Part shown: piece after piece, positions 1 through 64,000 of the stretch | Layout: every line of letters starts with the position of its first letter | Numbering within the stretch: position 1 is the stretch's first letter | From: a bacterium | Lineage (GTDB): Bacteria; Vulcanimicrobiota; Vulcanimicrobiia; Vulcanimicrobiales; Vulcanimicrobiaceae | DNA length: 64,000 nt | Assembly (NCBI GenBank): GCA_021832345.1 | Contig: JAKBKY010000001.1 | Span: 210,385-274,384, forward strand | Reading direction: 5' to 3' | Notes under the pieces: generated by a model | Told to the model about the DNA's origin: nothing | Databases searched by the model: none | The model's input: the letters and a program-made list of their open reading frames with translations, nothing else | Translations under genes and position numbers: made by a program

Positions 1-254
1 GCCTGTTGCGAGGTGAGCATCCGGTCTGCTGGTAGCACACTGACGGCTCCACCGCGCGCGAGCATCTGCGCGGCGATGACGAGCACTTGGCGCAAAGCCG
101 ACGGAAGCGGAAAGGGCTCGTCGTTCGGGGCCGCGAGGTAGCCCGTAGCGTCGGGATCAGATCGCGCGATGGCCTCGCCGAGGCTCCGAATCAGGGCCCG
201 TTGACCAGCATTGGGAGCCGCTACAACCTGGCCGGCGTCAGGGATACTGTTCAT
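1..254 (-). CDS. Partial HTH antitoxin, paralogue of the one at 19077-19592
   Basis: The first 84 codons of a gene that runs off the left edge. Read leftwards from the ATG at 252-254, the product begins MNSIPDAGQVVAAPNAGQ and continues through ADRMLTSQQ. It matches the first half of the antitoxin at 19077-19592 nearly residue for residue (RSLGEAIARS, ATGYL, QMLA.GG, VLPADRMLTSQ). The excisionase-type helix-turn-helix, which in the paralogue starts right after LTSQ, lies outside the window. By analogy a PIN-domain toxin gene should follow beyond position 1. This is seen directly as homology within the window; the toxin partner is inferred. Confidence 0.8.
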   Translation of the reverse strand, partial: MNSIPDAGQVVAAPNAGQRALIRSLGEAIARSDPDATGYLAAPNDEPFPLPSALRQVLVIAAQMLARGGAVSVLPADRMLTSQQ

Positions 255-285
255 ATTATTCGCTGCGAACGCCTCCTGAGTGTCG

Positions 286-302
286 ATTATGGCGAATATT
301 CG
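286..302 (-). promoter_or_regulatory. Promoter -10 and palindrome of the partial antitoxin gene
   Basis: On the minus strand a CATAAT -10 box (286-291) is preceded by the palindrome CGAATATTCG (293-302). The paralogous operon has the same arrangement at 19626-19643. Conservation of palindrome plus -10 between two otherwise diverged copies suggests an operator bound by the antitoxin. No good -35 box is visible in this copy. Confidence 0.45.
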
Positions 303-376
303 GTGAGGCTGTTGCTTGCGCCTTTGCACGTGGCAAAAAGGGGCAAGGCGTGTTGCGCGTGGTACTCACGCCCCCG

Positions 377-1606
377 ATGCCGCGCTCCAGCACCAAAGCC
401 ACTGCTCCTCACAAATGGGTTTTCAAAGCCCGCTTCCGGGCGGGCGCGTTCGGCTGGCGCTCGCAGCCCGCGATCGCGCGCATCGCCGAGGCGGCAAGCG
501 AGATCCACCGCGTCGCGCGCACCGATCCGGTACTCGCAGCCGACGGAGCCGTGGCATTTCTCCAACGATTGGTACCCGCGATCGAGCAGGTTGACAGCTC
601 GTCCGGCTCCATTGGCTCCGCCGTCAATCGAGCGATCCGCGAGCTGACGGAGTTGATAGCGGCGGCGCCGGCCGCGGCAAGCGTCCGCGACGCGTGGCTG
701 GAGCGCCTCTGGGACGCGTTCAGCGGAGACGGCTACGGTTATCTCGACGAGCTCGGCGATCTCTGGGGCGGCCTCTGTGCAACCGACGAGCACGCAAATG
801 CGTGGGCGGACCGGCTCGCGCAATTCGTGCGGGCGGCTTATGCCATCCCATGCGACGGCTTTCGCTACGTCAAAGGCATTGATGCCTGTCTCAGCACGCT
901 CTTCAGAATCAATCGTTTCGAAGAACTGCGCGCGATACTCGAGCTGACCGGCAAGACCTTTTGGCACTACCACCAGTGGGGATTCAAAGCGCTTGTCGCC
1001 GAGGGGAAGCGCGCCGAAGCGTTACGCTACGCGGAAAGCCATCACGGCATCAACGACGGCTACGCTATCGATCGTGCGTGCGAAGAGCTGCTGCTCGAAT
1101 CGGGACTCGCCGACGAGGCCTACCGCCGCTACGCCTTACGCACGAATCACCAATCCACGTACCTTGCAACGTTCCGTGCAATCGCCAAGAAGTATCCACA
1201 CAAAGATCCGCGCGATATTCTCGCAGATCTCGTCGAGAGCACTCCGGGCGAACGCGGCAAGTGGTTCGCTGCCGCCAAGAGCGCCGGTTTCTATGATGAA
1301 GCGATCGCGCTCGTGCAGGCCGCACCCGCTGACCCCAAGACTCTCGGGCGCGCAGCTCGCGACTTCGCAGAGAAACGTCCGCTGTTCGCGATGGAAGCTG
1401 CGCTCGCCGCGCTGCACTGGGCAGCAAAGGGCTATGGCTACGAGATCACCGGATTAGACATCCGTGAAATCTACCGCAGCGGCCTGACCGCCGCCGTCAA
1501 CGCAGATCGCGGCAACGACTACAACGCCCGCACTCACGCCATTCTTCAAACTTCCGATAAGCCGTTCGCCGACGCAATCACGTTGGCCTTACCGCCGCGC
1601 AGATGA
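377..1606 (+). CDS. Uncharacterised helical protein, 409 aa
   Basis: A cytosolic protein of unknown function. I start it at the ATG at 377, which gives MPRSSTKATAPHKWVFKARF; the frame stays open upstream but that part looks non-coding. The sequence is rich in alanine, aspartate and paired helices, with repeated patterns such as EELRAILEL, AEALRYAESH and DEAIALVQAA that look like TPR or other alpha-solenoid repeats. No catalytic motif or membrane segment is seen. Its 3' end overlaps the convergent fragment at 1589-1780. It stands alone on the plus strand between leftward toxin-antitoxin genes. Function unknown. Confidence 0.75.
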   Translation: MPRSSTKATAPHKWVFKARFRAGAFGWRSQPAIARIAEAASEIHRVARTDPVLAADGAVAFLQRLVPAIEQVDSSSGSIGSAVNRAIRELTELIAAAPAAASVRDAWLERLWDAFSGDGYGYLDELGDLWGGLCATDEHANAWADRLAQFVRAAYAIPCDGFRYVKGIDACLSTLFRINRFEELRAILELTGKTFWHYHQWGFKALVAEGKRAEALRYAESHHGINDGYAIDRACEELLLESGLADEAYRRYALRTNHQSTYLATFRAIAKKYPHKDPRDILADLVESTPGERGKWFAAAKSAGFYDEAIALVQAAPADPKTLGRAARDFAEKRPLFAMEAALAALHWAAKGYGYEITGLDIREIYRSGLTAAVNADRGNDYNARTHAILQTSDKPFADAITLALPPRR

Positions 1607-1780
1607 CACATGTCGAACGATTCCTGGTTCAGCGATGCGATGCGAAAGACAGTTATCTGCCCCGTTGGCGTCGCCGATAACGATCGGGAAACCTCGCTCT
1701 ATCATGTTATCAATCCGTGCGCGTACTTCATCGTTCAAGCGTGAGACGTGCCGTGAACCGCCCAAGAACACTGTCGTCAT
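1589..1780 (-). pseudogene. Truncated SLOG/Rossmann-like protein remnant, 63 aa
   Basis: The product begins MTTVFLGGSRHVSRLN and contains GDANGADNCL, resembling the nucleotide-binding start of small Rossmann (SLOG, YspA-like) proteins: a beta strand with GGSR, then a G-D-x-x-G-x-D loop. After about 50 residues the similarity stops and the frame ends in unrelated sequence, so more than half of the domain is missing. The ATG overlaps the stop of the preceding gene in an ATGA arrangement, so it is the last, broken cistron of the 3025-1589 operon. The family assignment is from memory of the motif. Confidence 0.5.
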
Positions 1781-2199
1781 TGATTGCTCCGCGTTCCCTT
1801 CCGCCGACGCTTAGGCGCGTCAGTTTTTGGCGCTAACTCAGCCGTGATCAGATTGACGGATACACGAGATCCGCCATCATAACCAAAGCGCTCAGCGTTC
1901 GCGGCCATCCAATCGCCCCAACGCTGCTTGAATTCCTCTGGCGAAAGAAGCAGGAGCTCTACAAACGGCTTAAAGTCGCGTTCTTCTGCGAGACGGTAGC
2001 GTTCTACATATTCAGCGATCTTGACAAGACCGCGCTCTTCAAGAATATCCAACAGTGCCCGGTGTCGCACGCGAGAGCGTGCGAGTTCGTTCACGATGGC
2101 CGCCATTAGACGTTCGTGGGGGATTTCGACGCCAGTCGGCGCCGACGGAATCGGCGCTGGCTTCCGGACCGTTCGGGCTTTGGATGCGCTTGCCATCAA
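1777..2199 (-). CDS. Third gene of a HigBA-like operon, 140 aa, unknown
   Basis: A small charged protein overlapping both neighbours by 4 bp (antitoxin stop at 2196, next ATG at 1780), so it is translated with them. The N-terminal 25 residues are proline- and alanine-rich and probably disordered. The middle is helical (ERLMAAIVNELARSRVRHRA, then LDILEERGLV) and contains LSPEEFKQRWGDWMAANAERF. The C-terminus is lysine- and arginine-rich. No known domain recognised. Being the third cistron of a toxin-antitoxin operon, it may be an accessory regulator or chaperone; this is inference. Confidence 0.65.
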   Translation of the reverse strand: MMASASKARTVRKPAPIPSAPTGVEIPHERLMAAIVNELARSRVRHRALLDILEERGLVKIAEYVERYRLAEERDFKPFVELLLLSPEEFKQRWGDWMAANAERFGYDGGSRVSVNLITAELAPKTDAPKRRRKGTRSNQ

Positions 2200-2624
2200 G
2201 CCGCTAATAGCGCACCGCTATCGCGAACCGCAGTATTGCGCTCATCGATTAGATTAGCGATCGTTACCGCCTCCACGGATTCTGCATACTCACCGACCAC
2301 GCTTACGTTAACCTCGCCAGCGTTGGACGGATCAATGATGAATGACAGCTCGATCCGGGCTCCCGTTCCCTTTGCTAGGCGCTGCAACGTTCGCCAAGCA
2401 ACGCCTTTGTTGTGGGCATTTTCGAGTTCCGAAACTAGGGTGACGGGCAGACCGCCAGCTTTCGCCAAATCGGCTTGCCGCAGTCCGGCCCTTGCACGCA
2501 GTTGGATCAAAGCGGACGCCAACTCCGGCAGTCCAGCGGTTTCCTCGACATGGCGTGCTAGCTCCGGATACTCTTTTGCGAGCTGATCGGTCAGACTGTC
2601 TCCGCGCCATGACTGAGTTTTCAT
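2196..2624 (-). CDS. HigA/XRE-family antitoxin
   Basis: A 142-aa DNA-binding protein with a central helix-turn-helix of the XRE type: residues about 40-80 read ALIQLRARAGLRQADLAKAG, then LPVTLVSELENAHNKGV, with the usual recognition helix spacing. It follows the toxin gene by 11 bp, the reversed order typical of higBA. The C-terminal third, ending AVRDSGALLAA, probably contacts the toxin. Expected role: neutralise the 2636-3025 product and repress the operon promoter at 3050-3078. Confidence 0.8.
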   Translation of the reverse strand: MKTQSWRGDSLTDQLAKEYPELARHVEETAGLPELASALIQLRARAGLRQADLAKAGGLPVTLVSELENAHNKGVAWRTLQRLAKGTGARIELSFIIDPSNAGEVNVSVVGEYAESVEAVTIANLIDERNTAVRDSGALLAA

Positions 2625-2635
2625 GTTTCTTTCAC

Positions 2636-3025
2636 CTATAAACGTTGTTTCTTGTAGAGCCCCAAATTCCGTATCGCTTGACTAGTATCATCCGGATCAA
2701 TTTTGTTCGTCTTCTTCACCTTCACCAGAAGGACAACACACTCGATGCCAGTGGGATAGTAAGCAACGAATAATCGGACCCAATGGTCTTTGGGTTTCCG
2801 GATGACCGGAATCTTCTCGACCCGAACTTCCCAGACGCCGTCACGTAGCAGCGATAGGCATCCATACGCTTTGAGATCGACCTGCGGGGTAAGTTCGAGC
2901 ACTCGCAGGGCGTCGAGGACCGCAGTGCCCACGCCAGGTAACCGTTTGGCATCCTTGCCGAGGAACTGCCTAATGACATCTTGCTTGCCTCCCGCCGAGA
3001 AGGGCGTCACCCGTATGCTCGCCAC
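2636..3025 (-). CDS. HigB/RelE-like toxin (phage Gp49-like family)
   Basis: A 129-aa basic protein with a GTG start. It shows the Gp49/HigB-like core: LPGVGTAVLDALRVLE, then the strand pair YGCLSLLRDGVWEVRVEK and WVRLFVAYYPTGIECVVLL, ending in VKKTNKIDPDD and a helical tail. Such proteins are ribosome-dependent mRNA interferases. The pairing with an XRE antitoxin 11 bp downstream supports the call. I choose the GTG at 3023-3025 because a good promoter ends about 18 bp upstream, and an inverted repeat covers the start. Confidence 0.8.
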   Translation of the reverse strand: MASIRVTPFSAGGKQDVIRQFLGKDAKRLPGVGTAVLDALRVLELTPQVDLKAYGCLSLLRDGVWEVRVEKIPVIRKPKDHWVRLFVAYYPTGIECVVLLVKVKKTNKIDPDDTSQAIRNLGLYKKQRL

Positions 3026-3078
3026 TTCGCTTTTTCCCGAAGTTACCCTACACTAGCGCGAAACTGCAACGTTGTAAA
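3024..3078 (-). promoter_or_regulatory. Promoter and operator of the HigBA-like operon
   Basis: On the minus strand TTTACA (3073-3078, -35) and TAGTGT (3050-3055, -10) are exactly 17 bp apart. Just downstream, over the expected start of transcription and the GTG codon, lies a perfect inverted repeat: ACTTCG (3024-3029) and CGAAGT (3038-3043) with 8 bp between. This is a likely binding site for the antitoxin. Promoter and repeat are seen directly; autoregulation is inferred. Confidence 0.65.
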
Positions 3079-3079
3079 G

Positions 3080-3703
3080 AAGGCGAGGTTCCCTCGCTCA
3101 CCGGAGCTACAAGCCATAGGCACGCTACTTCCGGAAGGCTGGGCGGGCCCCCCTTCGGCCGGGGCGAGGATGCGGGGCCAGCGGAACTGCGCGCGCCTGG
3201 ACCGCCTCGATGGTCACCGGCCCCCCAATAGCGAGAGTCCCAGCTTCGTGGATTGCCGGCATAGAGCCAGATTTGCCCGGGCCCCAGGTGGTAGCGCCCC
3301 GGCGGCCATGACGTGAGTGGGCGGCCGGAGCGCTCGCGCCGGAGGGGCGCCACGCCGACCTCGCCGCCGGCGACCGCCGCGACGGGTGCGCAGACCGCGA
3401 CTAGCATGCCGCGCCGTACTCCGCCCGGCAGCAAAGGTGACAACGAGTAGTCGGAGCCGCCGTTGCGCAGCAGCGATTCTCGTCCCGGTGTCGCGCATGC
3501 CGCTCCCGAGCTCGTCGATCCATAAGCGCCCGTCCGGGTTGAGCATCAGATGACCGCAAGAGCGATACTGCGCGACTTCATGCTCGAACTTCCACGCCTC
3601 AGGAATGCAATGCGACTATGATACGGCACCAGCGCAGCTTCGACGCGTAGCAGGTAACCGCTCTTTCCCCGTGGCACGCTGCCCTTAGTTTCAGCCTTGG
3701 ATG
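3080..3703. other. About 620 bp with no supported gene
   Basis: Open frames occur on both strands here, but none has a convincing start, motif or codon pattern. Two short minus-strand stretches (GPGQIWLYAGN near 3270 and NPDGRLWIDELG near 3520) recall the GPDGNLWFTE repeats of Vgb/NHL proteins, but they are in different frames and interrupted. If real, they are decayed remains of such a gene. Otherwise I see nothing. Confidence 0.4.
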
Positions 3704-3731
3704 GGACCCGACTGCACCCGTTTTGCACCCG
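3704..3731. repeat. Candidate integrase arm-type repeats (TGCACCCG)
   Basis: TGCACCCG occurs at 3713-3720 and 3724-3731, spaced 11 bp, with a related GGACCCG just before at 3704-3710. Short direct repeats at one helical turn close to an attachment core are typical of arm-type sites for tyrosine integrases. They lie left of the core copy at 3777, so they would belong to an element extending leftwards. They differ from the GGCAACCG repeats of the 20.4-25.1 kb element. Confidence 0.4.
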
Positions 3732-3747
3732 TCGCGTCCTCGGCAAA

Positions 3748-3775
3748 GAAAAACGCCCGTCGATACGAGCGTTTC
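3748..3775 (-). terminator. Hairpin with U-tract beside the left att copy
   Basis: Read on the minus strand away from the att copy: an AACGC.CGT stem, a 4-nt loop (ATCG) and ACG.GCGTT, followed by TTTTTC. This is a Rho-independent terminator shape placed exactly as the tRNA-Glu terminator (25056-25081) is relative to the complete tRNA, so it may be the original downstream flank of the gene or that of an older insertion. Confidence 0.5.
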
Positions 3776-3776
3776 G

Positions 3777-3799
3777 TGGTAGCGCCAACGGGAATCGAA
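3777..3799. repeat. att copy D: 3' end of tRNA-Glu
   Basis: These 23 nt are identical to 25085-25107, i.e. the CCA end, 3' acceptor strand and part of the T-arm of tRNA-Glu, in the same orientation. The similarity stops on both sides and no tRNA can be folded here. It is the outermost of four copies in the window and marks the left end of block 3. Confidence 0.85.
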
Positions 3800-4005
3800 T
3801 CTGATTCCGATGATCCCGACGAATGACGGGGAGTATCGAAAAGTGGTGCGGTGTAAGGCTTTTTACATTTTGTTATCCCGAGTAGCGCTGTCCGAAACCG
3901 GCTTCTGACGATGAGTCCGTGCCACAGCGGTGCCATGGCTGGATGATTGGATGGCAGCCAAGGCGGTGCCGACCAGGACCGACTTCGAACGGGCACTCAT
4001 GACCA

Positions 4006-4476
4006 CTAAGTCGGCAGCTCAAAGCACGATTCGCAAAGGTACTCGCCGCTCGGCTTAAGCGTGTATCCGTCCTCGCCAAGGTTGATCCTCGATCGGCACG
4101 AGGCACAAAGCGTTGGCTCGAAGGACGGCGGGCTCGCGAGCTTCTCGAAGTTGTATGCATTGGTACCGTACCAGACGTATATCTCCGTTTCGAATGCATC
4201 CCTGCATTCGTCGCACGTGTTCCATTCGCCGCGGTGGTCCTCAGTATCGTGATAGCCGCAAAGCGTGTAACGCCGATGGTTACGGTCACAACTGTTCCGC
4301 GCATAGGAGAACACCTTGTAGTTCGCCTCATCATCGCAGATGAGCTTGCCGCAACAAAGCGTCTTGGTAAGATTGCCGGCCTTTCCGCAAAGACCGCAGC
4401 GCCTCGCTGTCGATGTCGCGACCTTCGCCTTCTGCCGGGCCGGCTTTTGACTGGTTCGTTGCTTCTTTGTTGCCAT
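4006..4476 (-). CDS. Cysteine-rich zinc-binding-type protein, 156 aa
   Basis: After a basic 25-residue N-terminus the protein carries at least five Cys pairs or clusters: CGLCG, CCGKLIC, CDRNHRRYTLCGYH, CDEC, CASC and CESC. Together these imply several zinc knuckles or ribbons. The middle reads YVWYGTNAYNFEKL followed by FEPT, a pattern I recall from a widespread uncharacterised family. No enzyme motif is evident. It is the leftmost gene of block 3 and 94 bp downstream of the PIN gene. Function unknown; nucleic-acid or protein binding through zinc is the most that can be said. Confidence 0.75.
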   Translation of the reverse strand: MATKKQRTSQKPARQKAKVATSTARRCGLCGKAGNLTKTLCCGKLICDDEANYKVFSYARNSCDRNHRRYTLCGYHDTEDHRGEWNTCDECRDAFETEIYVWYGTNAYNFEKLASPPSFEPTLCASCRSRINLGEDGYTLKPSGEYLCESCFELPT

Positions 4477-4570
4477 TGAGTGTTCTCTTTAACATGACGC
4501 CGGTATTTCTCCCTTACTAGCCCCTGATCACAAGTTTGGGGCCCGTAGGAGTGCGCCAGCTCCGGTGCCG

Positions 4571-5059
4571 TCATCTGCCAAGTATGAAGTTTGCCCGTTC
4601 AACACGGAGCATCTCGTAAGGCGTCATGAATTTCACGCCCACACCGATGCACGCGTTTGGAATCTTTACTCTCCGCAACGAGTTCTGCGGAATTTCGTGG
4701 GTAACGACAGCATGGTTGTGCGCCAGGGCATGCGCCACCAGATAGTAGTCCGCTACCTGTAGGAACGTGTTTACGGCCACCGGTTCGTAGTTTTGCGCCG
4801 AGACCCATGTGCTCACTGTGGCAAGCGCCGCGGCCATCGGCTGGTCCGGCCTCAGAAAGAAGCCGTCGCCACGGGCGGCGGCCCAGACGGAAAGGTCGTC
4901 CGCGCCGGCGGCAATCTCGTCACCCACCTTTTCAATGCTGAACACCTCGCCACTGCCATTCTCACGAATCAACCAGTCCCAGAATGCCGGACAAAAATCC
5001 AGTCCGTAGTGCAGGTTCTTCGCCTGAATGAACACGTTTGCGTCCAGAAGATACGCCAC
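4571..5059 (-). CDS. PIN-domain toxin, DUF4411 family
   Basis: A 162-aa PIN ribonuclease-like protein. MAYLLDANVFIQAKNLHYG carries the first acidic residue (D6) and the DUF4411 hallmark IQAKN..YG.DFCPAFWDW. Later parts include EKVGDEIAAGADDL, with acidic residues in the expected place, then ADYYLVAHALAHNHAVVTHE and IPNAC. The start lies directly after the stop of the ImmA/IrrE gene (5060), so the two are co-translated. DUF4411 proteins are commonly found with HTH-ImmA/IrrE partners and are predicted toxins. Confidence 0.85.
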   Translation of the reverse strand: MAYLLDANVFIQAKNLHYGLDFCPAFWDWLIRENGSGEVFSIEKVGDEIAAGADDLSVWAAARGDGFFLRPDQPMAAALATVSTWVSAQNYEPVAVNTFLQVADYYLVAHALAHNHAVVTHEIPQNSLRRVKIPNACIGVGVKFMTPYEMLRVERANFILGR

Positions 5060-6199
5060 TTATTCGACGCCCAGGCTGTGGCCAAATTCGCGAAATGTCT
5101 CCATCTTGGAGATACCGAGCATCCGCATCGCATCTCGGTATAGCGTGTTCCCTTCAAGCGTGCTGACTACCAGGGCTCGCCCGAAACGCTTGCCGACACG
5201 TACACCTTGAGTGAGGTAGAAATCTCCGCCGCTCGCGCGCTGCACCGATTGGATGCGACCCAGTTCAGCATCATAGGCCGCCCAGAATTGCGCAGTCGTG
5301 ATCGCGCCGATTCCTCTGATGCGCCGTAAGATGACAAGCGTGCTAACTTTGAATTGACGCGCGAGTCGACTCAAGGTGTCCTGCAATTCCTCTCCGGTAT
5401 CAAACGTCTCGCGGAAGGCGGCTTTCGGAACCAGCACCTCGGCCGCAACTTCGTTGCACCAAGCCTCGGCTTCATGCGCAGGTCCCCTTGCGCGATCGGA
5501 GTCAGAAACAGCCGACTCCCCCAACCAGATGTGAGCGAGCTCATGAGCGAGCGTAAACATTTGCGCCGCCTTCGAGTCCGCTCCATTGACGAACACCATC
5601 GGCGCGATGTCATCGGACAAGGCGAAACCACGGAACTCCTGGGGGTCCAGCCTTCGGTGATTGTTGTTCCCAACAACGCCATTAACTGTAACCAGCACTC
5701 CGAGCTCGTCGGCTAACTCGATGAAGCACCGAAGCGCTTCAGTCCAGGTTGCCATGCGCTGTCGCTCCGCGAGGTCAAATCGCAGCGCCTCACGCATTGC
5801 CGCTGCTGTATCCTCAACGCTGCTATTCAGGCTGGCCGATCCGACAAAAGGAAGGGGCCTGTCGCCATGAAATCGCGCAAACTCGCGATACCATTCCTGA
5901 CGCTCCTGGCAGATGTAAATTGTATCGAGCAAATCCGGACTAGGATGCTCGATGTTTTGATTAGCAACCGTTCTAAGATCAGGGATCGGCACGCGTTCAA
6001 CAGGAGGCTCGGGAAGAAAGAAATAGCCGATCGCCGTCCGCGTTGTGCGTGCATATTTTTCCAATTGCTTGAGTGTCGGCTGCCCCTCTTCGTCCTCCCA
6101 ATGCCGCAAATGCGGAAAGCGCACCGCGAGGTCGTCCGCAGTTAGGCCAACTCGCTCGCGCGCCCAACGAAGCAACTTCGGTTTAACTTCGACTCGCAT
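5060..6199 (-). CDS. HTH-ImmA/IrrE-type antitoxin or regulatory metallopeptidase
   Basis: A 379-aa protein with an N-terminal XRE-like region (LLRWARERVGLTADDLAVRF, residues 9-28) and a COG2856 zinc-peptidase domain with HELAH at 219-223 and a downstream acidic helix EAEAWCNEVAAEVLVP supplying the third ligand. The C-terminal part (YRDAMRMLGISKMETFREFG) is typical of this family. It immediately precedes the PIN gene. Members cleave or neutralise partner proteins; here it is likely the antitoxin and repressor of the pair. Confidence 0.85.
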   Translation of the reverse strand: MRVEVKPKLLRWARERVGLTADDLAVRFPHLRHWEDEEGQPTLKQLEKYARTTRTAIGYFFLPEPPVERVPIPDLRTVANQNIEHPSPDLLDTIYICQERQEWYREFARFHGDRPLPFVGSASLNSSVEDTAAAMREALRFDLAERQRMATWTEALRCFIELADELGVLVTVNGVVGNNNHRRLDPQEFRGFALSDDIAPMVFVNGADSKAAQMFTLAHELAHIWLGESAVSDSDRARGPAHEAEAWCNEVAAEVLVPKAAFRETFDTGEELQDTLSRLARQFKVSTLVILRRIRGIGAITTAQFWAAYDAELGRIQSVQRASGGDFYLTQGVRVGKRFGRALVVSTLEGNTLYRDAMRMLGISKMETFREFGHSLGVE

Positions 6200-6399
6200 T
6201 GTTAGCTATTGGGTTCGCTCTAACGCGCAGTATTTCCACTCCGGGGATTTTCCGCACCCCGCGGACGAGCCGCTTATGACGCCCGGCACAAGAGCTCCGC
6301 TTGCTCCAAGACCTGCTCCGTCGCCTTCCCGGTTGCGTCCAGAGGGTTGCCGTGTCTCTACCCGGGTCGGGAAGCTCGCCGCCATCTTAGAGATCACCG

Positions 6400-7161
6400 T
6401 CAGGCTGGAGCGTTGATGTCGAAGTCTTCTTCAACGGGCTCGTCTGGCTCGCCAACGCTCCTTTCGAAGTGCTCGACCTCCCACGATACTTCATCCGAAC
6501 ATCGTATAGGGCGAGGAGCAATGCCCTTCCCAAGCCACGGCTCACGAAAAACCGGATAAGCTAGCGACGCTCCGAGCGAGCGATACTCGGTGATGTACTT
6601 GTTGCCAAGAACATCCCTGGCGCGAATCCGAATTTTCTGACAATAACTTGCCTGCGAGGGCATTACGTAGAATTCGGAAAGAATCAGATCTTCGCCGGGA
6701 TCCAGCTTTTGGACGAATCGATTGTGGAATTGGCTCGAAGGATCACGTCCGGTGATCAACAGATACGATCCCACCGATCCAGAGTTTGACAGATGCATAA
6801 CGTAGCCATCTCCCGCTGCACCGAGTCTCATTTCGGCGGTAATGCGTGGTGCCAACGCACGAGCTCGATCTATATCCGCCCTCTGCATATACTCAAGCTG
6901 CTGGCGGCCAAGTTCCAGCGCTTCTTGTGTTTGGCGTGTCGCCGACTCAGTCATGAGCAGTTGCTCGCGTGCGAGTTCCAGCTCATCCTTCGCCGCGTCA
7001 AGGGTTTCCTTGGCAAGCCTAATCTGCCTCAAACTCAGCCTAAGTGCGCGAATCGCAACAATTAGGGTGAAAATGCCGACGATTGCCGCGACGATCGCGG
7101 CTATTCCGGCGGTTACGGCCCATGGATCAGCCTTGAGACTGTCAACGATGACATGCATCAT
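6400..7161 (-). CDS. Membrane-anchored coiled-coil protein, unknown
   Basis: I start at the ATG pair 7156-7161 (MMHVIVDSLKADPW); the upstream ATG at 7230 would add 23 poorly conserved-looking residues. A single strongly hydrophobic helix (AVTAGIAAIVAAIVGIFTLI, residues about 15-35) is followed by about 75 residues of coiled coil (LSLRQIRLAKETLDAAKDEL and on) and then a globular C-terminal domain of about 140 residues, predicted cytosolic. It follows the nuclease-like gene by 117 bp in the same direction and may close the restriction operon. Related single-helix, coiled-coil proteins are frequent in defence islands. No function is assigned. Confidence 0.7.
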   Translation of the reverse strand: MMHVIVDSLKADPWAVTAGIAAIVAAIVGIFTLIVAIRALRLSLRQIRLAKETLDAAKDELELAREQLLMTESATRQTQEALELGRQQLEYMQRADIDRARALAPRITAEMRLGAAGDGYVMHLSNSGSVGSYLLITGRDPSSQFHNRFVQKLDPGEDLILSEFYVMPSQASYCQKIRIRARDVLGNKYITEYRSLGASLAYPVFREPWLGKGIAPRPIRCSDEVSWEVEHFERSVGEPDEPVEEDFDINAPA

Positions 7162-7278
7162 TGCAGGCCCATGACGTTCGTAGACGCCCCCAACGGGCTC
7201 ATCTTCTTTAGGCGAGCCCGCGGATCGCAAAGCTGAAAATACCGGGCGCTCTTTACGCGGATCACACTACGCAGCATA

Positions 7279-8115
7279 TCACGCGAGTCCGATCCAGTAG
7301 GCGCCGAAGTAGCTGCGCGCCAATCTGCGAACTTCACTCGACAACTCCAGTATACGAACCACACCCTCCCGCGGCATGTCCATTTGGTCAAGGTACGGAA
7401 ACCAACGCGGCCAGGAAAACCGGTCGCTCGGCCACCCCTCATGCGCGACCTCCTTCACAATCTCTTGTTTTTGCAGAATGGTTGTGAGGGCTTCACGGAC
7501 CTTCTTCAGGTGAGCTATCGTCTGATCTTGCTTTTCGCGATTAGGTATCGGCGCTGCCTCGCCTTGTACTCGCAGTCTATCGAGGGTCTCGACCAGGCGC
7601 GTTATTTTGCCTATATCTCTCCACTCGGAAAACTCGCCAATCTGGCTTTGGTTGTATGCGACGCAGTGACGTTTTGAGTCCGTAAACCAGCTCATCGAAT
7701 TGATGTCAACCGCTACCGAGTTACTTGCGATAGTATTCTGCTCATACATATGACCGTATTCGTCATACCGGTAGAACATCGGCGCAACGTACAAGACGTC
7801 TCCCGGAAAAGTGTCGCTCAGGTCTTTGAGCAGGTTATGTTGAGTAGATGTGCCGTGGCTGTGATGGAGGCGGAAACGGTAATACGGACACGCTACACGG
7901 TTCTTTTGCGCGGCACGCGGATGATCCAGATATTCGCTCACCTTGAATTGGATGAAAAGCGAACGCCGTGCATTGAGCGACCACTCCATATCGAATGGAA
8001 CAAGGAACTCCTCGAAAGTCGATGGGAAATACGGCGCTCGAAAGCTCGGCAATACGCGCAACATCTCGCCGTAAAGAGCGTGGCTGAAAGTCGTCTCTGA
8101 AAATCCGGGCTCCAT
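7279..8115 (-). CDS. Possible PD-(D/E)XK-type nuclease after hsdM, 278 aa
   Basis: The gene starts 6 bp after hsdM stops, so it is part of the restriction operon. Residues 42-58 contain FDMEW...RSLFIQFK; D42/E44 and Q56-x-K58 fit the E-x(n)-Q-x-K form of the PD-(D/E)XK core. Then follow PYYRFRLH, HNLLKDLSD, VLYVAPMFYRYDEYGHMYEQ and VDINSM, as I recall from an uncharacterised family seen near defence genes. The C-terminal 100 residues are helical. HsdR already supplies a nuclease, so this could be a separate effector. The nuclease assignment rests on one motif. Confidence 0.6.
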   Translation of the reverse strand: MEPGFSETTFSHALYGEMLRVLPSFRAPYFPSTFEEFLVPFDMEWSLNARRSLFIQFKVSEYLDHPRAAQKNRVACPYYRFRLHHSHGTSTQHNLLKDLSDTFPGDVLYVAPMFYRYDEYGHMYEQNTIASNSVAVDINSMSWFTDSKRHCVAYNQSQIGEFSEWRDIGKITRLVETLDRLRVQGEAAPIPNREKQDQTIAHLKKVREALTTILQKQEIVKEVAHEGWPSDRFSWPRWFPYLDQMDMPREGVVRILELSSEVRRLARSYFGAYWIGLA

Positions 8116-8121
8116 GTTTAG

Positions 8122-9606
8122 CTATGACGGCGATTCCGGCGCCAAAGCTCGAAGTGAGGCCGCCACTTCGGTGAACTCGGCGAGTGCGGCTTCAAGGTCT
8201 TCGACGATCTCAGCAGCCAGGACATGCGGCTCCGGCAGATTGGCGGCGTCTTCAAGGGATTCATCCCGAAGCCAGAAGATGTCAAGGCTCACTTTGTCGC
8301 GCGCGAGGAGCTCATCGTAGGTGAAACGGTGGAATCGCTCGGTTTCAGCCCGTTGTCCCCGATTGTCGGCGCGGTAGCAGGCGACGAAGTCGTCGAGGTG
8401 TCCCCGTCGTAACGGATTCTCTTTCAACGTGAAATGCATGTTGGTGCGCAGATCGTACACCCAGAGCGCTCGCGTTGACGGTGTTTCTGAAGCGGGCTTC
8501 CGATCAAAGAAAAAAACGTTTGCCTTGACCCCCTGGGCATAGAAAATGCCAGTCGGTAGGCGCAGGAGCGTATGCACGTCGCATTCATGTAGGAGGCGGC
8601 GGCGCACCGTTTCGCCGGCGCCGCCCTCGAAGAGCACGTTGTCGGGCACCACGATCGCGGCGCAGCCTTCAATCTTCAGCAGAGTCTTGACGTGCTGGAC
8701 GAAGTTTAGTTGCTTGTTGGACGTCGTTGCCCAGAAGTCGTCGCGCACGACGGTAAGGTCGTCGCGGCGGGATTCACCGTTCTCGCCGACGATCGTGACC
8801 GAGGATTTTTTTCCGAACGGCGGGTTGGTGAGCACCATCTCGAAACGCAGTCCAGGATCGGCCTTGAGCGCGTCGTCTACGCGAATGGGACTCTCTGCTT
8901 CGGCTGCGGTGATTCCGTGCAGGAGCAAGTTCATTGCGCAGAGTCGTGCCGTATTGTCGACGATCTCCCAGCCATGCAATGCCTCGTACCGGAGCTGCCG
9001 CTTCTGGTCGGGATCAAGCAGCGCGCCACGTGCGATGCGCTCGTACGCTGCGAGCAAGAAGCCACCCGTACCACAGGCCGGGTCACAGATGGTCATACCC
9101 GGTTGGGGTCGCATCACATCGACGATCGCCCGGATCAGCGGGCGCGGCGTAAAGTATTGCCCAGCGCCGGACTTCGTGTCCTCGGCGTTCTTCTGCAGTA
9201 GCCCTTCGTACGCGTCGCCCTTCACGTCAGCATCGAGCGTCATCCATTGCTCTTTGTCGATGAGATCGACGATCAGGCGCTTTAGCTTCGCTGGGTCTTG
9301 GATGCGATTCTGTGCTTTGCGGAACACGATACCCAGCATGCCCGGATGCTTGCCGAGCTCGGTCAAGATGTGGCGATAGTGAACTTCTAATTCGTCTCCG
9401 TCTAGACGCAGCAGAGACGGCCAGTCAAGGCCGCTAGGCACAACTGAAGGTCGGTTGAACGGCGCGCGTGTCTGTTCGTCCGCCATCTTCAGGAATAGCA
9501 GGTACGTCAATTGCTCGACGTAATCGCCGTACGACAATCCATCGTCTCGAAGAACATGGCAATAATTCCAGAGCTTTGCGACTAACGCACCGGGGTCTTC
9601 CGTCAT
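8122..9606 (-). CDS. hsdM: Type I restriction-modification N6-adenine methyltransferase (HsdM)
   Basis: A 494-aa methyltransferase subunit. The N-terminal helical domain (LWNYCHVLRDDGLSYGDYVE) is followed by the SAM-binding motif I DPACGTGGFLLAAYERI at about residue 174 and the catalytic NPPFGKKS at about 259. The ATG overlaps the hsdS stop in ATGA (9603-9606). It methylates the adenine in the target chosen by HsdS and is needed for restriction as well. The order hsdR-hsdS-hsdM is less common than hsdR-hsdM-hsdS. Length is normal and both motifs are intact. Confidence 0.95.
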   Translation of the reverse strand: MTEDPGALVAKLWNYCHVLRDDGLSYGDYVEQLTYLLFLKMADEQTRAPFNRPSVVPSGLDWPSLLRLDGDELEVHYRHILTELGKHPGMLGIVFRKAQNRIQDPAKLKRLIVDLIDKEQWMTLDADVKGDAYEGLLQKNAEDTKSGAGQYFTPRPLIRAIVDVMRPQPGMTICDPACGTGGFLLAAYERIARGALLDPDQKRQLRYEALHGWEIVDNTARLCAMNLLLHGITAAEAESPIRVDDALKADPGLRFEMVLTNPPFGKKSSVTIVGENGESRRDDLTVVRDDFWATTSNKQLNFVQHVKTLLKIEGCAAIVVPDNVLFEGGAGETVRRRLLHECDVHTLLRLPTGIFYAQGVKANVFFFDRKPASETPSTRALWVYDLRTNMHFTLKENPLRRGHLDDFVACYRADNRGQRAETERFHRFTYDELLARDKVSLDIFWLRDESLEDAANLPEPHVLAAEIVEDLEAALAEFTEVAASLRALAPESPS

Positions 9607-10934
9607 GCACCAACCCTCAAGGCAGCAGCGAATTCCTTCGCGCGATTCTCTTTGAACTGCGGTTCTTGGCCGCGATCATCTTCGCTTGCTAGTGACGCGA
9701 TCGCCGGTGGTTCTCCATGGCGCTGCTGAATAAGGTCGCCAGCGAACGCCCGAGCGAGTATTGCGCTTCGCAGGCGGTGCGACCTCTGGAGAGCATTTTG
9801 AATTAGCTTGTTGGCGCTGTCCCGCAGGGACAAAAGCTCACTGTACTTAGACAGGGCGCGCTGCTGATCTCTCAAAGACGGCACATTTAACATCAACTCC
9901 GAAAACTTTGCTTTACTGAGAATCGGCAATGTAGTGCTCGACGCGCGCTCATGGATCTTGCGCTGGAAATCAAGTCCCGAAACTACGGTCAGCAGATAGT
10001 CCGGAAGTATCACCGATGGATCAGGAACGATTGCGTTGATCTGCTGATTGATGGCACAGTCGATCTCGCTTACGCTGGCCTTGCCGATAGTCGCGCCAAT
10101 GCAGGTTACAAGCACACTGCGTGCGGGGACAGATCGCGCGGCCTTTGTTGCGAATTGCGAAAGCGAACGTCGCCCGGACCGGACGGCGCCGGCATGTTGC
10201 AAATCACCTGGGGTTATAAAAGGTATCGGCCCTTCCCAGTACCTTGCCTCCTTGGTTGATGGGGTGTTGCCGGTGACAATGTCCCCGATCTCGGAGATCT
10301 TTCGCTGGATTCCCGGAGCGCTGGCAACGGCGGTTGCGATAGCTTCGGCGAGTCTCCCGGTATGACGCAGCACGCTCGCGAGCGATGCTTCGGCGGCGTC
10401 GAGGCGGGAGAATTGTTCCTCGATGACTTCGACGATCCGCTGCTGCTCGGCTATTGGGGGGGCTGGGATCGTCAGGCTCCCGAGATTCTTCCTTGAAATT
10501 CGCTTTCGCGTGGTTCCAGATTGTAGGGCCGCTATTTTGGCGCGCATTGGCGGCGCATTGAGGAACCACATCAACCAACTGGGATTTGCGTTGTCGGGAT
10601 GGGGGCGCATGACGCATACATCGACCACCGTGACTGCCTGTCGCGGATCGCCTGGGAACATGCAGGCCCGTCCCAGCGGGTCCGGCATCCGTGCGACAAG
10701 CACATCGCCTTTCTCGAGATACGTGCAGCCAAGGCGCTTCGCATTTTCGCGTGTCATGCTGCGGTTGGACCGATTTCGCCAGCAGCCTTCCCCGATGTCA
10801 GCGAGTTGGGTTAGTCGTACCTCTCCATCCTCGTCCTGGTCTTTTGTCTCAACCCAGTCACCGTCGATGAATAGGCCTCCATCCATGAGGCGCGCGAGGG
10901 TCGTCTCTGTCCAGCCCCCTGGTAATTCGCTCAT
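9603..10934 (-). CDS. hsdS: Type I restriction specificity subunit (HsdS)
   Basis: I start at ATG 10932-10934 (MSELPGGWTETTLARL), which overlaps the hsdR stop in ATGA; the longer open frame upstream is antisense to nothing useful and lacks HsdS similarity. The 443-aa protein has two target-recognition domains, each followed by a long helix: IPAPPIAEQQRIVEVIEEQF (about residue 155-175) and the C-terminal LRDQQRALSKYSELLSLRDS. The second domain begins KISEIGDIVTGNTPSTKEARY. It dictates the bipartite DNA target. Confidence 0.9.
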   Translation of the reverse strand: MSELPGGWTETTLARLMDGGLFIDGDWVETKDQDEDGEVRLTQLADIGEGCWRNRSNRSMTRENAKRLGCTYLEKGDVLVARMPDPLGRACMFPGDPRQAVTVVDVCVMRPHPDNANPSWLMWFLNAPPMRAKIAALQSGTTRKRISRKNLGSLTIPAPPIAEQQRIVEVIEEQFSRLDAAEASLASVLRHTGRLAEAIATAVASAPGIQRKISEIGDIVTGNTPSTKEARYWEGPIPFITPGDLQHAGAVRSGRRSLSQFATKAARSVPARSVLVTCIGATIGKASVSEIDCAINQQINAIVPDPSVILPDYLLTVVSGLDFQRKIHERASSTTLPILSKAKFSELMLNVPSLRDQQRALSKYSELLSLRDSANKLIQNALQRSHRLRSAILARAFAGDLIQQRHGEPPAIASLASEDDRGQEPQFKENRAKEFAAALRVGA

Positions 10935-13747
10935 GCAGCGAGAACCTCGTTCAATTCGTCGATCAACGAATTCAACTGATCGCCGAAAACTTCTGACGCC
11001 TTGCCAAGACCGCCGTGTTGGGAAAACGGTGTGTATTGGAAGTCGTCGGGCGATATTGCGAGGCTCGCCGCAATATGATCGCGGATACGTTCGAGCCACT
11101 GCGTTTGTTCTGGGGTAAAAGTGCGGCCAGCCTGTTTCTGCTGGAGCATCCATCCGGCAAAGCGTTCGTTGACACGCTCTGGGAACGGGACCAGTTGCTC
11201 GTCCTGATTTAGCGCGAAGCGCACGATTTGGACGATATCGGCCAGCACGCGGGGGCCGGAGCCCCGAACTTTCGACCTATCGAGGGTTTCGTACGCGGCC
11301 CACAAGTTTTCCGGAGTCCAGTGCTGCGGCGTTCGGCTGATAGCGCTGGCCAGCTCTTTCACTTCTTTCCACGTCAGGCGATGCTTATACAGGCGACTGT
11401 AGAGTATCTGCAACGCGGTGATTTCGTCCTTGTGCTCGTCGATGTATGCGCGGAATGATTCGACGGTCTTGCTGGCACGATCGGCGGCATCAACGGAATA
11501 ATCCGCCCTGAGCAGCGTGTCCGCCGAGGTTTCGTCGATCACTTGATCGTAGCTGCGCCGCAGCTCGACCAGCTTCTCCCTAAAGGCGGGATTGTCGGCA
11601 AGTGCCCTAACCGCTTCATCAATCAGCCGCCCCGCAACGGCGTCGCATGCGTCGGGACTGGGCTGTTCCATGCCCGTCTCTCGCTGCGCTGCCTCCAACT
11701 GCTTGTCCGGATCAAGCGCGTCGACGATCGTCTCGGCCAATTCCTTGAGTGGAACGCCCGCAACCGCTTCCAGCTCCTCTCGGTCTTGCTTCGATAGCCT
11801 CAAATTGAGGCGTGCGATACGCGAGGCGATAGAAGACACCAGGCTGCGATCGCGAGATCCGAGCGCGAGGTTGTGGAGGAGTTTTTCGAAGCCCAGCTTC
11901 GGGCTCCGATCCATCGGAGTCGTGTCATGAAGGTCGGTCTCTGTCGCGCCGACGGCGTCGACGATCACAAAGCGATCCTTTACCTTCGCGTCCGGTGTCA
12001 CGCCTTGCAGGTCCGTCGGATTGATGACGCGCACGCCACGACCCTTCATCTGCTCGAAGAACTGCCGCGAGCGGACCATACGCATGAAGAACACGCACTC
12101 GATCGGCTTCACGTCCGTTCCGGTCGCGATCATGTCGACGGTTACCGCGATTCGGGGATTGTAGCTGTTACGAAAGTCCTGGAGGAGCTGCTCGGCCGTT
12201 TGACCTTGCGAGCCAGACTTATAGGTGATCTTGGCGGCGAACTCATTGCCCTTACCGAACTCCTCGCGCACGATTTGGACGATGTCGTCGGCGTGGCTGT
12301 CGTCCTTGGCGAAGATCAAAGTCTTCGGGACGTGCGTGCGCCCCTCGAAGAGCAGCGGAAGGCTGTCGCGGAAAGCTCGCACGATAGTTCGGATCTGGTC
12401 TTTGGCGACAACCTTGCGGTCAAGCTCCTTGGCATCGTAAACGATGTCATCGTCCAGTTGTTCGAAACGCTTTTCGCGCGTCTGTCGGTCTCGAAACGTC
12501 GTCACCAAGCCGGCATCAATCTTTGACCCCTTGGCGCTGATCTCAGTCGAGATGCGGTACACGTCGAAGTCGACGTTTACGTTGTCTGCCACGGCGCGCT
12601 CGTGGTTGTATTCCATCACCAGGTTTTGATTGAAAAATCCGAGCGTCTGCTTTCCGGGCGTTGCCGTCAACCCGATGATGAACGCGTCGAAATACTCCAG
12701 CACTTGCCGCCACAGGCCATAGATAGAACGATGGCACTCATCGACGATGATAACGTCGAATGTTTCGATGGGAACCGCCGGGTTGTATGCGACCTCGACC
12801 GGCTTCGCGGGCTGCAAATCGTAGGCCGATTCTTCATCGAGTTCTTCCGGCAGGTCGGGTTCGCCCTTGAGAATCGAATAGAGGCGCTGAATCGTGGAGA
12901 TGACGACGCGCGAAACGCCGTCGATGCGATTCGAACCGAGACGCTGGACATTGTAGAGTTCGGTAAACTTACGGCCGTCGTCGGGCGTCGAGAACGCCTG
13001 AAACTCCTTGAGCGTCTGTCGCCCCAGATTCGCGCGATCGACAAGGAAGAGAATCCGGCGTGCTCCGGCATGCTTGATGAGCCTATAGGCGACATTGGCG
13101 GCGGTAAACGTCTTTCCAGAACCGGTAGCCATCTGGATGAGAGCGCGCGGTCGGCCGTGCTTGAGCGATTCTTCCAAATTGCGAATCGCCTCGGCTTGTG
13201 CAGGCCACAGGCCCTGTTCGTTGACCTCCGGGAGATCGCGAAGACGAGCGCGCAAGGTCGTATGTTCGGCCCCGATCTCTGCGAGCGTCTCCGGACGATA
13301 AAACGTAAACACTTGGCGGCTCGCGGGGTCTGCATCGAAGCCGTTCGTGAAGCGCGTCTCTACGCCGGTGGATTCGAACGCAAACGGCAACGGCTTCACG
13401 AGCGCGGAGATCCCCTCCGGCAAACCCGTGGTGTATTTTGCCGATTGCCACTCGACGCCGGTGAGGGTCGAGCCGGCTTTCTTTGCCTCGATCACTCCGG
13501 CGGCTCTGCGGTTGACAAATAGAAGATAGTCGGCGGCATCGTAACCGCCGTTCATTTTGAACTCACGAACCGCGACGCCAACGCCGGCGCCGAGATTCAG
13601 TTTCTTGTAGTCCTGGACAATCCACCCGCACGCGCCCAGTTGGCGATCGATCTCCATGCGCGCCCGGGCTTCAGGGTCCAGGTAATCCTCAACGGCCAAA
13701 TGCCAACCTCGCCAGCAACGGAGCCACCGCAAGGTGTCTTGCGACAC
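10931..13747 (-). CDS. hsdR: Type I restriction endonuclease motor subunit (HsdR)
   Basis: A 938-aa protein with a GTG start. The N-terminal nuclease domain contains YDAADYLLFVNRRAAGVIEA followed by KK (D..ExK, residues about 68-91). The SF2 motor has Walker A ATGSGKTFTAANV near residue 207, DECH near 334 and GLTATP after it; a helical C-terminal domain binds the methylase. First gene of the leftward operon hsdR-hsdS-hsdM, with 4-bp overlaps at both junctions. The upstream region shares a 77-bp divergent gap with the AbiEi-like gene. All motifs look intact. Confidence 0.95.
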   Translation of the reverse strand: MSQDTLRWLRCWRGWHLAVEDYLDPEARARMEIDRQLGACGWIVQDYKKLNLGAGVGVAVREFKMNGGYDAADYLLFVNRRAAGVIEAKKAGSTLTGVEWQSAKYTTGLPEGISALVKPLPFAFESTGVETRFTNGFDADPASRQVFTFYRPETLAEIGAEHTTLRARLRDLPEVNEQGLWPAQAEAIRNLEESLKHGRPRALIQMATGSGKTFTAANVAYRLIKHAGARRILFLVDRANLGRQTLKEFQAFSTPDDGRKFTELYNVQRLGSNRIDGVSRVVISTIQRLYSILKGEPDLPEELDEESAYDLQPAKPVEVAYNPAVPIETFDVIIVDECHRSIYGLWRQVLEYFDAFIIGLTATPGKQTLGFFNQNLVMEYNHERAVADNVNVDFDVYRISTEISAKGSKIDAGLVTTFRDRQTREKRFEQLDDDIVYDAKELDRKVVAKDQIRTIVRAFRDSLPLLFEGRTHVPKTLIFAKDDSHADDIVQIVREEFGKGNEFAAKITYKSGSQGQTAEQLLQDFRNSYNPRIAVTVDMIATGTDVKPIECVFFMRMVRSRQFFEQMKGRGVRVINPTDLQGVTPDAKVKDRFVIVDAVGATETDLHDTTPMDRSPKLGFEKLLHNLALGSRDRSLVSSIASRIARLNLRLSKQDREELEAVAGVPLKELAETIVDALDPDKQLEAAQRETGMEQPSPDACDAVAGRLIDEAVRALADNPAFREKLVELRRSYDQVIDETSADTLLRADYSVDAADRASKTVESFRAYIDEHKDEITALQILYSRLYKHRLTWKEVKELASAISRTPQHWTPENLWAAYETLDRSKVRGSGPRVLADIVQIVRFALNQDEQLVPFPERVNERFAGWMLQQKQAGRTFTPEQTQWLERIRDHIAASLAISPDDFQYTPFSQHGGLGKASEVFGDQLNSLIDELNEVLAA

Positions 13748-13797
13748 TATACTGCGCCGAGCTGACTCAAGCCTAGAGCAGACCGTTATCTACGAAT

Positions 13798-13818
13798 AGT
13801 ATAGCAATATGCTATACT
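13798..13818. promoter_or_regulatory. Perfect palindromic operator upstream of the AbiEi-like gene
   Basis: AGTATAGCA (13798-13806) and its exact reverse complement (13810-13818) are separated by 3 bp. The right half includes TATACT, a good -10 box only 7 bp before the ATG at 13825, so the transcript would be nearly leaderless. The site lies in the divergent gap with hsdR and could control both directions. AbiEi proteins bind inverted repeats in their own promoters. Confidence 0.6.
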
Positions 13819-13824
13819 ATCTGC

Positions 13825-14271
13825 ATGGCCAAGATCGAGGACGCGCTTAGAGACCTTGCTGCCGAGCATGAGGGTCTTTTTACGGCAAAAGAGGCGGAGG
13901 CGGCAGGCGTGGCCCGCACCCTGGTGGTTCAGCTCGCCCATCGAGGCCGGCTGGATCGCGTGGCTCAGGGGCTGTACCGATTCCCAAGCTGGCCAACAAC
14001 TGGCCTCCAGCAGTACCACGAGGCCGTTCTCTGGCCTCGGGCGCATCGCGAGCTGGCATACGCTTTAGTCTCCCACGACTCCGCACTGGAACTCTATAAT
14101 CTGACGCACCTCAATCCTGGCGTCGTCCACTACGGCCCGAACGGCGGCCACGGCCGCGTTCTTGTTGGGCGGACGCACCTCGTGGGACGTCGAATCCACA
14201 AGACATGGCTGACCTGCGCTATACCGTCGTCCTCGAGCCCGGGGATCCCGACGAGGGCGGATTCGTGGTGA
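13825..14271 (+). CDS. AbiEi-like winged-helix antitoxin, truncated
   Basis: The first 110 residues match the AbiEi family: EHEGLFTAKEAEAAGVARTL (wing-helix), LAHRGRLDRVAQGLYRFPSW, then YHEAVLWPRAHRELAYALVS followed by HDSAL. After HLNPGVVHYGPNG the family normally continues for another 60-90 residues; here the frame runs into unrelated sequence overlapping the hicB start. No AbiEii nucleotidyltransferase toxin follows. I read it as an antitoxin or regulator that lost its C-terminus when HicBA became joined to it. DNA binding may be retained. Confidence 0.6.
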   Translation: MAKIEDALRDLAAEHEGLFTAKEAEAAGVARTLVVQLAHRGRLDRVAQGLYRFPSWPTTGLQQYHEAVLWPRAHRELAYALVSHDSALELYNLTHLNPGVVHYGPNGGHGRVLVGRTHLVGRRIHKTWLTCAIPSSSSPGIPTRADSW

Positions 14272-14453
14272 GCGTTCCCGCGCTGCCGGAGGCGCACACC
14301 CAGGGCAACACGGTCGAAGACGCCCTCGCGAACGCCCGCGAAGTGATCGAGCTTTGCATCCTATCACGTCTCGATCACGGCGAGGACATCCCGCCGGGCG
14401 ACGTGGGCGCGACTCGAGTAGAAAGCGTCGCGGTCTCGGTCCCGGCCGCCTAA
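14205..14453 (+). CDS. hicB: HicB-family antitoxin
   Basis: An 82-aa protein of the HicB/UPF0150 type: LRYTVVLEPGDPDEGGFVVS followed by VPALPEAHTQGNTVEDALAN forms the partial RNase-H-like fold, then a helix AREVIELCILSRLDHGEDIP. It lacks a long C-terminal DNA-binding domain. hicA follows by 11 bp. The order hicB-hicA is the reverse of the E. coli arrangement but common elsewhere. It is expected to bind and inactivate HicA. Confidence 0.85.
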   Translation: MADLRYTVVLEPGDPDEGGFVVSVPALPEAHTQGNTVEDALANAREVIELCILSRLDHGEDIPPGDVGATRVESVAVSVPAA

Positions 14454-14464
14454 CGGCCCCCTGA

Positions 14465-14692
14465 TTGAGCACGAGACTTCCCGCCCTGGACGGAGCCGCA
14501 GTTGTGCGCGCGCTAAAGCGCGCCGGCTTTGTCGTGGATCGCATCAGCGGCTCGCACCATATCATGCGCCACGCCGACGGTCGCAAGAGTTCAATCCCGG
14601 TTCACGCCGGCAAGACCCTCCGGCGAGGGCTCTTGGCATCGATTCTCAAGGACGTCTGTCTCAGCATCGAAGAACTTCGCCAGCTCTTGTAG
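14465..14692 (+). CDS. hicA: HicA-family mRNA interferase toxin
   Basis: A 75-aa dsRBD-like protein with a TTG start. It shows ALDGAAVVRALKRAGFVVDR and then ISGSHHIMRHADGRKSSIPV followed by H, with the catalytic histidine in the G-S-H-H motif, and ends LLASILKDVCLSIEELRQLL. The family degrades mRNA and tmRNA independently of translation. It pairs with the HicB upstream and is the last gene before att copy C. Confidence 0.85.
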   Translation: MSTRLPALDGAAVVRALKRAGFVVDRISGSHHIMRHADGRKSSIPVHAGKTLRRGLLASILKDVCLSIEELRQLL

Positions 14693-14726
14693 CGCTGAGA
14701 TCCTGAAAGTTGCCCGCAACCGTACA

Positions 14727-14749
14727 TGGTAGCGCCAACGGGAATCGAA
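14727..14749. repeat. att copy C: 3' end of tRNA-Glu
   Basis: Exact 23-nt copy of 25085-25107, same orientation, 35 bp after the hicA stop. It separates blocks 3 and 2. No other tRNA part is present. Confidence 0.85.
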
Positions 14750-14761
14750 CTCTCGAAGTGG

Positions 14762-14850
14762 GGTCCCGGCAGGTCCCGCCGACTACCGGAAAGTCCCGTC
14801 CTGTAAGGGTTTTCGCGTTTTTCAATCCCGGTCTGTCCCCTCGAATCCCG
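14762..14850. repeat. Iterated GTCCCG/ATCCCG motifs right of att copy C
   Basis: GGTCCCG at 14762 and 14772, AGTCCCG at 14792, then ATCCCGG at 14825 and 14845 follow the att core. The stretch GTAAGG.TTTT and ATCCCG has a counterpart right of copy D (3853-3886). Such repeats next to a core suggest integrase arm-type or excisionase sites of a family different from the GGCAACCG element. Confidence 0.35.
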
Positions 14851-14987
14851 GCCTTTTTCGCGAAATCCGTTAGACGGCCGTTAGAGGGGCAGCCGCCAGC
14901 CCCGTATGGGTCGGCCAGAGGCGACTGCTGCCCCGGCGCGCGCGCTGTTGGCTCCAAGCAAGCATCGCGGCTGCCGATACCCTGACA

Positions 14988-17900
14988 GTGACGCAGATCG
15001 ACCTGGGCGTTTCGACCGCCACCACGACCGCCAACCTCCTGCAATACTGGCGCGATTGCCTCATCGACGATGCGATGTCGGGCATAACTTTCGAGCGAGT
15101 GCGACAGTCACCAACGATCGACTTTCAATCGATCACCAAGGGCCGCCTTGGCGCGCAAACTACCGACAGGATACGAGCGCTAGCGTCGAGCGGTGAGAAG
15201 CCGACGACGGAGCGATCAGACACAATCGAGATCGCTGTCGGTTTGGGGCGCATTTCGGCAAAATATCAGAACGGTGCGCGGCGCTCGCACGTGGATGCCG
15301 TAGTCCCACTGTGGATACCGGCATTGTTGTGCGACGGGGGCATACTTCGTCCGCAGGAGCAACGGCATCCCTTCATTACGCGAACGGTGCTGGAACCATC
15401 GCCTACGAGCATCGCAGTCGGAACACTTGACGACGCCGATGCCTACTACGAGACACATGTTCCTGAGCAACGGTGGAGCGAAAACTGGGCGGCTTGCATT
15501 CAATGGGCGCTCGAATTATGGTCGAGCGTCGTGGGCTCCGATTTTTCCACGTACGCTTCTGAGGACTTTCATTTCGAGCGGACGGCATACGTACTTCCTA
15601 ATGAAGTGGCAATCGACGTTACGAAACTTGTCGAAGTCCTCGACTTGGCGCGCGAACGCGCAGAGCAAGGCGGGGGCCTTGCGATACTGCAATCCGTCGT
15701 TCGGTCCCAGGCGTCCACCGCGCACGACACGGCCAGCGGCGTTCGCCATGGCGGACACTACGGCCCGCACCCATTAACGGACGATCAGCGTGTGGCACTC
15801 GAACACGTTTTGCGCACGCCGCATGGAGCATTGCAGGCGGTTAATGGGCCTCCCGGCACCGGAAAGACTACGCTTCTACGTTCAGTCATAGCCAGCGCGA
15901 TGGTCGAGGCGATCGCATCCACACAGGATTTGTTTTCCGTAGAACCGCCGATTATCGTCGTCACTTCGACGAATAACAATGCCGTAACAAATGTGTTGAA
16001 CTCGTTCGCCGATGTTGAAGACCAAACGCCCTTCGGGAAGCGCTGGATCGACGATGTTGGCGGGTACGGGGCATTTCTCGCCGGCAAAGACGCGGCGAAA
16101 CGCGCGGAGCGCTCGAATATCAATTACCCGACGCTGCTCTTTCAGAACGGCGGCACGATACGAGGCGTGTTCGACGGCATAGAGGTAACCGCTGCCATCG
16201 CGACATTCCTGAAGAATTATCTGGATGCAACGGGCAAGAGCGCTGAAGACTTGGAGTCAGCGGTGTCCGACCTCCATGCAAAAACATTGTCCCTCCGAGC
16301 AAAGGCCGCCTACGTCGCCCAACAATTGGAGGAGTATCGGCGCATCGCTGATCCCAGCGAGAGCGCCGCACGATCGACTTTGGGTGAGCGGTTTATTCAA
16401 ACCCTGGAGCCCTTGCGAGAAAAACGCGTTGCGGCGGAACGCGAGCTGAGCGTCATACGGGAGGAATGTAGCAGGCAGCGCCAGCGCATCGAGCTCGGAC
16501 TTGATGCGCTCCAGCCGATCTGGTGGGAAGCGATATTCGGATTTTTGGATCCCGTGCGACGACATCGTTACAGAAGGTTCGAAAAAGCGTACGGCGTTGG
16601 CACACCTCCTTACACGAATGACCTATCCGCTATCGAAGACGGCATGCGGTCCCGTCGATCCGCCTTTGACATCAGCGAATCCCAGGCTGCGGCCGTGCAT
16701 ACGGGAGCCGCGCAGGCGTACTCAATCGCGGAACGAGAGTGCGAGCGGGAACGCGATCAATTCGAAACAAGCTGCCGACGCTGGCATGACGTCGTTCGAC
16801 AGCTAGAGGCGGACCTGCGCACTTCGCTTGACCCGGCGGACTGGGGGGCCGTGCAACGCGCGTTGGATATCGCATACCGCACTGACGCATTTCGCGTAGC
16901 GATGCGCTTTTGGGAAGGCCGATGGCTATTGCAGATGCGTAGCGAGAAGGATGACATTTGGAGGCGGAACAGCGCGACTCGGGTTCGTCACAGGCATCGC
17001 TGTATTGCAAAACTTCACCCATTTGCCGCCGTCACGTTACACTCGCTTCCGTGGCGATTCAACTACTTCATCAGCGGCACAGCCCCGGGTCGCGAATTAG
17101 AAGATGGGCATGCGGAGCCGCTGTTCGAGGGCATCGATCTACTAATCATCGATGAGTCGGGTCAGGTAGCGCCACACATCGGCGCCATCGGTCTCGCGCT
17201 TGCGAAAAAGGCGATGATCGTCGGTGACGTCTACCAACTCGAACCCATCGTTAGTCTTGACGAGCCGCTGTCACTGGCGAACGCTCGAAACCGCATCTCT
17301 GCGAGGCCCGACGTGGCCGATGATCTGGGGCGCCGCGGTGTGCTCGTGCACGACAACGGGCCAAGCCTGATGCATTTAGCGCAAGGCGCAACGGCATACA
17401 CCCTTTCGAACGCAAGCGTGCCGGGATCGTTCCTGCGCACGCATTACCGCTGCGTTCCGGAAATCATACGGTACTGCGACGAGCTAATCTACGGCGGCCT
17501 CATTCCAAAACGCCAGTCACTCGAAAACCCGCTATTCCCTGCGATGGGCTACGCGCACGTGCGTGGTACGAGTGCGAAGTCCGGTTCGAGCCGGGTAAAC
17601 GAGACGGAAGCCCGCCTTATTGCCAATTTTGCCGCCAAAAACAAGGATCGAATCCTTGACCACTACGTTAGCGATCCGGCGATTGCGGGGATTACGACCA
17701 CCGAGGCCTTGAGTCGCCTGCTCGCGATCGTAACGCCGTACGCGGCGCAAGCGAACGAAATTCGTCGGCAGCTGCGAGGAGTGTTACCGAATGACGCACC
17801 GATTACCGTCGGCACCGCCTTTGCGATGCAAGGCGCCGAGGCGCGCATCATCCTGTATTCTAACGTCTTGAGCCCACGCGATCCCGTCGGCTTCGTAAAC

Positions 17901-18515
17901 CGCAAGAAGAACCTACTCAATGTCGCCGTGTCCCGCGCAAAGGATCACTTCCTGGTCTTCGGTGACATATCCACGATTGCGACGCAACCCAAGGGTTCGG
18001 CGCTGCGTCTGCTGTCCGAACATCTGCTTCGCCGCGACGAAAATGCCCTAGGCGAGGTTCCGGTGTCCTTCTACGGTGAAGGCGCAGACGTTGTTCACGT
18101 GATGGAACATGAGCGGCATCGAGACATCTTCCAATACGCGTGCGAGCACGCATCGAAATGGCTGCTCGTGGTGAGCCCATTTCTAGGCCAGACGGCGCTG
18201 GCCGAAGAAATCGTGAGCCCCATAGCACAAGCCGTGGAACGCGGCGTAGTCGTTGACATAATTAGTGATTCTAAATTTGCTAAGAATCCAGCGCTAGCCG
18301 ACCCGCTTCGGGCAGCCGGCGCACATTTTCAACTTGTAGACCAAATACATGCAAAGACACTCGCGATGGACGAGGCCTTACTGTATGAGGGCTCCTATAA
18401 TTGGCTGAGTGCCGTAGCCGAGGGTGAGTACCACCGAATGGAAAGCGGCTGGCTTGTGCGGGGTCCTGCCGCGTCGCGAGCTATCGCTTCGGTGCGCGCG
18501 TATTTCGACTTTTAA
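14988..18515 (+). CDS. SF1 helicase fused to PLD nuclease, Mokosh type II-like
   Basis: A 1175-aa protein with a GTG start. Helicase: Walker A GPPGTGKTT near residues 286-294, a helical insertion of about 300 residues (coiled coil near 410-480), Walker B LLIIDES near 720, the motif GDVYQLEP, then FLRTHYRC and VGTAFAMQGAEA and the VAVSRAK motif of COG1112/UPF1-like enzymes. The C-terminal phospholipase-D domain has H1121-A-K1123 with D1128 and GSYNW. A single protein joining these two parts matches MkoC of the Mokosh type II anti-phage system. Only one HKD motif is seen, so it should dimerise. First gene of block 2. Confidence 0.8.
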   Translation: MTQIDLGVSTATTTANLLQYWRDCLIDDAMSGITFERVRQSPTIDFQSITKGRLGAQTTDRIRALASSGEKPTTERSDTIEIAVGLGRISAKYQNGARRSHVDAVVPLWIPALLCDGGILRPQEQRHPFITRTVLEPSPTSIAVGTLDDADAYYETHVPEQRWSENWAACIQWALELWSSVVGSDFSTYASEDFHFERTAYVLPNEVAIDVTKLVEVLDLARERAEQGGGLAILQSVVRSQASTAHDTASGVRHGGHYGPHPLTDDQRVALEHVLRTPHGALQAVNGPPGTGKTTLLRSVIASAMVEAIASTQDLFSVEPPIIVVTSTNNNAVTNVLNSFADVEDQTPFGKRWIDDVGGYGAFLAGKDAAKRAERSNINYPTLLFQNGGTIRGVFDGIEVTAAIATFLKNYLDATGKSAEDLESAVSDLHAKTLSLRAKAAYVAQQLEEYRRIADPSESAARSTLGERFIQTLEPLREKRVAAERELSVIREECSRQRQRIELGLDALQPIWWEAIFGFLDPVRRHRYRRFEKAYGVGTPPYTNDLSAIEDGMRSRRSAFDISESQAAAVHTGAAQAYSIAERECERERDQFETSCRRWHDVVRQLEADLRTSLDPADWGAVQRALDIAYRTDAFRVAMRFWEGRWLLQMRSEKDDIWRRNSATRVRHRHRCIAKLHPFAAVTLHSLPWRFNYFISGTAPGRELEDGHAEPLFEGIDLLIIDESGQVAPHIGAIGLALAKKAMIVGDVYQLEPIVSLDEPLSLANARNRISARPDVADDLGRRGVLVHDNGPSLMHLAQGATAYTLSNASVPGSFLRTHYRCVPEIIRYCDELIYGGLIPKRQSLENPLFPAMGYAHVRGTSAKSGSSRVNETEARLIANFAAKNKDRILDHYVSDPAIAGITTTEALSRLLAIVTPYAAQANEIRRQLRGVLPNDAPITVGTAFAMQGAEARIILYSNVLSPRDPVGFVNRKKNLLNVAVSRAKDHFLVFGDISTIATQPKGSALRLLSEHLLRRDENALGEVPVSFYGEGADVVHVMEHERHRDIFQYACEHASKWLLVVSPFLGQTALAEEIVSPIAQAVERGVVVDIISDSKFAKNPALADPLRAAGAHFQLVDQIHAKTLAMDEALLYEGSYNWLSAVAEGEYHRMESGWLVRGPAASRAIASVRAYFDF

Positions 18516-18525
18516 TTTACGTTCC

Positions 18526-19080
18526 TTAAATACCGAGATGAAATGAAATGCCGCGCTGGAACTGAGGCGCCACGATACCGACGATCCGAACAATGTCTGC
18601 GACTGGAAGGCCGCGTCGGTCGCGTTCCAAGGTTCTCAGGACTTCACACATACGCTCGTGATCGACACTGAGAAGATCGGAGAGAAATTCGTCGACTGAG
18701 CACAGTCTGATTTCATACGGATCGCATGCCACTTTCGGGAAATGGCGGAGATTCTCAGTAACGATGGTTTCGGCATTACCGCGAATTGCCGCGGCGAGCA
18801 CATGGCGGTCACCCTCATGGTTTGTCATCGTGGCGATGAGCGGTTCATATCCCGAAACGCGGGATTCCGGAAAGGCGCGATTCATCTCGCCGCGCAAATG
18901 CGCAGTCTGTTCGCGCGTTAGCCCGCGATTCTCGATGAGATTTCGGTCCAGTTCATCGAGAACGTCGGCGCTCCACAACGGATAATAGAGACCGCTTTCT
19001 GCGGCCGTCAACAATACGTCTCGGAGCGTCTGCGGAAAAAGCACGCAGGCGTCGATAAAAACTCGAAACCGCGCGCTCAT
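18526..19080 (-). CDS. PIN-domain toxin, VapC-like
   Basis: A 184-aa PIN protein. Conserved acids: D10 in RVFIDACVLFP, E in SADVLDELDRNLIE, then D in GDRHVLAAAIRGNAETIVTE, which is the typical third and fourth acidic region, followed by NLRHFP. The ATG overlaps the antitoxin stop by 4 bp (19077-19080). The extra 50 residues after the PIN core (EFLSDLLSVDHERMCEVLRT) are helical. Convergent with the helicase-PLD gene, 10 bp apart. Predicted endoribonuclease. Confidence 0.85.
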   Translation of the reverse strand: MSARFRVFIDACVLFPQTLRDVLLTAAESGLYYPLWSADVLDELDRNLIENRGLTREQTAHLRGEMNRAFPESRVSGYEPLIATMTNHEGDRHVLAAAIRGNAETIVTENLRHFPKVACDPYEIRLCSVDEFLSDLLSVDHERMCEVLRTLERDRRGLPVADIVRIVGIVAPQFQRGISFHLGI

Positions 19081-19592
19081 TCACCGCCGCGTCGATCGGC
19101 ATCGCGAAGTCTTGCGAGATGCTGCATCGCCTCTTCATCCTGGTCGTACAAACCGTACTGCTCGCTCAAGTCGATAAGGTTACGTAGATGCTGACGCCGC
19201 TCTCGCCGGCGAGCAACATCGAAGGTCATGACATCTGCAAGAGCAACGCGACGGTGCCGGCCGACGCGCTCGAATGGAATCTTGCCGTCGTCCAGCAATC
19301 GCACGAGATACGTTCGTGAAACGTTCAGAAAGTCGGCAGCTTCCTGGGATGTTAGCATTCGATCGGCGGGCAGAACGCTAATGCCCCCACCGTGCGCGAG
19401 CATCTGGGCGGCGCGAACGAGGACTTCATAGAGAGCACGCGGCAGTTGCAGAGGCTCATGATCGGGAGCCACAAGATAACCGGTCGCTCCGGGCCCCGAT
19501 CGGGCGATTGCCTCCCCAAGGCTCCGGATGGACTCTTGCTCCCTCGCGTCCGGGGCCGCTACTATCTGACCCATATCAAGAACTGTATTCAT
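19077..19592 (-). CDS. Excisionase-type HTH antitoxin partner of the PIN toxin
   Basis: A 171-aa protein. The N-terminal 80 residues match the partial gene at 1-254. Residues about 90-135 contain DRMLTSQEAADFLNVSRTYL and VRLLDDGKIPFERVGRHRRV, an MerR/excisionase-like helix-turn-helix (HTH_17). The C-terminal tail (RRRERRQHLRNLIDLSEQYG) probably wraps the toxin. It precedes the PIN gene with a 4-bp overlap. Expected to repress the promoter at 19626-19655. Confidence 0.85.
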   Translation of the reverse strand: MNTVLDMGQIVAAPDAREQESIRSLGEAIARSGPGATGYLVAPDHEPLQLPRALYEVLVRAAQMLAHGGGISVLPADRMLTSQEAADFLNVSRTYLVRLLDDGKIPFERVGRHRRVALADVMTFDVARRRERRQHLRNLIDLSEQYGLYDQDEEAMQHLARLRDADRRGGE

Positions 19593-19625
19593 AACTAGTC
19601 ACCGTAAACGACACTTGTAGTTTCG

Positions 19626-19655
19626 ATTATAGCGAATATTTCGAGCCTTTGTCCA
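19626..19655 (-). promoter_or_regulatory. Promoter of the HTH/PIN operon
   Basis: Minus strand: TGGACA (19650-19655) and a consensus TATAAT (19626-19631) with an 18-bp spacer. The spacer contains AAATATTCG, the near-palindrome also present beside the -10 of the paralogous gene at 293-302, a candidate operator. The start codon is 34 bp downstream. Confidence 0.7.
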
Positions 19656-19745
19656 GAGCGACCCGGCGAGCACCGGCAAAGGAATGAGGCGGCCGCTCAG
19701 GCGAACAAGTGTTCTGTAGATTTATTCCGATAGCTGGCCTCAACC

Positions 19746-20339
19746 ATGCGGAGGTACAAAACCGTGGATGATCTCGAAGGCGAGCGTGCAAAAATACGCG
19801 GTGATCAAAATCAGGTTTTTCAAGCTCGTGACATCGTCGACTCCAGCGTGCAGATCGTGCACAATAGCGAGGCGTCCGACACCATCATTCCCACAGACAT
19901 GAGCTATCGCCTCGATACCAGGCTTACCACAATGCAGATGAGATTGGGGTCGCTCGCGTCCTTTGTTTTGGGAGCGCTCGCTTTTTTTTCAAACTTCGCT
20001 TCGTTAGCCAGCTTTGCTGGCTATACGCTGCCGCTTGCATCATTCGCTAAGGCGCACTCAGTGATCGCGCCACTCGGGGTCGTGTTTCTCATGCTTGGAA
20101 TGCTTCTTTGGTTCTTCAGCCGTGAAATCGAAGACCAGGGATTTCTTCCGATCGGGCGGCTCAAGTTCCGACTAAACTCACGCACCGGGCACATCGAGAT
20201 TGTCGAGCTTCGCGGGAAGTGCCCAAAGTGCGGCGCACCGATAACTTATGGTACCGAGAAGCACACACCGGGCTTATTTGCGACATGCAGGAGAAATCCG
20301 CATCAGCACAAGTGGCTGTTCGACCATACGACGATATAG
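19746..20339 (+). CDS. Two-helix membrane protein with C-terminal zinc-ribbon-like motif
   Basis: A 197-aa protein of unknown function. The N-terminal 50 residues are polar (RGDQNQVFQARDIVDSSVQI). Two hydrophobic segments follow at about 65-100 (LGSLASFVLGALAFFSNFAS) and 105-125 (VIAPLGVVFLMLGMLLWFF). The cytosolic tail carries CPKCGAPI and, 24 residues on, a lone C with HQHKW, a possible Cys3His zinc site. It is divergent from the PIN operon and is the last gene before att copy B. It could be an effector or sensor of the block-2 defence cargo; this is only context. Confidence 0.65.
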   Translation: MRRYKTVDDLEGERAKIRGDQNQVFQARDIVDSSVQIVHNSEASDTIIPTDMSYRLDTRLTTMQMRLGSLASFVLGALAFFSNFASLASFAGYTLPLASFAKAHSVIAPLGVVFLMLGMLLWFFSREIEDQGFLPIGRLKFRLNSRTGHIEIVELRGKCPKCGAPITYGTEKHTPGLFATCRRNPHQHKWLFDHTTI

Positions 20340-20347
20340 GCCAGCCG

Positions 20348-20367
20348 TATCCGCATAAATGCGGATA
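20348..20367 (+). terminator. Perfect hairpin after the membrane protein gene
   Basis: TATCCGCAT and its exact reverse complement are separated by AA. It lies 8 bp after the stop codon of the preceding gene and 13 bp before att copy B. There is no U-tract, so it may be a weak terminator or a recombination-linked structure; hairpins also precede att copies A and D. Confidence 0.45.
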
Positions 20368-20379
20368 GTAAGAGATTCG

Positions 20380-20402
20380 TGGTAGCGCTAACGGGAATCG
20401 AA
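20380..20402. repeat. att copy B: variant 3' end of tRNA-Glu
   Basis: 22 of 23 nt match 25085-25107. The single change turns the weak U6-G67 pair of the local tRNA acceptor stem into U6-A67, so this copy would still make a functional tRNA end. It was probably carried in from a host with that tRNA variant. It marks the left end of block 1. Confidence 0.8.
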
Positions 20403-20497
20403 TCCGTCCCGAGAGGGTTGCAGAGAGTCGCTAGCGGCCAAGCAAGGTAATAGAATCAAGGCTTTCCGGCTTGCGATGGTCGCGGAGAGTTACTCGT

Positions 20498-20540
20498 GGT
20501 TGCCCTCGACGGCAACCGAATGGCAACCGTTTGGCAACCG
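20498..20540. repeat. Arm-type repeats GGCAACCG, left end of block 1
   Basis: GGCAACCG at 20511, 20522 and 20533, exactly 11 bp apart, plus an inverted GGTTGCC at 20498-20504 facing the first copy across 6 bp. The same octamer, again with 11-bp spacing, lies at the integrase end (25020, 25031). These are likely integrase arm sites. Confidence 0.7.
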
Positions 20541-20789
20541 TCGGGCGTCGACAATTGCACCGCGATGATTCGTGGCCGAATGGCGGCCCGCCGGCGCGTC
20601 TTGCGACGTTGCGTGCCCCCCAAGTCGTTCGATCGCGTTTGCGCGCCCTAGGTGGCGACGTAAGCCAAAGGAGCGCCTACCCTCGATGACTCTCATGCAC
20701 GCGCACGGGGGTTTTCGCGCAGGATTCCCCGGATTTTACCGAGCATCCGACGCGCGCGCGCGTAACGCGCGAAACGAAAGGCTGACACC

Positions 20790-20963
20790 TTGGAGACGAT
20801 CGCGATCCGGCTGCGAGCCGAAAAAGAAACCCCCGGCACCCAGCGGTACGCAGCCGACGACCCGAACGCGCCGGTGCGGTTCATCTACTTGAAAAAGGTG
20901 GCCTTCACCGGCAGCGACGTGCCGAAGGTAATCACGGTGACGATCGCCGCGGCCGCGAATTAA
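20790..20963 (+). CDS. Small element protein, 57 aa
   Basis: A TTG-start frame preceded by GAAAGG at a suitable distance (20776-20781). The product begins METIAIRLRAEKETPGTQRY and ends VTVTIAAAAN; in between is VRFIYLKKVAFTGSDVPKVI. This beta-rich pattern (I.LRLEKET.G..RY...., IYL.K) recurs in small conserved proteins of actinobacterial phages and integrative elements, as far as I recall. It is convergent with the RepA-like operon. Function unknown; codon pattern and ribosome site support it. Confidence 0.6.
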   Translation: METIAIRLRAEKETPGTQRYAADDPNAPVRFIYLKKVAFTGSDVPKVITVTIAAAAN

Positions 20964-21025
20964 ACCGAGGAAACCGTCTTGCTCGGCGCCGCCGAGACCC
21001 CCGGGCCACGCCTTCCCTCTGCCGC

Positions 21026-21157
21026 TCATGCTGCGGTTCTCTTGGCCGAACGGCGCACCGGCCGCACTTGGCGGATCGTGAAGCCCGCGCGAGCGAGCAG
21101 CGACGCCGCCGCAACGATGGCCCGTGCTTCCTGGAGCACTCGCTCCGCAGGGCTCAT
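21026..21157 (-). CDS. Small protein coupled to the RepA-like gene, 43 aa
   Basis: The ATG at 21155-21157 overlaps the stop of the preceding gene (ATGA). The product begins MSPAERVLQEARAIVAAASL and ends with a basic tail (VRRSAKRTAA). It is a short helix plus a basic tail; no known family. The next frame again starts in ATGA at 21029 but is antisense to the 57-aa gene and is not called. Confidence 0.45.
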   Translation of the reverse strand: MSPAERVLQEARAIVAAASLLARAGFTIRQVRPVRRSAKRTAA

Positions 21158-22449
21158 AGGAGCCGCACTTGGCTCGGCTGGACGCGCTCGACGATACGCT
21201 CCTTCGCGTAATTGAACAGCGCCTCGGCAGTCTCTTCGGTCTCATCGACGACCTCATGCCCGCTCTCGTCCGGGTCCCCAGGTTTATCAGGTTTATCAGG
21301 TTCTCCAGTAGGGAAAACCTGAGAATCCAGGGGCTCTTTGATAAACCAATAGCCCTTCGCGGGGTATCCCCGATTCTCGGTGGTGACGCCAGCCTTCTTG
21401 CGCGCGCGATACAACGTGGGCTGCGAATGACCAGCCCTCTTGCCCGCCTCGCACACATCTGAAGCCCGGTGCTCGTCCGCGCCGAGGTAATCGGAAAGCC
21501 AATCTGCCGCCGCGTCGATCTTCAACTTTTCACCCTCGTCGGGACGGTTCGTCAACTCATCGGCCGTGATAATCGGCGGAACCGCTTCCCACTCGACGCA
21601 CGCGATCGTTGTCGCCTCGCCGTCGTCATCGGTCACCCCGACGGGGACAAGCCGATATGCCATCGTTGCCGAACGATCTTCGGCGAGATTGGCTTTAGAG
21701 ATGGCTACGACGAAGAGGCCGGGATGCGCTTCATCGTCAGGATGCGGTGCCACGGCGAGCTCCGAGCGACTGACATTGCGCGCCTCGATGCTACCGAGGC
21801 CGCGTGCGCTCGCCAAACCCGCCGCTTTGCAGAAATGGCGGATCGCGACGATGGTCGCGCCGGTGTCATGCGCGACGGTCGAAAGTGGGCGACAGACCTT
21901 GCGCATGTCTTGAGGTTTCGCCGAGTTGAGATCATCGGCAAAGTGATTGAGGAATGCGTCGATCATCACAAAGTCGAACCCCCCCTCTTCGATCGCCCGA
22001 CGCAGCGTTTCTGCGTGGGTCGGGAACACGGCAAACTCCTGCTCGTCGCCGATTGATTCCAGAAGCCGGATGTTATCGAAATTGGCGCGGGCGACGTCGA
22101 GCCGAGCGCGCAGTAGGCCGTGCCGATCCTCCTCGGCAAGAATGAGACAGCGTAGCGGCTTCTCATGGCGAAGCCCCGTCGGCATCGGCCGACCCGCGCT
22201 CGCCCGCGCGATAAGGTCGAGCACGAAGGTGGTCTTCCCGATTCCGCCGTCACCGTTCACCAGCGTCAGCTCGGCGCGCGGAAGCGTGTTTTGCTCAAAC
22301 CAACGCACTCGCTCAAAGCGGACGGTGCGAAGATCGAGAAGATTTGCGCGCGGTACGCCATCTGACTGCGTGCGCGACCCCGCCGCCGTTGCCGGAGCGG
22401 CCGCAAGCCTCCTCAGCGCGTTATCTACCGCATCGTCCTGGCGCTTCAT
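21154..22449 (-). CDS. RepA-like AAA ATPase / replicative helicase
   Basis: A 431-aa RecA-fold ATPase of the AAA_25/RepA type. Residues 40-75 contain FEQNTLPRAELTLVNGDGGI followed by GKTT (Walker A 66-74), then RCLILAEED, FDFVMIDAFLNHF (Walker B) and GATIVAIRHFCK, as in plasmid and phage RepA/RSF1010-like helicases. The C-terminal part has a winged-helix-like region (SDVCEAGKRAGHSQPTLYRA) and an acidic, repeat-rich tail (PDKPDKPGDPDE). Likely drives replication of the excised element. Overlaps both neighbours by 4 bp. Confidence 0.8.
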   Translation of the reverse strand: MKRQDDAVDNALRRLAAAPATAAGSRTQSDGVPRANLLDLRTVRFERVRWFEQNTLPRAELTLVNGDGGIGKTTFVLDLIARASAGRPMPTGLRHEKPLRCLILAEEDRHGLLRARLDVARANFDNIRLLESIGDEQEFAVFPTHAETLRRAIEEGGFDFVMIDAFLNHFADDLNSAKPQDMRKVCRPLSTVAHDTGATIVAIRHFCKAAGLASARGLGSIEARNVSRSELAVAPHPDDEAHPGLFVVAISKANLAEDRSATMAYRLVPVGVTDDDGEATTIACVEWEAVPPIITADELTNRPDEGEKLKIDAAADWLSDYLGADEHRASDVCEAGKRAGHSQPTLYRARKKAGVTTENRGYPAKGYWFIKEPLDSQVFPTGEPDKPDKPGDPDESGHEVVDETEETAEALFNYAKERIVERVQPSQVRLL

Positions 22450-22787
22450 TCGACCGCCGCTCCGTGCAGCCGGGCGCGCGCGAGTAGCCCCGCCGCTCCG
22501 CGATCGCGCCGCCGCCGCTCGTCGGCGACCTCGGGAAGCGCGCGCAAGAACTCCGCGTCGAAGCCGGGTTCCGCGACGTCGAGCGGATCGGGCCGTTCGC
22601 CCGCGTCCGCGCGCCGGCAGGCGTCCGCGACGTCCAGCGGATCGTCGCCGGCTTCGAGGAGCAGGTGGTATGCGCGCAGTCGCCGTTCGTACTCCTCCGG
22701 ATCGTCGAGGACAAGCCGCGAAAGCTCAAGCTCGGCGGGACTAGGCACGATCTTTCCCCGCCGCGACTTGTCGCGAGATATACTCAT
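22446..22787 (-). CDS. Hypothetical protein between xis-like and RepA-like genes
   Basis: A 113-aa charged, helical protein (ELSRLVLDDPEEYERRLRAY, then LLEAGDDPLDVADACRRADA), no recognised domain. Its 3' end overlaps the RepA-like ATG by 4 bp. The ATG at 22787 lies well inside the preceding gene; a GTG near 22750, at the end of that gene, is an equally good start and would give about 100 aa. Probably a small regulator or accessory protein of the element. Confidence 0.6.
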   Translation of the reverse strand: MSISRDKSRRGKIVPSPAELELSRLVLDDPEEYERRLRAYHLLLEAGDDPLDVADACRRADAGERPDPLDVAEPGFDAEFLRALPEVADERRRRDRGAAGLLARARLHGAAVE

Positions 22788-22950
22788 CCAGCGCCGCGCG
22801 GGGGAAGAGCACGCGGCGGTGGACGTTCACGGCCGCGATCTCGCCCTGCGCCCTCAAGAGTTTGAGCGTCGAACGGGAAATGCCGCCGAGGTAGTTCTGC
22901 GCCGCGTCAAAGTCGAGTAGAGCCGAGGTGGGGGGTTCAAAAGTGTCCAT
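22741..22950 (-). CDS. xis: Excisionase-like HTH protein
   Basis: A 69-aa protein with the HTH_17 fold of excisionases: LLDFDAAQNYLGGISRSTLK followed by LLRAQGEIAAVNVHRRVLFP and RAALDEYI. Position and size fit a recombination directionality factor, and it is divergent from the repressor-integrase operon. First gene of the leftward replication operon. It could equally be a small transcription factor; the combination with an integrase favours excisionase. Confidence 0.7.
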   Translation of the reverse strand: MDTFEPPTSALLDFDAAQNYLGGISRSTLKLLRAQGEIAAVNVHRRVLFPRAALDEYISRQVAAGKDRA

Positions 22951-22961
22951 GGCTCAGAGGC

Positions 22962-23017
22962 TACCACGGCCTTGACCCGGGGCCTAGCGCGTGGTAATAT
23001 CGGCTGGTGCTTATTAC
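22962..23017 (+). promoter_or_regulatory. Promoter and operators of the repressor-integrase operon
   Basis: TTGACC (22972-22977) and TAATAT (22995-23000) are 17 bp apart. Transcription would begin at about 23007, the GTG start itself, so the message is leaderless. TACCACG (22962-22968) and CGTGGTA (22990-22996) form a perfect inverted repeat enclosing the -35 box, and GTAATA/TATTAC (22994-22999, 23012-23017) a second one over the start. Both are candidate repressor sites. Confidence 0.7.
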
Positions 23018-23855
23018 CGCCTGGAGTGACACCGTTCGCGCTATCCTTGATGCGGCTAACGTGCGGCAAACGGAACTTGCCGAGCGCCTGGATATGGAAC
23101 TGCCCACCATCAACCGCTATGTTCACGGAGAACGACGCCCCGATCCTAAGACGGTCCTGAGAATCAATCACGCCCTCGCGCTGCTCACGGGCCATCCGAG
23201 GGTCGAGGACTTTCTCAACTTCGAGGCGGCCGCGTGCGGCCTGCTCCAAGAAGAGCGTTTCGAGGCGTTAATCAAAGGCGCTGCGTGGTGCCTTCGTTGG
23301 TACGGCGATTTTTTTAAACCGGGCGCCAATGAGCGCCTTCGCGAGAGCATGAACGCGCTCGACAAGGCGGAGAAGCGCAAGCTCCTTCTTGGCCTCAACC
23401 GTGCGCTGCGGCGCGTTGTCGTTTCCGCGTTGTTGCCCTCTTCGACCCCCGTCGGCTTCCGTGCCGTCTTGGAGGCGTTCGAGGCACGCGGTATCGACCT
23501 TAAGGAACTCGTTTCCGAAAAATGCGTCGCGCAGCTTGCGTGGGAGCGTTTCGTGCAGACCGTACAGCACGAGCTCGCCGCCCAAAACCCGCGCACTCCG
23601 GCGCGCGAGCGTCTTGCCGCAACGCGGCGCATCGTCGAGGCCCTCGCGGACCCCGACGTTCTCGCGGCCATTGAGGTGTCGACGGACGGCGCAGCCGAGG
23701 GCCTGCGCGAAGTGAAGACCACAGTGAACGGCGCGCAAGTCAGCCGCTTCTTCGGCGATAGCCGAGCGGCGTGGGCGCCCTTCACGCCGCCGACGCGGTA
23801 TCTTATCAAGGTCAACAACGCGCCTTCGGTTCGCCGAAAGGGAGGCCATTCGTGA
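23007..23855 (+). CDS. XRE-type repressor of the integrative element
   Basis: A 282-aa protein with a GTG start. The N-terminal 60 residues form a helix-turn-helix: VRAILDAANVRQTELAERLD followed by MELPTINRYVHGERRPDPKT. The remaining 220 residues are helical and unrecognised (ALDKAEKRKLLLGLNRALRR). The stop overlaps the integrase GTG (GTGA), so the two are co-translated. Expected role: keep excisionase and replication genes silent and set integrase level. There is no LexA-like peptidase motif, so control would not be SOS cleavage. Confidence 0.75.
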   Translation: MLITAWSDTVRAILDAANVRQTELAERLDMELPTINRYVHGERRPDPKTVLRINHALALLTGHPRVEDFLNFEAAACGLLQEERFEALIKGAAWCLRWYGDFFKPGANERLRESMNALDKAEKRKLLLGLNRALRRVVVSALLPSSTPVGFRAVLEAFEARGIDLKELVSEKCVAQLAWERFVQTVQHELAAQNPRTPARERLAATRRIVEALADPDVLAAIEVSTDGAAEGLREVKTTVNGAQVSRFFGDSRAAWAPFTPPTRYLIKVNNAPSVRRKGGHS

Positions 23856-25003
23856 GTGTTTATAAGCGCCGGAGCGGTAAATGGGCCGTTCTTGTCGACC
23901 TCGATCCAACCCCACTAGGTGGCCGTCAGCGGAAGAGCATCGGGACCTATCGCACCCGTAAGGAGGCCGAGCGCGCGGAACGTCAAGCGATCGAGGCACG
24001 AGACCGCGGCATCGACCTCTCGCCGAGCACGGTATCGCTCTCCGCTGTGCTCGAACGGTATTGTGCCGATTGCGGGGCGCGGAACCTCGCAACCAAGACG
24101 GTGGAAAGATACCGCGAGATTGCGACGCAGTATATTGCGCCGCATATCGGTTCGCTTGCGCTTGCGCGGCTGCGGCCTGCGCACGTTAGCGCTTGGTTAC
24201 ATACCCTCGCCGAGCGCGGCGGGCACGACGGTCGCGCGCTCTCGGCCAAAACGGTGCGGCATGGTTTCGCCCTCCTCAACGCCGCGCTCCGATTCGCGCA
24301 GCGCCTCGACCTCGTAGGCCGGAATGTCTGCGAATCGGTACGCCCACCGAAGGTTGCCAAGTCGCCTGCGGACGCGATCTCGTCCGAGGATCTTGCGGAA
24401 CTGCTTGCCTCTGCGAATGGAACGCGGTGGAGTGCGTTTGTAACGCTTGCGCTTGCCACCGGGGCACGTCGCGGCGAACTGTGCGCGCTGGATTGGGCCG
24501 ACGTTGACTTCGAGCGCGGCATGATCGCTATTAGAAAGAGTCTGTCGCAAACGCGAACAGGCGGCCTGGCGCTCAAGAGCACCAAGACGGGTGCGACCCG
24601 GCTGCTACCGCTCTCGCCGGTCGCGATCGACGCGCTACGGCGGCAGCGCATCATGCAGGCCGAGGAGCGGCTGCGCGCCGGAAGCGCCTACGAGAGAGGT
24701 GAGGGCGTATTCGCCGACGAGCTTGGGCGGCGCATATCGCCGATGAGTGCGACTAACGCCTTCGCTCGGCTGGCGAAGAAGGCCGGAATCAAGACGACGC
24801 GGCTTCACGATGCGCGGCATAGCGCGGCAACGGCGCTTCTCACCGCAGGCGTTGACGTTCGGACGGTCGGCGGCATCCTCGGGCACGCGGCAGCGAGCAC
24901 GACCCTGAACATCTACGGGCACCTTATCGAGGGTGGCCAGCGCCGCGGGCTCGACGCCCTGGGTGCGACCCTCGAACGGGCCGCCGGAACCAAGAAAGGG
25001 TGA
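23852..25003 (+). CDS. int: Tyrosine-family site-specific integrase
   Basis: 383 aa from the GTG at 23852, chosen because GGAGG lies 6 bp upstream and it overlaps the repressor stop; an upstream in-frame ATG (23771) is inside the repressor gene. The N-terminal arm-binding domain starts VSVYKRRSGKWAVLVDLDPT. A core-binding SAM-like domain spans about 58-150. Catalytic residues: R206 (TGARRGEL), K245, H319 and R322 (HDARH), H345 (LGHA) and Y355 (NIYGHL). All are intact. The gene points at tRNA-Glu, 81 bp away, whose 3' end it most likely uses. Confidence 0.95.
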   Translation: MSVYKRRSGKWAVLVDLDPTPLGGRQRKSIGTYRTRKEAERAERQAIEARDRGIDLSPSTVSLSAVLERYCADCGARNLATKTVERYREIATQYIAPHIGSLALARLRPAHVSAWLHTLAERGGHDGRALSAKTVRHGFALLNAALRFAQRLDLVGRNVCESVRPPKVAKSPADAISSEDLAELLASANGTRWSAFVTLALATGARRGELCALDWADVDFERGMIAIRKSLSQTRTGGLALKSTKTGATRLLPLSPVAIDALRRQRIMQAEERLRAGSAYERGEGVFADELGRRISPMSATNAFARLAKKAGIKTTRLHDARHSAATALLTAGVDVRTVGGILGHAAASTTLNIYGHLIEGGQRRGLDALGATLERAAGTKKG

Positions 25004-25019
25004 CTTTTTTTCAGCGCAC

Positions 25020-25041
25020 GGCAACCGAATGGCAACCGCGG
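25020..25041. repeat. Arm-type repeats GGCAACCG, right end of block 1
   Basis: Two GGCAACCG octamers at 25020 and 25031, 11 bp apart, identical to the triplet at 20511-20540. They lie between the integrase stop and the att core. Confidence 0.65.
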
Positions 25042-25055
25042 CCCCCTATGGCATC

Positions 25056-25081
25056 GAAAAAAGCCCGTGGTTATGGGCTTT
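25056..25081 (-). terminator. Rho-independent terminator of tRNA-Glu
   Basis: Read on the minus strand: AAAGCCC, an 8-nt loop and GGGCTTT, followed by a run of T (25057-25062). It begins 3 nt after the tRNA CCA end. It therefore lies inside the integrated element, which must have supplied it. Confidence 0.8.
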
Positions 25082-25084
25082 CGG

Positions 25085-25107
25085 TGGTAGCGCCAACGGG
25101 AATCGAA
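25085..25107. repeat. att copy A: attachment core inside tRNA-Glu
   Basis: The last 23 nt of the intact tRNA-Glu gene (CCA, 3' acceptor strand, 3' part of the T-arm). The same sequence is found at 3777 and 14727 exactly and at 20380 with one change. Confidence 0.85.
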
Positions 25108-25159
25108 CCCGTCTTTGCCGCGTGAAAGGCGGCTGTCCTAACCGATAGACGATAGCGCC
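25085..25159 (-). tRNA. tRNA-Glu(TTC)
   Basis: 75 nt with encoded CCA. The acceptor stem pairs GGCGCTA with TGGCGCT (two G-U pairs). The D-arm has TATCGGTTAGGACA, the anticodon loop reads CTTTCAC (anticodon TTC), and the T-loop is GTTCGATTC. Transcribed leftwards after eno and the CAT tRNA. It is the insertion target of the island. Confidence 0.95.
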
Positions 25160-25226
25160 GTAGGGCTCCTCATTCGTACCCGAGCGCCCGTGGCCTGTCA
25201 CGTGAGCGAGGCCGGGAGCGCGAGCA

Positions 25227-25298
25227 TGGGCCTGGTAGGATTCGAACCTACGCGCAACCAGTTATGAGCCGGCCGCTCTACCGCTGAGCTACAGGCCC
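25227..25298 (-). tRNA. tRNA with CAT anticodon (Ile2 or elongator Met)
   Basis: 72 nt without encoded CCA. Acceptor stem GGGCCTG/CAGGCCC, D-arm TAGCTCAGCGGTAGAGC, anticodon loop CTCATAA with CAT at 25264-25266, T-loop GTTCGAATC. The C4-G69 and C5-G68 pairs agree with determinants for TilS, which makes lysidine in tRNA-Ile2, but elongator Met is not excluded. It is not an initiator, which would have an unpaired first base. Confidence 0.9.
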
Positions 25299-25353
25299 GC
25301 GCGCTGGCCTACTATCGTGCGGCAGGCGACGATCCCTGGTGCCTGCGGTCGCC

Positions 25354-26679
<1,326 letters not shown>

Positions 26680-27135
26680 CTACTCCCGGAACCAGCGTTC
26701 CATGTCATGTCTACGCGAGACGAAATCGTTCTCGCTGAAGAAGATCGCCAGCTCCCGCTCGGCGCTCATCTTGCTGTCGCTGCCATGCACGAGGTTGCGG
26801 CCGATCGACTGCGCGAAGTCGGCACGAATCGTACCCGGTGCCGCACTCAAGGGATCGGTCGCACCCATCAGTTGGCGCACACCTTCGATGGCGTTCTCGC
26901 CTTCGGCGCACAACGCCACGATTGGGCCGCTGGTGATGAAGTTCACCAAGCCGGCGAAGAACGGCTTATCCTTGTGCTCGACGTAGTGCGTACGCGCGCG
27001 CTCGCCGTCAAGCTGCATGAGCCGCATCGCAACGATGAGGTAGCCGCGCTGCTCCAAGCGCGCGATAAGCTCGCCGACGAGCCCGCGGGAGACGGCGTCG
27101 GGCTTGGCGAGAATCAGTGTGCGTTCGATAGTCAT
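26680..27135 (-). CDS. ndk: Nucleoside-diphosphate kinase
   Basis: 151 aa from the ATG at 27133-27135 ([20 protein letters not shown]); the open frame continues upstream to 27186 but that part is not Ndk. The active-site histidine is H117 in [10 protein letters not shown](D) at 11-13 and the FF and GP..A motifs are in place. Transfers phosphate between nucleoside di- and triphosphates through phospho-His. First gene of the ndk-eno operon, divergent from birA with a 62-bp gap. Confidence 0.95.
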
Positions 27136-27197
27136 AGCGCCCCGAAATACGGCCTCCCGCGCGGGAACGCCTCTCACCGCGCGCAAAGATCGCTTCG

Positions 27198-27971
27198 ATG
27201 GAGACGGCAGGGCCCTACGCCGAGGTTGAACGCGCGCTTGCGGGCAGCGCCTTTGGGCGCATTACCTACATTGCCCAGACCACGAGCACCAACGCGGACG
27301 CCGCCGCGCTCCTGGGCCTGCCCGAGGCGCTGGGGCTGACGATTGTCGCAGAGTCGCAGAGCGGCGGTGCGGGGCGCAAAGGGCGCTCGTGGATCGCTCC
27401 GCCGGGCAGCGGGCTGCTGCTGACCACGATTCTCCCATCCGCGATGGCCGCCACCGACGCGTGGATCGTGCCGTTCTGGGTGGCGCTTGCGCTACGCGAC
27501 GCACTGCAGCGCCACGGCATACCGACCGAAGTCCATTGGCCTAACGACCTTCTGCTCCACGGAGCCAAGATCGCGGGGATCCTATGCACCAGCCGCATCA
27601 TCGGCGAGCAGGCTTGGGTCGCCTGCGGCATCGGGGTTAATACACACCGTTTTGCCGAGGCAGGCACGGCCATCACGCCGCCGCCGGCCTTCTGCGACGA
27701 CGTCGCAACCGTCGCCCGCGATACCCTCCTCCGCGAGATCCTGCTGACCTTCGACGCGCGCCTGTCGCTATTGACGACGCCGCAGCACCTGGCGCGACGG
27801 TGGGAGCAGGCCGCCGGCCTTCCCGGCAGACGATATCGCGTATTACGCGACGGTGAAGAGCATCCGTTCGAAGCCACGGCGCTGGCGCTTGCGACCGGCG
27901 GGGCGCTCATCATTGAACGCGACGGCCGGCGCGAGCAGATCGATCTTGCCGACGCGCGCGCGCTGCGTTAG
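27198..27971 (+). CDS. birA: Biotin-[acetyl-CoA-carboxylase] ligase
   Basis: A 257-aa catalytic-domain-only biotin protein ligase. Motifs: [13 protein letters not shown], the biotinoyl-AMP loop [29 protein letters not shown] with the conserved Lys, and CGIGVNTH. The C-terminal SH3-like domain ([20 protein letters not shown]) is present. It lacks the N-terminal helix-turn-helix, so it is a group I enzyme without repressor function. It attaches biotin to carboxyl-carrier proteins. Confidence 0.93.
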
Positions 27972-27980
27972 CGTCCGGTG

Positions 27981-28196
27981 CTACTTCGCGATGCCGCCCA
28001 GTGCAACACCGGCTCCCGACAGCGCCGACTTGGCCTGGACTTCGACGCCACCGTCGATGCTCAAACACAAGTTCGCCGACGAGCTGACATGCGCAGGCTT
28101 CGGGATCATCTTTGCCGTCACGCCCGCATCTTTGAGCGTTTTCGTGGCAATCATCGTATCCGCGTTGCTTGCGAAGTACAGAATGACGTCAGCCAT
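27981..28196 (-). CDS. DUF3343 family protein
   Basis: A 71-aa protein: MADVILYFASNADTMIATKT, then LKDAGVTAKMIPKPAHVSSS and CLSIDG. This is the compact DUF3343 fold, often described as a possible sulfur or selenium carrier because of one conserved cysteine, here C44 in ANLCLSI. It begins 18 bp after the Cache-protein stop in the same direction, which is unusual company for this family. The role in this operon is unknown. Confidence 0.75.
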   Translation of the reverse strand: MADVILYFASNADTMIATKTLKDAGVTAKMIPKPAHVSSSANLCLSIDGGVEVQAKSALSGAGVALGGIAK

Positions 28197-28214
28197 ACGC
28201 CGGCCCCGCTCCCC

Positions 28215-29549
28215 TTAGTTCGTCTCGCCGCTGACGAGCCGATTGAGCCCGCCCGCAACGTCGTTGAGTTCCGAAACCCGGTCCACAGCCTGCTGCATCC
28301 GTGAGTTCATCTCTTGCGAAAGCGTATCGATGACCATGATGTCGCCCTGCAGTTCGTCGTTGAGCGCTTTGAGTTCTCCGACCTTGCCGGAAGGATCTCC
28401 GGCTGCCGAGATCTGTTCGATCAGCGCGCCGCTACGTTCCACGACCGCCTTTGTCGCGCTCACATGATCGCCCGAAACCTCACTGCCGACGATGATGACA
28501 CCCAGCTCCTTGGCGGCATCGCGAACCTGGCGACTGCGTTGCGCCAATGTCCGAGAGACCCGCTCGACGATCGGGATCGCCAGCGCCAACGCAATGATCA
28601 TCGCCACGATCCCCCAGAGGATCAGCGACTGCGTCGTATGATCGATGATGTCGGTAATCTGTGAGAGCGGCTGACCGTACCACAGCGCGCCGATGACCGT
28701 GTTCTGGTCGTTCTGAATCGGAGCGATGTGAACCAGGTACTGCCTGCGCCCCTCGGTGTCAACGCCGGTATACCCACCACCGGATTGCGCGGCCGCGTTG
28801 AAGAGCGGCACGCGGCGGTCGAAGACGCGCATACCGTCCGGTGCAAGAATGGAGCTGGCGATGATGTCATTGCCTTCGAGGATCGCCGTCGAACCGCCCA
28901 GTGCCAGCGTGCTTTGATCGACGATGTCATAGAAGTGGTTCATCAGTACGCCGCCGTAGATCGCCCCGATCGTGCGCTCGTTGCGGTCGCTCATCGGCGC
29001 CGCCGCGATCAACGCCAAGCCCTTGCTGATCTGCCCGACCGTCTTGCCGCCTGCGCCCTTGATGCTCGCCGCAGCCTGTGCCGCCAGGCCTTCAGCCTGC
29101 AGCTCCGAGGCCGGCAGAAGCGCCGCCGTACTCACCGTTTCGCCGGTCAGTGCTCGCTGGATATACGAGTTGGAGGCAAGCGAACCGAGCTGCGGCCCGT
29201 TGGCACGGGCGACCACGTTGCCCTTATCGTCGACGACCGTCAGCCACGAGAGCCCCGAGGTGCGGGCCACGTTGGAGAGTTGATCCTGCAGTGCCTTACT
29301 GTTGTGGCTCTGCAAGTCTTTGCGCAATGCATCGGCCACCGCATCCTGCGAGATCAACAACTTGATCTGGTCCTGGCGAGACTTCCAGAAACCCCCGAAG
29401 GCCTTCGCGCCGTCGGTCACCTGCGTCTTGCCCAGACTCATCAGGTCGCGCTGCAACGTTATCCGCGCGGCGATGCCGCTTACGATGAAGAACAGGACGA
29501 CTGCCCCGACGATCGTCCCCAAGAGACGAACTCGTAAACTGACTTTCAT
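28215..29549 (-). CDS. Membrane Cache-domain sensor without methyl-accepting domain
   Basis: 444 aa. A first transmembrane helix ([20 protein letters not shown], residues 8-27), a periplasmic double-Cache region of about 275 residues ([20 protein letters not shown], then [17 protein letters not shown]), and a second helix near 308-330 ([20 protein letters not shown]). The cytosolic part is only about 110 residues of helix ([20 protein letters not shown] and on). There is no HAMP signature, kinase or MCP tip. The ATG overlaps the preceding MCP stop in ATGA. Probably the ligand-sensing partner of that MCP. Confidence 0.8.
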
Positions 29550-31228
29550 GCGCGGGTATCCTCCGTTGCATTGTCGCTGATTCTAAACTTTCCGATGCGG
29601 CCGTCGATGCGGCCTGATAGTTCGATCATGCGATTGACCGATGCAAGGATGCGTTGTGCGGCATCGGTGACTTCACGATTGACGTAGGTCAGCACTTCGA
29701 CCGAGGACGCGTTCTGATGCGAAATCGAGGCGATGTCGGCAAACGCCTTATCCACCTCCACCGATTGCCCGCTCATCTGTTGCGTCGCCTGAAGGTTCAG
29801 CGCCACGGACTTGGTGATCTCTTCAATCGACCGGATGACCTGATACGAGTTCGCGCTCATGGCGCGCGTCACGGAGCTGATCTCGCCGATCTGCTGGTTG
29901 GAGGTCAGCACGGCGTGAACGATGTCCTGGAGCGCGCCGGAGGCGGAGTTCGTGCTGGAGACGCTTCCTTCGACCCGCTCCGTCAAACGGGCCATCGCTT
30001 CCACCACTTCCATGATGACGACTTGGGTGGAGTTGATGTGCGCCGCAATCTCCTTGGTGGCTTGGACGCTGCCGTCGGCCAGCTTGCGGATTTCGCTTGC
30101 GACAACGGCGAAGCCGCGACCGTGCTCGCCGGCGCGAGCGGCTTCGATCGCCGCATTGAGCGCCAGGAGGTTCGTCTGCTCCGCAATCCGATCGATGACC
30201 TTGACGATATCGCCGATCTGCTCGGAGTTGGTGCCGAGCTGACGAATGTCGCCGGCCAGCTCGTTGATCGTCCCGCGAATGGTGGACATCCCGTCGACGA
30301 TCGTCCCGATCGCCGTCCCACCGCGCTCGGCGGTCTTTGAGGTCCCAGCCGAGATCGACGAGAGCGAATCGACCTGCGCGGTGACCTGCTCGATGGAACT
30401 GGCCATGTTGGAGACCGCCAGCGCCGTCTCATCCAGGCTGCGCGTCTGCTCTTCGGCGGAAGCTGCGATCGAGGCGATATTCTCGGTGAGGATGCGGACT
30501 TTTCCGGTAGCCTCATTGACGATCTTGGACTGTTCCCCGACGCCGTCGTCGAGCTGGCCTTGGGCTACCGCCGCCCCTTCGATGACCGCTAGCGCCGTCG
30601 AAGCTGTGTCGCGCAGATCCGTTCCGGCACTCCCCAGATCCCCCGCATGCCGGTGCAACTGCCCGAGGAACTCGCGCATCCCGAAGATCAGCTTATTGAG
30701 CGCGATGGCCAACTCTTGGAGCGAGGTGTCCGAAACTGCGATATTCTTGGTGAAGTCGCCCTGGGTAACGTCGCGAATCCCGGCCGCCAGGGACGCGAGG
30801 CTCGTCGGCGAGGTCGTGACGCTCTCGGCCCGCGGCAGCGCCCGGTAGCCGCCGGCACGAAACGCAAGCTGACCAGGGACGACCTCCTCCGCACTGCGGA
30901 TCGGCACCACCTCTCCTGAGAGCAGCAGGCTCACGACGATCCCGCTGCCGCCGAGCAGCAACGAGCCCGAGAGAGCGCCATGCGCGCCATGCGCATGGCG
31001 CACGGCGAAGTCCAGCAAGCCCACGGCCACCGCCACAATCGTGGAGAGCGGCAGCCCCAAGACGACACACGCCAGGGTCACGACGAGCAGCTCCGCGACC
31101 TCCACGCCCGGGACGTGCCCCGCCCACCAGGCGATCGCGAAGGCAAGGAACACCGCGGCCACGGCAATGACGAGCCGAGCCGGAACGCCGAGTCGAACCC
31201 GCACGTTGGCGAGATAGGCGCTAATCAC
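29546..31228 (-). CDS. Methyl-accepting chemotaxis protein without periplasmic sensor
   Basis: 560 aa with a GTG start. Four hydrophobic segments in the first 110 residues ([38 protein letters not shown]; a third; [13 protein letters not shown]) are joined by short loops, leaving no room for a ligand domain. A HAMP-like linker, then the signalling hairpin with tip [20 protein letters not shown] and [16 protein letters not shown] follows. It couples to CheA/CheW. The gene is translationally coupled to the Cache protein, suggesting a two-part receptor. Confidence 0.88.
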
Positions 31229-31341
31229 GACGCTCCTCTCTTAGGCACGCAAGGACCTGGTTCCGGCAAATCGGCATCCTAGTCTCTCTGTACGGCCGGA
31301 GCACTGCGATTCTTTAGGGCCGCCGGCCGGCGCAGGGGCGC

Positions 31342-31878
31342 CTACTGGCGAGCCCGGCTAATCCGCTTGTCGCACGCCTCGCAGAAATGCGACATCTTGT
31401 TATCGGTCTCGAAGATCGAGTTCGAATAGTACATGGCACAACGGGCGTTGTAACAATGTTTGAGCCCAAAGGCGTGTCCCAACTCATGCACGCACTCCTT
31501 CAGTGTTCGTTGGAAGACGAGATTCTCATCGGGCGGCTCACCGTAGAATTCGGAACGCAGCCGATGCATCGAGATGATCGCAATGCGCTGCATCTCGTCG
31601 GCATCCCCAAAAATGTACCTTTGCGAGGTCTTGTAGAGATCGAAATCGGTGATCGTTAAAATGGTGCCGTCGTCGTCGGGAAAGGCACGCATAACCTTCG
31701 TGATGAGGGTTGAGAGGAAGAGCTGACGGCGAGTCGAGTTGAGCGCGCTACGCGGCACGATCAGCGAGCGTTCGATCCGGGCGCTTGCTAGGAAGCGCTC
31801 CTCAAGGCAGAGCGCAAGGCGGTCCAAGAAGACGCCGTCGACGGCGTTGACTGGGACGATGCGGATACGCGACTCCAT
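31342..31878 (-). CDS. amzA: Archaemetzincin-type zinc protease
   Basis: 178 aa from the ATG at 31876-31878, preceded by AGGAG; the longer frame upstream is antisense to acpS. The catalytic site is HELGHAFGLKHC (HExxHxxGxxH), followed by the second zinc site C-x4-C-A-M and, 18 residues on, C-x2-C, the hallmark of archaemetzincins. The Met after the third His ligand forms the Met-turn. Peptide substrates in bacteria are unknown. Divergent from acpS with a 63-bp gap. Confidence 0.88.
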   Translation of the reverse strand: MESRIRIVPVNAVDGVFLDRLALCLEERFLASARIERSLIVPRSALNSTRRQLFLSTLITKVMRAFPDDDGTILTITDFDLYKTSQRYIFGDADEMQRIAIISMHRLRSEFYGEPPDENLVFQRTLKECVHELGHAFGLKHCYNARCAMYYSNSIFETDNKMSHFCEACDKRISRARQ

Positions 31879-31941
31879 CTCGGCTTCTCCTCTTCGCGAT
31901 CCCTGGACGGAAAACTCCTCCCCGGGTGCGAAGGCGCACTC

Positions 31942-32300
31942 ATGATCCTCGGAGTCGGACTCGATCTGGCAGAGGTCGCGCGCTACTCGTTCGACGAGCG
32001 CGCGCTGGCCTGGTTTGCTCGACGCGTCTATACCGATGAAGAGATCTCCTACGCGCTTCGCAAGCGCAATCGCGCCGAACGTCTTGCGGGGTTCTTCGCC
32101 GCCAAAGAAGCCACGCGCAAGGCCTTCGGTGTGCCGATCCCGTGGCGCTCGATCGGCGTCTGCCATGAGCCCGGCGGCAAACCGCAGATTGTGCTCTATG
32201 CTCCGGCCCTCGACTTCGTCGAGCGACGTCAGGTCCGCGCCATCCACCTTACCATCACCCACACCGCGACACACGCGGCGGCCATGGTCGTGTTGGAACG

Positions 32301-32304
<4 letters not shown>
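31942..32304 (+). CDS. acpS: Holo-[acyl-carrier-protein] synthase
   Basis: A 120-aa phosphopantetheinyl transferase. GVGLDLAEVARY near the N-terminus holds the Mg2+-binding Asp, and RLAGFFAAKEATRKAFG is the second signature with the catalytic Glu and Lys. It adds the 4'-phosphopantetheine arm to acyl carrier protein. The stop overlaps the ATG of the NAD(P)HX repair gene by 4 bp, the usual acpS-nnr pairing. Confidence 0.93.
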
Positions 32305-36204
<3,900 letters not shown>

Positions 36205-36209
36205 GAAGA

Positions 36210-39188
36210 CTAGGCTTCTACGACTGCGGGCTTGGCGCGGCCTGTCCCGTTCGAACGATCGGCGGCAAGCTCCGCGAGTGCCGTGAGGTTCTCGCGCTCC
36301 ATGCGCTCCACCGCGCGAGCATCGGCCCGGCCGTGGCCGACGGCACGCTGATCGCGTAGCACCGCAGCAAGGTACTGCCCCGTGTAGGAATGGGTGTCGG
36401 CAACCACTTCCTCCGGAGTACCCGTCGCAACCACCGTCCCGCCACGGTCGCCCCCTTCGGGGCCGAGATCGATGAGATAATCGGCGGTCTTGACGACGTC
36501 GAGGTTGTGTTCGATGACCAAGACGGTGTTGCCGGTCTCGACCAAGCGCTGCAAGACCTCCAGGAGCTTGTGGATATCCGCGAAGTGCAGGCCTGTGGTG
36601 GGTTCGTCGAGCACGTAAAAGGTGCGTCCGGTCGATCGCCGCGCAAGCTCCGTCGCGAGCTTCACCCGCTGCGCCTCACCTCCGGAGAGCGTCGTAGCCG
36701 ACTGCCCCATCTTGATATATCCCAAGCCGACATCGCAGATGACCTTCAAGCGGTTATGAATGCGCGGGATCGCCGCGAAAAACTCGTTGGCTTCATCCAC
36801 CCGCATCTCCAGGACGTCGGAGATCGTCCTGCCCTTATACTTGACCTCCAAGGTCTGCTGATTGTAGCGCTTGCCTTTGCAGACTTCGCACGGCACGTAG
36901 ACATCGGGCAGGAAGTGCATCTCGATCTTGATGATGCCGTCGCCCTGGCACGCCTCGCAGCGTCCGCCCTTCACGTTAAACGAGAACCGGCCCGGTGCAT
37001 AGCCGCGAATCTTCGCTTCGGGCACGAGCGAGAAGAGCTCGCGGATCAAGTCAAAGGTTCCCGTATAGGTGGCCGGGTTGCTGCGAGGGGTTCGGCCGAT
37101 CGGGGATTGATCGATCACCACAAGCTTGTCGAGCTGATCGTCGCCCTTGACGCCGGCGTAAGTTCCGCCGGAGGATTTGCCGTGCAGGCGATGTTCCAGT
37201 GCTTTGACGAGGACGCCATTGACCAGCGTGGACTTGCCGCTTCCGCTGACTCCCGTGATGCAGCAGAGCACGCCAAGCGGAAACGCGACATCGATGCCGC
37301 GCAAGTTATTGGCGTTGGCCTTTTTGACGGTGAGCCAAGCACGGGGACGGCGCCGTTGATTGGGAATCGGAATGAACTTGCGCCCGGAGAGATACGCTCC
37401 GGTCTCGCTACGCGGATTGGCAACGATCTCATCGAGCGTGCCCACCGTGAGAATCTCCCCACCTTCGGCACCGGCGCCGGGGCCCATATCGACCACCGTA
37501 TCCGCGCTGCGCATGGTGTCCTCATCGTGCTCGATCACCAGTAACGTGTTCCCGAGATCACGCAGCGTTCGCAGCGTCGCCAAGAGTCGATCGTTATCGC
37601 GCTGATGCAGACCGATAGACGGCTCATCAAGGATATAGAGGACGCCGACGAGCGACGAGCCGATCTGGGTCGCTAAACGGATGCGTTGTGATTCGCCACC
37701 GGAGAGCGTGGTGGCGGACCGGGCCAGGGTGAGGTAGTTGAGGCCGACGTTCGTCAAGAATCCTAACCTGGCGCGCACCTCCTTGAGTATTTGGTAGGCG
37801 ATCTTCTGCTTTCGCTCGGTGAGCGCTAGCGTGCGAAAGAATGCCTCCGCTCCTTCGATCGACATTCTCGTAATCTGATCGATGTTCTGCGCCCCGAGCG
37901 TCACCGCCAATGCCTCTGGTTTCAGACGCGCGCCTTTACACGTTGGGCAGGTGGAGGACGACATATACTTTTCGATGTCTTCCTTGACGTACTCACTCGA
38001 CGTTTCATCGTATCGACGCGCAAGGTTATTGACGACACCCTCGAAGGTCGAGCGATACTCCCACGACTTCCCACCGCGAGTCGTGTACTCAAATGCCTGT
38101 TCGCGGTCCTCGCCGTAGAGGATGACGTCGACGACTTCATCGGAGAGGCGCTCAAGCGGCGTCGACATCTTGACGCGATAGCGGCGCAGCACCCGCTCGA
38201 GCTGCTGGAGGTAGTAGGGATTCATCGACGGGTAGCGCCCCGAGCCCAAGGTACGGCTCCATGGAACGATCGCGCCGTCGTCGATCGACTTGGTCCGATC
38301 CGGGATCACCTTCCAGGGATCGATCTCGATCTTCTCCCCCAAACCGCTGCACGCCGGACACGCACCGTACGGTGAGTTAAACGAGAACAGGCGTGGCGCC
38401 AACTCTTCGTAGGAGACCCCGCACTCAACACACGCGAACGCCTCGCTCAACGTCAGCTCCAAACCATCGCCGATGACGGTGACGATGCCGCTTGAGAGCC
38501 GCAAGGTCGTCTCTACCGAGTCCGTCAGCCGCTTGCGCACATCGGGCTTCACCACGAGCCGATCGACGACCACTTCGATCGTATGCTTACGCTTCTTATC
38601 GAGCACAATCTTCTCACGCAACTCGTGCAGTTCACCATCCACCCGAACGCGTGCAAACCCTTCCTTGGCGACCTCCTCGAACAGCTTGGAATACTCGCCC
38701 TTACGCCCGCGAACCATCGGTGCCAACAGTTGCAGCCGGCTACCTTCGGGTAGCGCCAAGATGGCATCGACGATCTGCTCGCTTGACTGCGAGCTGATTT
38801 CGCGCCCACATCGGTGGCAGTGCGGTGTCCCGATACGGGCATAGAGCAGGCGCAGGTAGTCGTAAATCTCCGTGACCGTCCCCACGGTCGAACGCGGATT
38901 GCGGGAGGTCGACTTCTGGTCGATGGAGATGGCCGGTGAGAGCCCCTCGATGTAATCCACGTCGGGCTTCTCCATCTGCCCGAGGAACTGGCGCGCATAG
39001 GACGAGAGCGATTCGACGTAGCGGCGCTGCCCCTCGGCATAGATGGTATCGAAGGCGAGCGACGACTTGCCCGAGCCGGAGAGACCGGTGATAACGATCA
39101 AGCGATTGCGCGGGAGGACGAGATCGACGTTCTTGAGGTTGTGCTCGCGCGCGCCCTTGATGACGATTGAATCTAAACTACTCGGCAT
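36210..39188 (-). CDS. uvrA: Excinuclease ABC subunit A
   Basis: 992 aa from ATG 39186-39188 ([20 protein letters not shown]); an in-frame TTG two codons earlier is less likely. Two ABC ATPase modules: Walker [15 protein letters not shown] and [14 protein letters not shown], signatures [12 protein letters not shown] and [12 protein letters not shown], and zinc fingers with CHRCG and CEACQGDG plus CEVCKGKRY. Damage-recognition subunit of nucleotide-excision repair, acting with the UvrB encoded upstream in the same direction. Intact. Confidence 0.97.
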
Positions 39189-39261
39189 GTGCAACCCAAA
39201 GGACCAACCCGGGCGCCGCCGGGATGCAGCGGCGCCAGCCGAGAGGTGCCGGCCGAGGCCC

Positions 39262-39990
39262 CTACTGCGGCGCTACCGGCGGCTCTTGCCGAAGCTTGAG
39301 ATACTCTCCCACCACGACCAGCGCGCCGTAGGCCACGGCGACCTGGCCGATGAGCAAGCCGATCAGCGTGCCGATCACCGGAATCACTCCAAAGAGCATC
39401 CCGATGAAGTGGCCCAAGAAGGAGACGAATGCCACGGCGATGAGGATGATGAGCGACGGGGCAAGGTTGCGCCAGGCCAGTCGACCCGACTCCGAGAGCG
39501 CGATCGTCGCCTCTTCATTGCCGATCACCACCCCCGGGATGGCGTACATGAAGAAGAAGCCGTACGCCAACAGGCTGAGAAACAGCGTGAACGGGGCCAG
39601 CACCATCGCCACCAGACCGATCACAAAGAGGAGGATGAGGAGCAAGAGGAGCGCGGGACCGCGTTGCGCGAAGGCGCGCGCGCCCTCGACCAAGGTCGCG
39701 CTGCCGGTCTCCCAGGCTTGAGCAGCCATACCGGTGATATAGGCCAACTGAGCGATCGTCAGCAGCAGGACGACCGCCGCGCCGATCAGTCCCATTAGGG
39801 CTGCTCCGACGATGCCTGCCGCGCCCCCGTTCGCGACCGCATACGAACCGATCGCCCCGGCCGTGAAGAACACGCCGACGATGAGCGCGAGAAGCGAGAC
39901 GACGACGCCGGGCACCACGATGACCCAATTGGCGGTGAGTAAGGCGAAGGCGCGGGAGAAGGTACTCTGAAGGTCGTTTGACGTCTGCAT
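39262..39990 (-). CDS. Polytopic membrane protein of unknown function
   Basis: A 242-aa protein with about five to six hydrophobic helices, e.g. [40 protein letters not shown] and [20 protein letters not shown]. The inter-helix pattern ([12 protein letters not shown] at the start, [32 protein letters not shown]) resembles the DUF4013 / glycerophosphodiesterase-associated membrane domain family. Located between the HAD gene and uvrA, same strand, 15 bp after the HAD stop. No function inferred. Confidence 0.75.
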
Positions 39991-40005
39991 AGCGCCGGAT
40001 GTGTT

Positions 40006-40806
40006 CTAAGTCGCTATGCTCGCGGCCTCCAGCAAGCGACCGACTTCTTGAATATCCGTACAGGCGGCATCGGGCGGCGGCGAGCCGGCGGGCAGGGGTT
40101 CCCGCCGGATGTTGAGCCAGATGGTGTAGAGCCCGGCGATCCGAGCCCCGCTCACGTCGCGGTCATACCGATCGCCCACCATGGCGCTGCGCTCCGGCGC
40201 AGCTCCCAGGGCGCCACATGCGTGCAGGAAGAGGTTGGGATCGGGCTTGAGCATCCCGACTTCGTCCGCGATGAAGATCTTATCGACGTAGTCGCCGATC
40301 TGCAGCAGGGCGATCTTCTCACGATGCGTCTCAGAGAATCCATTGGTGATGATGCCCAGCCGGCAGCCTTGCGCTCGCAACGATTCCAGCAGCGCCAGTG
40401 CCCCCGGAAACGGCGCGAAGTACTTGCGCCGGTAGCGGTTGTACCGATCGGCGACCGTTGCGGCCAGCGCGGGATCATCCAGACCGACGTCTCGCAACGC
40501 GGTGGCCCACAGCCCTCGGCGCACCGAGCCGAGGGCTCGGCTCAAGCCTTCGGCATTGAGTCGCCCCCAGAAGGCCTCCGCTTGCGCGATATAGGCAGCG
40601 CTCAGGCGCCGTGCATCGACTCCGCACTCCTGCGCCACCTCCGCTGCAACCTCGGCCGTCGCCGATTCGAAGGCATACGTATCGTCGTGCAGCGTATCGT
40701 CGAGATCGAAGAGTACCGCCTCGAAGGGCGAGCATGAGCGCCGTGCGTCCCTTGCGATCACGCGATCATCCCTCTCGACATCATCATGACGCAGGGGGTT
40801 CCGCAT
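40006..40806 (-). CDS. HAD-superfamily hydrolase
   Basis: A 266-aa phosphatase. Motif I VLFDLDDTLHDDT (nucleophile and acid Asp), motif II GIITNGFSETH, the motif III Lys in the REKIALLQIGDY region and motif IV PDPNLFLHACGALGA with GDRYDRDVSGARIAG. The helical cap between motifs I and II is C1-type, as in YjjG or phosphoglycolate phosphatase. The first 28 residues precede the domain and the true start may be later. Substrate not predictable. Confidence 0.88.
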   Translation of the reverse strand: MRNPLRHDDVERDDRVIARDARRSCSPFEAVLFDLDDTLHDDTYAFESATAEVAAEVAQECGVDARRLSAAYIAQAEAFWGRLNAEGLSRALGSVRRGLWATALRDVGLDDPALAATVADRYNRYRRKYFAPFPGALALLESLRAQGCRLGIITNGFSETHREKIALLQIGDYVDKIFIADEVGMLKPDPNLFLHACGALGAAPERSAMVGDRYDRDVSGARIAGLYTIWLNIRREPLPAGSPPPDAACTDIQEVGRLLEAASIAT

Positions 40807-40862
40807 CCGGCCGAGTGGTTCTTCTCTCCGGCGAGACGCGCGAAGGGGGTGCGCAGGGCCCG

Positions 40863-42923
40863 CTACCGTCCGAGGAGGTCGGCCAGGGCTCGTTCGAACA
40901 CCTTGGGAGCCTTGCCGCCGAAGAGCATGGACTCATTGCCGCCGAGCTGCTTGCGCAGCTCCAGCAGTTCATCGCGCACTGCCGCAGCCTTCTCGAACTC
41001 CAGCGCCGCGGCAAAAGCATGCATGCGCTTCTCAAGCTCGGCCATCGTGCGCACGGCGACTTCGCGCGGAAGCTTCTCCCGCTTGGCCGGCTTCGAGCCA
41101 CTGCCGTCCCCGATCATCGCCAGGATATCGCGGATCTCCTTACGGATGCTACGCGGTTCGATCCCGTGCTCCAGATTGAAGGCCACTTGACGCTCTCGAC
41201 GGCGCCGAGTCTCGCCGATGGCACGCGCCATCGATTCGGTCACGTTGTCCGCGTACATGATGACCTTGCCTTCGACATGGCGCGCGGCGCGACCGATGGT
41301 TTGAATCAACGACGTTTGGCTACGTAAATACCCTTCCTTATCGGCATCGAGGATGCCGACGAGAGAGACTTCCGGCAAGTCCAACCCTTCGCGCAGAAGA
41401 TTGATGCCGACGAGGACATCGAAGACGCCGATGCGCAGGTCACGGAGAATCGCCACCCGCTCGAGGGTATCGATTTCGCTGTGCAGATAGCGTACTTTCA
41501 GGCCTGCCTCCACGAGAAAACTGCTCAGATCCTCAGCCATCTTCTTGGTCAAGGTCGTGACCAAGACGCGCTCTCCACGCTCGACCCGCGCGCGAATCTC
41601 GTGCATGAGGTCGTCGACTTGATGCCGAGTCGGCCGCACCTCAACTTCAGGATCGACCAAGCCCGTCGGGCGGATGATCATCTCCACCACGCCGGTGCTG
41701 CGCTCCATCTCATAGGCGCTCGGCGTTGCCGAGACATAGATCACTTGGCGCAGGTGCGCGTCAAACTCATCGTACGTCAGCGGGCGATTGTCGAGGGCGC
41801 TCGGCAGACGGAAGCCGTGCTCGACTAAAATCTGTTTGCGCGAGCGATCTCCGGCGTACATTCCGCGAACCTGCGGCAACGTAACGTGCGACTCATCGAC
41901 GAAGAGCAACCAGTCGCCGGGAAAGAAGTCGAGCAGACACCACGGGGTCGAGCCCGGTTCCCGTCCGGTCAGGTGACGCGAATAGTTCTCAACTCCGTTG
42001 CAGTAGCCGACCTCGCGCAGCATATCGAGGTCGTAGCGGGTGCGCTGCTCCAGGCGCTGCGCTTCCAGCAGTTTGCCTTCCGCGCGAAAGAGGGCCAGCC
42101 GTTCGACGAGTTCGGCTTCAATCGAAGCGATGGCCCGGCGCAGCTTCTCCTCGGGCGTAATGAAGTGCTTGGCCGGGAAGATCAAAAGCTCGTCCTTGCT
42201 CTGGACATACTCTCCGGTGAGCAGATTCACCACGTTGATGGCTTCGATCTCATCCCCGAAGAACTCGATGCGATGCACCAACTCGTCTTCCACGCCGACG
42301 TATTCCAGCGTATCTCCTCTCACGCGAAAGGTTCCGCGCACGAGATTCAGATCGTTGCGCCGGTACTGCATATCTACGAGCTTGCGCAGCAACGCGTCGC
42401 GATCGACGCTCTCTCCAACATGGACGCGCGCGGACATCTCCACATAGTCCGAGGGCGAACCTAAGCCGTAGATGCACGATACCGAGGCGACGATCAGGGT
42501 GTCCCGTCGCGTGAGTAATGACTGCGTCGCGCTGTGACGCAGCCGCTCGATCTCATCGTTGATCGCGCTATCTTTTTCGATGTAGGTATCGGTTTGCACG
42601 ACGTACGCTTCAGGTTGATAATAGTCGAAGTAGGAGACGAAGTACTCGACCGCGTTCTTCGGGAAGAACTCGCGAAACTCGGCACAGAGCTGGGCGGCCA
42701 GTGTTTTGTTGTGGCAAAGCACGAGCGTCGGCTTCTGTACGAGCTCGACGACGGCCGCCATCGCCAGCGTCTTGCCGCTGCCCGTCACGCCGAGCAGGGT
42801 CTGCGCGCGATCCCCTCGCGCCAGGCCCTCGGCGAGCGCCTGGGTAGCCTGCGGCTGGTCTCCGGCCAGCGCATAGGGGCTGACCAGTTCGAAACGCTGC
42901 TCCATCGCCGGTGGGTTCGACAT
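40863..42923 (-). CDS. uvrB: Excinuclease ABC subunit B
   Basis: A 686-aa SF2 helicase. Walker [17 protein letters not shown], the beta-hairpin region [20 protein letters not shown], motif [54 protein letters not shown], and a C-terminal UVR domain ([20 protein letters not shown]) that binds UvrC. Complete in length. First gene of the leftward repair run uvrB-HAD-membrane-uvrA-VOC-ligA. Confidence 0.97.
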
Positions 42924-43029
42924 CCACGCGGCCTGACCCGAGGCCTCGGCCGATATTTCGCCGACTGCGAGGAGTGCGCGGTACGCCGGGGAACCCTCTC
43001 CGCTCTGCTACCGCCTGGGAGATCGACCG

Positions 43030-44052
43030 TTGAACAAGAGCCCGCTCCTCTTCAGCGGGAACTCGAATCCGGCACTAACGGATGAGATTGCCAAACGACT
43101 GAAGGTTCACGTCGGGAAAGCACTCGTCTCGAAGTTCAAGAACGAGGAAACCCGCATCGAGATCGGCGAGAACGTCCGTGGCGCCGATGTCTTCGTCGTT
43201 CAATCCATCTGCAAGTCGACGACCGGCAACGGCGTCAATGACGCCTTGATGGAGATGCTCCTGATGGTCGACGCGCTACGCCGCGCCTCGGCGGAGCGCA
43301 TCACGGCGGTCATCCCATACTATGGGTACGCCAAGCAAGACAAGAAATCGAAAGGCCGCGAGCCCATCTCGGCCAAAGTCGTAGCCAACCTCCTAAAGGT
43401 GACGGGAACCAAGCGGATCGTCACCATGGATCTGCACGCCGCCCAGATTCAAGGCTTCTTCGATATGCCGGTGGACAACCTCATGGCGATGCCCACGCTC
43501 TGCAACTACCTCAAAAAAGAAGGGCTTAGCGACGATCGCATCGTGGTCGTCTCGCCGGATGCCGGCGGCGTCCATCGAGCCGAGCTCTACGCCAAGCGCC
43601 TCAATGCGTCGCTGGCCATCGTCTTCAAGCGCCGGCCGGAGCCGGATGTCTCGGAGGTCACCGACATCGTCGGCGATGTCTCGGGGAAGGTCGCGGTCAT
43701 CGTCGACGACATGATCTCCACCGGCGGAACGCTTGCCAAGGCAGCGGAGGCCATCCTCGCTCACGGGGCAGCCAAGGTCTTTACGGTCGCTTCGCACGGC
43801 ATCTTCGCCGGTGACGCCATCGACGTGCTCGAGTCGTCCGCGATCGAGCGCGTGGTGGTGACCAACACCGTCCCATTCTCCGGCCTTGAAACACATCCGA
43901 AGTTCGTACAGCTCTCGATCGCTCAGACGTTTGCCGACGCCATCATACGCATCACCACCAACCGTTCGGTCTCCGAACTCTTTAACGGCGATGAGATGAC
44001 CAACGGCGCCGGCGGGCATGTCGCACCCGAAACCATCGTCACCACTTCGTAG
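43030..44052 (+). CDS. prs: Ribose-phosphate pyrophosphokinase
   Basis: 340 aa with a TTG start. Family motifs: LLFSGNSNPALTDEIAKRL, ITAVIPYYGYAKQDKKSKGR, TMDLHAAQIQGFFDMPVDNL, VSPDAGGVHRAELYAKRL and the PRPP loop AVIVDDMISTGGTL. Makes PRPP from ribose 5-phosphate and ATP for nucleotide, His and Trp synthesis. The C-terminal 15 residues (GGHVAPETIVTTS) are an extension. Followed by ctc after 24 bp. Confidence 0.95.
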   Translation: MNKSPLLFSGNSNPALTDEIAKRLKVHVGKALVSKFKNEETRIEIGENVRGADVFVVQSICKSTTGNGVNDALMEMLLMVDALRRASAERITAVIPYYGYAKQDKKSKGREPISAKVVANLLKVTGTKRIVTMDLHAAQIQGFFDMPVDNLMAMPTLCNYLKKEGLSDDRIVVVSPDAGGVHRAELYAKRLNASLAIVFKRRPEPDVSEVTDIVGDVSGKVAVIVDDMISTGGTLAKAAEAILAHGAAKVFTVASHGIFAGDAIDVLESSAIERVVVTNTVPFSGLETHPKFVQLSIAQTFADAIIRITTNRSVSELFNGDEMTNGAGGHVAPETIVTTS

Positions 44053-44076
44053 ACCTCACTATAGGGAGACCCATCC

Positions 44077-44718
44077 GTGACCACCAAGACGCTCTCCATC
44101 GAACGCCGCGAGAAGACCGGCACGACCTCGGCGCATGCACTCCGTTCTGAAGGCAAAGTGCCGGCCGTGATCTACGGGCACGGAACCCAACCGCTCCACG
44201 TCGCCTTCGACGAGCGAGCCTTCGCCGACGCGCTCCACCATGGTGGACGCACCGCGATTCTGACCTTAAGCCTGGGTGACTCCCCAAACGAGACGGTGCT
44301 GGTGCGCGACCTTCAACGCGATCCCATCTCCAATCGCATCCTGCACGCGGAACTGCAACGCATCTCCGAGCATGAGAGCGTCCACGCGCGCCTGCCGATC
44401 GTAACGGTCGGGGTCGCACGCGGCGTGAAGGATTTTGCCGGCGTCATGGACGTGCTGCTCCACGAGATTGAGGTCGAGGGGCCGGCCGACGCGCTGCCCC
44501 AGCATATCGAAGTGGACGTCACGCCGCTAGGCATCCACGAGCACACTAGTGCCGGCGACATCGCGCTTCCATCGGGGCTGAAGCTGCTTACCCCCGCCGA
44601 CACCGTCATCGTCGCCATCGAAGCTTCGAAGACCGCGCGCCAACTTGAGGAAGCGGCGTTCGAACAGAGCGAACCCGAGGTCATCGGGCAGAAGCCCGAA
44701 ACGACGACGCCCGAGTAA
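44077..44718 (+). CDS. rplY: Large ribosomal subunit protein bL25, CTC form
   Basis: 213 aa with a GTG start. The N-terminal bL25 domain (ERREKTGTTSAHALRSEGKV followed by PAVIYGHG) binds 5S rRNA; the C-terminal CTC/TL5 beta domain (GVARGVKDFAGVMDVLLHEI) and an acidic tail follow. The prs-ctc-pth order is widely conserved. The 24-bp upstream gap contains a 15-nt match to the core of the T7 promoter, discussed as a finding, and GGGAG as ribosome site. Confidence 0.93.
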   Translation: MTTKTLSIERREKTGTTSAHALRSEGKVPAVIYGHGTQPLHVAFDERAFADALHHGGRTAILTLSLGDSPNETVLVRDLQRDPISNRILHAELQRISEHESVHARLPIVTVGVARGVKDFAGVMDVLLHEIEVEGPADALPQHIEVDVTPLGIHEHTSAGDIALPSGLKLLTPADTVIVAIEASKTARQLEEAAFEQSEPEVIGQKPETTTPE

Positions 44719-44733
44719 CGGCGCACCGTACCC

Positions 44734-45327
44734 ATGGGGGAACGGACGCCTATACGCCTGGTGGTCGGGCTCGGCAATCCCGGGAAAGAGTACGCTGCGA
44801 CACGCCACAACGTCGGCTTTATGGTGGTCGACGAGGTGGCGCGCCGCCTCGGCATCGTGAACTGGCGAAAGAAAGATAGCGCTCGCCAAGCTGCCGATGT
44901 AGCCCGACGGTTCGTCCTGGTGGAACCAACCTCGTTCATGAACCTAAGCGGCGCCCCCGTGCGCTTGATCTCCGCCTGGTACAAAACGCCGCCGCCGGAG
45001 ATCCTGGTCATCAGCGACGATATGGATTTGCCCTTCGGCGTTCTGCGCATGCGGCCGTCAGGCGGCCATGGAGGGCATAATGGATTGCGCTCCATCATCG
45101 CCGTGATCGGCGACGGCTTCCCGCGCCTGCGCATCGGCGTGGGGCGACCGCGTTACGACAGCATCGATCACGTCCTCAATCCGTTCGATCCCGCCGAGAG
45201 CCGCGAGCTTCCGCGCGTCATCGCAGCGGCCGCCGACACGGTGGAACGCTGGCTCGCCGAGGGAAGCGAGCGCGCGATACAGTTTGCGAACACCTGGAAA
45301 CTTGAGGGCTCTGCGCCGAATACTTGA
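44734..45327 (+). CDS. pth: Peptidyl-tRNA hydrolase
   Basis: 197 aa. VVGLGNPGKEYAATRHNVGF holds the catalytic His in RHNVGF; then PTSFMNLSG, VISDDMDLPFG and GGHGGHNGLRSI with the conserved Asp, His and Asn residues. Releases peptides from drop-off tRNAs. Located 15 bp after ctc. The stop overlaps a TTG start of the next gene (TTGA). Confidence 0.95.
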   Translation: MGERTPIRLVVGLGNPGKEYAATRHNVGFMVVDEVARRLGIVNWRKKDSARQAADVARRFVLVEPTSFMNLSGAPVRLISAWYKTPPPEILVISDDMDLPFGVLRMRPSGGHGGHNGLRSIIAVIGDGFPRLRIGVGRPRYDSIDHVLNPFDPAESRELPRVIAAAADTVERWLAEGSERAIQFANTWKLEGSAPNT

Positions 45328-46013
45328 AACAGAGGCGTATGCAACAGTTCATCGGCAAGTACTTCGTCGTCCGCATCGACGCAGCCACCGCGCTCGATGC
45401 CGATTCAACCTTCGTCGGCGATATGCACTTTCTCGCTGCATCGGAGCTGCGACCGATCGTCGTGGCGCCGGACCCGCCCACCGCGCGCAACCTCGTACGA
45501 GCGCTCAACCGCAGTGGAAACACAGCCTTGGCGCTAGGGGGATCGGACGCCGGCATGATCCCGCAAGGACCCGAAGGCATCGGAATCGTCCAGGTTGCCA
45601 TTCTCCAGACGCTGACCGGAGCGGGCTACATTCCCGTCATCGAACCGACGGCATTTGCGGTCTTCGGCGCCTGCGACGTAGCGGTCGTGGCCGACGAGGT
45701 CGCCGCCTCGATCGCATCGGCGACCGAGGCAGTGCGCGCGGTCTTCTGCCACGTGGCAGGCGGGGTCGTCGATCCGCAGACGCAGACGCTGGTCGAACAA
45801 CTCACACCCGCCGAGGCGCTAACGCTCGCCGACGATGGGCGCCTCCCAATGGATATGTCGGCGACCGTTCGCGCCGCGGCGCGCGGCGTACGGGCTGGAG
45901 TGAGCGCTGCGCAGATCGTCGATGGACGCCTGGCGCACGCAACGATCGTCGAACTGCTCACCATGCATCACCTCGGCACGCAGGTAAGCGGCGGCGTCGT
46001 GCTCACCGCATAA
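45324..46013 (+). CDS. Amino-acid-kinase-fold protein related to acetylglutamate kinase
   Basis: 229 aa from TTG 45324, or 224 from the ATG at 45339. The second half resembles ArgB: GYIPVIEPTAFAVFGACDVA then VVADEVAASIASATEA, and near the end RAAARGVRAGVSAAQIVDGR followed by LAHATIVELLTMHHLGTQVS. The N-terminal glycine-rich substrate and ATP loops (K-x-GG and GGG) are replaced by VVRIDAATAL and VVAPDPP, so kinase activity is doubtful. Coupled to pth. It may be a regulator or a divergent kinase; I do not assign argB. Confidence 0.65.
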   Translation: MKQRRMQQFIGKYFVVRIDAATALDADSTFVGDMHFLAASELRPIVVAPDPPTARNLVRALNRSGNTALALGGSDAGMIPQGPEGIGIVQVAILQTLTGAGYIPVIEPTAFAVFGACDVAVVADEVAASIASATEAVRAVFCHVAGGVVDPQTQTLVEQLTPAEALTLADDGRLPMDMSATVRAAARGVRAGVSAAQIVDGRLAHATIVELLTMHHLGTQVSGGVVLTA

Positions 46014-46022
46014 GCAGGCCTC

Positions 46023-47288
46023 TTACGGGCAGCGCGGCGATACGCCGTTGAGCATCGCGACGCGCGAGGCGATCGATGGTTGCGGCAAGAGGAAGAGCCG
46101 CTCCATCACATCGGGACAGACCAGCTCCATCCCCTCATCAGCCCAGCGGATCATCGCCCGCTCTCCGGCGGTACGATTGCCGGTCAAGCGCACCGCGTAG
46201 GCGTCTGCGCTCGCCGCCATGTGTGCACGATACGCATTCTCGACCGGCACCGCGAGAATAAAGGCGCACCCCAAGAGAGCGCCGACCAGTGCCAAGCGCG
46301 AAACGGGATCGTCGTCGCGACGAAAGCCCACGCGATCGGCGATGAAGACCGCCAGTGCCGTCGCGAGGACGGTGAGCGTCGCGAGCAAAAGCGCCGAACG
46401 CAACGGATCGTTCTGCGCCACGTGTCCAAGCTGGCGCGCCGTAGCAAAGAGCACCTCGGGACTGGGATCACCGGCCACCAGGGTGTCGCCGAGTTCAATG
46501 TGCATGGTGGGGCCAAGTCCGACGACCCGCGCGCCGTCGGTCTGCGTCTTGCGCGATCGATCGACCACGACGACGGGAATCGCACCGATCCCGGCTCGTC
46601 GCTCCAACCTAGCGACGGCTCCAGCCAGAGCTGGATGCAAAGGCGTAATGGCACGTCCCATGCTCGGGTCGAGGAACGGCTGCACGAACGCCCCGCAGAG
46701 CACCGCTAGGTAGACGCCCCCGATCGTGATGAGATACCACTGGTGCGTACGGTCGGCCAGCATCAGGATCACGGTGGCGATGATGCCTGCGAGCAGCATG
46801 AGCGCGATGGTGTGGAGCAGCCACCTTTGCGCCCAGGGGATGGTCAGCCGGTCGGAGAGCTGCATCACCCGTGCCACGCGATAGAGAAAGAACTGGGGCA
46901 TGAGCGCAGCCAGTGCTGCGAGCCCCGCCAAACCGGCACCGAAGACGAAGCGCACGAGATGCTCGCTACGAATGCGCCGTCGCAGGAGGTCACGCCAACG
47001 ACCGGCGTGCCCGCTGCGCCAAAAGTAGAGCAAGAGGATGACCTGAAAGAGGACCATCGCAAACCAGCCGACGAGATCGAGGCGTTCTAGGTGCGCGGCC
47101 GCTGCCTGTCGATCGGGGTCGACAAGGCGCGTGGCCGGCAAAGAGGCCAACCGTGCGGAGGCGATCGCATCCACGCGACGATCGAGCGCGTCGGGGCGCG
47201 CGACCCGAGCCTGCGCCGCCTGGCCGCAAGCCAGTACGCACAGGAGGAAGGCGACCGCGATTCGACGCCAAGAGAGAGGAGCGTACAC
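46023..47288 (-). CDS. M48/Ste24-type membrane protein with lost HExxH
   Basis: 421 aa from a GTG at 47286-47288 (VYAPLSWRRIAVAFLLCVLA, a signal-like helix); the frame stays open further upstream through the inverted-repeat element. The Ste24 N-terminal region and several membrane helices follow (LVGWFAMVLFQVILLLYFWR; MLLAGIIATVILMLADRTHQ). The peptidase part reads VLFATARQLGHVAQNDPLRS where active M48 enzymes have H-E-x-G-H: the first His and the Glu are gone. The C-terminal ADAYAVRLTG matches the third-ligand region E/DxxA. Likely an inactive homologue. Confidence 0.75.
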   Translation of the reverse strand: MYAPLSWRRIAVAFLLCVLACGQAAQARVARPDALDRRVDAIASARLASLPATRLVDPDRQAAAAHLERLDLVGWFAMVLFQVILLLYFWRSGHAGRWRDLLRRRIRSEHLVRFVFGAGLAGLAALAALMPQFFLYRVARVMQLSDRLTIPWAQRWLLHTIALMLLAGIIATVILMLADRTHQWYLITIGGVYLAVLCGAFVQPFLDPSMGRAITPLHPALAGAVARLERRAGIGAIPVVVVDRSRKTQTDGARVVGLGPTMHIELGDTLVAGDPSPEVLFATARQLGHVAQNDPLRSALLLATLTVLATALAVFIADRVGFRRDDDPVSRLALVGALLGCAFILAVPVENAYRAHMAASADAYAVRLTGNRTAGERAMIRWADEGMELVCPDVMERLFLLPQPSIASRVAMLNGVSPRCP

Positions 47289-47337
47289 GCCCGAGAGAGT
47301 TCCCCTCGCAGGCAGATTCGCCCGCTTCAGCGGGACT

Positions 47338-47504
47338 CTAGAGGCTGTCGGAGTTAAGCACGCTTCCGTCTTTGGGCCGCCTTTTGCCCGAATACTTCGT
47401 TGCTCATCAGTCACGAAGCTACGGCTTCGCTCCTTCTTCGCGCCTCGTCTCCGAACAAAATTCGGCGCCAAATCCGAAAACACCTCAACTCCGGCAGCCT
47501 CTAG
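47338..47504. repeat. 167-bp element with 21-bp terminal inverted repeats
   Basis: The arms 47338-47358 and 47484-47504 match at 19 of 21 positions as inverted repeats; they begin CTAGAGGCTG and contain CGGAGTT. The interior has further small hairpins (ACGAAGCTACGGCTTCG). It overlaps the stop codon of the diguanylate cyclase gene. Size and ends suggest a MITE or other dispersed palindromic repeat. Only one copy is in the window, so this is unproven. Confidence 0.55.
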
Positions 47505-48604
47505 CGCATGACGGCTAGCTGATCGCGCTCCAGATAGAAGGCCACGCGGTCGCGCCCGTGGTGCTTGGCGTGGTACATTGCCGCATCGGCGCGCTCCAAC
47601 AGCATATTGCCGTCCAGCGCATCGCTCGGGAAGCACGCGACGCCGATGCTCGCGGTCAAGCGCAGGCCCAGGCAGAAGTCGTGAACACGCACCGCCGCAC
47701 AGGCGCGACCGGCTCGCTCGACGGCGACGCTCTTGCGTGATTCGCCCAAGAGAACGCAGAATTCGTCGCCGCCGTTACGCGCCACGATATCCATGCCGCC
47801 GGTTGCCTGCCCGCGTAAGACGGCAGCTATGCCCTGCAGCGCGACATCCCCGGCCGCATGTCCGAGTCGATCGTTGACGCTCTTGAACTCATCGGTGTCG
47901 ACGAACCAGAGGCAACACCCAGCGCCATGCACCAGGCTCAAGCGCTCGATGTGCCGGCGCACCTCCGCTCGAAAGGCCCGAGGCGTCAGCAACCCCGTCA
48001 ATCCATCGAAGATCGCCTCCGAGCGATCTCGCTCACGCTCGCGCGCCAGCGCGAGCGCCGCTGCCGCATCCTCGAGCAAGCAGGTCAGCATCGATGCTGC
48101 CGCAGCGTCGGGCGTCCACGATGCTCCGACGTAGGCGACCACGCGATCGGTCCGGCTACAGGCGAGCGGCACGCTGAGCGCCCAGCGGTGAGCAGGCGCC
48201 AAGGCCTGCGAACTCTCGACAAGCGTCAGCGCACAGCCCCGGTAGGCCGCCCGAGCCGCCAGAGACTCTCCGTCGATCGGCAACGTGAGACCCTCGTAAT
48301 ACTCGCCACCCGCTCCCCGAGCATGGACGCAATGCAGGGCCTCATCGCGTTGTTCGAAGATCAAGACCGCATCGAGGTTGGCGACCGATCGCAGCGCGCG
48401 CTCCAACGCATCGTACACCTCACGCGTCGAACGGCGCGAGGCCTCAACGTAGAGGCGCCCGGCGCTGCGTAGCGCGAGCGCGTCGCGTTGCGCGCCGTCC
48501 GCCTGCCGGCGAGCCTCTGCCTCGCGCAAGCGCGCCGCCAACGCCGCGCCCCATCCCACGGCCGATAGAGCAACGATACCAAGCCACACAAACGGCACGA
48601 TCAC
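47501..48604 (-). CDS. GAF-GGDEF diguanylate cyclase
   Basis: I use the GTG at 48602-48604 (VIVPFVWLGIVALSAVGWGA, a membrane helix) with GGGGAAC upstream; the frame is open to 48658. After the helix and a coiled coil comes a GAF-like domain (YDALERALRSVANLDAVLIF) and a GGDEF domain: DGLTGLLTPRAFRAEV, FVDTDEFKSVNDRLGHAAGD, RNGGDEFCVLL. The intact GGDEF signature predicts synthesis of cyclic di-GMP. The RxxD inhibitory site is not evident. Divergent from the decarboxylase. Confidence 0.85.
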   Translation of the reverse strand: MIVPFVWLGIVALSAVGWGAALAARLREAEARRQADGAQRDALALRSAGRLYVEASRRSTREVYDALERALRSVANLDAVLIFEQRDEALHCVHARGAGGEYYEGLTLPIDGESLAARAAYRGCALTLVESSQALAPAHRWALSVPLACSRTDRVVAYVGASWTPDAAAASMLTCLLEDAAAALALARERERDRSEAIFDGLTGLLTPRAFRAEVRRHIERLSLVHGAGCCLWFVDTDEFKSVNDRLGHAAGDVALQGIAAVLRGQATGGMDIVARNGGDEFCVLLGESRKSVAVERAGRACAAVRVHDFCLGLRLTASIGVACFPSDALDGNMLLERADAAMYHAKHHGRDRVAFYLERDQLAVMR

Positions 48605-48644
48605 ACAGGGGAGTTCCCCGAGAGCGCGCGAAGCCGACACTCCC

Positions 48645-50087
48645 GTGCTCGATCCCACGAACTGGCCGGCGTTCAGAGAGCGCAGCCATCGCCTACTCGA
48701 CGAACTACTCGATAACCTCGAGCATATCGCCGATGGTCCCGTCTGGCACGAGTTGCCTGAGGAGATCCAAGCGCGTTTGCGCAGCCCGATGCCGCAAGAG
48801 CCCTCAACGTTCGAGGCGGTCTGCGATGAGTTCGTGCGTGATATCCTACCCTATCCCACCGGCAATCAGCATCCGCGCTTCTTCGGATGGGTGCACGGCA
48901 CCGCGACGCCAAGCGGCGCGCTGGCGGATCTTGCGGCATCGTTCCTCAACAGCAATCTCGGTGGCCGCAATCACGGCGCGGTCTACGTCGAACGCCAAGT
49001 CATCCGATGGTTTGCCGATCTCTTCTCCTTTCCGCAGTCGGCAAGCGGTTTGCTCACCGTTGGGACTTCAGTCGCCAATCTATTGGCGGTCGTCGTCGCG
49101 CGTTCGCGCGCACTCGGCCACGACGTGCGCGAACGTGGCCTGCGAGAAGGCCCTGCGCTGGTGGGTTATGCATCCACCGCCACCCATGCGTGTGTGCGCA
49201 AGGCCTTTGAGATCTCGGGCATCGGGTCGAACGCCCTGCGCGTGCTGCCGGTCGACGACGATCATCGCCTCGATCCGAGGCTGGTGCATGCGGAGATCGC
49301 ACGCGATCGTGCGGCCGGCCTTGTGCCGTTCCTGGTGGTTGGGAACGCAGGCACGGTCGATACCGGGGCGATCGATCCACTCGATGAGCTTGCCGATCTC
49401 GCGGCCGCCGAACGGATCTGGTTTCACGTCGACGGAGCCTTCGGGGCGCTGGCCGCACTCGCGCCTTCGTTGCGCCCGCTCCTGCACGGCATCGAGCGCG
49501 CCGACTCCTTAGCCTTCGACTTTCATAAGTGGCTCCACGTTCCCTATGATGCGGGGTGCGTGTTAGTGACCGACGGAGAGCTTCATCGCGCGACCTTCGC
49601 CTCCGAAGGCCCCTATATTACACGCATGACTCGAGGACTCGCCGGCGCATCGCCGTGGTTCACCGACTATGGGATCGATCTCTCGCGGTCGTTTCGCGCC
49701 TTAAAAGTTTGGTTTGCGATCAAAGAGCATGGCGCTGCGAGATTGGGCGCATCGATCGAGCACAACGTACGACTGGCCCACCGGCTTGCCGAACTTGTGA
49801 TGGCCGATCCCCAGTTCGAACTGCTCGCACCCGTGTGTCTGAATATCGTCTGCTTTCGCTACCTGATGGCGAATGCCGACGATGGCGTGCTGGATCGCTT
49901 CAACGACGAACTCGTGATTCGCCTGCAAGAGAGCGGGCGCGCGGTCACTTCGTCAACGACCATCGACGGGAAGCGCGCGATTCGCGTCAACTTGACCAAC
50001 CATCGCACCTGCGAAGCCGATCTCCACATACTCCTGGAGGCGTTGCGCGACATCGCCGCCGGCATGCGCTCCGAACCATCTCGATGA
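48645..50087 (+). CDS. PLP-dependent group II amino-acid decarboxylase
   Basis: 480 aa with a GTG start. Aromatic-L-amino-acid decarboxylase family: GNQHPRFFGWVHGTATPSGA, GLLTVGTSVANLLAVVVARS, YASTATHACVRKAFEISGIG, VGNAGTVDTGAIDPLDELAD, WFHVDGAFGALAAL, and the PLP-binding lysine in DFHKWLHVPYDAGC. Substrate could be an aromatic amino acid or glutamate-like; not resolved from sequence. The stop overlaps the TPR/ATP-grasp ATG (ATGA), implying one pathway. Confidence 0.88.
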   Translation: MLDPTNWPAFRERSHRLLDELLDNLEHIADGPVWHELPEEIQARLRSPMPQEPSTFEAVCDEFVRDILPYPTGNQHPRFFGWVHGTATPSGALADLAASFLNSNLGGRNHGAVYVERQVIRWFADLFSFPQSASGLLTVGTSVANLLAVVVARSRALGHDVRERGLREGPALVGYASTATHACVRKAFEISGIGSNALRVLPVDDDHRLDPRLVHAEIARDRAAGLVPFLVVGNAGTVDTGAIDPLDELADLAAAERIWFHVDGAFGALAALAPSLRPLLHGIERADSLAFDFHKWLHVPYDAGCVLVTDGELHRATFASEGPYITRMTRGLAGASPWFTDYGIDLSRSFRALKVWFAIKEHGAARLGASIEHNVRLAHRLAELVMADPQFELLAPVCLNIVCFRYLMANADDGVLDRFNDELVIRLQESGRAVTSSTTIDGKRAIRVNLTNHRTCEADLHILLEALRDIAAGMRSEPSR

Positions 50088-51478
50088 GCGACTCTCTCGG
50101 GCCTGCAGGGAGCGCGCAGCGCGCCAACCATGAAGCCTTAATACTGCGCGCGCAAGGCAAACTCGGCGAAGCCATCGCCGTTTTGCGCGCGGAGATCGCG
50201 CGTAGCCGTGGCGTCGCGCAACTCCACCACAACCTCGGTCAGCTACTCGAAGAGAGCTCCGATCTGGCGGGAGCATGCGGCGCGTACGACGCCGCTCTCG
50301 GTCTCGATCCGACGTTTCTGCCGTCGCTGCTGGCTCGAGCGGCCTGCTACGCTCGGCAGCAAGCGTGGGACGACGCGGCCGGCGCCTACACGCGCGTACT
50401 CGAGGTCGATCCCACATCCTTGCAGGCGCACCTCGCCCTCTACGAGATCGAACAGATTCGCGGCCACGCCGACCGTGCGGTCGAACACCAACGCCACGCT
50501 CTAACTCAACAACGCCTCTATTCGCGCCGGGCGCCCCAAGAGCGGCGGCGCGTCCTCGGGCTGCTGGCGCCCGGAGACTGGAAAGCCAACGCCCCGCTGG
50601 AGCTGATCCTGCCGCCCGAGCAGACCACCCTGCATCGGCTCTATGTGGTCGGCGACGAGCCTCAGGTAAAGCTCGACCTCCCGCCGGTCGACGTTGCCTT
50701 CGTCGCGATCGGCGAATCGCCGGCGGCAGTGCGCCCCCTACGAACGGCCGCTCGTGTGCTGCGCTCCTTGGCTATCCCGGCCATCAACGAACCGCGCTTC
50801 GTGCTACGCACCAATCGGATGCGACTGCCCCGCTTTCTTGCCTCGATTCCAAACTGTGTGGTCGCACCTATCGCACTGGCCACGCGCGCGATGCTTCTCG
50901 AAGGCAACATGAACATGCCGTTCCCGGTCATCGTTCGCCCGATCGGCTCGCACGCCGGTGAAGGCCTCGAGCGCATCGACGATGCCCGCGCACTGGCAGA
51001 CTACGCGGCCCGCATGCCGCAGGGCACCTATTACGTGAGCACCTTCATCGACTATCGCAGCGCCGACGGGTACTATCGAAAGTATCGCGTCATCCTCATC
51101 GATGGCCGGCCCTATCCGTTTCATCTGGCCGTCTCGCCGAACTGGATGGTGCACTACTACAACTCACCGATGCGCGAGCAAGCATGGATGCGGGAGGAGG
51201 AGGCACGCTATCTTGAGGGCGGCGGCGAGTGCAACAGCGCTCCGATCCTGGCAACGCTTCGTCTGATCGCCAAACGTCTGCGCCTAGATTATATCGGCGT
51301 GGACTGCGCGATCGACCGCGACGGGCGCCTCGTGGTCTTCGAGGCTGACCCGGCGATCATCGTCCATCTCTTAGACGATCCGCAACTCTTCGGATACAAG
51401 CGAGGGGCTATCAAAAACATCTTCTCCGCTATCGAGAGCATGCTCGACGAGCGAGCGCAGACAGCCGCAGGGAACTAG
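50084..51478 (+). CDS. TPR protein with C-terminal ATP-grasp domain
   Basis: 464 aa from the ATG at 50084-50086, which overlaps the decarboxylase stop; a longer frame upstream is inside that gene. Residues 15-150 are three to four TPRs (LGEAIAVLRAEIARSRGVAQ, YDAALGLDPTFLPSLLARAA, YTRVLEVDPTSLQAHLALYE). Residues 190-455 form an ATP-grasp domain: NMPFPVIVRPIGSHAGEGLE, TYYVSTFIDYRSADGYYRKY, and DYIGVDCAIDRDGRLVVFEA. Such enzymes ligate a carboxylate to an amine. Partnered with a decarboxylase, it could act on the amine product. Product unknown. Confidence 0.8.
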   Translation: MSDSLGPAGSAQRANHEALILRAQGKLGEAIAVLRAEIARSRGVAQLHHNLGQLLEESSDLAGACGAYDAALGLDPTFLPSLLARAACYARQQAWDDAAGAYTRVLEVDPTSLQAHLALYEIEQIRGHADRAVEHQRHALTQQRLYSRRAPQERRRVLGLLAPGDWKANAPLELILPPEQTTLHRLYVVGDEPQVKLDLPPVDVAFVAIGESPAAVRPLRTAARVLRSLAIPAINEPRFVLRTNRMRLPRFLASIPNCVVAPIALATRAMLLEGNMNMPFPVIVRPIGSHAGEGLERIDDARALADYAARMPQGTYYVSTFIDYRSADGYYRKYRVILIDGRPYPFHLAVSPNWMVHYYNSPMREQAWMREEEARYLEGGGECNSAPILATLRLIAKRLRLDYIGVDCAIDRDGRLVVFEADPAIIVHLLDDPQLFGYKRGAIKNIFSAIESMLDERAQTAAGN

Positions 51479-52818
51479 CGACCGATCGACCGCGCCGGGT
51501 TTCCGACGACGCGATCTCCGGCCGCAACGTCCTTGGTAACGACCGCACCGGCCCCGACGAGGGCGCCGTCACCGATCGTCACCGGCGCCACCAGAGCGCT
51601 ATTTGAACCGATAAAAGCGTCGCGCCCGATGGTCGTGGGATGTTTTTGCGTTCCGTCATAGTTGCAGGTAATTGTGCCCGCTCCGACGTTCGTGTTCTCG
51701 CCGATCGTCGCATCGCCGAGGTAGGTGAGATGGCTCGCTTTGACGCCTCGTGCGAGCTGCGATTTCTTCACTTCTACGAAGTTCCCGATGCTGACGCCAT
51801 CGGCAAGACACGTATTCCCACGCAAATGGGCGAACGGGCCGATCGTCACATCGCTGCCGACCATGCTCTCCACGATCACGGAGTCACGTACCGTGACTCT
51901 GTCTCCGAGCTTGGCCATCGAAAGGCGCGCGTTCGGACCGATCGTCGAACTCTTGCCGATCTGCGAAAGCCGCCCGATGCTCGTATTTGGGTAGATGATC
52001 GTATCTTGGCCGATGACCAGCTCCGGCTCGAGGTAGGTGGTGACCGGGTCGATGATGGTGACCCCATCGCGCATGTGTTGCGCACAGAGGCGCTCGTTCA
52101 TCTTGCGCCGCGCGATGGCCAGCTCCACCCGATCGTTGATGCCCAGCACCTGAAGATAATCGTCACAGAGCACCGGGGTAACCCTCTGCCCGCTCTGAGT
52201 TAAGTGCTTCACCGTGTCGGTCAGATAGTATTCGCCTTGTGCGTTGTCGCACTGCAGATGCGCAACCGCATCGCGTAGCCGTTCTTCGTCAAACGCATAG
52301 ATCGCGGCATTCATCTCATCGACCGCAAGCTCGTCGGCCGAGGCATCGCGAACCTCAACGATGCGCTCGAGGGCGTTACCGCGTCGCAGCACTCGACCGA
52401 AGTTCGAGGGCAGCGGCATCCTTGCCGTCGCAAACGCCAACGCCGGGCTAGCGGTACGATCGTCCAAGCGCTCCAGTACACGCGCAAAGAGTTCGGCCGG
52501 GACCAGCGGCATATCGCCGGAGGCGATCAGAATTCGGCCTCCCGCAAGCGTCTCGAGTGCCGATAGCGCCACCTGTACGGCATGCCCGGTCCCCAGTTGT
52601 TGGGCCTGGACAACGCTGCGAACGCCCAAGGAGGCGACGTGCGGATCAAGCTCGTCGCTCGTCACGACCAAAATATCTTCAATCCCCGCGCCCTGTAAAG
52701 CGCGCAGCACATACCAGAGCATCGGCCGCCCGCAAACTTCGTGCAACACCTTGGGGCGCTCGCTCTTCATGCGCGTCCCTTTGCCTGCCGCCAGAAGAAT
52801 TGCGCGCACGCGGCTCAT
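51475..52818 (-). CDS. glmU: Bifunctional UDP-GlcNAc pyrophosphorylase / GlcN-1-P acetyltransferase
   Basis: 447 aa from the ATG at 52816-52818 (MSRVRAILLAAGKGTRMKSE), which overlaps the gltX stop in ATGA. N-terminal uridyltransferase: LLAAGKGTRMKS, GTGHAVQVAL, GDMPLVPAELFARVL, NAAIYAFDEE. C-terminal left-handed beta helix of hexapeptide repeats (VIVESMVGSDVTIGPFAHLR) with SHLTYLGDATIGENTNVGAG and TITCNYDGTQKHPT. Supplies UDP-GlcNAc for the cell wall. Both active sites are intact. Confidence 0.96.
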   Translation of the reverse strand: MSRVRAILLAAGKGTRMKSERPKVLHEVCGRPMLWYVLRALQGAGIEDILVVTSDELDPHVASLGVRSVVQAQQLGTGHAVQVALSALETLAGGRILIASGDMPLVPAELFARVLERLDDRTASPALAFATARMPLPSNFGRVLRRGNALERIVEVRDASADELAVDEMNAAIYAFDEERLRDAVAHLQCDNAQGEYYLTDTVKHLTQSGQRVTPVLCDDYLQVLGINDRVELAIARRKMNERLCAQHMRDGVTIIDPVTTYLEPELVIGQDTIIYPNTSIGRLSQIGKSSTIGPNARLSMAKLGDRVTVRDSVIVESMVGSDVTIGPFAHLRGNTCLADGVSIGNFVEVKKSQLARGVKASHLTYLGDATIGENTNVGAGTITCNYDGTQKHPTTIGRDAFIGSNSALVAPVTIGDGALVGAGAVVTKDVAAGDRVVGNPARSIGR

Positions 52819-54278
52819 CGCTTCCACTCCTCTACTTCACGCTTACTTGGTACACCCAGAAGTTCCAAAGCCGCCCGCAATCGCTCGCGCACGATGTCGC
52901 GGCCCAAGATATCCATCGCATCATACAACGGCACCGATGTGGGGCTCCCCGTAACGGCGACATAGAACGGCCGCACGATGTCGCGAAACTTCTTCGCAAG
53001 GCGTTGGGCCACGCGCTGCAACACCGCCTCGATCCCAGCCACATTCCACGCCGCCAGACCATCGAGTTCCCATAGCGCCAACTGTAAGGCCTTGCGCGTT
53101 TGATCGTCGTCGAGCTTTCCACCGAGGAGTTGCTCGCGCTGGAGCGATAGGCGCCCTGCAAAAAAGAAGGCCGTGAGGTTGCCGAGATCGGCCAACCGTT
53201 CGATACGAGGGCGCGCGAGCTGCGCGATGCGAGCCAACCGCTGCGGCGCGAATCCCCACGTTTGGACGCGCTGCAGAAAGCCGGCCTCGTCTAAACGTTC
53301 GCGTAGATAACGCCCGTTGAGCCAATCGAGTTTCGCGACGTCAAACACCGGTCCGCCCAGTGCGATATGCGCCGGGTCGAACCGCTGCACGAGTTGATCG
53401 AGCGTCATCATCTCTTCGCCTTCGCCGGAGCTCACCATCAGCAGGCCGAGAAAGTTCAAGAGCGCTTCGGGGAGATAGCCCATCCGCTCGTAGAACAAGA
53501 TGCCGGTGGGATTCTTGCGTTTGCTTAATTTGCTCTTGTCGGGGTTGCGCAACAGCGGCAAGTGCATGAGGATCGGCGGCGTCCAGCCGAAATACTGGTA
53601 GAGCAAGAGGTGTTTCGGCGCGCTGCTGACCCACTCTTCGCCGCGAATCACGTGCGTGATCTCCATGAGATGATCGTCGACGACGTTGGCTAGATGGTAG
53701 GTGGGCAGACCGTCCGATTTCATCAAGATCTGCATATCGACGCTCTGCCAGTCAATCTCGATTGCGCCGCGGCGCAGATCCTGCACCGTGCAGACGCCCG
53801 TCGAGGGAACCTTCATGCGAACGACGTAGGGTTGGTCGCCGGCTTCACGCCGCGCAACCTCGTCCGGCGCATACTCCAAGCACGTCCCATCGTAACGCGG
53901 GGGAACCTTCGCGGCCCGTTGCGCTGCGCGCATCTCTTCGAGGCGCCCGGGCGTGCAGAAGCACTTGAAGGCGTGGCCGGCATCGAGCAGCTCTTGCACG
54001 TAGCGCTGGTAGAGCTCCGAGCGTTCGCTCTGGCGATACGGTCCATGCGGTCCACCCACATCGGGACCTTCATCCCACTGCAGGCCAAGCCATCGCAAGG
54101 AATCCAAGAGCGCGTGCTCAGCCTGCGTGGTACTCCGTGCGCGGTCGGTGTCCTCGATGCGCAAGAGGAACGTGCCGCCGTGTTTACGTGCAAAACAATA
54201 GTTGACCAGCGCTACATACGCGGTCCCAACATGCGGGTCACCGGTGGGCGAAGGCGCCACCCGAGTTCTAACGTTCAA
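52815..54278 (-). CDS. gltX: Glutamate-tRNA ligase
   Basis: 487 aa from the TTG at 54276-54278 (codes for MNVRTRVAPSPTGDPHVGTA when read as start), chosen because AAGGG precedes it and the class I HIGH-like motif PTGDPHVG must be near the N-terminus; the frame extends upstream without similarity. KMSKS-like motif KLSKRKNP. Lacks the zinc-binding insertion of some GluRS. Charges tRNA-Glu, the tRNA invaded at 25.1 kb. Upstream is the mutase small subunit, 44 bp away. Confidence 0.95.
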   Translation of the reverse strand: MNVRTRVAPSPTGDPHVGTAYVALVNYCFARKHGGTFLLRIEDTDRARSTTQAEHALLDSLRWLGLQWDEGPDVGGPHGPYRQSERSELYQRYVQELLDAGHAFKCFCTPGRLEEMRAAQRAAKVPPRYDGTCLEYAPDEVARREAGDQPYVVRMKVPSTGVCTVQDLRRGAIEIDWQSVDMQILMKSDGLPTYHLANVVDDHLMEITHVIRGEEWVSSAPKHLLLYQYFGWTPPILMHLPLLRNPDKSKLSKRKNPTGILFYERMGYLPEALLNFLGLLMVSSGEGEEMMTLDQLVQRFDPAHIALGGPVFDVAKLDWLNGRYLRERLDEAGFLQRVQTWGFAPQRLARIAQLARPRIERLADLGNLTAFFFAGRLSLQREQLLGGKLDDDQTRKALQLALWELDGLAAWNVAGIEAVLQRVAQRLAKKFRDIVRPFYVAVTGSPTSVPLYDAMDILGRDIVRERLRAALELLGVPSKREVEEWKR

Positions 54279-54322
54279 CGAATTCCCTTCAGTAGCGCGA
54301 TAGCGAGGTGCAGCAGACGGCT

Positions 54323-54742
54323 CTATGCAGCCGGGGCGCGCCGTTTGCCACACTCGCGCCGGACGAAATCGACAATCTCCTGCAAGGGTGCTCCGGGCGT
54401 AAAGATCGCGCGCACGCCGCGTTTCGTGAGTTCTTCGACATCCTCCGGTGGGATCGTTCCACCGCCGAAAAAGACGATGTCATCGGCCCCTTGCGCCGCT
54501 AGTTGCTCCAGCACCAGCGGAAAGAGCGTCATATGGGCACCGGAGAGAATCGAGAGCCCTATGCCGTCGGCATCTTCCTGGATCGCCGTTTGCACGATCT
54601 GCTCGGGCGTTTGGAAGAGCCCGGTGTAGATCACCTCCATGCCGGCGTCTCGCAGCGCGCGAGCGATGACCTTCGCACCGCGATCGTGCCCATCGAGGCC
54701 GGCTTTGGCCACGATGACGCGCAGGGGTCTATCGAGAGCCAT
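54323..54742 (-). CDS. icmB: Acyl-CoA mutase small (B12-binding) subunit
   Basis: 139 aa from the ATG at 54740-54742. It is a stand-alone cobalamin-binding domain: RVIVAKAGLDGHDRGAKVIA (DxHxxG with the Co-ligating His), IGLSILSGAHMTLFPLVLEQ, FFGGGTIPPEDVEEL and a FTPGAPLQEI end. It assembles with the large subunit encoded upstream. Separate large and small subunits are usual for isobutyryl-CoA mutase and for some archaeal-type methylmalonyl-CoA mutases. See the large subunit for specificity. Confidence 0.85.
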   Translation of the reverse strand: MALDRPLRVIVAKAGLDGHDRGAKVIARALRDAGMEVIYTGLFQTPEQIVQTAIQEDADGIGLSILSGAHMTLFPLVLEQLAAQGADDIVFFGGGTIPPEDVEELTKRGVRAIFTPGAPLQEIVDFVRRECGKRRAPAA

Positions 54743-54899
54743 GCTTAACCTCATATGGAGCGTATCGGTTCACGGTGGGCGCGGCCTCCTCGCGCTCGCG
54801 CGCAAGCTGTAGCGCTTCTTCGAGGCGAGCGAGTACGGCACCAAGGGTCCGCTGAGCCTGCTCGCGCTGCGGCCCATCTCGAATCGTCAACATCGACAT
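54729..54899 (-). CDS. Small ORF between mutase subunits, 56 aa
   Basis: ATG at 54897-54899, 5 bp after the large-subunit stop, running to a TAG at 54729 so that it overlaps the start of the small subunit. The product begins MSMLTIRDGPQREQAQRTLG and continues with a strongly amphipathic helix (AVLARLEEALQLAREREEAA). Position and codon pattern suggest a real small subunit or assembly peptide; no family recognised. Confidence 0.45.
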   Translation of the reverse strand: MSMLTIRDGPQREQAQRTLGAVLARLEEALQLAREREEAAPTVNRYAPYEVKHGSR

Positions 54900-54904
54900 T
54901 GTAG

Positions 54905-56632
54905 TTAGAACACCGACCTTTCAACGTACCGTCCGTAGACCTTTACCATCGCTTCGACGATCTCACCCTCCGTGCAGTACGCATTGACGCAATCGATCAG
55001 ATGCGGCATGAGGTTGTCTTTGGGATCTCGACAGGCGGCCTGCAGCCGATCGAGGGTGACTTGGACGCGATCGGCATCTCGCTTGGCGCGGACCTGCGCG
55101 ACGCCGCGCGCCTGCTCGCGCTCGACTTCTTCGGTGATCCGTAAGAGTTCCAAATCGCTCTGCGTTTCGTTCTTTTGGAACGCATTGACCCCGACGATCA
55201 CGCGATCCTTGGCTTCAACGGAGCGCTGGTAGCGATACGACGCCTCGGCGATCTCCCGTTGGAAGAACCCGGATTCGATAGCTTCGACCACCCCGCCAAA
55301 CTCTTCGATCTGGGCGAAGTATGCTTCGGCTTGGCGCTCCATCTCATCGGTAAGCGCTTCGACGTAGTAGGAGCCGCCCAGCGGATCGACCACATTTGTG
55401 ACGTTGGTTTCATAGGCCAAAACTTGCTGCGTGCGCAGCGCAATCTCCACCGACTTCTCCGAGGGTAACGCCAAGACTTCATCCATCGAGTTCGTGTGCA
55501 GCGACTGCGTTCCGCCGAGAACCGCCGAAAGCGCTTCGTAGGCTACGCGCACGATGTTGTTCTCGGGCTGTTGTGCGGTCGCACTGCAACCGGCCGTCTG
55601 CGTGTGGAAGCGCAACTGCCACGACTTCGGGTTCTTGGCTCCGTACTTCTCGCGCATATGCCGAGCGTAGATCCGTCGCGCCGCACGAAACTTCGCAATC
55701 TCTTCGAAGAAGTCGATGTGGGCGTTGAAAAAGTATGAGAGGCGCGAAGCGAACGAATCGACGTCCATCCCCGCCTTCATGCAGGCTTCGACGTAGGCGA
55801 ATCCGTCCGCTAAGGTAAAGGCAAGCTCTTGCGCGGCGGTCGAACCGGCCTCACGAATATGGTAGCCGGAGATCGAGATGGTGTTCCATCGCGGCATCTG
55901 CTCGGTACAGAAGGCAATCATATCCACGATCACGCGCATGTGGGGACGCGGCGGGAAGATCCATTCCTTCTGCGCGATGTACTCTTTGAGGATATCGGCT
56001 TGGATGGTTCCCCCAAGCATGCGCCGCGGGATGCCCTTCTTCTCGGCGGCCGCGATATATTGCGCGACGGCGATCGCCGCTGGGCCGTTGATCGTCATCG
56101 AGGTCGTAATCGACCCCATGTCGATGCCCTCGAAGAGCGTCTCCATGTCGGCAAGCGAGTCGATCGCCACGCCGCATTTGCCGACCTCGCCGCGGGCCTG
56201 CGGCGCATCGGAGTCGTACCCCATGAGCGTCGGCATATCGAAGGCGACCGAAAGCCCCGTCTGCCCTTGGGAGAGTAAGAAGTGGTAGCGTTCGTTGGTC
56301 TGTTTCGCATTGCCGAAGCCGGCGAATTGGCGCATCGTCCAGAGGCGATCGCGATAGCCGTTGGGATGGATGCCGCGCGTATACGGGTACTGCCCGGGCC
56401 AAGCCAGATCGCGCGGCAGGTCGAGGTGCGCGACATCGGCCGGAGCATAGACGGTTTTGAGCGGAATGTCCGAGATCGTTCGATCCACCGCACCCGAACC
56501 CGGGCCGCTGCGTGGCTTGCCGGCCGCCGACTCCCGCTCCCAGGCACGGCGCTGCTCTTCGAACTCCGGGGTCGTCTGCGCGCCCATGTCGGTCGGACGG
56601 TCAATCATCTTCGCCAAGCGGCTCTCCTCCAT
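54905..56632 (-). CDS. icmA: B12-dependent acyl-CoA mutase large subunit, isobutyryl-CoA mutase type
   Basis: 575 aa from the ATG at 56630-56632; the frame stays open upstream. TIM-barrel mutase without the B12 domain. Key positions: RQFAGFGNAKQTNERY has Phe103 where methylmalonyl-CoA mutase has Tyr89, and KEYIAQKEWIFPP has Gln221 where it has Arg207; the spacing (118) is the same. Phe and Gln are the isobutyryl-CoA mutase residues. So it probably interconverts isobutyryl-CoA and n-butyryl-CoA. Downstream: small ORF and B12 subunit; upstream: its G-protein chaperone. Confidence 0.88.
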   Translation of the reverse strand: MEESRLAKMIDRPTDMGAQTTPEFEEQRRAWERESAAGKPRSGPGSGAVDRTISDIPLKTVYAPADVAHLDLPRDLAWPGQYPYTRGIHPNGYRDRLWTMRQFAGFGNAKQTNERYHFLLSQGQTGLSVAFDMPTLMGYDSDAPQARGEVGKCGVAIDSLADMETLFEGIDMGSITTSMTINGPAAIAVAQYIAAAEKKGIPRRMLGGTIQADILKEYIAQKEWIFPPRPHMRVIVDMIAFCTEQMPRWNTISISGYHIREAGSTAAQELAFTLADGFAYVEACMKAGMDVDSFASRLSYFFNAHIDFFEEIAKFRAARRIYARHMREKYGAKNPKSWQLRFHTQTAGCSATAQQPENNIVRVAYEALSAVLGGTQSLHTNSMDEVLALPSEKSVEIALRTQQVLAYETNVTNVVDPLGGSYYVEALTDEMERQAEAYFAQIEEFGGVVEAIESGFFQREIAEASYRYQRSVEAKDRVIVGVNAFQKNETQSDLELLRITEEVEREQARGVAQVRAKRDADRVQVTLDRLQAACRDPKDNLMPHLIDCVNAYCTEGEIVEAMVKVYGRYVERSVF

Positions 56633-56718
56633 ACTTCTTGTGCCGGTTTGCGCCTGCCCCACCTTTACCGGCCCCCCATTCTCTCGAAAAATGAGCCCGG
56701 ATACAAGCGCCGAGGTCC

Positions 56719-57708
56719 TCAGGCCAGGCCCTTCACCGCCGCACGCGGTCGCCCAACCGGTAGCGCCGCGTCGTCGCTCTCCTCCCCTGCACCAAACTGG
56801 CGCAACACCCCTTCGGCCGCTGCATACGGATCGATGCCGGCACACAGTGCCACCTGCGAGATGGAGCGGGCGAGACGGCGCTCAAGGCGGCCGAGGACGA
56901 GCTGGTGGACCTGCTGGACGAAGGCCTCCCGCCGGCGCTCCTCGATCTCCCCGCTCTCGTTGAGATAGGCCACGTGAGCCTCGATCGCGCCCCACAGTTC
57001 GTTGATGCCGGTTCCATCGAGCGCTTGCGTCGCGACCAGCTCCGGCACCCACCCGGAGAAGTCGAGCATCTCCATCATGGAACGGATCTCGCGGCGTAGC
57101 TGGCCGGCCATCGGGTGGTCCGCCTTGTTGACCACAAAGATATCGGCGATCTCCATGATCCCAGCCTTGAGGACCTGGATCGAATCCCCGCTGCCCGGCT
57201 GGAGGGCGACCAGCGTGGTCTGCGCCAGGCGCGCGATCTCGATCTCGCTCTGCCCCACGCCGACCGTCTCGATGAACACGATATCCAGCCCAAAAGCGTC
57301 CATGAGCAGCACCGCATCGGCGCTCGCCCCGGAGAGTCCACCGAGGTGCCCGTGGCTGGCCATCGACCGAATGAAGACATCGGGGTCGAGGAAGTGTTCG
57401 GCCAGGCGAATCCGGTCGCCCAGCAACGCTCCGTGAGAGAACGGCGAGGACGGGTCGACCGAGATGACGCCGACGGTCTTGCCCAGCGAGCGCGCCTTGC
57501 GCACCAGAGCGGAGCTGAGCGTCGACTTCCCCACGCCCGGCGGGCCCGTGAGGCCGATCGTCATCGCTCGACCCGTGCGTTCGTACACCTGCCGGATCAA
57601 CGGACCGGCGCTGCCCGCCTCCGCAAGCGAGATAGCCCGCGCCAGCGCTCGGGGATGATGCTCCTCAAACTCGCGCAACAACGCGTCCGTGGATTGTTGA
57701 ACCGGCAC
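56719..57708 (-). CDS. meaB: MeaB/ArgK-type G-protein chaperone of the mutase
   Basis: 329 aa with a GTG start. G3E-family GTPase: Walker A GLTGPPGVGKSTLSSALV, switch region VISVDPSSPFSHGALLGDRI, IETVGVGQSEIEIA and the base-recognition motif VVNKADHP. Loads intact adenosylcobalamin into the mutase and protects it from inactivation. It precedes the mutase large subunit by 86 bp in the same direction, supporting the assignment. Complete in length. Confidence 0.93.
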   Translation of the reverse strand: MPVQQSTDALLREFEEHHPRALARAISLAEAGSAGPLIRQVYERTGRAMTIGLTGPPGVGKSTLSSALVRKARSLGKTVGVISVDPSSPFSHGALLGDRIRLAEHFLDPDVFIRSMASHGHLGGLSGASADAVLLMDAFGLDIVFIETVGVGQSEIEIARLAQTTLVALQPGSGDSIQVLKAGIMEIADIFVVNKADHPMAGQLRREIRSMMEMLDFSGWVPELVATQALDGTGINELWGAIEAHVAYLNESGEIEERRREAFVQQVHQLVLGRLERRLARSISQVALCAGIDPYAAAEGVLRQFGAGEESDDAALPVGRPRAAVKGLA

Positions 57709-57948
57709 GAGGCCTCAGATTTGCGGCCCATGTGAACGCGGACCTTCCGGACGAGCTCGCCGAAGCGTCGCCATGATCCCAGGAGGCTCTCTTCGGGGCG
57801 GCTGACGATCCTTCGGTGCCGGCGCGGGGGCCATGTTCGATGTCATGCGGGTTTGCGGCCGCCGGGCGGTTTCGTCTATCACCAAAACGTTCGATTTGGG
57901 GATCTTCCCGGCGGCAACAGTTTTACCGGCGCTTTGGGTTAAAAAGGC
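57709..57948. other. Gap between meaB and the lipoprotein gene
   Basis: A minus-strand frame of 94 codons spans 57715-57999 but has proline/arginine-rich, unconserved-looking content and covers the lipoprotein promoter, so I do not call it. The region must hold the leftward meaB promoter, which I cannot pick out, and the motif copy at 57880-57899. No cobalamin riboswitch core was recognised. Confidence 0.4.
57880..57899. promoter_or_regulatory. Repeated motif copy 1 (AAACGTTCGATTTGG)
   Basis: An imperfect inverted repeat, CCAAA and TTTGG around ACGTTCGA. Close copies lie at 58749-58769 and 59408-59428. This one is about 50 bp upstream of the lipoprotein -35 box. A shared transcription-factor site is possible. 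Confidence 0.4.
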
Positions 57949-57977
57949 TTGTCCATATGGGGAATACTCGTTACAAT
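57949..57977 (+). promoter_or_regulatory. Promoter of the lipoprotein gene
   Basis: TTGTCC (57949-57954) and TACAAT (57972-57977) separated by 17 bp. The ATG is 25 bp further, preceded by GGGGGAAAG as ribosome site. Confidence 0.65.
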
Positions 57978-58002
57978 CATCCCCTCGGGGGAAAGTCAAC
58001 CC

Positions 58003-58608
58003 ATGAACCTTTTGCGCTGTGCGGCACTTTGTGCGCTCGTTCTTTCGGTCGCCTGCAGCGGATCATCGAATACGCCGGTAGCACCAGCGCCAATCATTTC
58101 GAGTGGTCCGTTAACGTCGGGCACCGAGAGCATCACACCGTCCGTGTCCGCGACCACCGCGCCGTTGCCCAACATCGACGGAATCTATGGCGGGCAAATC
58201 GTGCTGCCCCCCGGAAGCGGTACCGCGACCTTGACGTTCTTGCTGAATCCTCCGCCCGGAATTACCGCGCTCACAGAGTACACGCCGACGCCGCAAATCG
58301 CATACATCACACTGACGGCACAATCAGCCTTCACGCTTGCGGCGTCCCCTGGGCTAAATTTGACCGTTCCCAATGCCTACATGGGGATCGACATGTGGCT
58401 GAATTACTATGGCAGCGCAGCGTGGTCGTCTCGCCAGCTGGGATGGCCAAGCACAACCTCGGGCGTCTCGGCGATGTGCTTCGCGGCGCAAGGCGGTCCG
58501 GTCTCACTACAATCCGGCCAGTCGTTGTATTTGGGAATCAATGGCGACAATGTGATCCCGACGCCGATCGCGACAGGCACCCCGGCTCCGTGCCCGCAGC
58601 CAGCCTAA
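58003..58608 (+). CDS. Predicted lipoprotein, 201 aa
   Basis: Start ATG 58003. MNLLRCAALCALVLSVACSG is a short lipoprotein signal with lipobox LSVAC (Cys18). The mature part is Thr/Pro/Ser-rich at first (PVAPAPIISSGPLTSGTESI) and then a beta-rich domain (TATLTFLLNPPPGITAL, IAYITLTAQSAFTLA) with a Trp/Tyr patch (MWLNYYGSAAWSSRQLGWPS). No family recognised. Exported and anchored to a membrane; monocistronic with its own promoter. Function unknown. Confidence 0.75.
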   Translation: MNLLRCAALCALVLSVACSGSSNTPVAPAPIISSGPLTSGTESITPSVSATTAPLPNIDGIYGGQIVLPPGSGTATLTFLLNPPPGITALTEYTPTPQIAYITLTAQSAFTLAASPGLNLTVPNAYMGIDMWLNYYGSAAWSSRQLGWPSTTSGVSAMCFAAQGGPVSLQSGQSLYLGINGDNVIPTPIATGTPAPCPQPA

Positions 58609-58748
58609 TTTTCGTCCGAAAGCGTTGAGGGGCCATGAACCTGTTTAAGATTGCTCGATACGCTTTCGATTGCATCTACGAAAAAACGCCATTACTTCTT
58701 GAATCCGCTCGGCGCAACGAGCGTGGCGGGCTACCCTTCACTGCATAG

Positions 58749-58769
58749 CCACAAACGTTCGATTTGGTG
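58749..58769. promoter_or_regulatory. Repeated motif copy 2 (AAACGTTCGATTTGG)
   Basis: CAC-AAACGTTCGATTTG-GTG, 25 bp beyond the stop codon of the leftward Vgb-type gene. It differs from copy 3 by one base inside the core. Confidence 0.4.
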
Positions 58770-58793
58770 CTCCGGCGGCGCGTAATCATGCCG

Positions 58794-59279
58794 CTACGGC
58801 GTGATCTTGCCGATCTTGTTGCCGCCCTCTTCGGTGAACCAGAGGTTGCCGTCCGGGCCCGTCGTGATGCCGCCCGTGATGCCGCCCGTGATGCCGCTCG
58901 AAACCCCGCCAGCCGGGTATTCGGTGATGACGCCGCTCGTGGTGATCTTCCCGATCTGATTGCCATTGACTTCGGTAAACCAGAGGTTGCCGTCCGGGCC
59001 TGTCGTGATGCCGAGCGGACTCGCGCCGGCCGTTGGCAACGGATACTCGGTGACCGTGCCGCTCGGCGTGATCTTGCCGATCTTGTTGCTGCCTTCGGTA
59101 AACCAAAGATTGCCGTCCGGCCCCGCCGCGATGCCGGCCAGCCCAGCGTCGGCCGTTGGGATCGCATACTCGGTGATGACGCCGCTCGGAGTGATCTTGC
59201 CGATCTTGTTGCCGTTGGATTCGGTAAACCAGAGGTTGCCGTCCGGGCCCGCCGTGATGCCTTCCGGCCGATTCTTCAT
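58794..59279 (-). CDS. Short Vgb/NHL-type beta-propeller repeat protein, probably a fragment
   Basis: 161 aa from the ATG at 59277-59279. It consists of four repeats of about 40 residues: GITAGPDGNLWFTESNGNKI followed by GKITPSGVITEY and variants. Virginiamycin B lyase-like propellers need six or seven blades and about 290 residues, so this is roughly half a propeller and it stops in the middle of a blade. Near 58870 a 12-bp unit coding GITG is repeated three times. No signal peptide. Probably a decaying gene or a piece of a larger oligomeric propeller. Confidence 0.6.
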   Translation of the reverse strand: MKNRPEGITAGPDGNLWFTESNGNKIGKITPSGVITEYAIPTADAGLAGIAAGPDGNLWFTEGSNKIGKITPSGTVTEYPLPTAGASPLGITTGPDGNLWFTEVNGNQIGKITTSGVITEYPAGGVSSGITGGITGGITTGPDGNLWFTEEGGNKIGKITP

Positions 59280-59407
59280 GGTTCCCCCTTCGGGTATGGC
59301 CGGATCGCTCCCCCTTTCGTCACCGTGCGGCGTGAGCGGCGATGAACGCTTGCAGGCGATCACGTACGTCACTCGGGGTTGCGTTCGGCGATGCAGTTCT
59401 TCTACAT

Positions 59408-59428
59408 CCACAAACGTTCGTTTTGGTG
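59408..59428. promoter_or_regulatory. Repeated motif copy 3 (AAACGTTCGTTTTGG)
   Basis: CAC-AAACGTTCGTTTTG-GTG, about 130 bp upstream of the Vgb-type start codon. The 296 bp between that gene and the IS element hold no other supported feature. Confidence 0.4.
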
Positions 59429-59640
59429 CGGTGACACCGCTGCACCACGCGAACACAGCGAGCCGAAGGGCTCGCTCGGGATACACTCCGTCGCGATGCG
59501 ACGCCTCGCCCCCTCGACCAACTCAGGGCAGGCTGAGCTCGGCGTGAGCATCCTAAAGGGCACTATCAGGCGCCCTTACCAGAAGCGCCGTAAAGCCCCG
59601 GCGTTCAGGCCGGGGATATAAGGCGCTAGGCGCGTAGCGC

Positions 59641-60030
59641 CTACAACGGAGTGCGCTGGTTTTCGATGTACTGCTTGATGATCGCCAGAGGCGCTCCTCC
59701 GCAGGAAGCGGCGAAGTAGCTGGGCGACCACAAGACGCCCTTCAAATAGCGCCTCACGAGAGCGGGGTACTGCTTGCGAAGCAGGCGCGACGAAACGCCC
59801 TTCAAGCTATTCATGAGTGCCGACAGGGCCGCTTTCGGCGGATAGTTCACGAGCAAGTGAACGTGATCGTCTTTCCCGTCGAACTCGGCGAGCGAAGCCT
59901 CGAAGTCGTAGCAGACGTTCTCGAAGATGGGCCGCATCGCGTCGAGGATCGCTTTGCTGAAGACATGGCGACGATATTTCGTAACAAAGACCAAATGAAC
60001 GTGGAGTGCGAAAACGCAGTGTGCTATCAT
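59641..60030 (-). CDS. tnpA: IS200/IS605 Y1 transposase
   Basis: 129 aa from the ATG at 60028-60030 (MIAHCVFALHVHLVFVTKYR). HUH motif H56-V-H58 in DDHVHLLVNYPP and catalytic Tyr121 in IIKQYIENQ. It cuts and rejoins single-stranded DNA at the subterminal hairpins. All catalytic residues are present. The upstream open frame to 60813 is antisense to tnpB and is not part of the gene. Intact, so the element may be mobile. Confidence 0.92.
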   Translation of the reverse strand: MIAHCVFALHVHLVFVTKYRRHVFSKAILDAMRPIFENVCYDFEASLAEFDGKDDHVHLLVNYPPKAALSALMNSLKGVSSRLLRKQYPALVRRYLKGVLWSPSYFAASCGGAPLAIIKQYIENQRTPL

Positions 60031-60036
60031 AAGGAT

Positions 60037-61227
60037 GTGACTCGTCGCCAGGGGTATCGCTTTCGACTCAAGCCGACGCAAGCTGAGGCTACGCTTTTGC
60101 GGCGGTTCGTCGGTTGCTCGCGCTTTGTATGGAACGAGGTGCTCGCGCTCAACGAACTGCGGCATGAGTGCGGCGAGAAGCGACTTGGATACAAGGCGAT
60201 GTGCGAGTATCTCGTCTATCTCAAGGACGAGTATCCGTTCTTGCGTGAGGTCCATTCCCAACCGTTGCAGCAGACGCTCAAGGACCTCGCCACGGCCTAT
60301 CAACGTGCGTTCGATCCGAAACTCTCGGCGCGATTCCCACGCTTCAAAAGGCGAGGACGCCCGCAAGGCATCCGATTTCCGCAGGGCTTCGCTTTCGATG
60401 GCAGCGGTGTCTCTCTGCCGAAGATCGGCTGGATTGGGTTTCGCAAGAGTCGCGAGATCGAGGGAACGCCCAAGAACGTCACGGCATCGAGCGACGGCAA
60501 CCATTGGTACGTCACGATTCAAGCCGAACGCGAAGTGAATGAGCCTGTCCACGCGTCGGACTCGGCGGTCGGAATCGACCTGGGCATAGTGCGGTTCGCC
60601 GCCCTTTCGGACTGCACGTTCGTCCAAGGCGCGAACGCTTTCAAGAAGCGCGAGAAACGTCTTGCGTTCTATCAGCGCCGGATGGCGCGCAAGGTGAAGT
60701 TCTCGGCCAATTGGCGCAAGGCAAAAACGAAGGTCACACGTATCCAACGCAAGATCGCGAATATCCGCAACGATATGCTCCATAAAGCCAGCACGACGAT
60801 CAGCAAGAACCACGTGGTCGTCGTGATGGAAGACCTGCGGATCACGAACATGACGGCTTCAGCCAGAGGGACGGTCGAAGACCCCGGCACGAATGTCTGC
60901 GCCAAGAGCGGGCTCAACCGGCGCATTCTCGATCAAGGCTGGGGCGAGTTCCGCCGTCAACTCGGCTATAAACTCGAATGGACCGGCGGGACGCTGCTGC
61001 TGGTCGATCCGCGCAATACGAGTCGAACGTGCGCGAACTGCGACCACGTCAGCCGAGAGAACCGGCAGACACAAGCGGCGTTTCGATGCGTCGCGTGCGG
61101 CCACGCGAGCAACGCGGATACGAATGCCGCAATCAACATCCTCCGAAGGGCCGGATCGGCCCGGATCGCCTGTGGAGATTCGCCGTTGGGCGAGTCTATG
61201 AAGCAGGAAACTCAGCGTGTCGCATGA
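60037..61227 (+). CDS. tnpB: RNA-guided nuclease TnpB
   Basis: 396 aa from the GTG at 60037 (VTRRQGYRFRLKPTQAEATL), 6 bp from the divergent tnpA start. RuvC-like catalytic residues D181 (GIDLGIV), E265 (VVVMEDL) and D361 (SNADTNAAIN). Zinc ribbon C332/C335 and C351/C354. The N-terminal wedge and REC parts are complete. TnpB uses an omega RNA from the element's right end to cut DNA lacking the insertion beside a target-adjacent motif, here expected to be TTAC. Confidence 0.93.
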   Translation: MTRRQGYRFRLKPTQAEATLLRRFVGCSRFVWNEVLALNELRHECGEKRLGYKAMCEYLVYLKDEYPFLREVHSQPLQQTLKDLATAYQRAFDPKLSARFPRFKRRGRPQGIRFPQGFAFDGSGVSLPKIGWIGFRKSREIEGTPKNVTASSDGNHWYVTIQAEREVNEPVHASDSAVGIDLGIVRFAALSDCTFVQGANAFKKREKRLAFYQRRMARKVKFSANWRKAKTKVTRIQRKIANIRNDMLHKASTTISKNHVVVVMEDLRITNMTASARGTVEDPGTNVCAKSGLNRRILDQGWGEFRRQLGYKLEWTGGTLLLVDPRNTSRTCANCDHVSRENRQTQAAFRCVACGHASNADTNAAINILRRAGSARIACGDSPLGESMKQETQRVA

Positions 61228-61274
61228 GCGATGCGTGGAAGAATCCTCGGCCTTCAGGCCGGGGAGTAGGTCAA
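61130..61274 (+). ncRNA. Predicted omega RNA (reRNA) of TnpB
   Basis: By analogy with other IS605 elements the guide RNA scaffold comprises the 3' end of tnpB and the right end, including the hairpin at 61245-61264. The guide would begin at 61275, which is the 3' end of hipA. The 5' boundary is only approximate; no promoter was identified. Confidence 0.45.
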
Positions 61275-62485
61275 GTGAGATTCATGCCGGTCTCGCTCAG
61301 TCGCGAGCCCTTGAGTCTGACACTCCTATTGGTGAAGGCACAAATGTGCGCATCTAGCGATGCACGATGCTGTTCAATGATTGGACCATCGAAATGCTTC
61401 CACGCCTCGCGCACCCGCTCGCTCATTTCCAAGGCCTCGCGGCGCACCATCGTGTACGGAAGCTGCGCGCGTTCTGCAAAGGCGCGCAAACGTCGTTCGT
61501 CGAGCACGTCGAGCGATTTGCTTTTACCGAACGAGAGGCCCAAATCGTGATCCAAGCCTGCAAAAGGCAGCGTCGTTACGTAGTCGTACGCCGGCGCAAG
61601 GATCGGATCGCGACCGTTCGGGTAGAGGAGGCTCCAATTCTTCAAGTGCATGTCCCCGTTACCGATTGCGGCGGAAAATACCACACGGCGGACGAACTCG
61701 CGTGCCTGCGCAAAGCCCGCGCGCTCGTTCAGCAGCCGTGCAACATCACTATACGTTCGGTTATCGTATTTCTCATGTGGAAACTGCCCGAACGCTTGGT
61801 TGAAATCTTCCGCGTGAATCCGTGCGCCTCCGGCGCGATCAAATCGCCGGATCGCGAGCGCTTTACCGTTGAGGTCGAAGGCGTCCGGTGCTCCCTGAAC
61901 GTGGCTCGCGTCGATGATACGGGTTTCCGGCACCTCGATGCCAACCATACGCGCCAGCGCGAGCATGGAGAACTCATTTTCCACCAGCCCCGGGAATTGC
62001 CCGGAGGAGATTTTTACAATCCAGTCCCCGCCTGCGCCATGCGCCGGGATCGTAAGGTAGTCGGCCTCCCCTAGTAGCGCGCTGAGTTTGAGTTGCACTC
62101 CTGGCAGCGCGAAGGTCAACGCATCTGCCGCCGGCGACTCGATGGGCTCTGTGGGTGAGAGCCGTACCGCACCAATGAGATCGCCGCCCAAGTATGCGAG
62201 TAATGGGAAGTCGCGATTGGGCGAGACGCGCAGATACCGTGCGATGATCGTGCGCAGCCCACCCTCGGGCAGGAGGTTTGAAAAGAATGGCGGGGCGAGG
62301 CGACGCGCACTCTGCGCCTCCTCGCGCAGGTTACCGAGATCGTCCAAGAAACTTTGGCTCAACACGGGCCGCGCATCATTTTCAACGTACTCTGGAGAAA
62401 AGGCAAAAACCGTGCGGTCGTTGACCAGGTGCGTCAGATATCCAACATGGGCATCGCCTAACTCGACCGCGAGCGTGCGGATCAC
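61271..62485 (-). CDS. hipA: HipA-family serine/threonine kinase toxin
   Basis: 404 aa. N-terminal subdomain GDAHVGYLTHLVNDRTVFAF, SQSFLDD and the PPFFSNLLPEGGLR motif; kinase domain with catalytic loop GNGDMHLKNWSLLY and the Mg2+-binding Asp in APAYDYVTT; IVKISSGQFPGLVENEF holds the ATP-site Lys and Glu. HipA kinases phosphorylate aminoacyl-tRNA synthetases such as GltX. The ATG overlaps the hipB stop by 4 bp. The TGA stop is formed by the IS right end; removing the IS restores a TAA at the same residue. Confidence 0.9.
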   Translation of the reverse strand: MIRTLAVELGDAHVGYLTHLVNDRTVFAFSPEYVENDARPVLSQSFLDDLGNLREEAQSARRLAPPFFSNLLPEGGLRTIIARYLRVSPNRDFPLLAYLGGDLIGAVRLSPTEPIESPAADALTFALPGVQLKLSALLGEADYLTIPAHGAGGDWIVKISSGQFPGLVENEFSMLALARMVGIEVPETRIIDASHVQGAPDAFDLNGKALAIRRFDRAGGARIHAEDFNQAFGQFPHEKYDNRTYSDVARLLNERAGFAQAREFVRRVVFSAAIGNGDMHLKNWSLLYPNGRDPILAPAYDYVTTLPFAGLDHDLGLSFGKSKSLDVLDERRLRAFAERAQLPYTMVRREALEMSERVREAWKHFDGPIIEQHRASLDAHICAFTNRSVRLKGSRLSETGMNLT

Positions 62486-62745
62486 GGCACGCTCGCGATG
62501 ACTTCGCGGACCAGCGCAAGCACCTTGCGTGGGACGAGCTGCGGTACAAGATCGAGCGCAGCGGCGAGTTGCGTGAAGGTCGATAGTCGCAGATCAGCGC
62601 CGCGTTCGGCGAGCGACACCGTGGCTTGCGTGACCCCAGCCTGCTGGGCCAGCACTGCCTGGCTCAGGCCCGCTCGTAGACGCGCTGACCTCAAGCCCTC
62701 GCCCGTATATGGTACAGCATATATCATGCTTGGATTATACGCCAT
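62482..62745 (-). CDS. hipB: HipB-type XRE antitoxin
   Basis: 87 aa from the ATG at 62745, or 81 aa from the ATG at 62727. The shorter form is favoured because TATAAT (62731-62742 region) lies inside the first codons of the longer one. Helix-turn-helix: LRSARLRAGLSQAVLAQQAG then VTQATVSLAERGADLRLSTF. It binds HipA and represses the operon. hipA follows with a 4-bp overlap. Confidence 0.85.
   Translation of the reverse strand: MAYNPSMIYAVPYTGEGLRSARLRAGLSQAVLAQQAGVTQATVSLAERGADLRLSTFTQLAAALDLVPQLVPRKVLALVREVIASVP
62716..62730. promoter_or_regulatory. Palindromic operator candidate at hipB
   Basis: AGCAT and ATGCT flank 5 bp, just downstream of a TATAAT -10 box on the minus strand and over the second hipB ATG. 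Position suits autorepression by HipB. Confidence 0.5.
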
Positions 62746-63072
62746 ACCATATTAGTGCGCAAGGAGCCGCGCAAGGTGTGCGTACGCGAATTCCTCAATC
62801 GTTCGTGGTGCTCGGGGTTCGCAGACGGGCGAATGTTGGAATTGTTGCGGCTCGACTGCGCCCCACAATCACCGCCGCACCACGGCAACTTTGAACGACA
62901 AAAGTTATACTACCGCCGCTTTACGCTATCTCGATTGCTGTAGGTTGCCAGGAAGTCGGCCTTCCTCCAGCCTCCTCGACGACTTCGAACGTTCCACATG
63001 TGCGAGGCCGGAAGCCGTACTTGCGACGCCGAAATTGCGGCAGGTGATTACTCCTTAGTAATCGGGAGGAGC
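62746..63072. other. Gap between hipB and the secreted protein gene
   Basis: A plus-strand GTG frame of 62 codons (62755-62943) exists but shows no motif or ribosome site and crosses the likely hipB control region, so I leave it uncalled. Nothing else is recognised apart from GGGAGGA just before the next start. Confidence 0.35.
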
Positions 63073-63564
63073 ATGATGAAACACCTCGGGATACTATCAC
63101 TCCTGGCTGCGCTCGCCTTCTCGACGAATGGCGCGCACGCCGCGCCGGCCTCCATCAACCCATGTGCGGTCGTGACGCGCGCCGATGCGAGCATGGCGCT
63201 CGGGGTTCCCGCCCCACCGGGGTTCGCCGCCTCGCATATCGTCAATGCCGAACTTGGCGGGGGCCATCCCGTGGGACCAAAGGTGCTTTGCCGGTACCTT
63301 ACCTCGGTTGGCGATGTAAATGCACACATCCAGTCGTACGCGTCGGCGCGCAGCAAGTTCGACGCCGATCGTAAAGCCTGGTGGCCGACGAAAGCGTACA
63401 CGGGGATCGGCGATGGCGCATTCTATGCCGGCGGCGGCAACATGGAAGTGCTCAAGGGTCACTATATCCTGTGGCTCTCGCTGACGTTCAAGAAGCAAAT
63501 TGCGCCGCGCTACGCGGACCCGCGTCTTATTGCGCTCGCCAAGAAAGCCGTTACGCGCCTATGA
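63073..63564 (+). CDS. Secreted protein of unknown function, 163 aa
   Basis: Start ATG 63073 with GGGAGGA 3-9 bp upstream. MMKHLGILSLLAALAFSTNG then AHA-AP is a clear Sec signal peptide with an AxA cleavage site. The mature domain has INPCAVVTRADASMALGVPA, VLCRYLTSVGDVNAHIQSYA and GIGDGAFYAGGGNMEVLKGH, a pattern like the DUF3558-type exported proteins in which two cysteines bracket a beta-alpha fold and a GIGD.A turn occurs. Role unknown. Confidence 0.7.
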   Translation: MMKHLGILSLLAALAFSTNGAHAAPASINPCAVVTRADASMALGVPAPPGFAASHIVNAELGGGHPVGPKVLCRYLTSVGDVNAHIQSYASARSKFDADRKAWWPTKAYTGIGDGAFYAGGGNMEVLKGHYILWLSLTFKKQIAPRYADPRLIALAKKAVTRL

Positions 63565-63592
63565 ACGACTCCATCTGATGCGCCGCCTCGCG

Positions 63593-64000
63593 TCAACGCG
63601 GCATGCGTACGCGTTCCAGGCCTAGCCACTGCGCCATCGCCTCGAGATCCTCGCGCAGGCGCGGGCGCAGGCTGCGCGCGTCGACGTTGGGTTCAAGGTG
63701 GACCGCATGCACGAGCAACGAACCGGCAGCGCGATCGGCTTTCACATCCACGCGCGCCACCAGCGTTTCACCGAAGAGGTACGGCAGAACGTAGTAGCCG
63801 TGGATGCGTTTGTGCACGGGGGTGTAGATCTCGATACGATAGTGAAAATCGAAGAGGCGCTTCGTCCGCTTGCGATTCCATACCAGTGAGTCGAACGGCG
63901 AGAGCAGGGCACGCGCTTCCATGCGGCGGGGTAGGCGGGCATCGCGGTGCAGATAGGCGGGCTGCTTCCAGCCGTCGACGTTCACCCGCTGCACGCACCC
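63593..64000 (-). CDS. Partial YcaQ-family (winged-helix HTH_42) protein
   Basis: The C-terminal 135 residues of a gene whose start lies beyond the right edge. It contains [20 protein letters not shown] then [20 protein letters not shown] and [20 protein letters not shown], a diagnostic block of the YcaQ/AlkX family, DNA glycosylases that unhook interstrand crosslinks in characterised members. The catalytic QxQ motif would be upstream and cannot be checked here. Confidence 0.85.

Follow-up and report, generated by a model that had tools for sequence, protein, structure and literature searches.

Mokosh type II is a single-gene system in which a helicase is joined to a phospholipase D (PLD) nuclease. 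The definition applied below was drawn from PADLOC and the literature (PMC10952713). Mokosh has been said to degrade viral transcripts (PMC11291487), and a 2026 review gives its mechanism as unknown (PMC12926258). Among single-HKD nucleases, NucT is a dimeric endonuclease that strongly prefers single strands, cuts both DNA and RNA, and is inactive once the HKD histidine is altered (PMC5714352).

Here, we analysed a window of 64,000 nucleotides (the whole stretch of DNA under study) and conclude that one of its genes very probably encodes a Mokosh type II anti-phage protein, with PLD cleavage fed by the helicase, in what is best read as the degraded remains of an integrative element at a tRNA-Glu island. 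The gene, hereafter mkoC, has the following features:

14988..18515, + strand: mkoC-like gene, 1175 aa, GTG start (PADLOC, Pfam, AlphaFold)
15846..15872, + strand: Walker A, GPPGTGKTT, residues 287-295 (alignment of 39 sequences)
16185..16967, + strand: long helical (coiled-coil-like) insertion, residues about 400-660, motif Ia to II (AlphaFold model)
17151..17165, + strand: Walker B / motif II, DESGQ, residues 722-726 (alignment)
18084..18512, + strand: PLD nuclease domain, NucT-like, residues 1033-1175 (VIA-align to NucT 6ehi)
18348..18401, + strand: catalytic HxK(x)4D(x)6GSxN motif, residues 1121-1138 (alignment)

The product consists, in this order, of an N-terminal domain, an SF1B (Upf1-like) helicase and a C-terminal single-HKD PLD nuclease, so that the fusion of helicase and nuclease on one open reading frame, proposed in an earlier note on this DNA, is borne out by Pfam, motifs and fold alike. 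The PADLOC profile of MkoC (PDLC03924) matches the protein at 791.3 bits (4.6e-238) over profile positions 5-1130 of 1136. Pfam recognizes AAA_11, AAA_12 and AAA_30 in the helicase core and PLDc_2 at residues 1055-1162 (29.1 bits; cut-off, 27). Conservation was assessed by aligning 39 sequences with a PLD domain, i.e., the mkoC product and 38 homologues. Within Walker A, G287-K293 and T295 are invariant and T294 nearly so; D722, E723, G725 and Q726 of motif II are invariant. Walker A and B and motifs III, V and VI, which are required of the COG1112-like SF1 helicase of Mokosh type II, are intact and mostly invariant among homologues (K293, D722-E723, GDxxQ 746-750, QGAE 948-951 and SRAK 982-985). 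The nuclease motif, spelled H1121-A-K1123-TLAM-D1128-EALLYE-G1135-S1136-Y-N1138, fits HxK(x)4D(x)6GSxN exactly, with the histidine and lysine at the very positions claimed previously; H1121, K1123, G1135, S1136 and N1138 never vary in the alignment, and D1128 hardly does. A scan that may not fit the host phylum detected no promoter-like site directly upstream of mkoC.

The AlphaFold model, built on aligned homologues, has a mean pLDDT of 84.9 and a pTM of 0.78. Its Foldseek matches were compared using VIA-align, the whole model testing mainly residues 10-1029 plus the PLD domain. The structural check suggested in the earlier note thus identified an Upf1/IGHMBP2-type SF1B helicase followed by a NucT-type nuclease: IGHMBP2 (Z 22.8), Upf1 (Z ~22), SETX (Z 21.8), Sen1 (Z 21.8) and Dna2 (Z 20.6) match roughly residues 10-1030, whereas residues 1033-1175 superimpose on Helicobacter pylori NucT (6ehi) with a Z of 17.0 and an rmsd of 2.3 over 135 aligned residues. 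With Upf1, IGHMBP2 and SETX, the mkoC product shares the motifs and the fold of the helicase (Z about 22 over some 470 aligned residues), but adds the long helical insertion and the C-terminal nuclease; with NucT, Nuc and Zucchini, it shares the single-HKD fold and the exact catalytic signature, but its PLD domain is fused to a helicase. The insertion, described previously as a long coiled coil between the Walker motifs, is real in the model, with helices at residues 400-415, 422-454, 469-508, 546-610 and 619-653 between motif Ia and Walker B. It is not peculiar to this protein: the spacing from motif Ia to motif II is 386 aa compared with a median of 358 aa in 67 open reading frames, i.e., the insertion is family-wide, and we discarded it as a special trait.

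The gene resides in an island of tandem att-bounded blocks at tRNA-Glu, with defence genes aboard. The features on which the following argument draws are:

5060-6199: IrrE/RmrA-like protein, block 3777-14749
8122-9606: HsdM, block 3777-14749
9603-11153: HsdS, block 3777-14749
10931-13747: HsdR, block 3777-14749
13825-14271: AbiEi-like gene, block 3777-14749
14205-14692: HicAB genes, block 3777-14749
14727..14749, + strand: att core at the left edge of the mkoC block, identical to the tRNA-Glu 3' end
14727..14886, no strand: conserved 160-bp left end of an integrative-element family, without assigned gene, 75-88% copies elsewhere
14867..14885, + strand: arm-type direct-repeat pair CCGTTAGACGGCCGTTAGA, sole copy in the window, 0 expected
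18526..19080, - strand: PIN-domain protein (Pfam PIN_3, 32.1 bits)
19077..19592, - strand: HTH_17 DNA-binding protein (Pfam HTH_17, 45 bits)
19746..20339, + strand: 197-aa hypothetical protein, hydrophobic stretches and a CxxC motif, read from the sequence
20380..20402, + strand: att core shared by the mkoC block (right edge) and the integrase block (left edge), differing from the tRNA-Glu end at 1 position
20511..20540, + strand: three GGCAACCG arm-like repeats, 11-bp spacing, integrase block (repeat scan)
23771..25003, + strand: tyrosine integrase, block 20380-25107 (Pfam Phage_integrase, 104 bits)
25085..25159, - strand: tRNA-Glu (TTC), integration target (ARAGORN), 3' end matching the att cores

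The 23-bp att core, of the type TGGTAGCG(C/T)CAACGGGAATCGAA, is a copy of the tRNA-Glu 3' end and occurs in the window at 3777, 14727 and 20380, in addition to the tRNA-Glu 3' end itself at 25085, with a fifth copy 2.1 kb left of the window. By chance, 0.00 copies are expected (100 shuffles, up to 3 mismatches), and none of the listed genomes was matched by the reversed control pattern. In the bacterial family of the host, att copies are commonly found in tandem at tRNA-Glu. The outer, leftmost block carries two unknown genes, encoding 517 and 418 aa, and an HTH gene; block 3777-14749, a type I restriction system, an HTH-peptidase (IrrE-like) protein, and AbiEi-like and HicAB genes, placing restriction and toxin-antitoxin genes next to mkoC; and block 20380-25107 is a compact 4.7-kb element with the tyrosine integrase, an AAA_25 (RepA-like) protein, and excisionase-like and repressor-like HTH regulators.

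Between the att repeats at 14727 and 20380, the mkoC block (14727-20402) contains mkoC, a PIN-HTH pair and the 197-aa protein, for which Pfam, PADLOC and NCBIfam yielded no match. The PIN protein, which reaches 110 bits with the NCBIfam RSP_2648 PIN family, under the cut-off of 170, is probably the toxin of a toxin-antitoxin pair, and the HTH_17 protein, with homologues in the far-left block (L132) and in a related genome (G036, L148), is probably its antitoxin. As the earlier note had it, the block is bounded by 23-bp tRNA-Glu copies, and mkoC is its first gene, directly after the att core at 14727. The further claim, that the system moves as a unit, is not supported, given that the block has neither an integrase nor the right-hand arm repeat. 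Copies of the 160-bp left end, 75-88% identical, lie at or near the att core in many genomes of the bacterial family; in these relatives, the 160-bp end sits opposite an end with the att core, and an integrase was detected beside that core in G029, G032, G058 and G036. One comparison is with a tRNA-Glu integrative element of the same family (G036:C6:82518-110699), which shares the att core, the 160-bp left end (88%) and the arm repeat. There, the arm-repeat core GTTAGACGGCCGTTAGA is found at both ends (L148, 261-277, left; L149, 8203-8219, integrase-side right). By contrast, the mkoC block keeps only the left copy of CCGTTAGACGGCCGTTAGA and has no integrase, which intact relatives carry beside the right-hand att. 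No same-genus genome was present among the genomes searched. In one relative (G029, L131), a 1653-aa PDC-S37/MkoA-like helicase lies directly beside a 160-bp left end.

The mkoC block has probably lost the enzyme for moving by itself, and its autonomous movement is unlikely because the integrase is absent, the arm repeat is left-only and the nearest integrase belongs to the next block. Transfer in trans is possible, and one alternative, which is compatible with MkoC function, is that the block is an active non-autonomous unit moved by the integrase of another element. Such mobilization would account for the att cores on either side and for the two blocks in the host genome that have a common 160-bp left end (the second copy 86% identical; G000:C3:208323; L132:7924-8082) and a common HTH gene but different cargo. 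It would have to operate, however, with the right arm repeat and integrase missing, and the arm-like repeats of the resident integrase, including two further GGCAACCG copies at 25020-25038, flank block 20380-25107 alone. We therefore regard this alternative as worth retaining, yet clearly the less probable one, and favour a degenerate integrative-element remnant that would have retained its left end while its integrase and right arm were lost.

The mkoC product is only 20-31% identical to the 38 aligned PLD-bearing homologues (maximum, about 31%). In the tree of 92 helicase cores, it forms a long branch near the base (length 2.23), the fork to its nearest group being left open, whereas C-terminal type clusters in that tree (9 changes versus 33 in shuffles). 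A related-locus scan with the single protein as query gave nothing, and an alignment-based query recovered the relatives. Among 149 genomes of the host phylum, 2 reach 1e-60 or better with MkoC, the second one without PLD, so that a PLD-bearing MkoC is found in the mkoC host alone. Many bacteria have MkoC relatives on their plasmids, and some viral contigs carry them too. This sporadic occurrence and the association with plasmids and viral contigs are as expected for a horizontally moving defence gene. On a 9.6-kb Salmonella plasmid (OX345039.1; L016:2398-5703), the MkoC gene makes up about a third of the record; its open reading frame stops before the HKD motif, and tblastn, which covers the protein in two pieces as far as residue 1159, points to a frameshift or an error in the sequencing. 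Other relatives, about 990 aa long, have the helicase only and end near residue 1013 of the mkoC product (L037, L044, L050, L058, L085 and about 30 other loci); such proteins are common in Bacteroidota contigs.

The nearest solved folds are those of the cellular helicases IGHMBP2, Upf1, Sen1 and Dna2, and the common helicase-only relatives have no constant neighbour that could be a split nuclease; both facts would suit a housekeeping RNA- or DNA-processing helicase-nuclease of the Upf1/Dna2 kind with no role in defence. Nevertheless, we consider such a function improbable: the PLD form is present in 1 of 149 phylum genomes, in a tRNA-Glu island with restriction and toxin-antitoxin genes nearby, and elsewhere on plasmids, a distribution unlike that of housekeeping genes. 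The score for the IGHMBP2 family TIGR00376 (NCBIfam) is 60 bits, below the curated cut-off of 348.9.

The protein is a Mokosh type II (MkoC) member, intact but unusually divergent. It has in common with PDLC03924 the domain order, the full-length profile match, the catalytic residues and the absence of an adjacent MkoA- or MkoB-like partner; it differs from other Mokosh type II proteins in its divergence, its deep branch and its occurrence in a phylum sample otherwise without PLD-bearing MkoC. The earlier assignment to MkoC was upheld by the profile search it had called for, in which MkoA, at 105 bits, was second-best, 686 bits behind, and no other helicase-nuclease family was favoured. The mkoC block contains no MkoA- or MkoB-like neighbour, MkoB having been sought among neighbours in the block, and the genome contains one MkoC-type match. 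We do not regard the MkoC score as sufficient proof in itself: the MkoC model gives 964-1036 bits to four scanned helicase-only relatives without PLD (about 970-990 aa), more than to the mkoC product, and 520 bits to a Toprim fusion variant. Because PLD-less relatives score higher, the PLD tail has to be checked, and it is the intact PLD tail that separates the mkoC product from its helicase-only and Toprim relatives. That the protein might instead be an MkoA-like helicase of Mokosh type I or a PLD protein related to DISARM DrmC can be dismissed as highly improbable, the weak cross-matches (MkoA, 105 bits; DrmC, about 15-22 bits) being outweighed by the far better MkoC score, by the absence of kinase and NERD domains, which mark type I, from the Pfam matches, by scanned neighbours without MkoA, MkoB or DISARM protein matches, and by a DrmC score of 21.6 bits, far under the curated NCBIfam cut-off of 133.

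The most likely mode of action can be pictured from the parts of the protein. The N-terminal domain and the Upf1-like helicase would bind a single strand of phage-derived nucleic acid, free or exposed in a flap or R-loop, and the helicase would translocate along the bound strand, driven by ATP. Two copies of the protein would build the active site from their PLD domains, as in single-HKD nucleases, and cut the strand fed by the helicase, which may protect the host against phage. The target is more likely to be DNA than RNA, by analogy, since sister proteins carry this helicase module joined to a topoisomerase-IA module. Given how divergent the sequence is (identity no higher than about 31%; branch length 2.23), the target could also differ from the target of characterised MkoC.

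These sister proteins, MkoC-like helicase-Toprim/topoisomerase IA fusions, were encountered at four loci: L130:9481-16210 (G029:C21, same bacterial family as the mkoC host), L100:2030-8465 (Pseudomonas aegrilactucae), L111:5702-13284 (a viral contig) and L075:6452-13041 (Azonexus). They have the same helicase core as the mkoC product but, in place of the PLD tail, a topoisomerase-IA-derived module. In G029, the helicase runs on into the Toprim/topoisomerase-IA region, and the next open reading frame holds more of the topoisomerase-IA fold, with GRPSTYAS; a catalytic-tyrosine motif was found in neither. The peptide SVTYPRTDG lies near the N-terminus of the subsequent protein (327 aa), where an ExK-like motif is also present; the gene after it is Imm49-like, with a sub-threshold match (E 3.6e-4). 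At the other loci, a YPRT peptide likewise lies near the start of a downstream protein. The topoisomerase fold generally continues in the next open reading frame, in L100 within the same one, and in L075 the YPRT peptide begins the continuation frame itself. On the remaining three loci, YPRT sits on a separate nuclease-toxin-like protein, of the ExK type in L130 and L100 and HNH in L111, with immunity-like genes beside it in L130 and, weakly, in L111, where the next gene is a weak SMI1/KNR4 match. The pattern [ST]YPR[TS] occurs in 9 of 5666 open reading frames of the loci examined, helicase-Toprim loci included. In literature of partial coverage, we found no paper on this arrangement. Judging from the sequences, the helicase-Toprim/YPRT loci are possibly a covalent toxin-loading system; if so, the split topoisomerase IA and the YPRT (TYPRTDG) toxin-like protein could link a toxin by a covalent bond to the DNA of an invader. 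Tentatively, and by the same analogy, the MkoC helicase might be a general nucleic-acid-loading module with exchangeable effectors, PLD among them, in which case MkoC would act on DNA.

Mokosh is widely annotated while its mechanism is still given as unknown (PMC12926258). Automated Mokosh type II calls may be inflated by helicase-only proteins, and the PLD tail should be checked in each case. Finally, a divergent member and an effector-swapped sister together narrow the hypotheses for the family: the helicase is shared and the nuclease exchangeable, suggesting that both have a loading step in common.

What the first reader, a model, noticed from the sequence alone, without database searches (positions are those of the whole stretch)
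59576..61280. IS608-like element inserted exactly at the hipA stop codon
TTAC precedes the element and TCAA ends it. On the hipA strand TCAA gives Thr-TGA; removing the IS rejoins AC to GTAA and gives Thr-TAA. So hipA keeps the same C-terminus with or without the IS. The TnpB guide would then be the hipA 3' end, making hipA alleles without the IS the target.
Basis: partly seen in the sequence, partly recalled or inferred. Interest (0 to 1): 0.55.

Follow-up and report, generated by a model that had tools for sequence, protein, structure and literature searches.

The report
Jumping gene that swaps stop codons
A small bacterial jumping gene has landed exactly on the stop signal of a neighbouring toxin-kinase gene, hipA, and put a stop signal of its own in its place, so the protein is unchanged; related elements do the same or nearly the same at other genes, including one in laboratory E. 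coli.

Summary
The element is window 59580-61274, preceded by TTAC and ending in TCAA, with AAAG and GAAT at the feet of its two hairpins, as published for IS608. Other copies in the same genome fix the ends: 5 of 5 left ends read follow TTAC, 8 of 8 right ends read are TCAA. On the hipA strand ACG-TAA (empty) becomes ACT-TGA (filled).

This is not a one-off. The second full copy does the same to an M48 peptidase gene, and 6 of 18 right ends in the phylum sample lie on a stop codon. E. coli IS609 (target TTAT) supplies the stop of ydcO in MG1655, of yfeD and of yedK; I read IS-free alleles of all three.

The reason is simple: target and right end carry a stop codon in the same phase on the bottom strand. 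6 of 18 is far above random TTAC sites (3.7%) but not significantly above non-genic ones (21%), so loss of gene-breaking insertions suffices as explanation.

The TnpB guide should match the hipA 3' end. No IS-free hipA allele with the target was found in 147 genomes, so cutting of rival hipA alleles stays inferred.

The parts
59576..59579 (+). TTAC, target tetranucleotide kept in the left flank (complement GTAA: the TAA of IS-free hipA)
   Evidence: role from PMC5934647
59580..59615 (+). Left end, with AAAG guide (59592-59595) and hairpin (59596-59615)
59641..60030 (-). tnpA, Y1 transposase (start taken at the ATG at 60030)
   Evidence: PF01797 E 6.4e-42; nearest solved chains include ISHp608 TnpA 2a6m, E 5.6e-20
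60037..61227 (+). tnpB, RNA-guided nuclease of the TnpB family
   Evidence: PF01385, PF07282, PF12323; ISDra2 TnpB 8bf8 E 2.6e-45
61175..61290 (+). Predicted 3' part of the right-end (omega) RNA
   Evidence: conserved among eight copies; Rfam HgcC match 30.3 bits, below its gathering score of 50; consensus fold with covariation term +2.02, no support from covariation; transcription not tested
61241..61264 (+). GAAT guide (61241-61244) and right hairpin
61271..61274 (+). TCAA, right cleavage site and end of the element; its complement gives hipA's TGA (61271-61273)
61275..61290 (+). Predicted 16-nt guide, complement of the hipA 3' end
   Evidence: position by the ISDra2 rule; sequence
61271..62485 (-). 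hipA, HipA-family kinase gene whose stop codon is supplied by the IS
   Evidence: PF07804 E 7.6e-46 and PF13657; solved HipA relatives
62482..62745 (-). hipB-like HTH gene overlapping hipA by 4 nt
   Evidence: PF01381 E 2.6e-9; coordinates

Best explanation
The element is an IS200/IS605-family transposon (Y1 TnpA plus TnpB) with IS608-type ends. TnpA inserts 3' of TTAC. On the bottom strand TTAC reads G-TAA and the right end TCAA reads T-TGA, both with a stop codon in the same phase. An insertion at a gene that ends NNG-TAA and faces the right end therefore turns it into NNT-TGA: the gene keeps its length and often its last residue (ACG to ACT, Thr, for hipA). Such sites are about a fifth of the non-genic TTAC sites of this genome, so insertions that survive selection are expected on stop codons again and again. 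The RNA from the right end would carry the complement of the gene's 3' end as guide; the filled site escapes cutting because TCAA stands where the TTAC motif would be, while the joint left by excision restores TTAC plus target and can be cut and refilled. Shown: ends, stop exchange, recurrence, IS-free alleles of three E. coli cases. Inferred: activity of TnpA and TnpB, the RNA, the cutting.
For: Ends agree among copies and with the IS608 scheme. Stop exchange at hipA and at the M48 peptidase of the second full copy (CGG-TAA to CGT-TGA). 6 of 18 sites exact: hipA, M48, MeaB, zinc dehydrogenase, MarR-like gene, one frame without Pfam match. Pseudomonadota: TraI_2, RsmD-like and DUF58 genes end on the right end (TTAC flank read for TraI_2). 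E. coli IS609: yfeD GCA-TAA to GCT-TGA; ydcO CGA-TAA-TAA to CGA-TAT-TGA; yedK GTT-TGA-TAA to GTT-TGT-TGA. Background 41 of 195 non-genic TTAC sites are such stops.
Against: No IS-free allele of this hipA was found, so the empty hipA site rests on joined flanks. Of the six exact sites the left flank was not seen for two (L134, L141) and reads TTAT, not TTAC, for meaB; the MarR-like frame has coding signal on both strands. The two complete mini-elements are not on stops. Among 54 right ends from other bacteria, frames of 100 codons or more number 8 in the stop phase and 5 and 11 in the other phases, so no excess there. ydcO and yedK gain one residue, so the exchange is not always neutral. The near-stop cases (4, 12, 15 nt past a stop) are not explained by the tetranucleotides.
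Confidence: 0.8

Rival explanations
1. Active targeting: TnpA reaches gene 3' ends or terminators more readily (for example because DNA is single-stranded there), so stop codons are hit more often than other harmless sites.
For: Three more sites lie 4, 12 and 15 nt past a facing gene's stop, against 3 of 195 non-genic TTAC sites within 20 bp. In 50 kb of MG1655 only 4 of 126 non-genic TTAT sites are exact or tandem stops, yet 5 of 8 IS609 sites opened have a facing CDS ending on the right end.
Against: 6 of 18 against 21% gives P 0.16. The E. coli figure is biased: 7 of the 12 records opened were chosen because another CDS overlapped the match. No excess of the stop phase in the 54 other right ends.
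Confidence: 0.12
2. The insertion truncated a longer hipA, and the new stop merely closes a shortened frame.
For: Five family homologues at 44-50% identity have tails reaching 7-10 positions further.
Against: The left flank TTAC supplies TAA in this phase, the element requires TTAC, the tails do not align, and the two nearest homologues end 12 residues earlier.
Confidence: 0.04
3. The IS has been taken over by the hipBA module, with the right-end RNA or TnpB regulating hipA from its 3' end.
For: tnpB and hipA converge and the predicted guide is the complement of the hipA 3' end.
Against: The same arrangement occurs at unrelated genes; IS and hipA are not linked in the relatives whose 3' flank was printed.
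Confidence: 0.04

Closest known systems
IS608 (ISHp608) of Helicobacter pylori
   Same: TTAC target, TCAA right end, AAAG and GAAT guides (PMC5934647, passages); related Y1 TnpA (2a6m)
   Different: different sequence and host; stop-codon insertion not mentioned in the passages seen
IS609 / insQ of Escherichia coli
   Same: TnpA and TnpB genes head to head, TCAA right end, supplies stop codons of facing genes, ydcO in MG1655 included
   Different: target TTAT with AAAA guide; ydcO and yedK gain one residue
ISDra2 TnpB and its right-end RNA
   Same: TnpB relative (8bf8); model for guide and TAM (PMC8612924, passages)
   Different: target TTGAT
IStrons
   Same: also make insertions in or at genes harmless; most start with a stop codon (PMC4227781, passages)
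   Different: group I intron splices at the RNA level; here a stop codon is exchanged in DNA at a gene end

Membership tests
IS200/IS605 family, IS608-type ends | Y1 TnpA of the IS200 type | tested here: met
   PF01797; 2a6m E 5.6e-20
IS200/IS605 family, IS608-type ends | TnpB with OrfB and zinc-ribbon/RuvC-end domains | tested here: met
   PF01385, PF07282, PF12323; 8bf8
IS200/IS605 family, IS608-type ends | Subterminal hairpins with guides AAAG and GAAT, TTAC flank, TCAA end, no target duplication | tested here: met
   scheme from PMC5934647
IS200/IS605 family, IS608-type ends | Excision and insertion as single-stranded circle | not testable with these tools
   inferred from the family
TnpB / omega-RNA nuclease system | Right-end RNA with guide from the flank | tested here: inconclusive
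   conserved right end; HgcC match below gathering score; no covariation support
TnpB / omega-RNA nuclease system | Cleavage next to the TTAC motif | not testable with these tools
   needs an assay
HipBA toxin-antitoxin module | HipA kinase domains with an adjoining HTH antitoxin gene | tested here: met
   PF07804, PF13657, PF01381; toxicity not tested

The most novel reading that the evidence does not exclude
The phase match of stop codons in target (TTAC or TTAT, complement G/A-TAA) and right end (TCAA, complement T-TGA) is itself selected: it makes gene 3' ends safe landing sites, keeps the filled site free of the TAM, and gives TnpB guides taken from gene ends, so that IS-free copies of the host gene, resident or incoming, are cut and refilled.
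Probability: 0.15. Interest if true: 0.75.

Novelty: new member of a known kind. Interest (0 to 1): 0.5.

Why it matters
It shows how a common class of transposons can abut genes with little or no harm, and why some annotated genes, ydcO of E. coli MG1655 among them, have a stop codon that belongs to an insertion sequence. It gives a testable rule: any NN(G/A)-TAA gene end is a possible near-neutral landing site for TTAC/TTAT elements, and the TnpB guide taken from it matches a gene's 3' end. The listings of paper searches (open-access library only; some listings capped) showed no report of this; most subscription journals are not held.

Tried and rejected
Empty hipA site: the genus holds one genome; hipA relatives in 99 family genomes and 80 named loci were compared at the 3' end; the 20-nt TAM plus target is absent from 147 genomes. 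Truncation of hipA: judged unlikely.

Sites dropped or left open among the 18: L149 (276-codon frame ending on the right end) dropped as a shadow frame (coding score 0, no Pfam match); L144 (79 codons to a contig end) left open and not counted as exact. Both stay in the denominator. Among 54 other right ends, frames L173, L190, L195 and L198 were not tested against Pfam and L180 had no match; none is counted as a gene. Of 47 right ends counted only the 36 listed were read.

For E. coli no rate is given: 12 records were opened from the 60 rows listed, 7 of them because another CDS overlapped the match; they hold 8 distinct sites, 5 with a facing CDS that ends on the right end; IS-free alleles were read for 3 of the 5. 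The two plasmid cases (L248/L249 and L250) may be truncated genes.

Terminator and promoter scan of 59400-61400 found nothing. Consensus fold of the right end gave no covariation support. No structure was predicted.

Full report
The element. Window 59580-61274 carries tnpA on the minus strand (59641-60030) and tnpB on the plus strand (60037-61227), starts six bases apart. Pfam gives Y1_Tnp for TnpA and three OrfB/TnpB domains for TnpB; among the nearest solved chains are ISHp608 TnpA and ISDra2 TnpB. The ends follow the IS608 scheme as stated in PMC5934647 (passages): TTAC before the left end, AAAG at the foot of the left hairpin, GAAT at the foot of the right hairpin, TCAA at the right end.

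Are the ends right? The own genome (2.34 Mb, the only one of its genus held) has a second full copy at 87% identity, two mini-elements (317 and 315 bp) and partial copies. Left ends read start after TTAC in 5 of 5 cases; right ends read are TCAA in 8 of 8.

The stop exchange. Filled, hipA ends CTC ACT TGA; with flanks joined it ends CTC ACG TAA. It follows from the tetranucleotides: the complement of TTAC is GTAA, that of TCAA is TTGA, so a gene ending NNG-TAA comes out as NNT-TGA. Because the TTAC flank closes this phase by itself, a coding frame that reaches the right end in this phase must have ended there before insertion. Homologues do not settle it: the two nearest (62-63% identical) end 12 residues earlier, while five at 44-50% identity (L017, L018, L020, L021, L028) have unaligned tails reaching 7-10 positions further (listing capped at 70 rows, 3 of them the window itself).

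Recurrence in the same lineage. The second full copy sits on the stop of an M48 peptidase gene (CGG-TAA to CGT-TGA), two bases from the stop of a convergent gene that looks like a cyclase (my reading). A right-end pattern scan of 147 phylum genomes gave 14 right ends in 9 genomes; with L002 and L005 and L134 and L135 there are 18 sites. Six are exact: hipA, M48 peptidase, MeaB GTPase (PF03308), zinc dehydrogenase (PF00107), a MarR-like winged-helix gene (weak Pfam support, coding signal on both strands), and a 273-codon frame with coding signal but no Pfam match. Left flanks seen for these: TTAC at hipA, M48 and the MarR-like gene, TTAT at meaB; not seen at the other two. Three further sites lie 4, 12 and 15 nt past a facing stop: an ABC-F-like gene (my reading), a glycosyltransferase and a lactonase-like gene. 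The other nine are inside genes, intergenic or undecided.

More than expected? A codon-usage gene caller on the window and 19 stretches (444 kb, 420 genes, GC 62%) put 928 of 1123 TTAC sites inside genes, 41 on NNG-TAA stops and 154 elsewhere outside genes. Against all sites 6 of 18 has P 3e-5, against the 195 non-genic sites P 0.16; 5 of 18 gives 4e-4 and 0.32; 2 of 2 full copies 0.001 and 0.04. Loss of gene-breaking insertions is therefore enough; no special aim at stops is needed.

Other bacteria. Related TnpB (under 60% identity; 50-54% in the 60 rows listed) occurs in 1768 plasmid records. The twelve records opened all read GGATGTCAA at the right end. In 54 right ends (18, 36 of 47) three genes with Pfam support end on the right end: TraI_2 on a Methylophaga plasmid (TTAC flank read), an RsmD-like methyltransferase and a DUF58 protein. 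Frames of 100 codons or more number 8 in the stop phase and 5 and 11 in the other two, so there is no excess here.

E. coli IS609. The right-end query matches 4176 places in 2891 of 5426 genomes. IS609 stands after TTAT and has AAAA where the others have AAAG, as base pairing of guide and target would ask. Facing genes that end on its right end: yedK, yfeD, ydcO, a plasmid gene called hypothetical or ddrA (right end TCAC there) and a head-processing gene. In MG1655 the annotated IS609 (1503161-1504908) contains the stop of ydcO (complement 1504905-1506080), and an IS-free strain has the same two flanks joined at TTAT. yfeD shows the pure exchange, GCA-TAA to GCT-TGA. ydcO and yedK have tandem stops: the IS removes the first and supplies the second, adding one residue, Tyr or Cys. 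Sites not of this kind: a TetR-type gene cut in two, and intergenic sites by yeaQ and between traF and traH.

TnpB. By the ISDra2 findings (PMC8612924, passages) the guide would be 61275-61290, complementary to the hipA 3' end, and the TAM would be TTAC. The filled site has TCAA there and should be spared. The target is seen nowhere else in 147 genomes at up to 2 mismatches. Refilling of the excision joint fits; killing of IS-free hipA alleles is possible but unseen. PMC11870625 (abstract and passages) reports a TnpB gene drive on plasmids for this kind of element. The right end is conserved and has a sub-threshold match to Rfam HgcC here and in L133, but covariation gives no support.

Print. 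The listings showed no paper on IS605-family ends supplying stop codons; the passages of PMC7290912 and PMC9956272 do not mention it. The nearest idea is that most IStrons start with a stop codon (PMC4227781, passages).

Noticed in passing
L004 1249-1569 and L005 1501-1819 (own genome): Two mini-elements of 317 and 315 bp with intact TTAC/TCAA ends but no genes; the flanks of the first read like a gamma-glutamyltransferase gene (my reading). They do not sit on stop codons.
   Followed up: partly
L140 (genome G051): A copy with left end, tnpB and right end but no room for tnpA: a tnpB-only form of the same element.
   Followed up: no
L136 about 1126-1300: In genome G052 the stretch before the right end is made of tandem copies of a unit like GCAGCCTGCTGGGTCGCAGAC in place of the usual tnpB 3' end.
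   Followed up: no
L007 and L009 (own genome): Two right ends share an identical upstream stretch and part exactly after TCAA: a second, diverged element family in the same genome.
   Followed up: no
L248 and L249: IS609-like copies on E. coli plasmids end in TCAC instead of TCAA; the complement GTGA still gives a TGA stop to the facing gene.
   Followed up: partly
window 58750-58770 and 59409-59429: Two near-identical 21-base stretches CACAAACGTTCGWTTTGGTGC flank a virginiamycin B lyase-like gene (58794-59486, PF24684).
   Followed up: no
L018 and L088: Same hipA identity, tail and 3' flank: genome G070 of the window's family matches a record named Candidatus Eremiobacterota bacterium, a hint at the window's lineage.
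   Followed up: no
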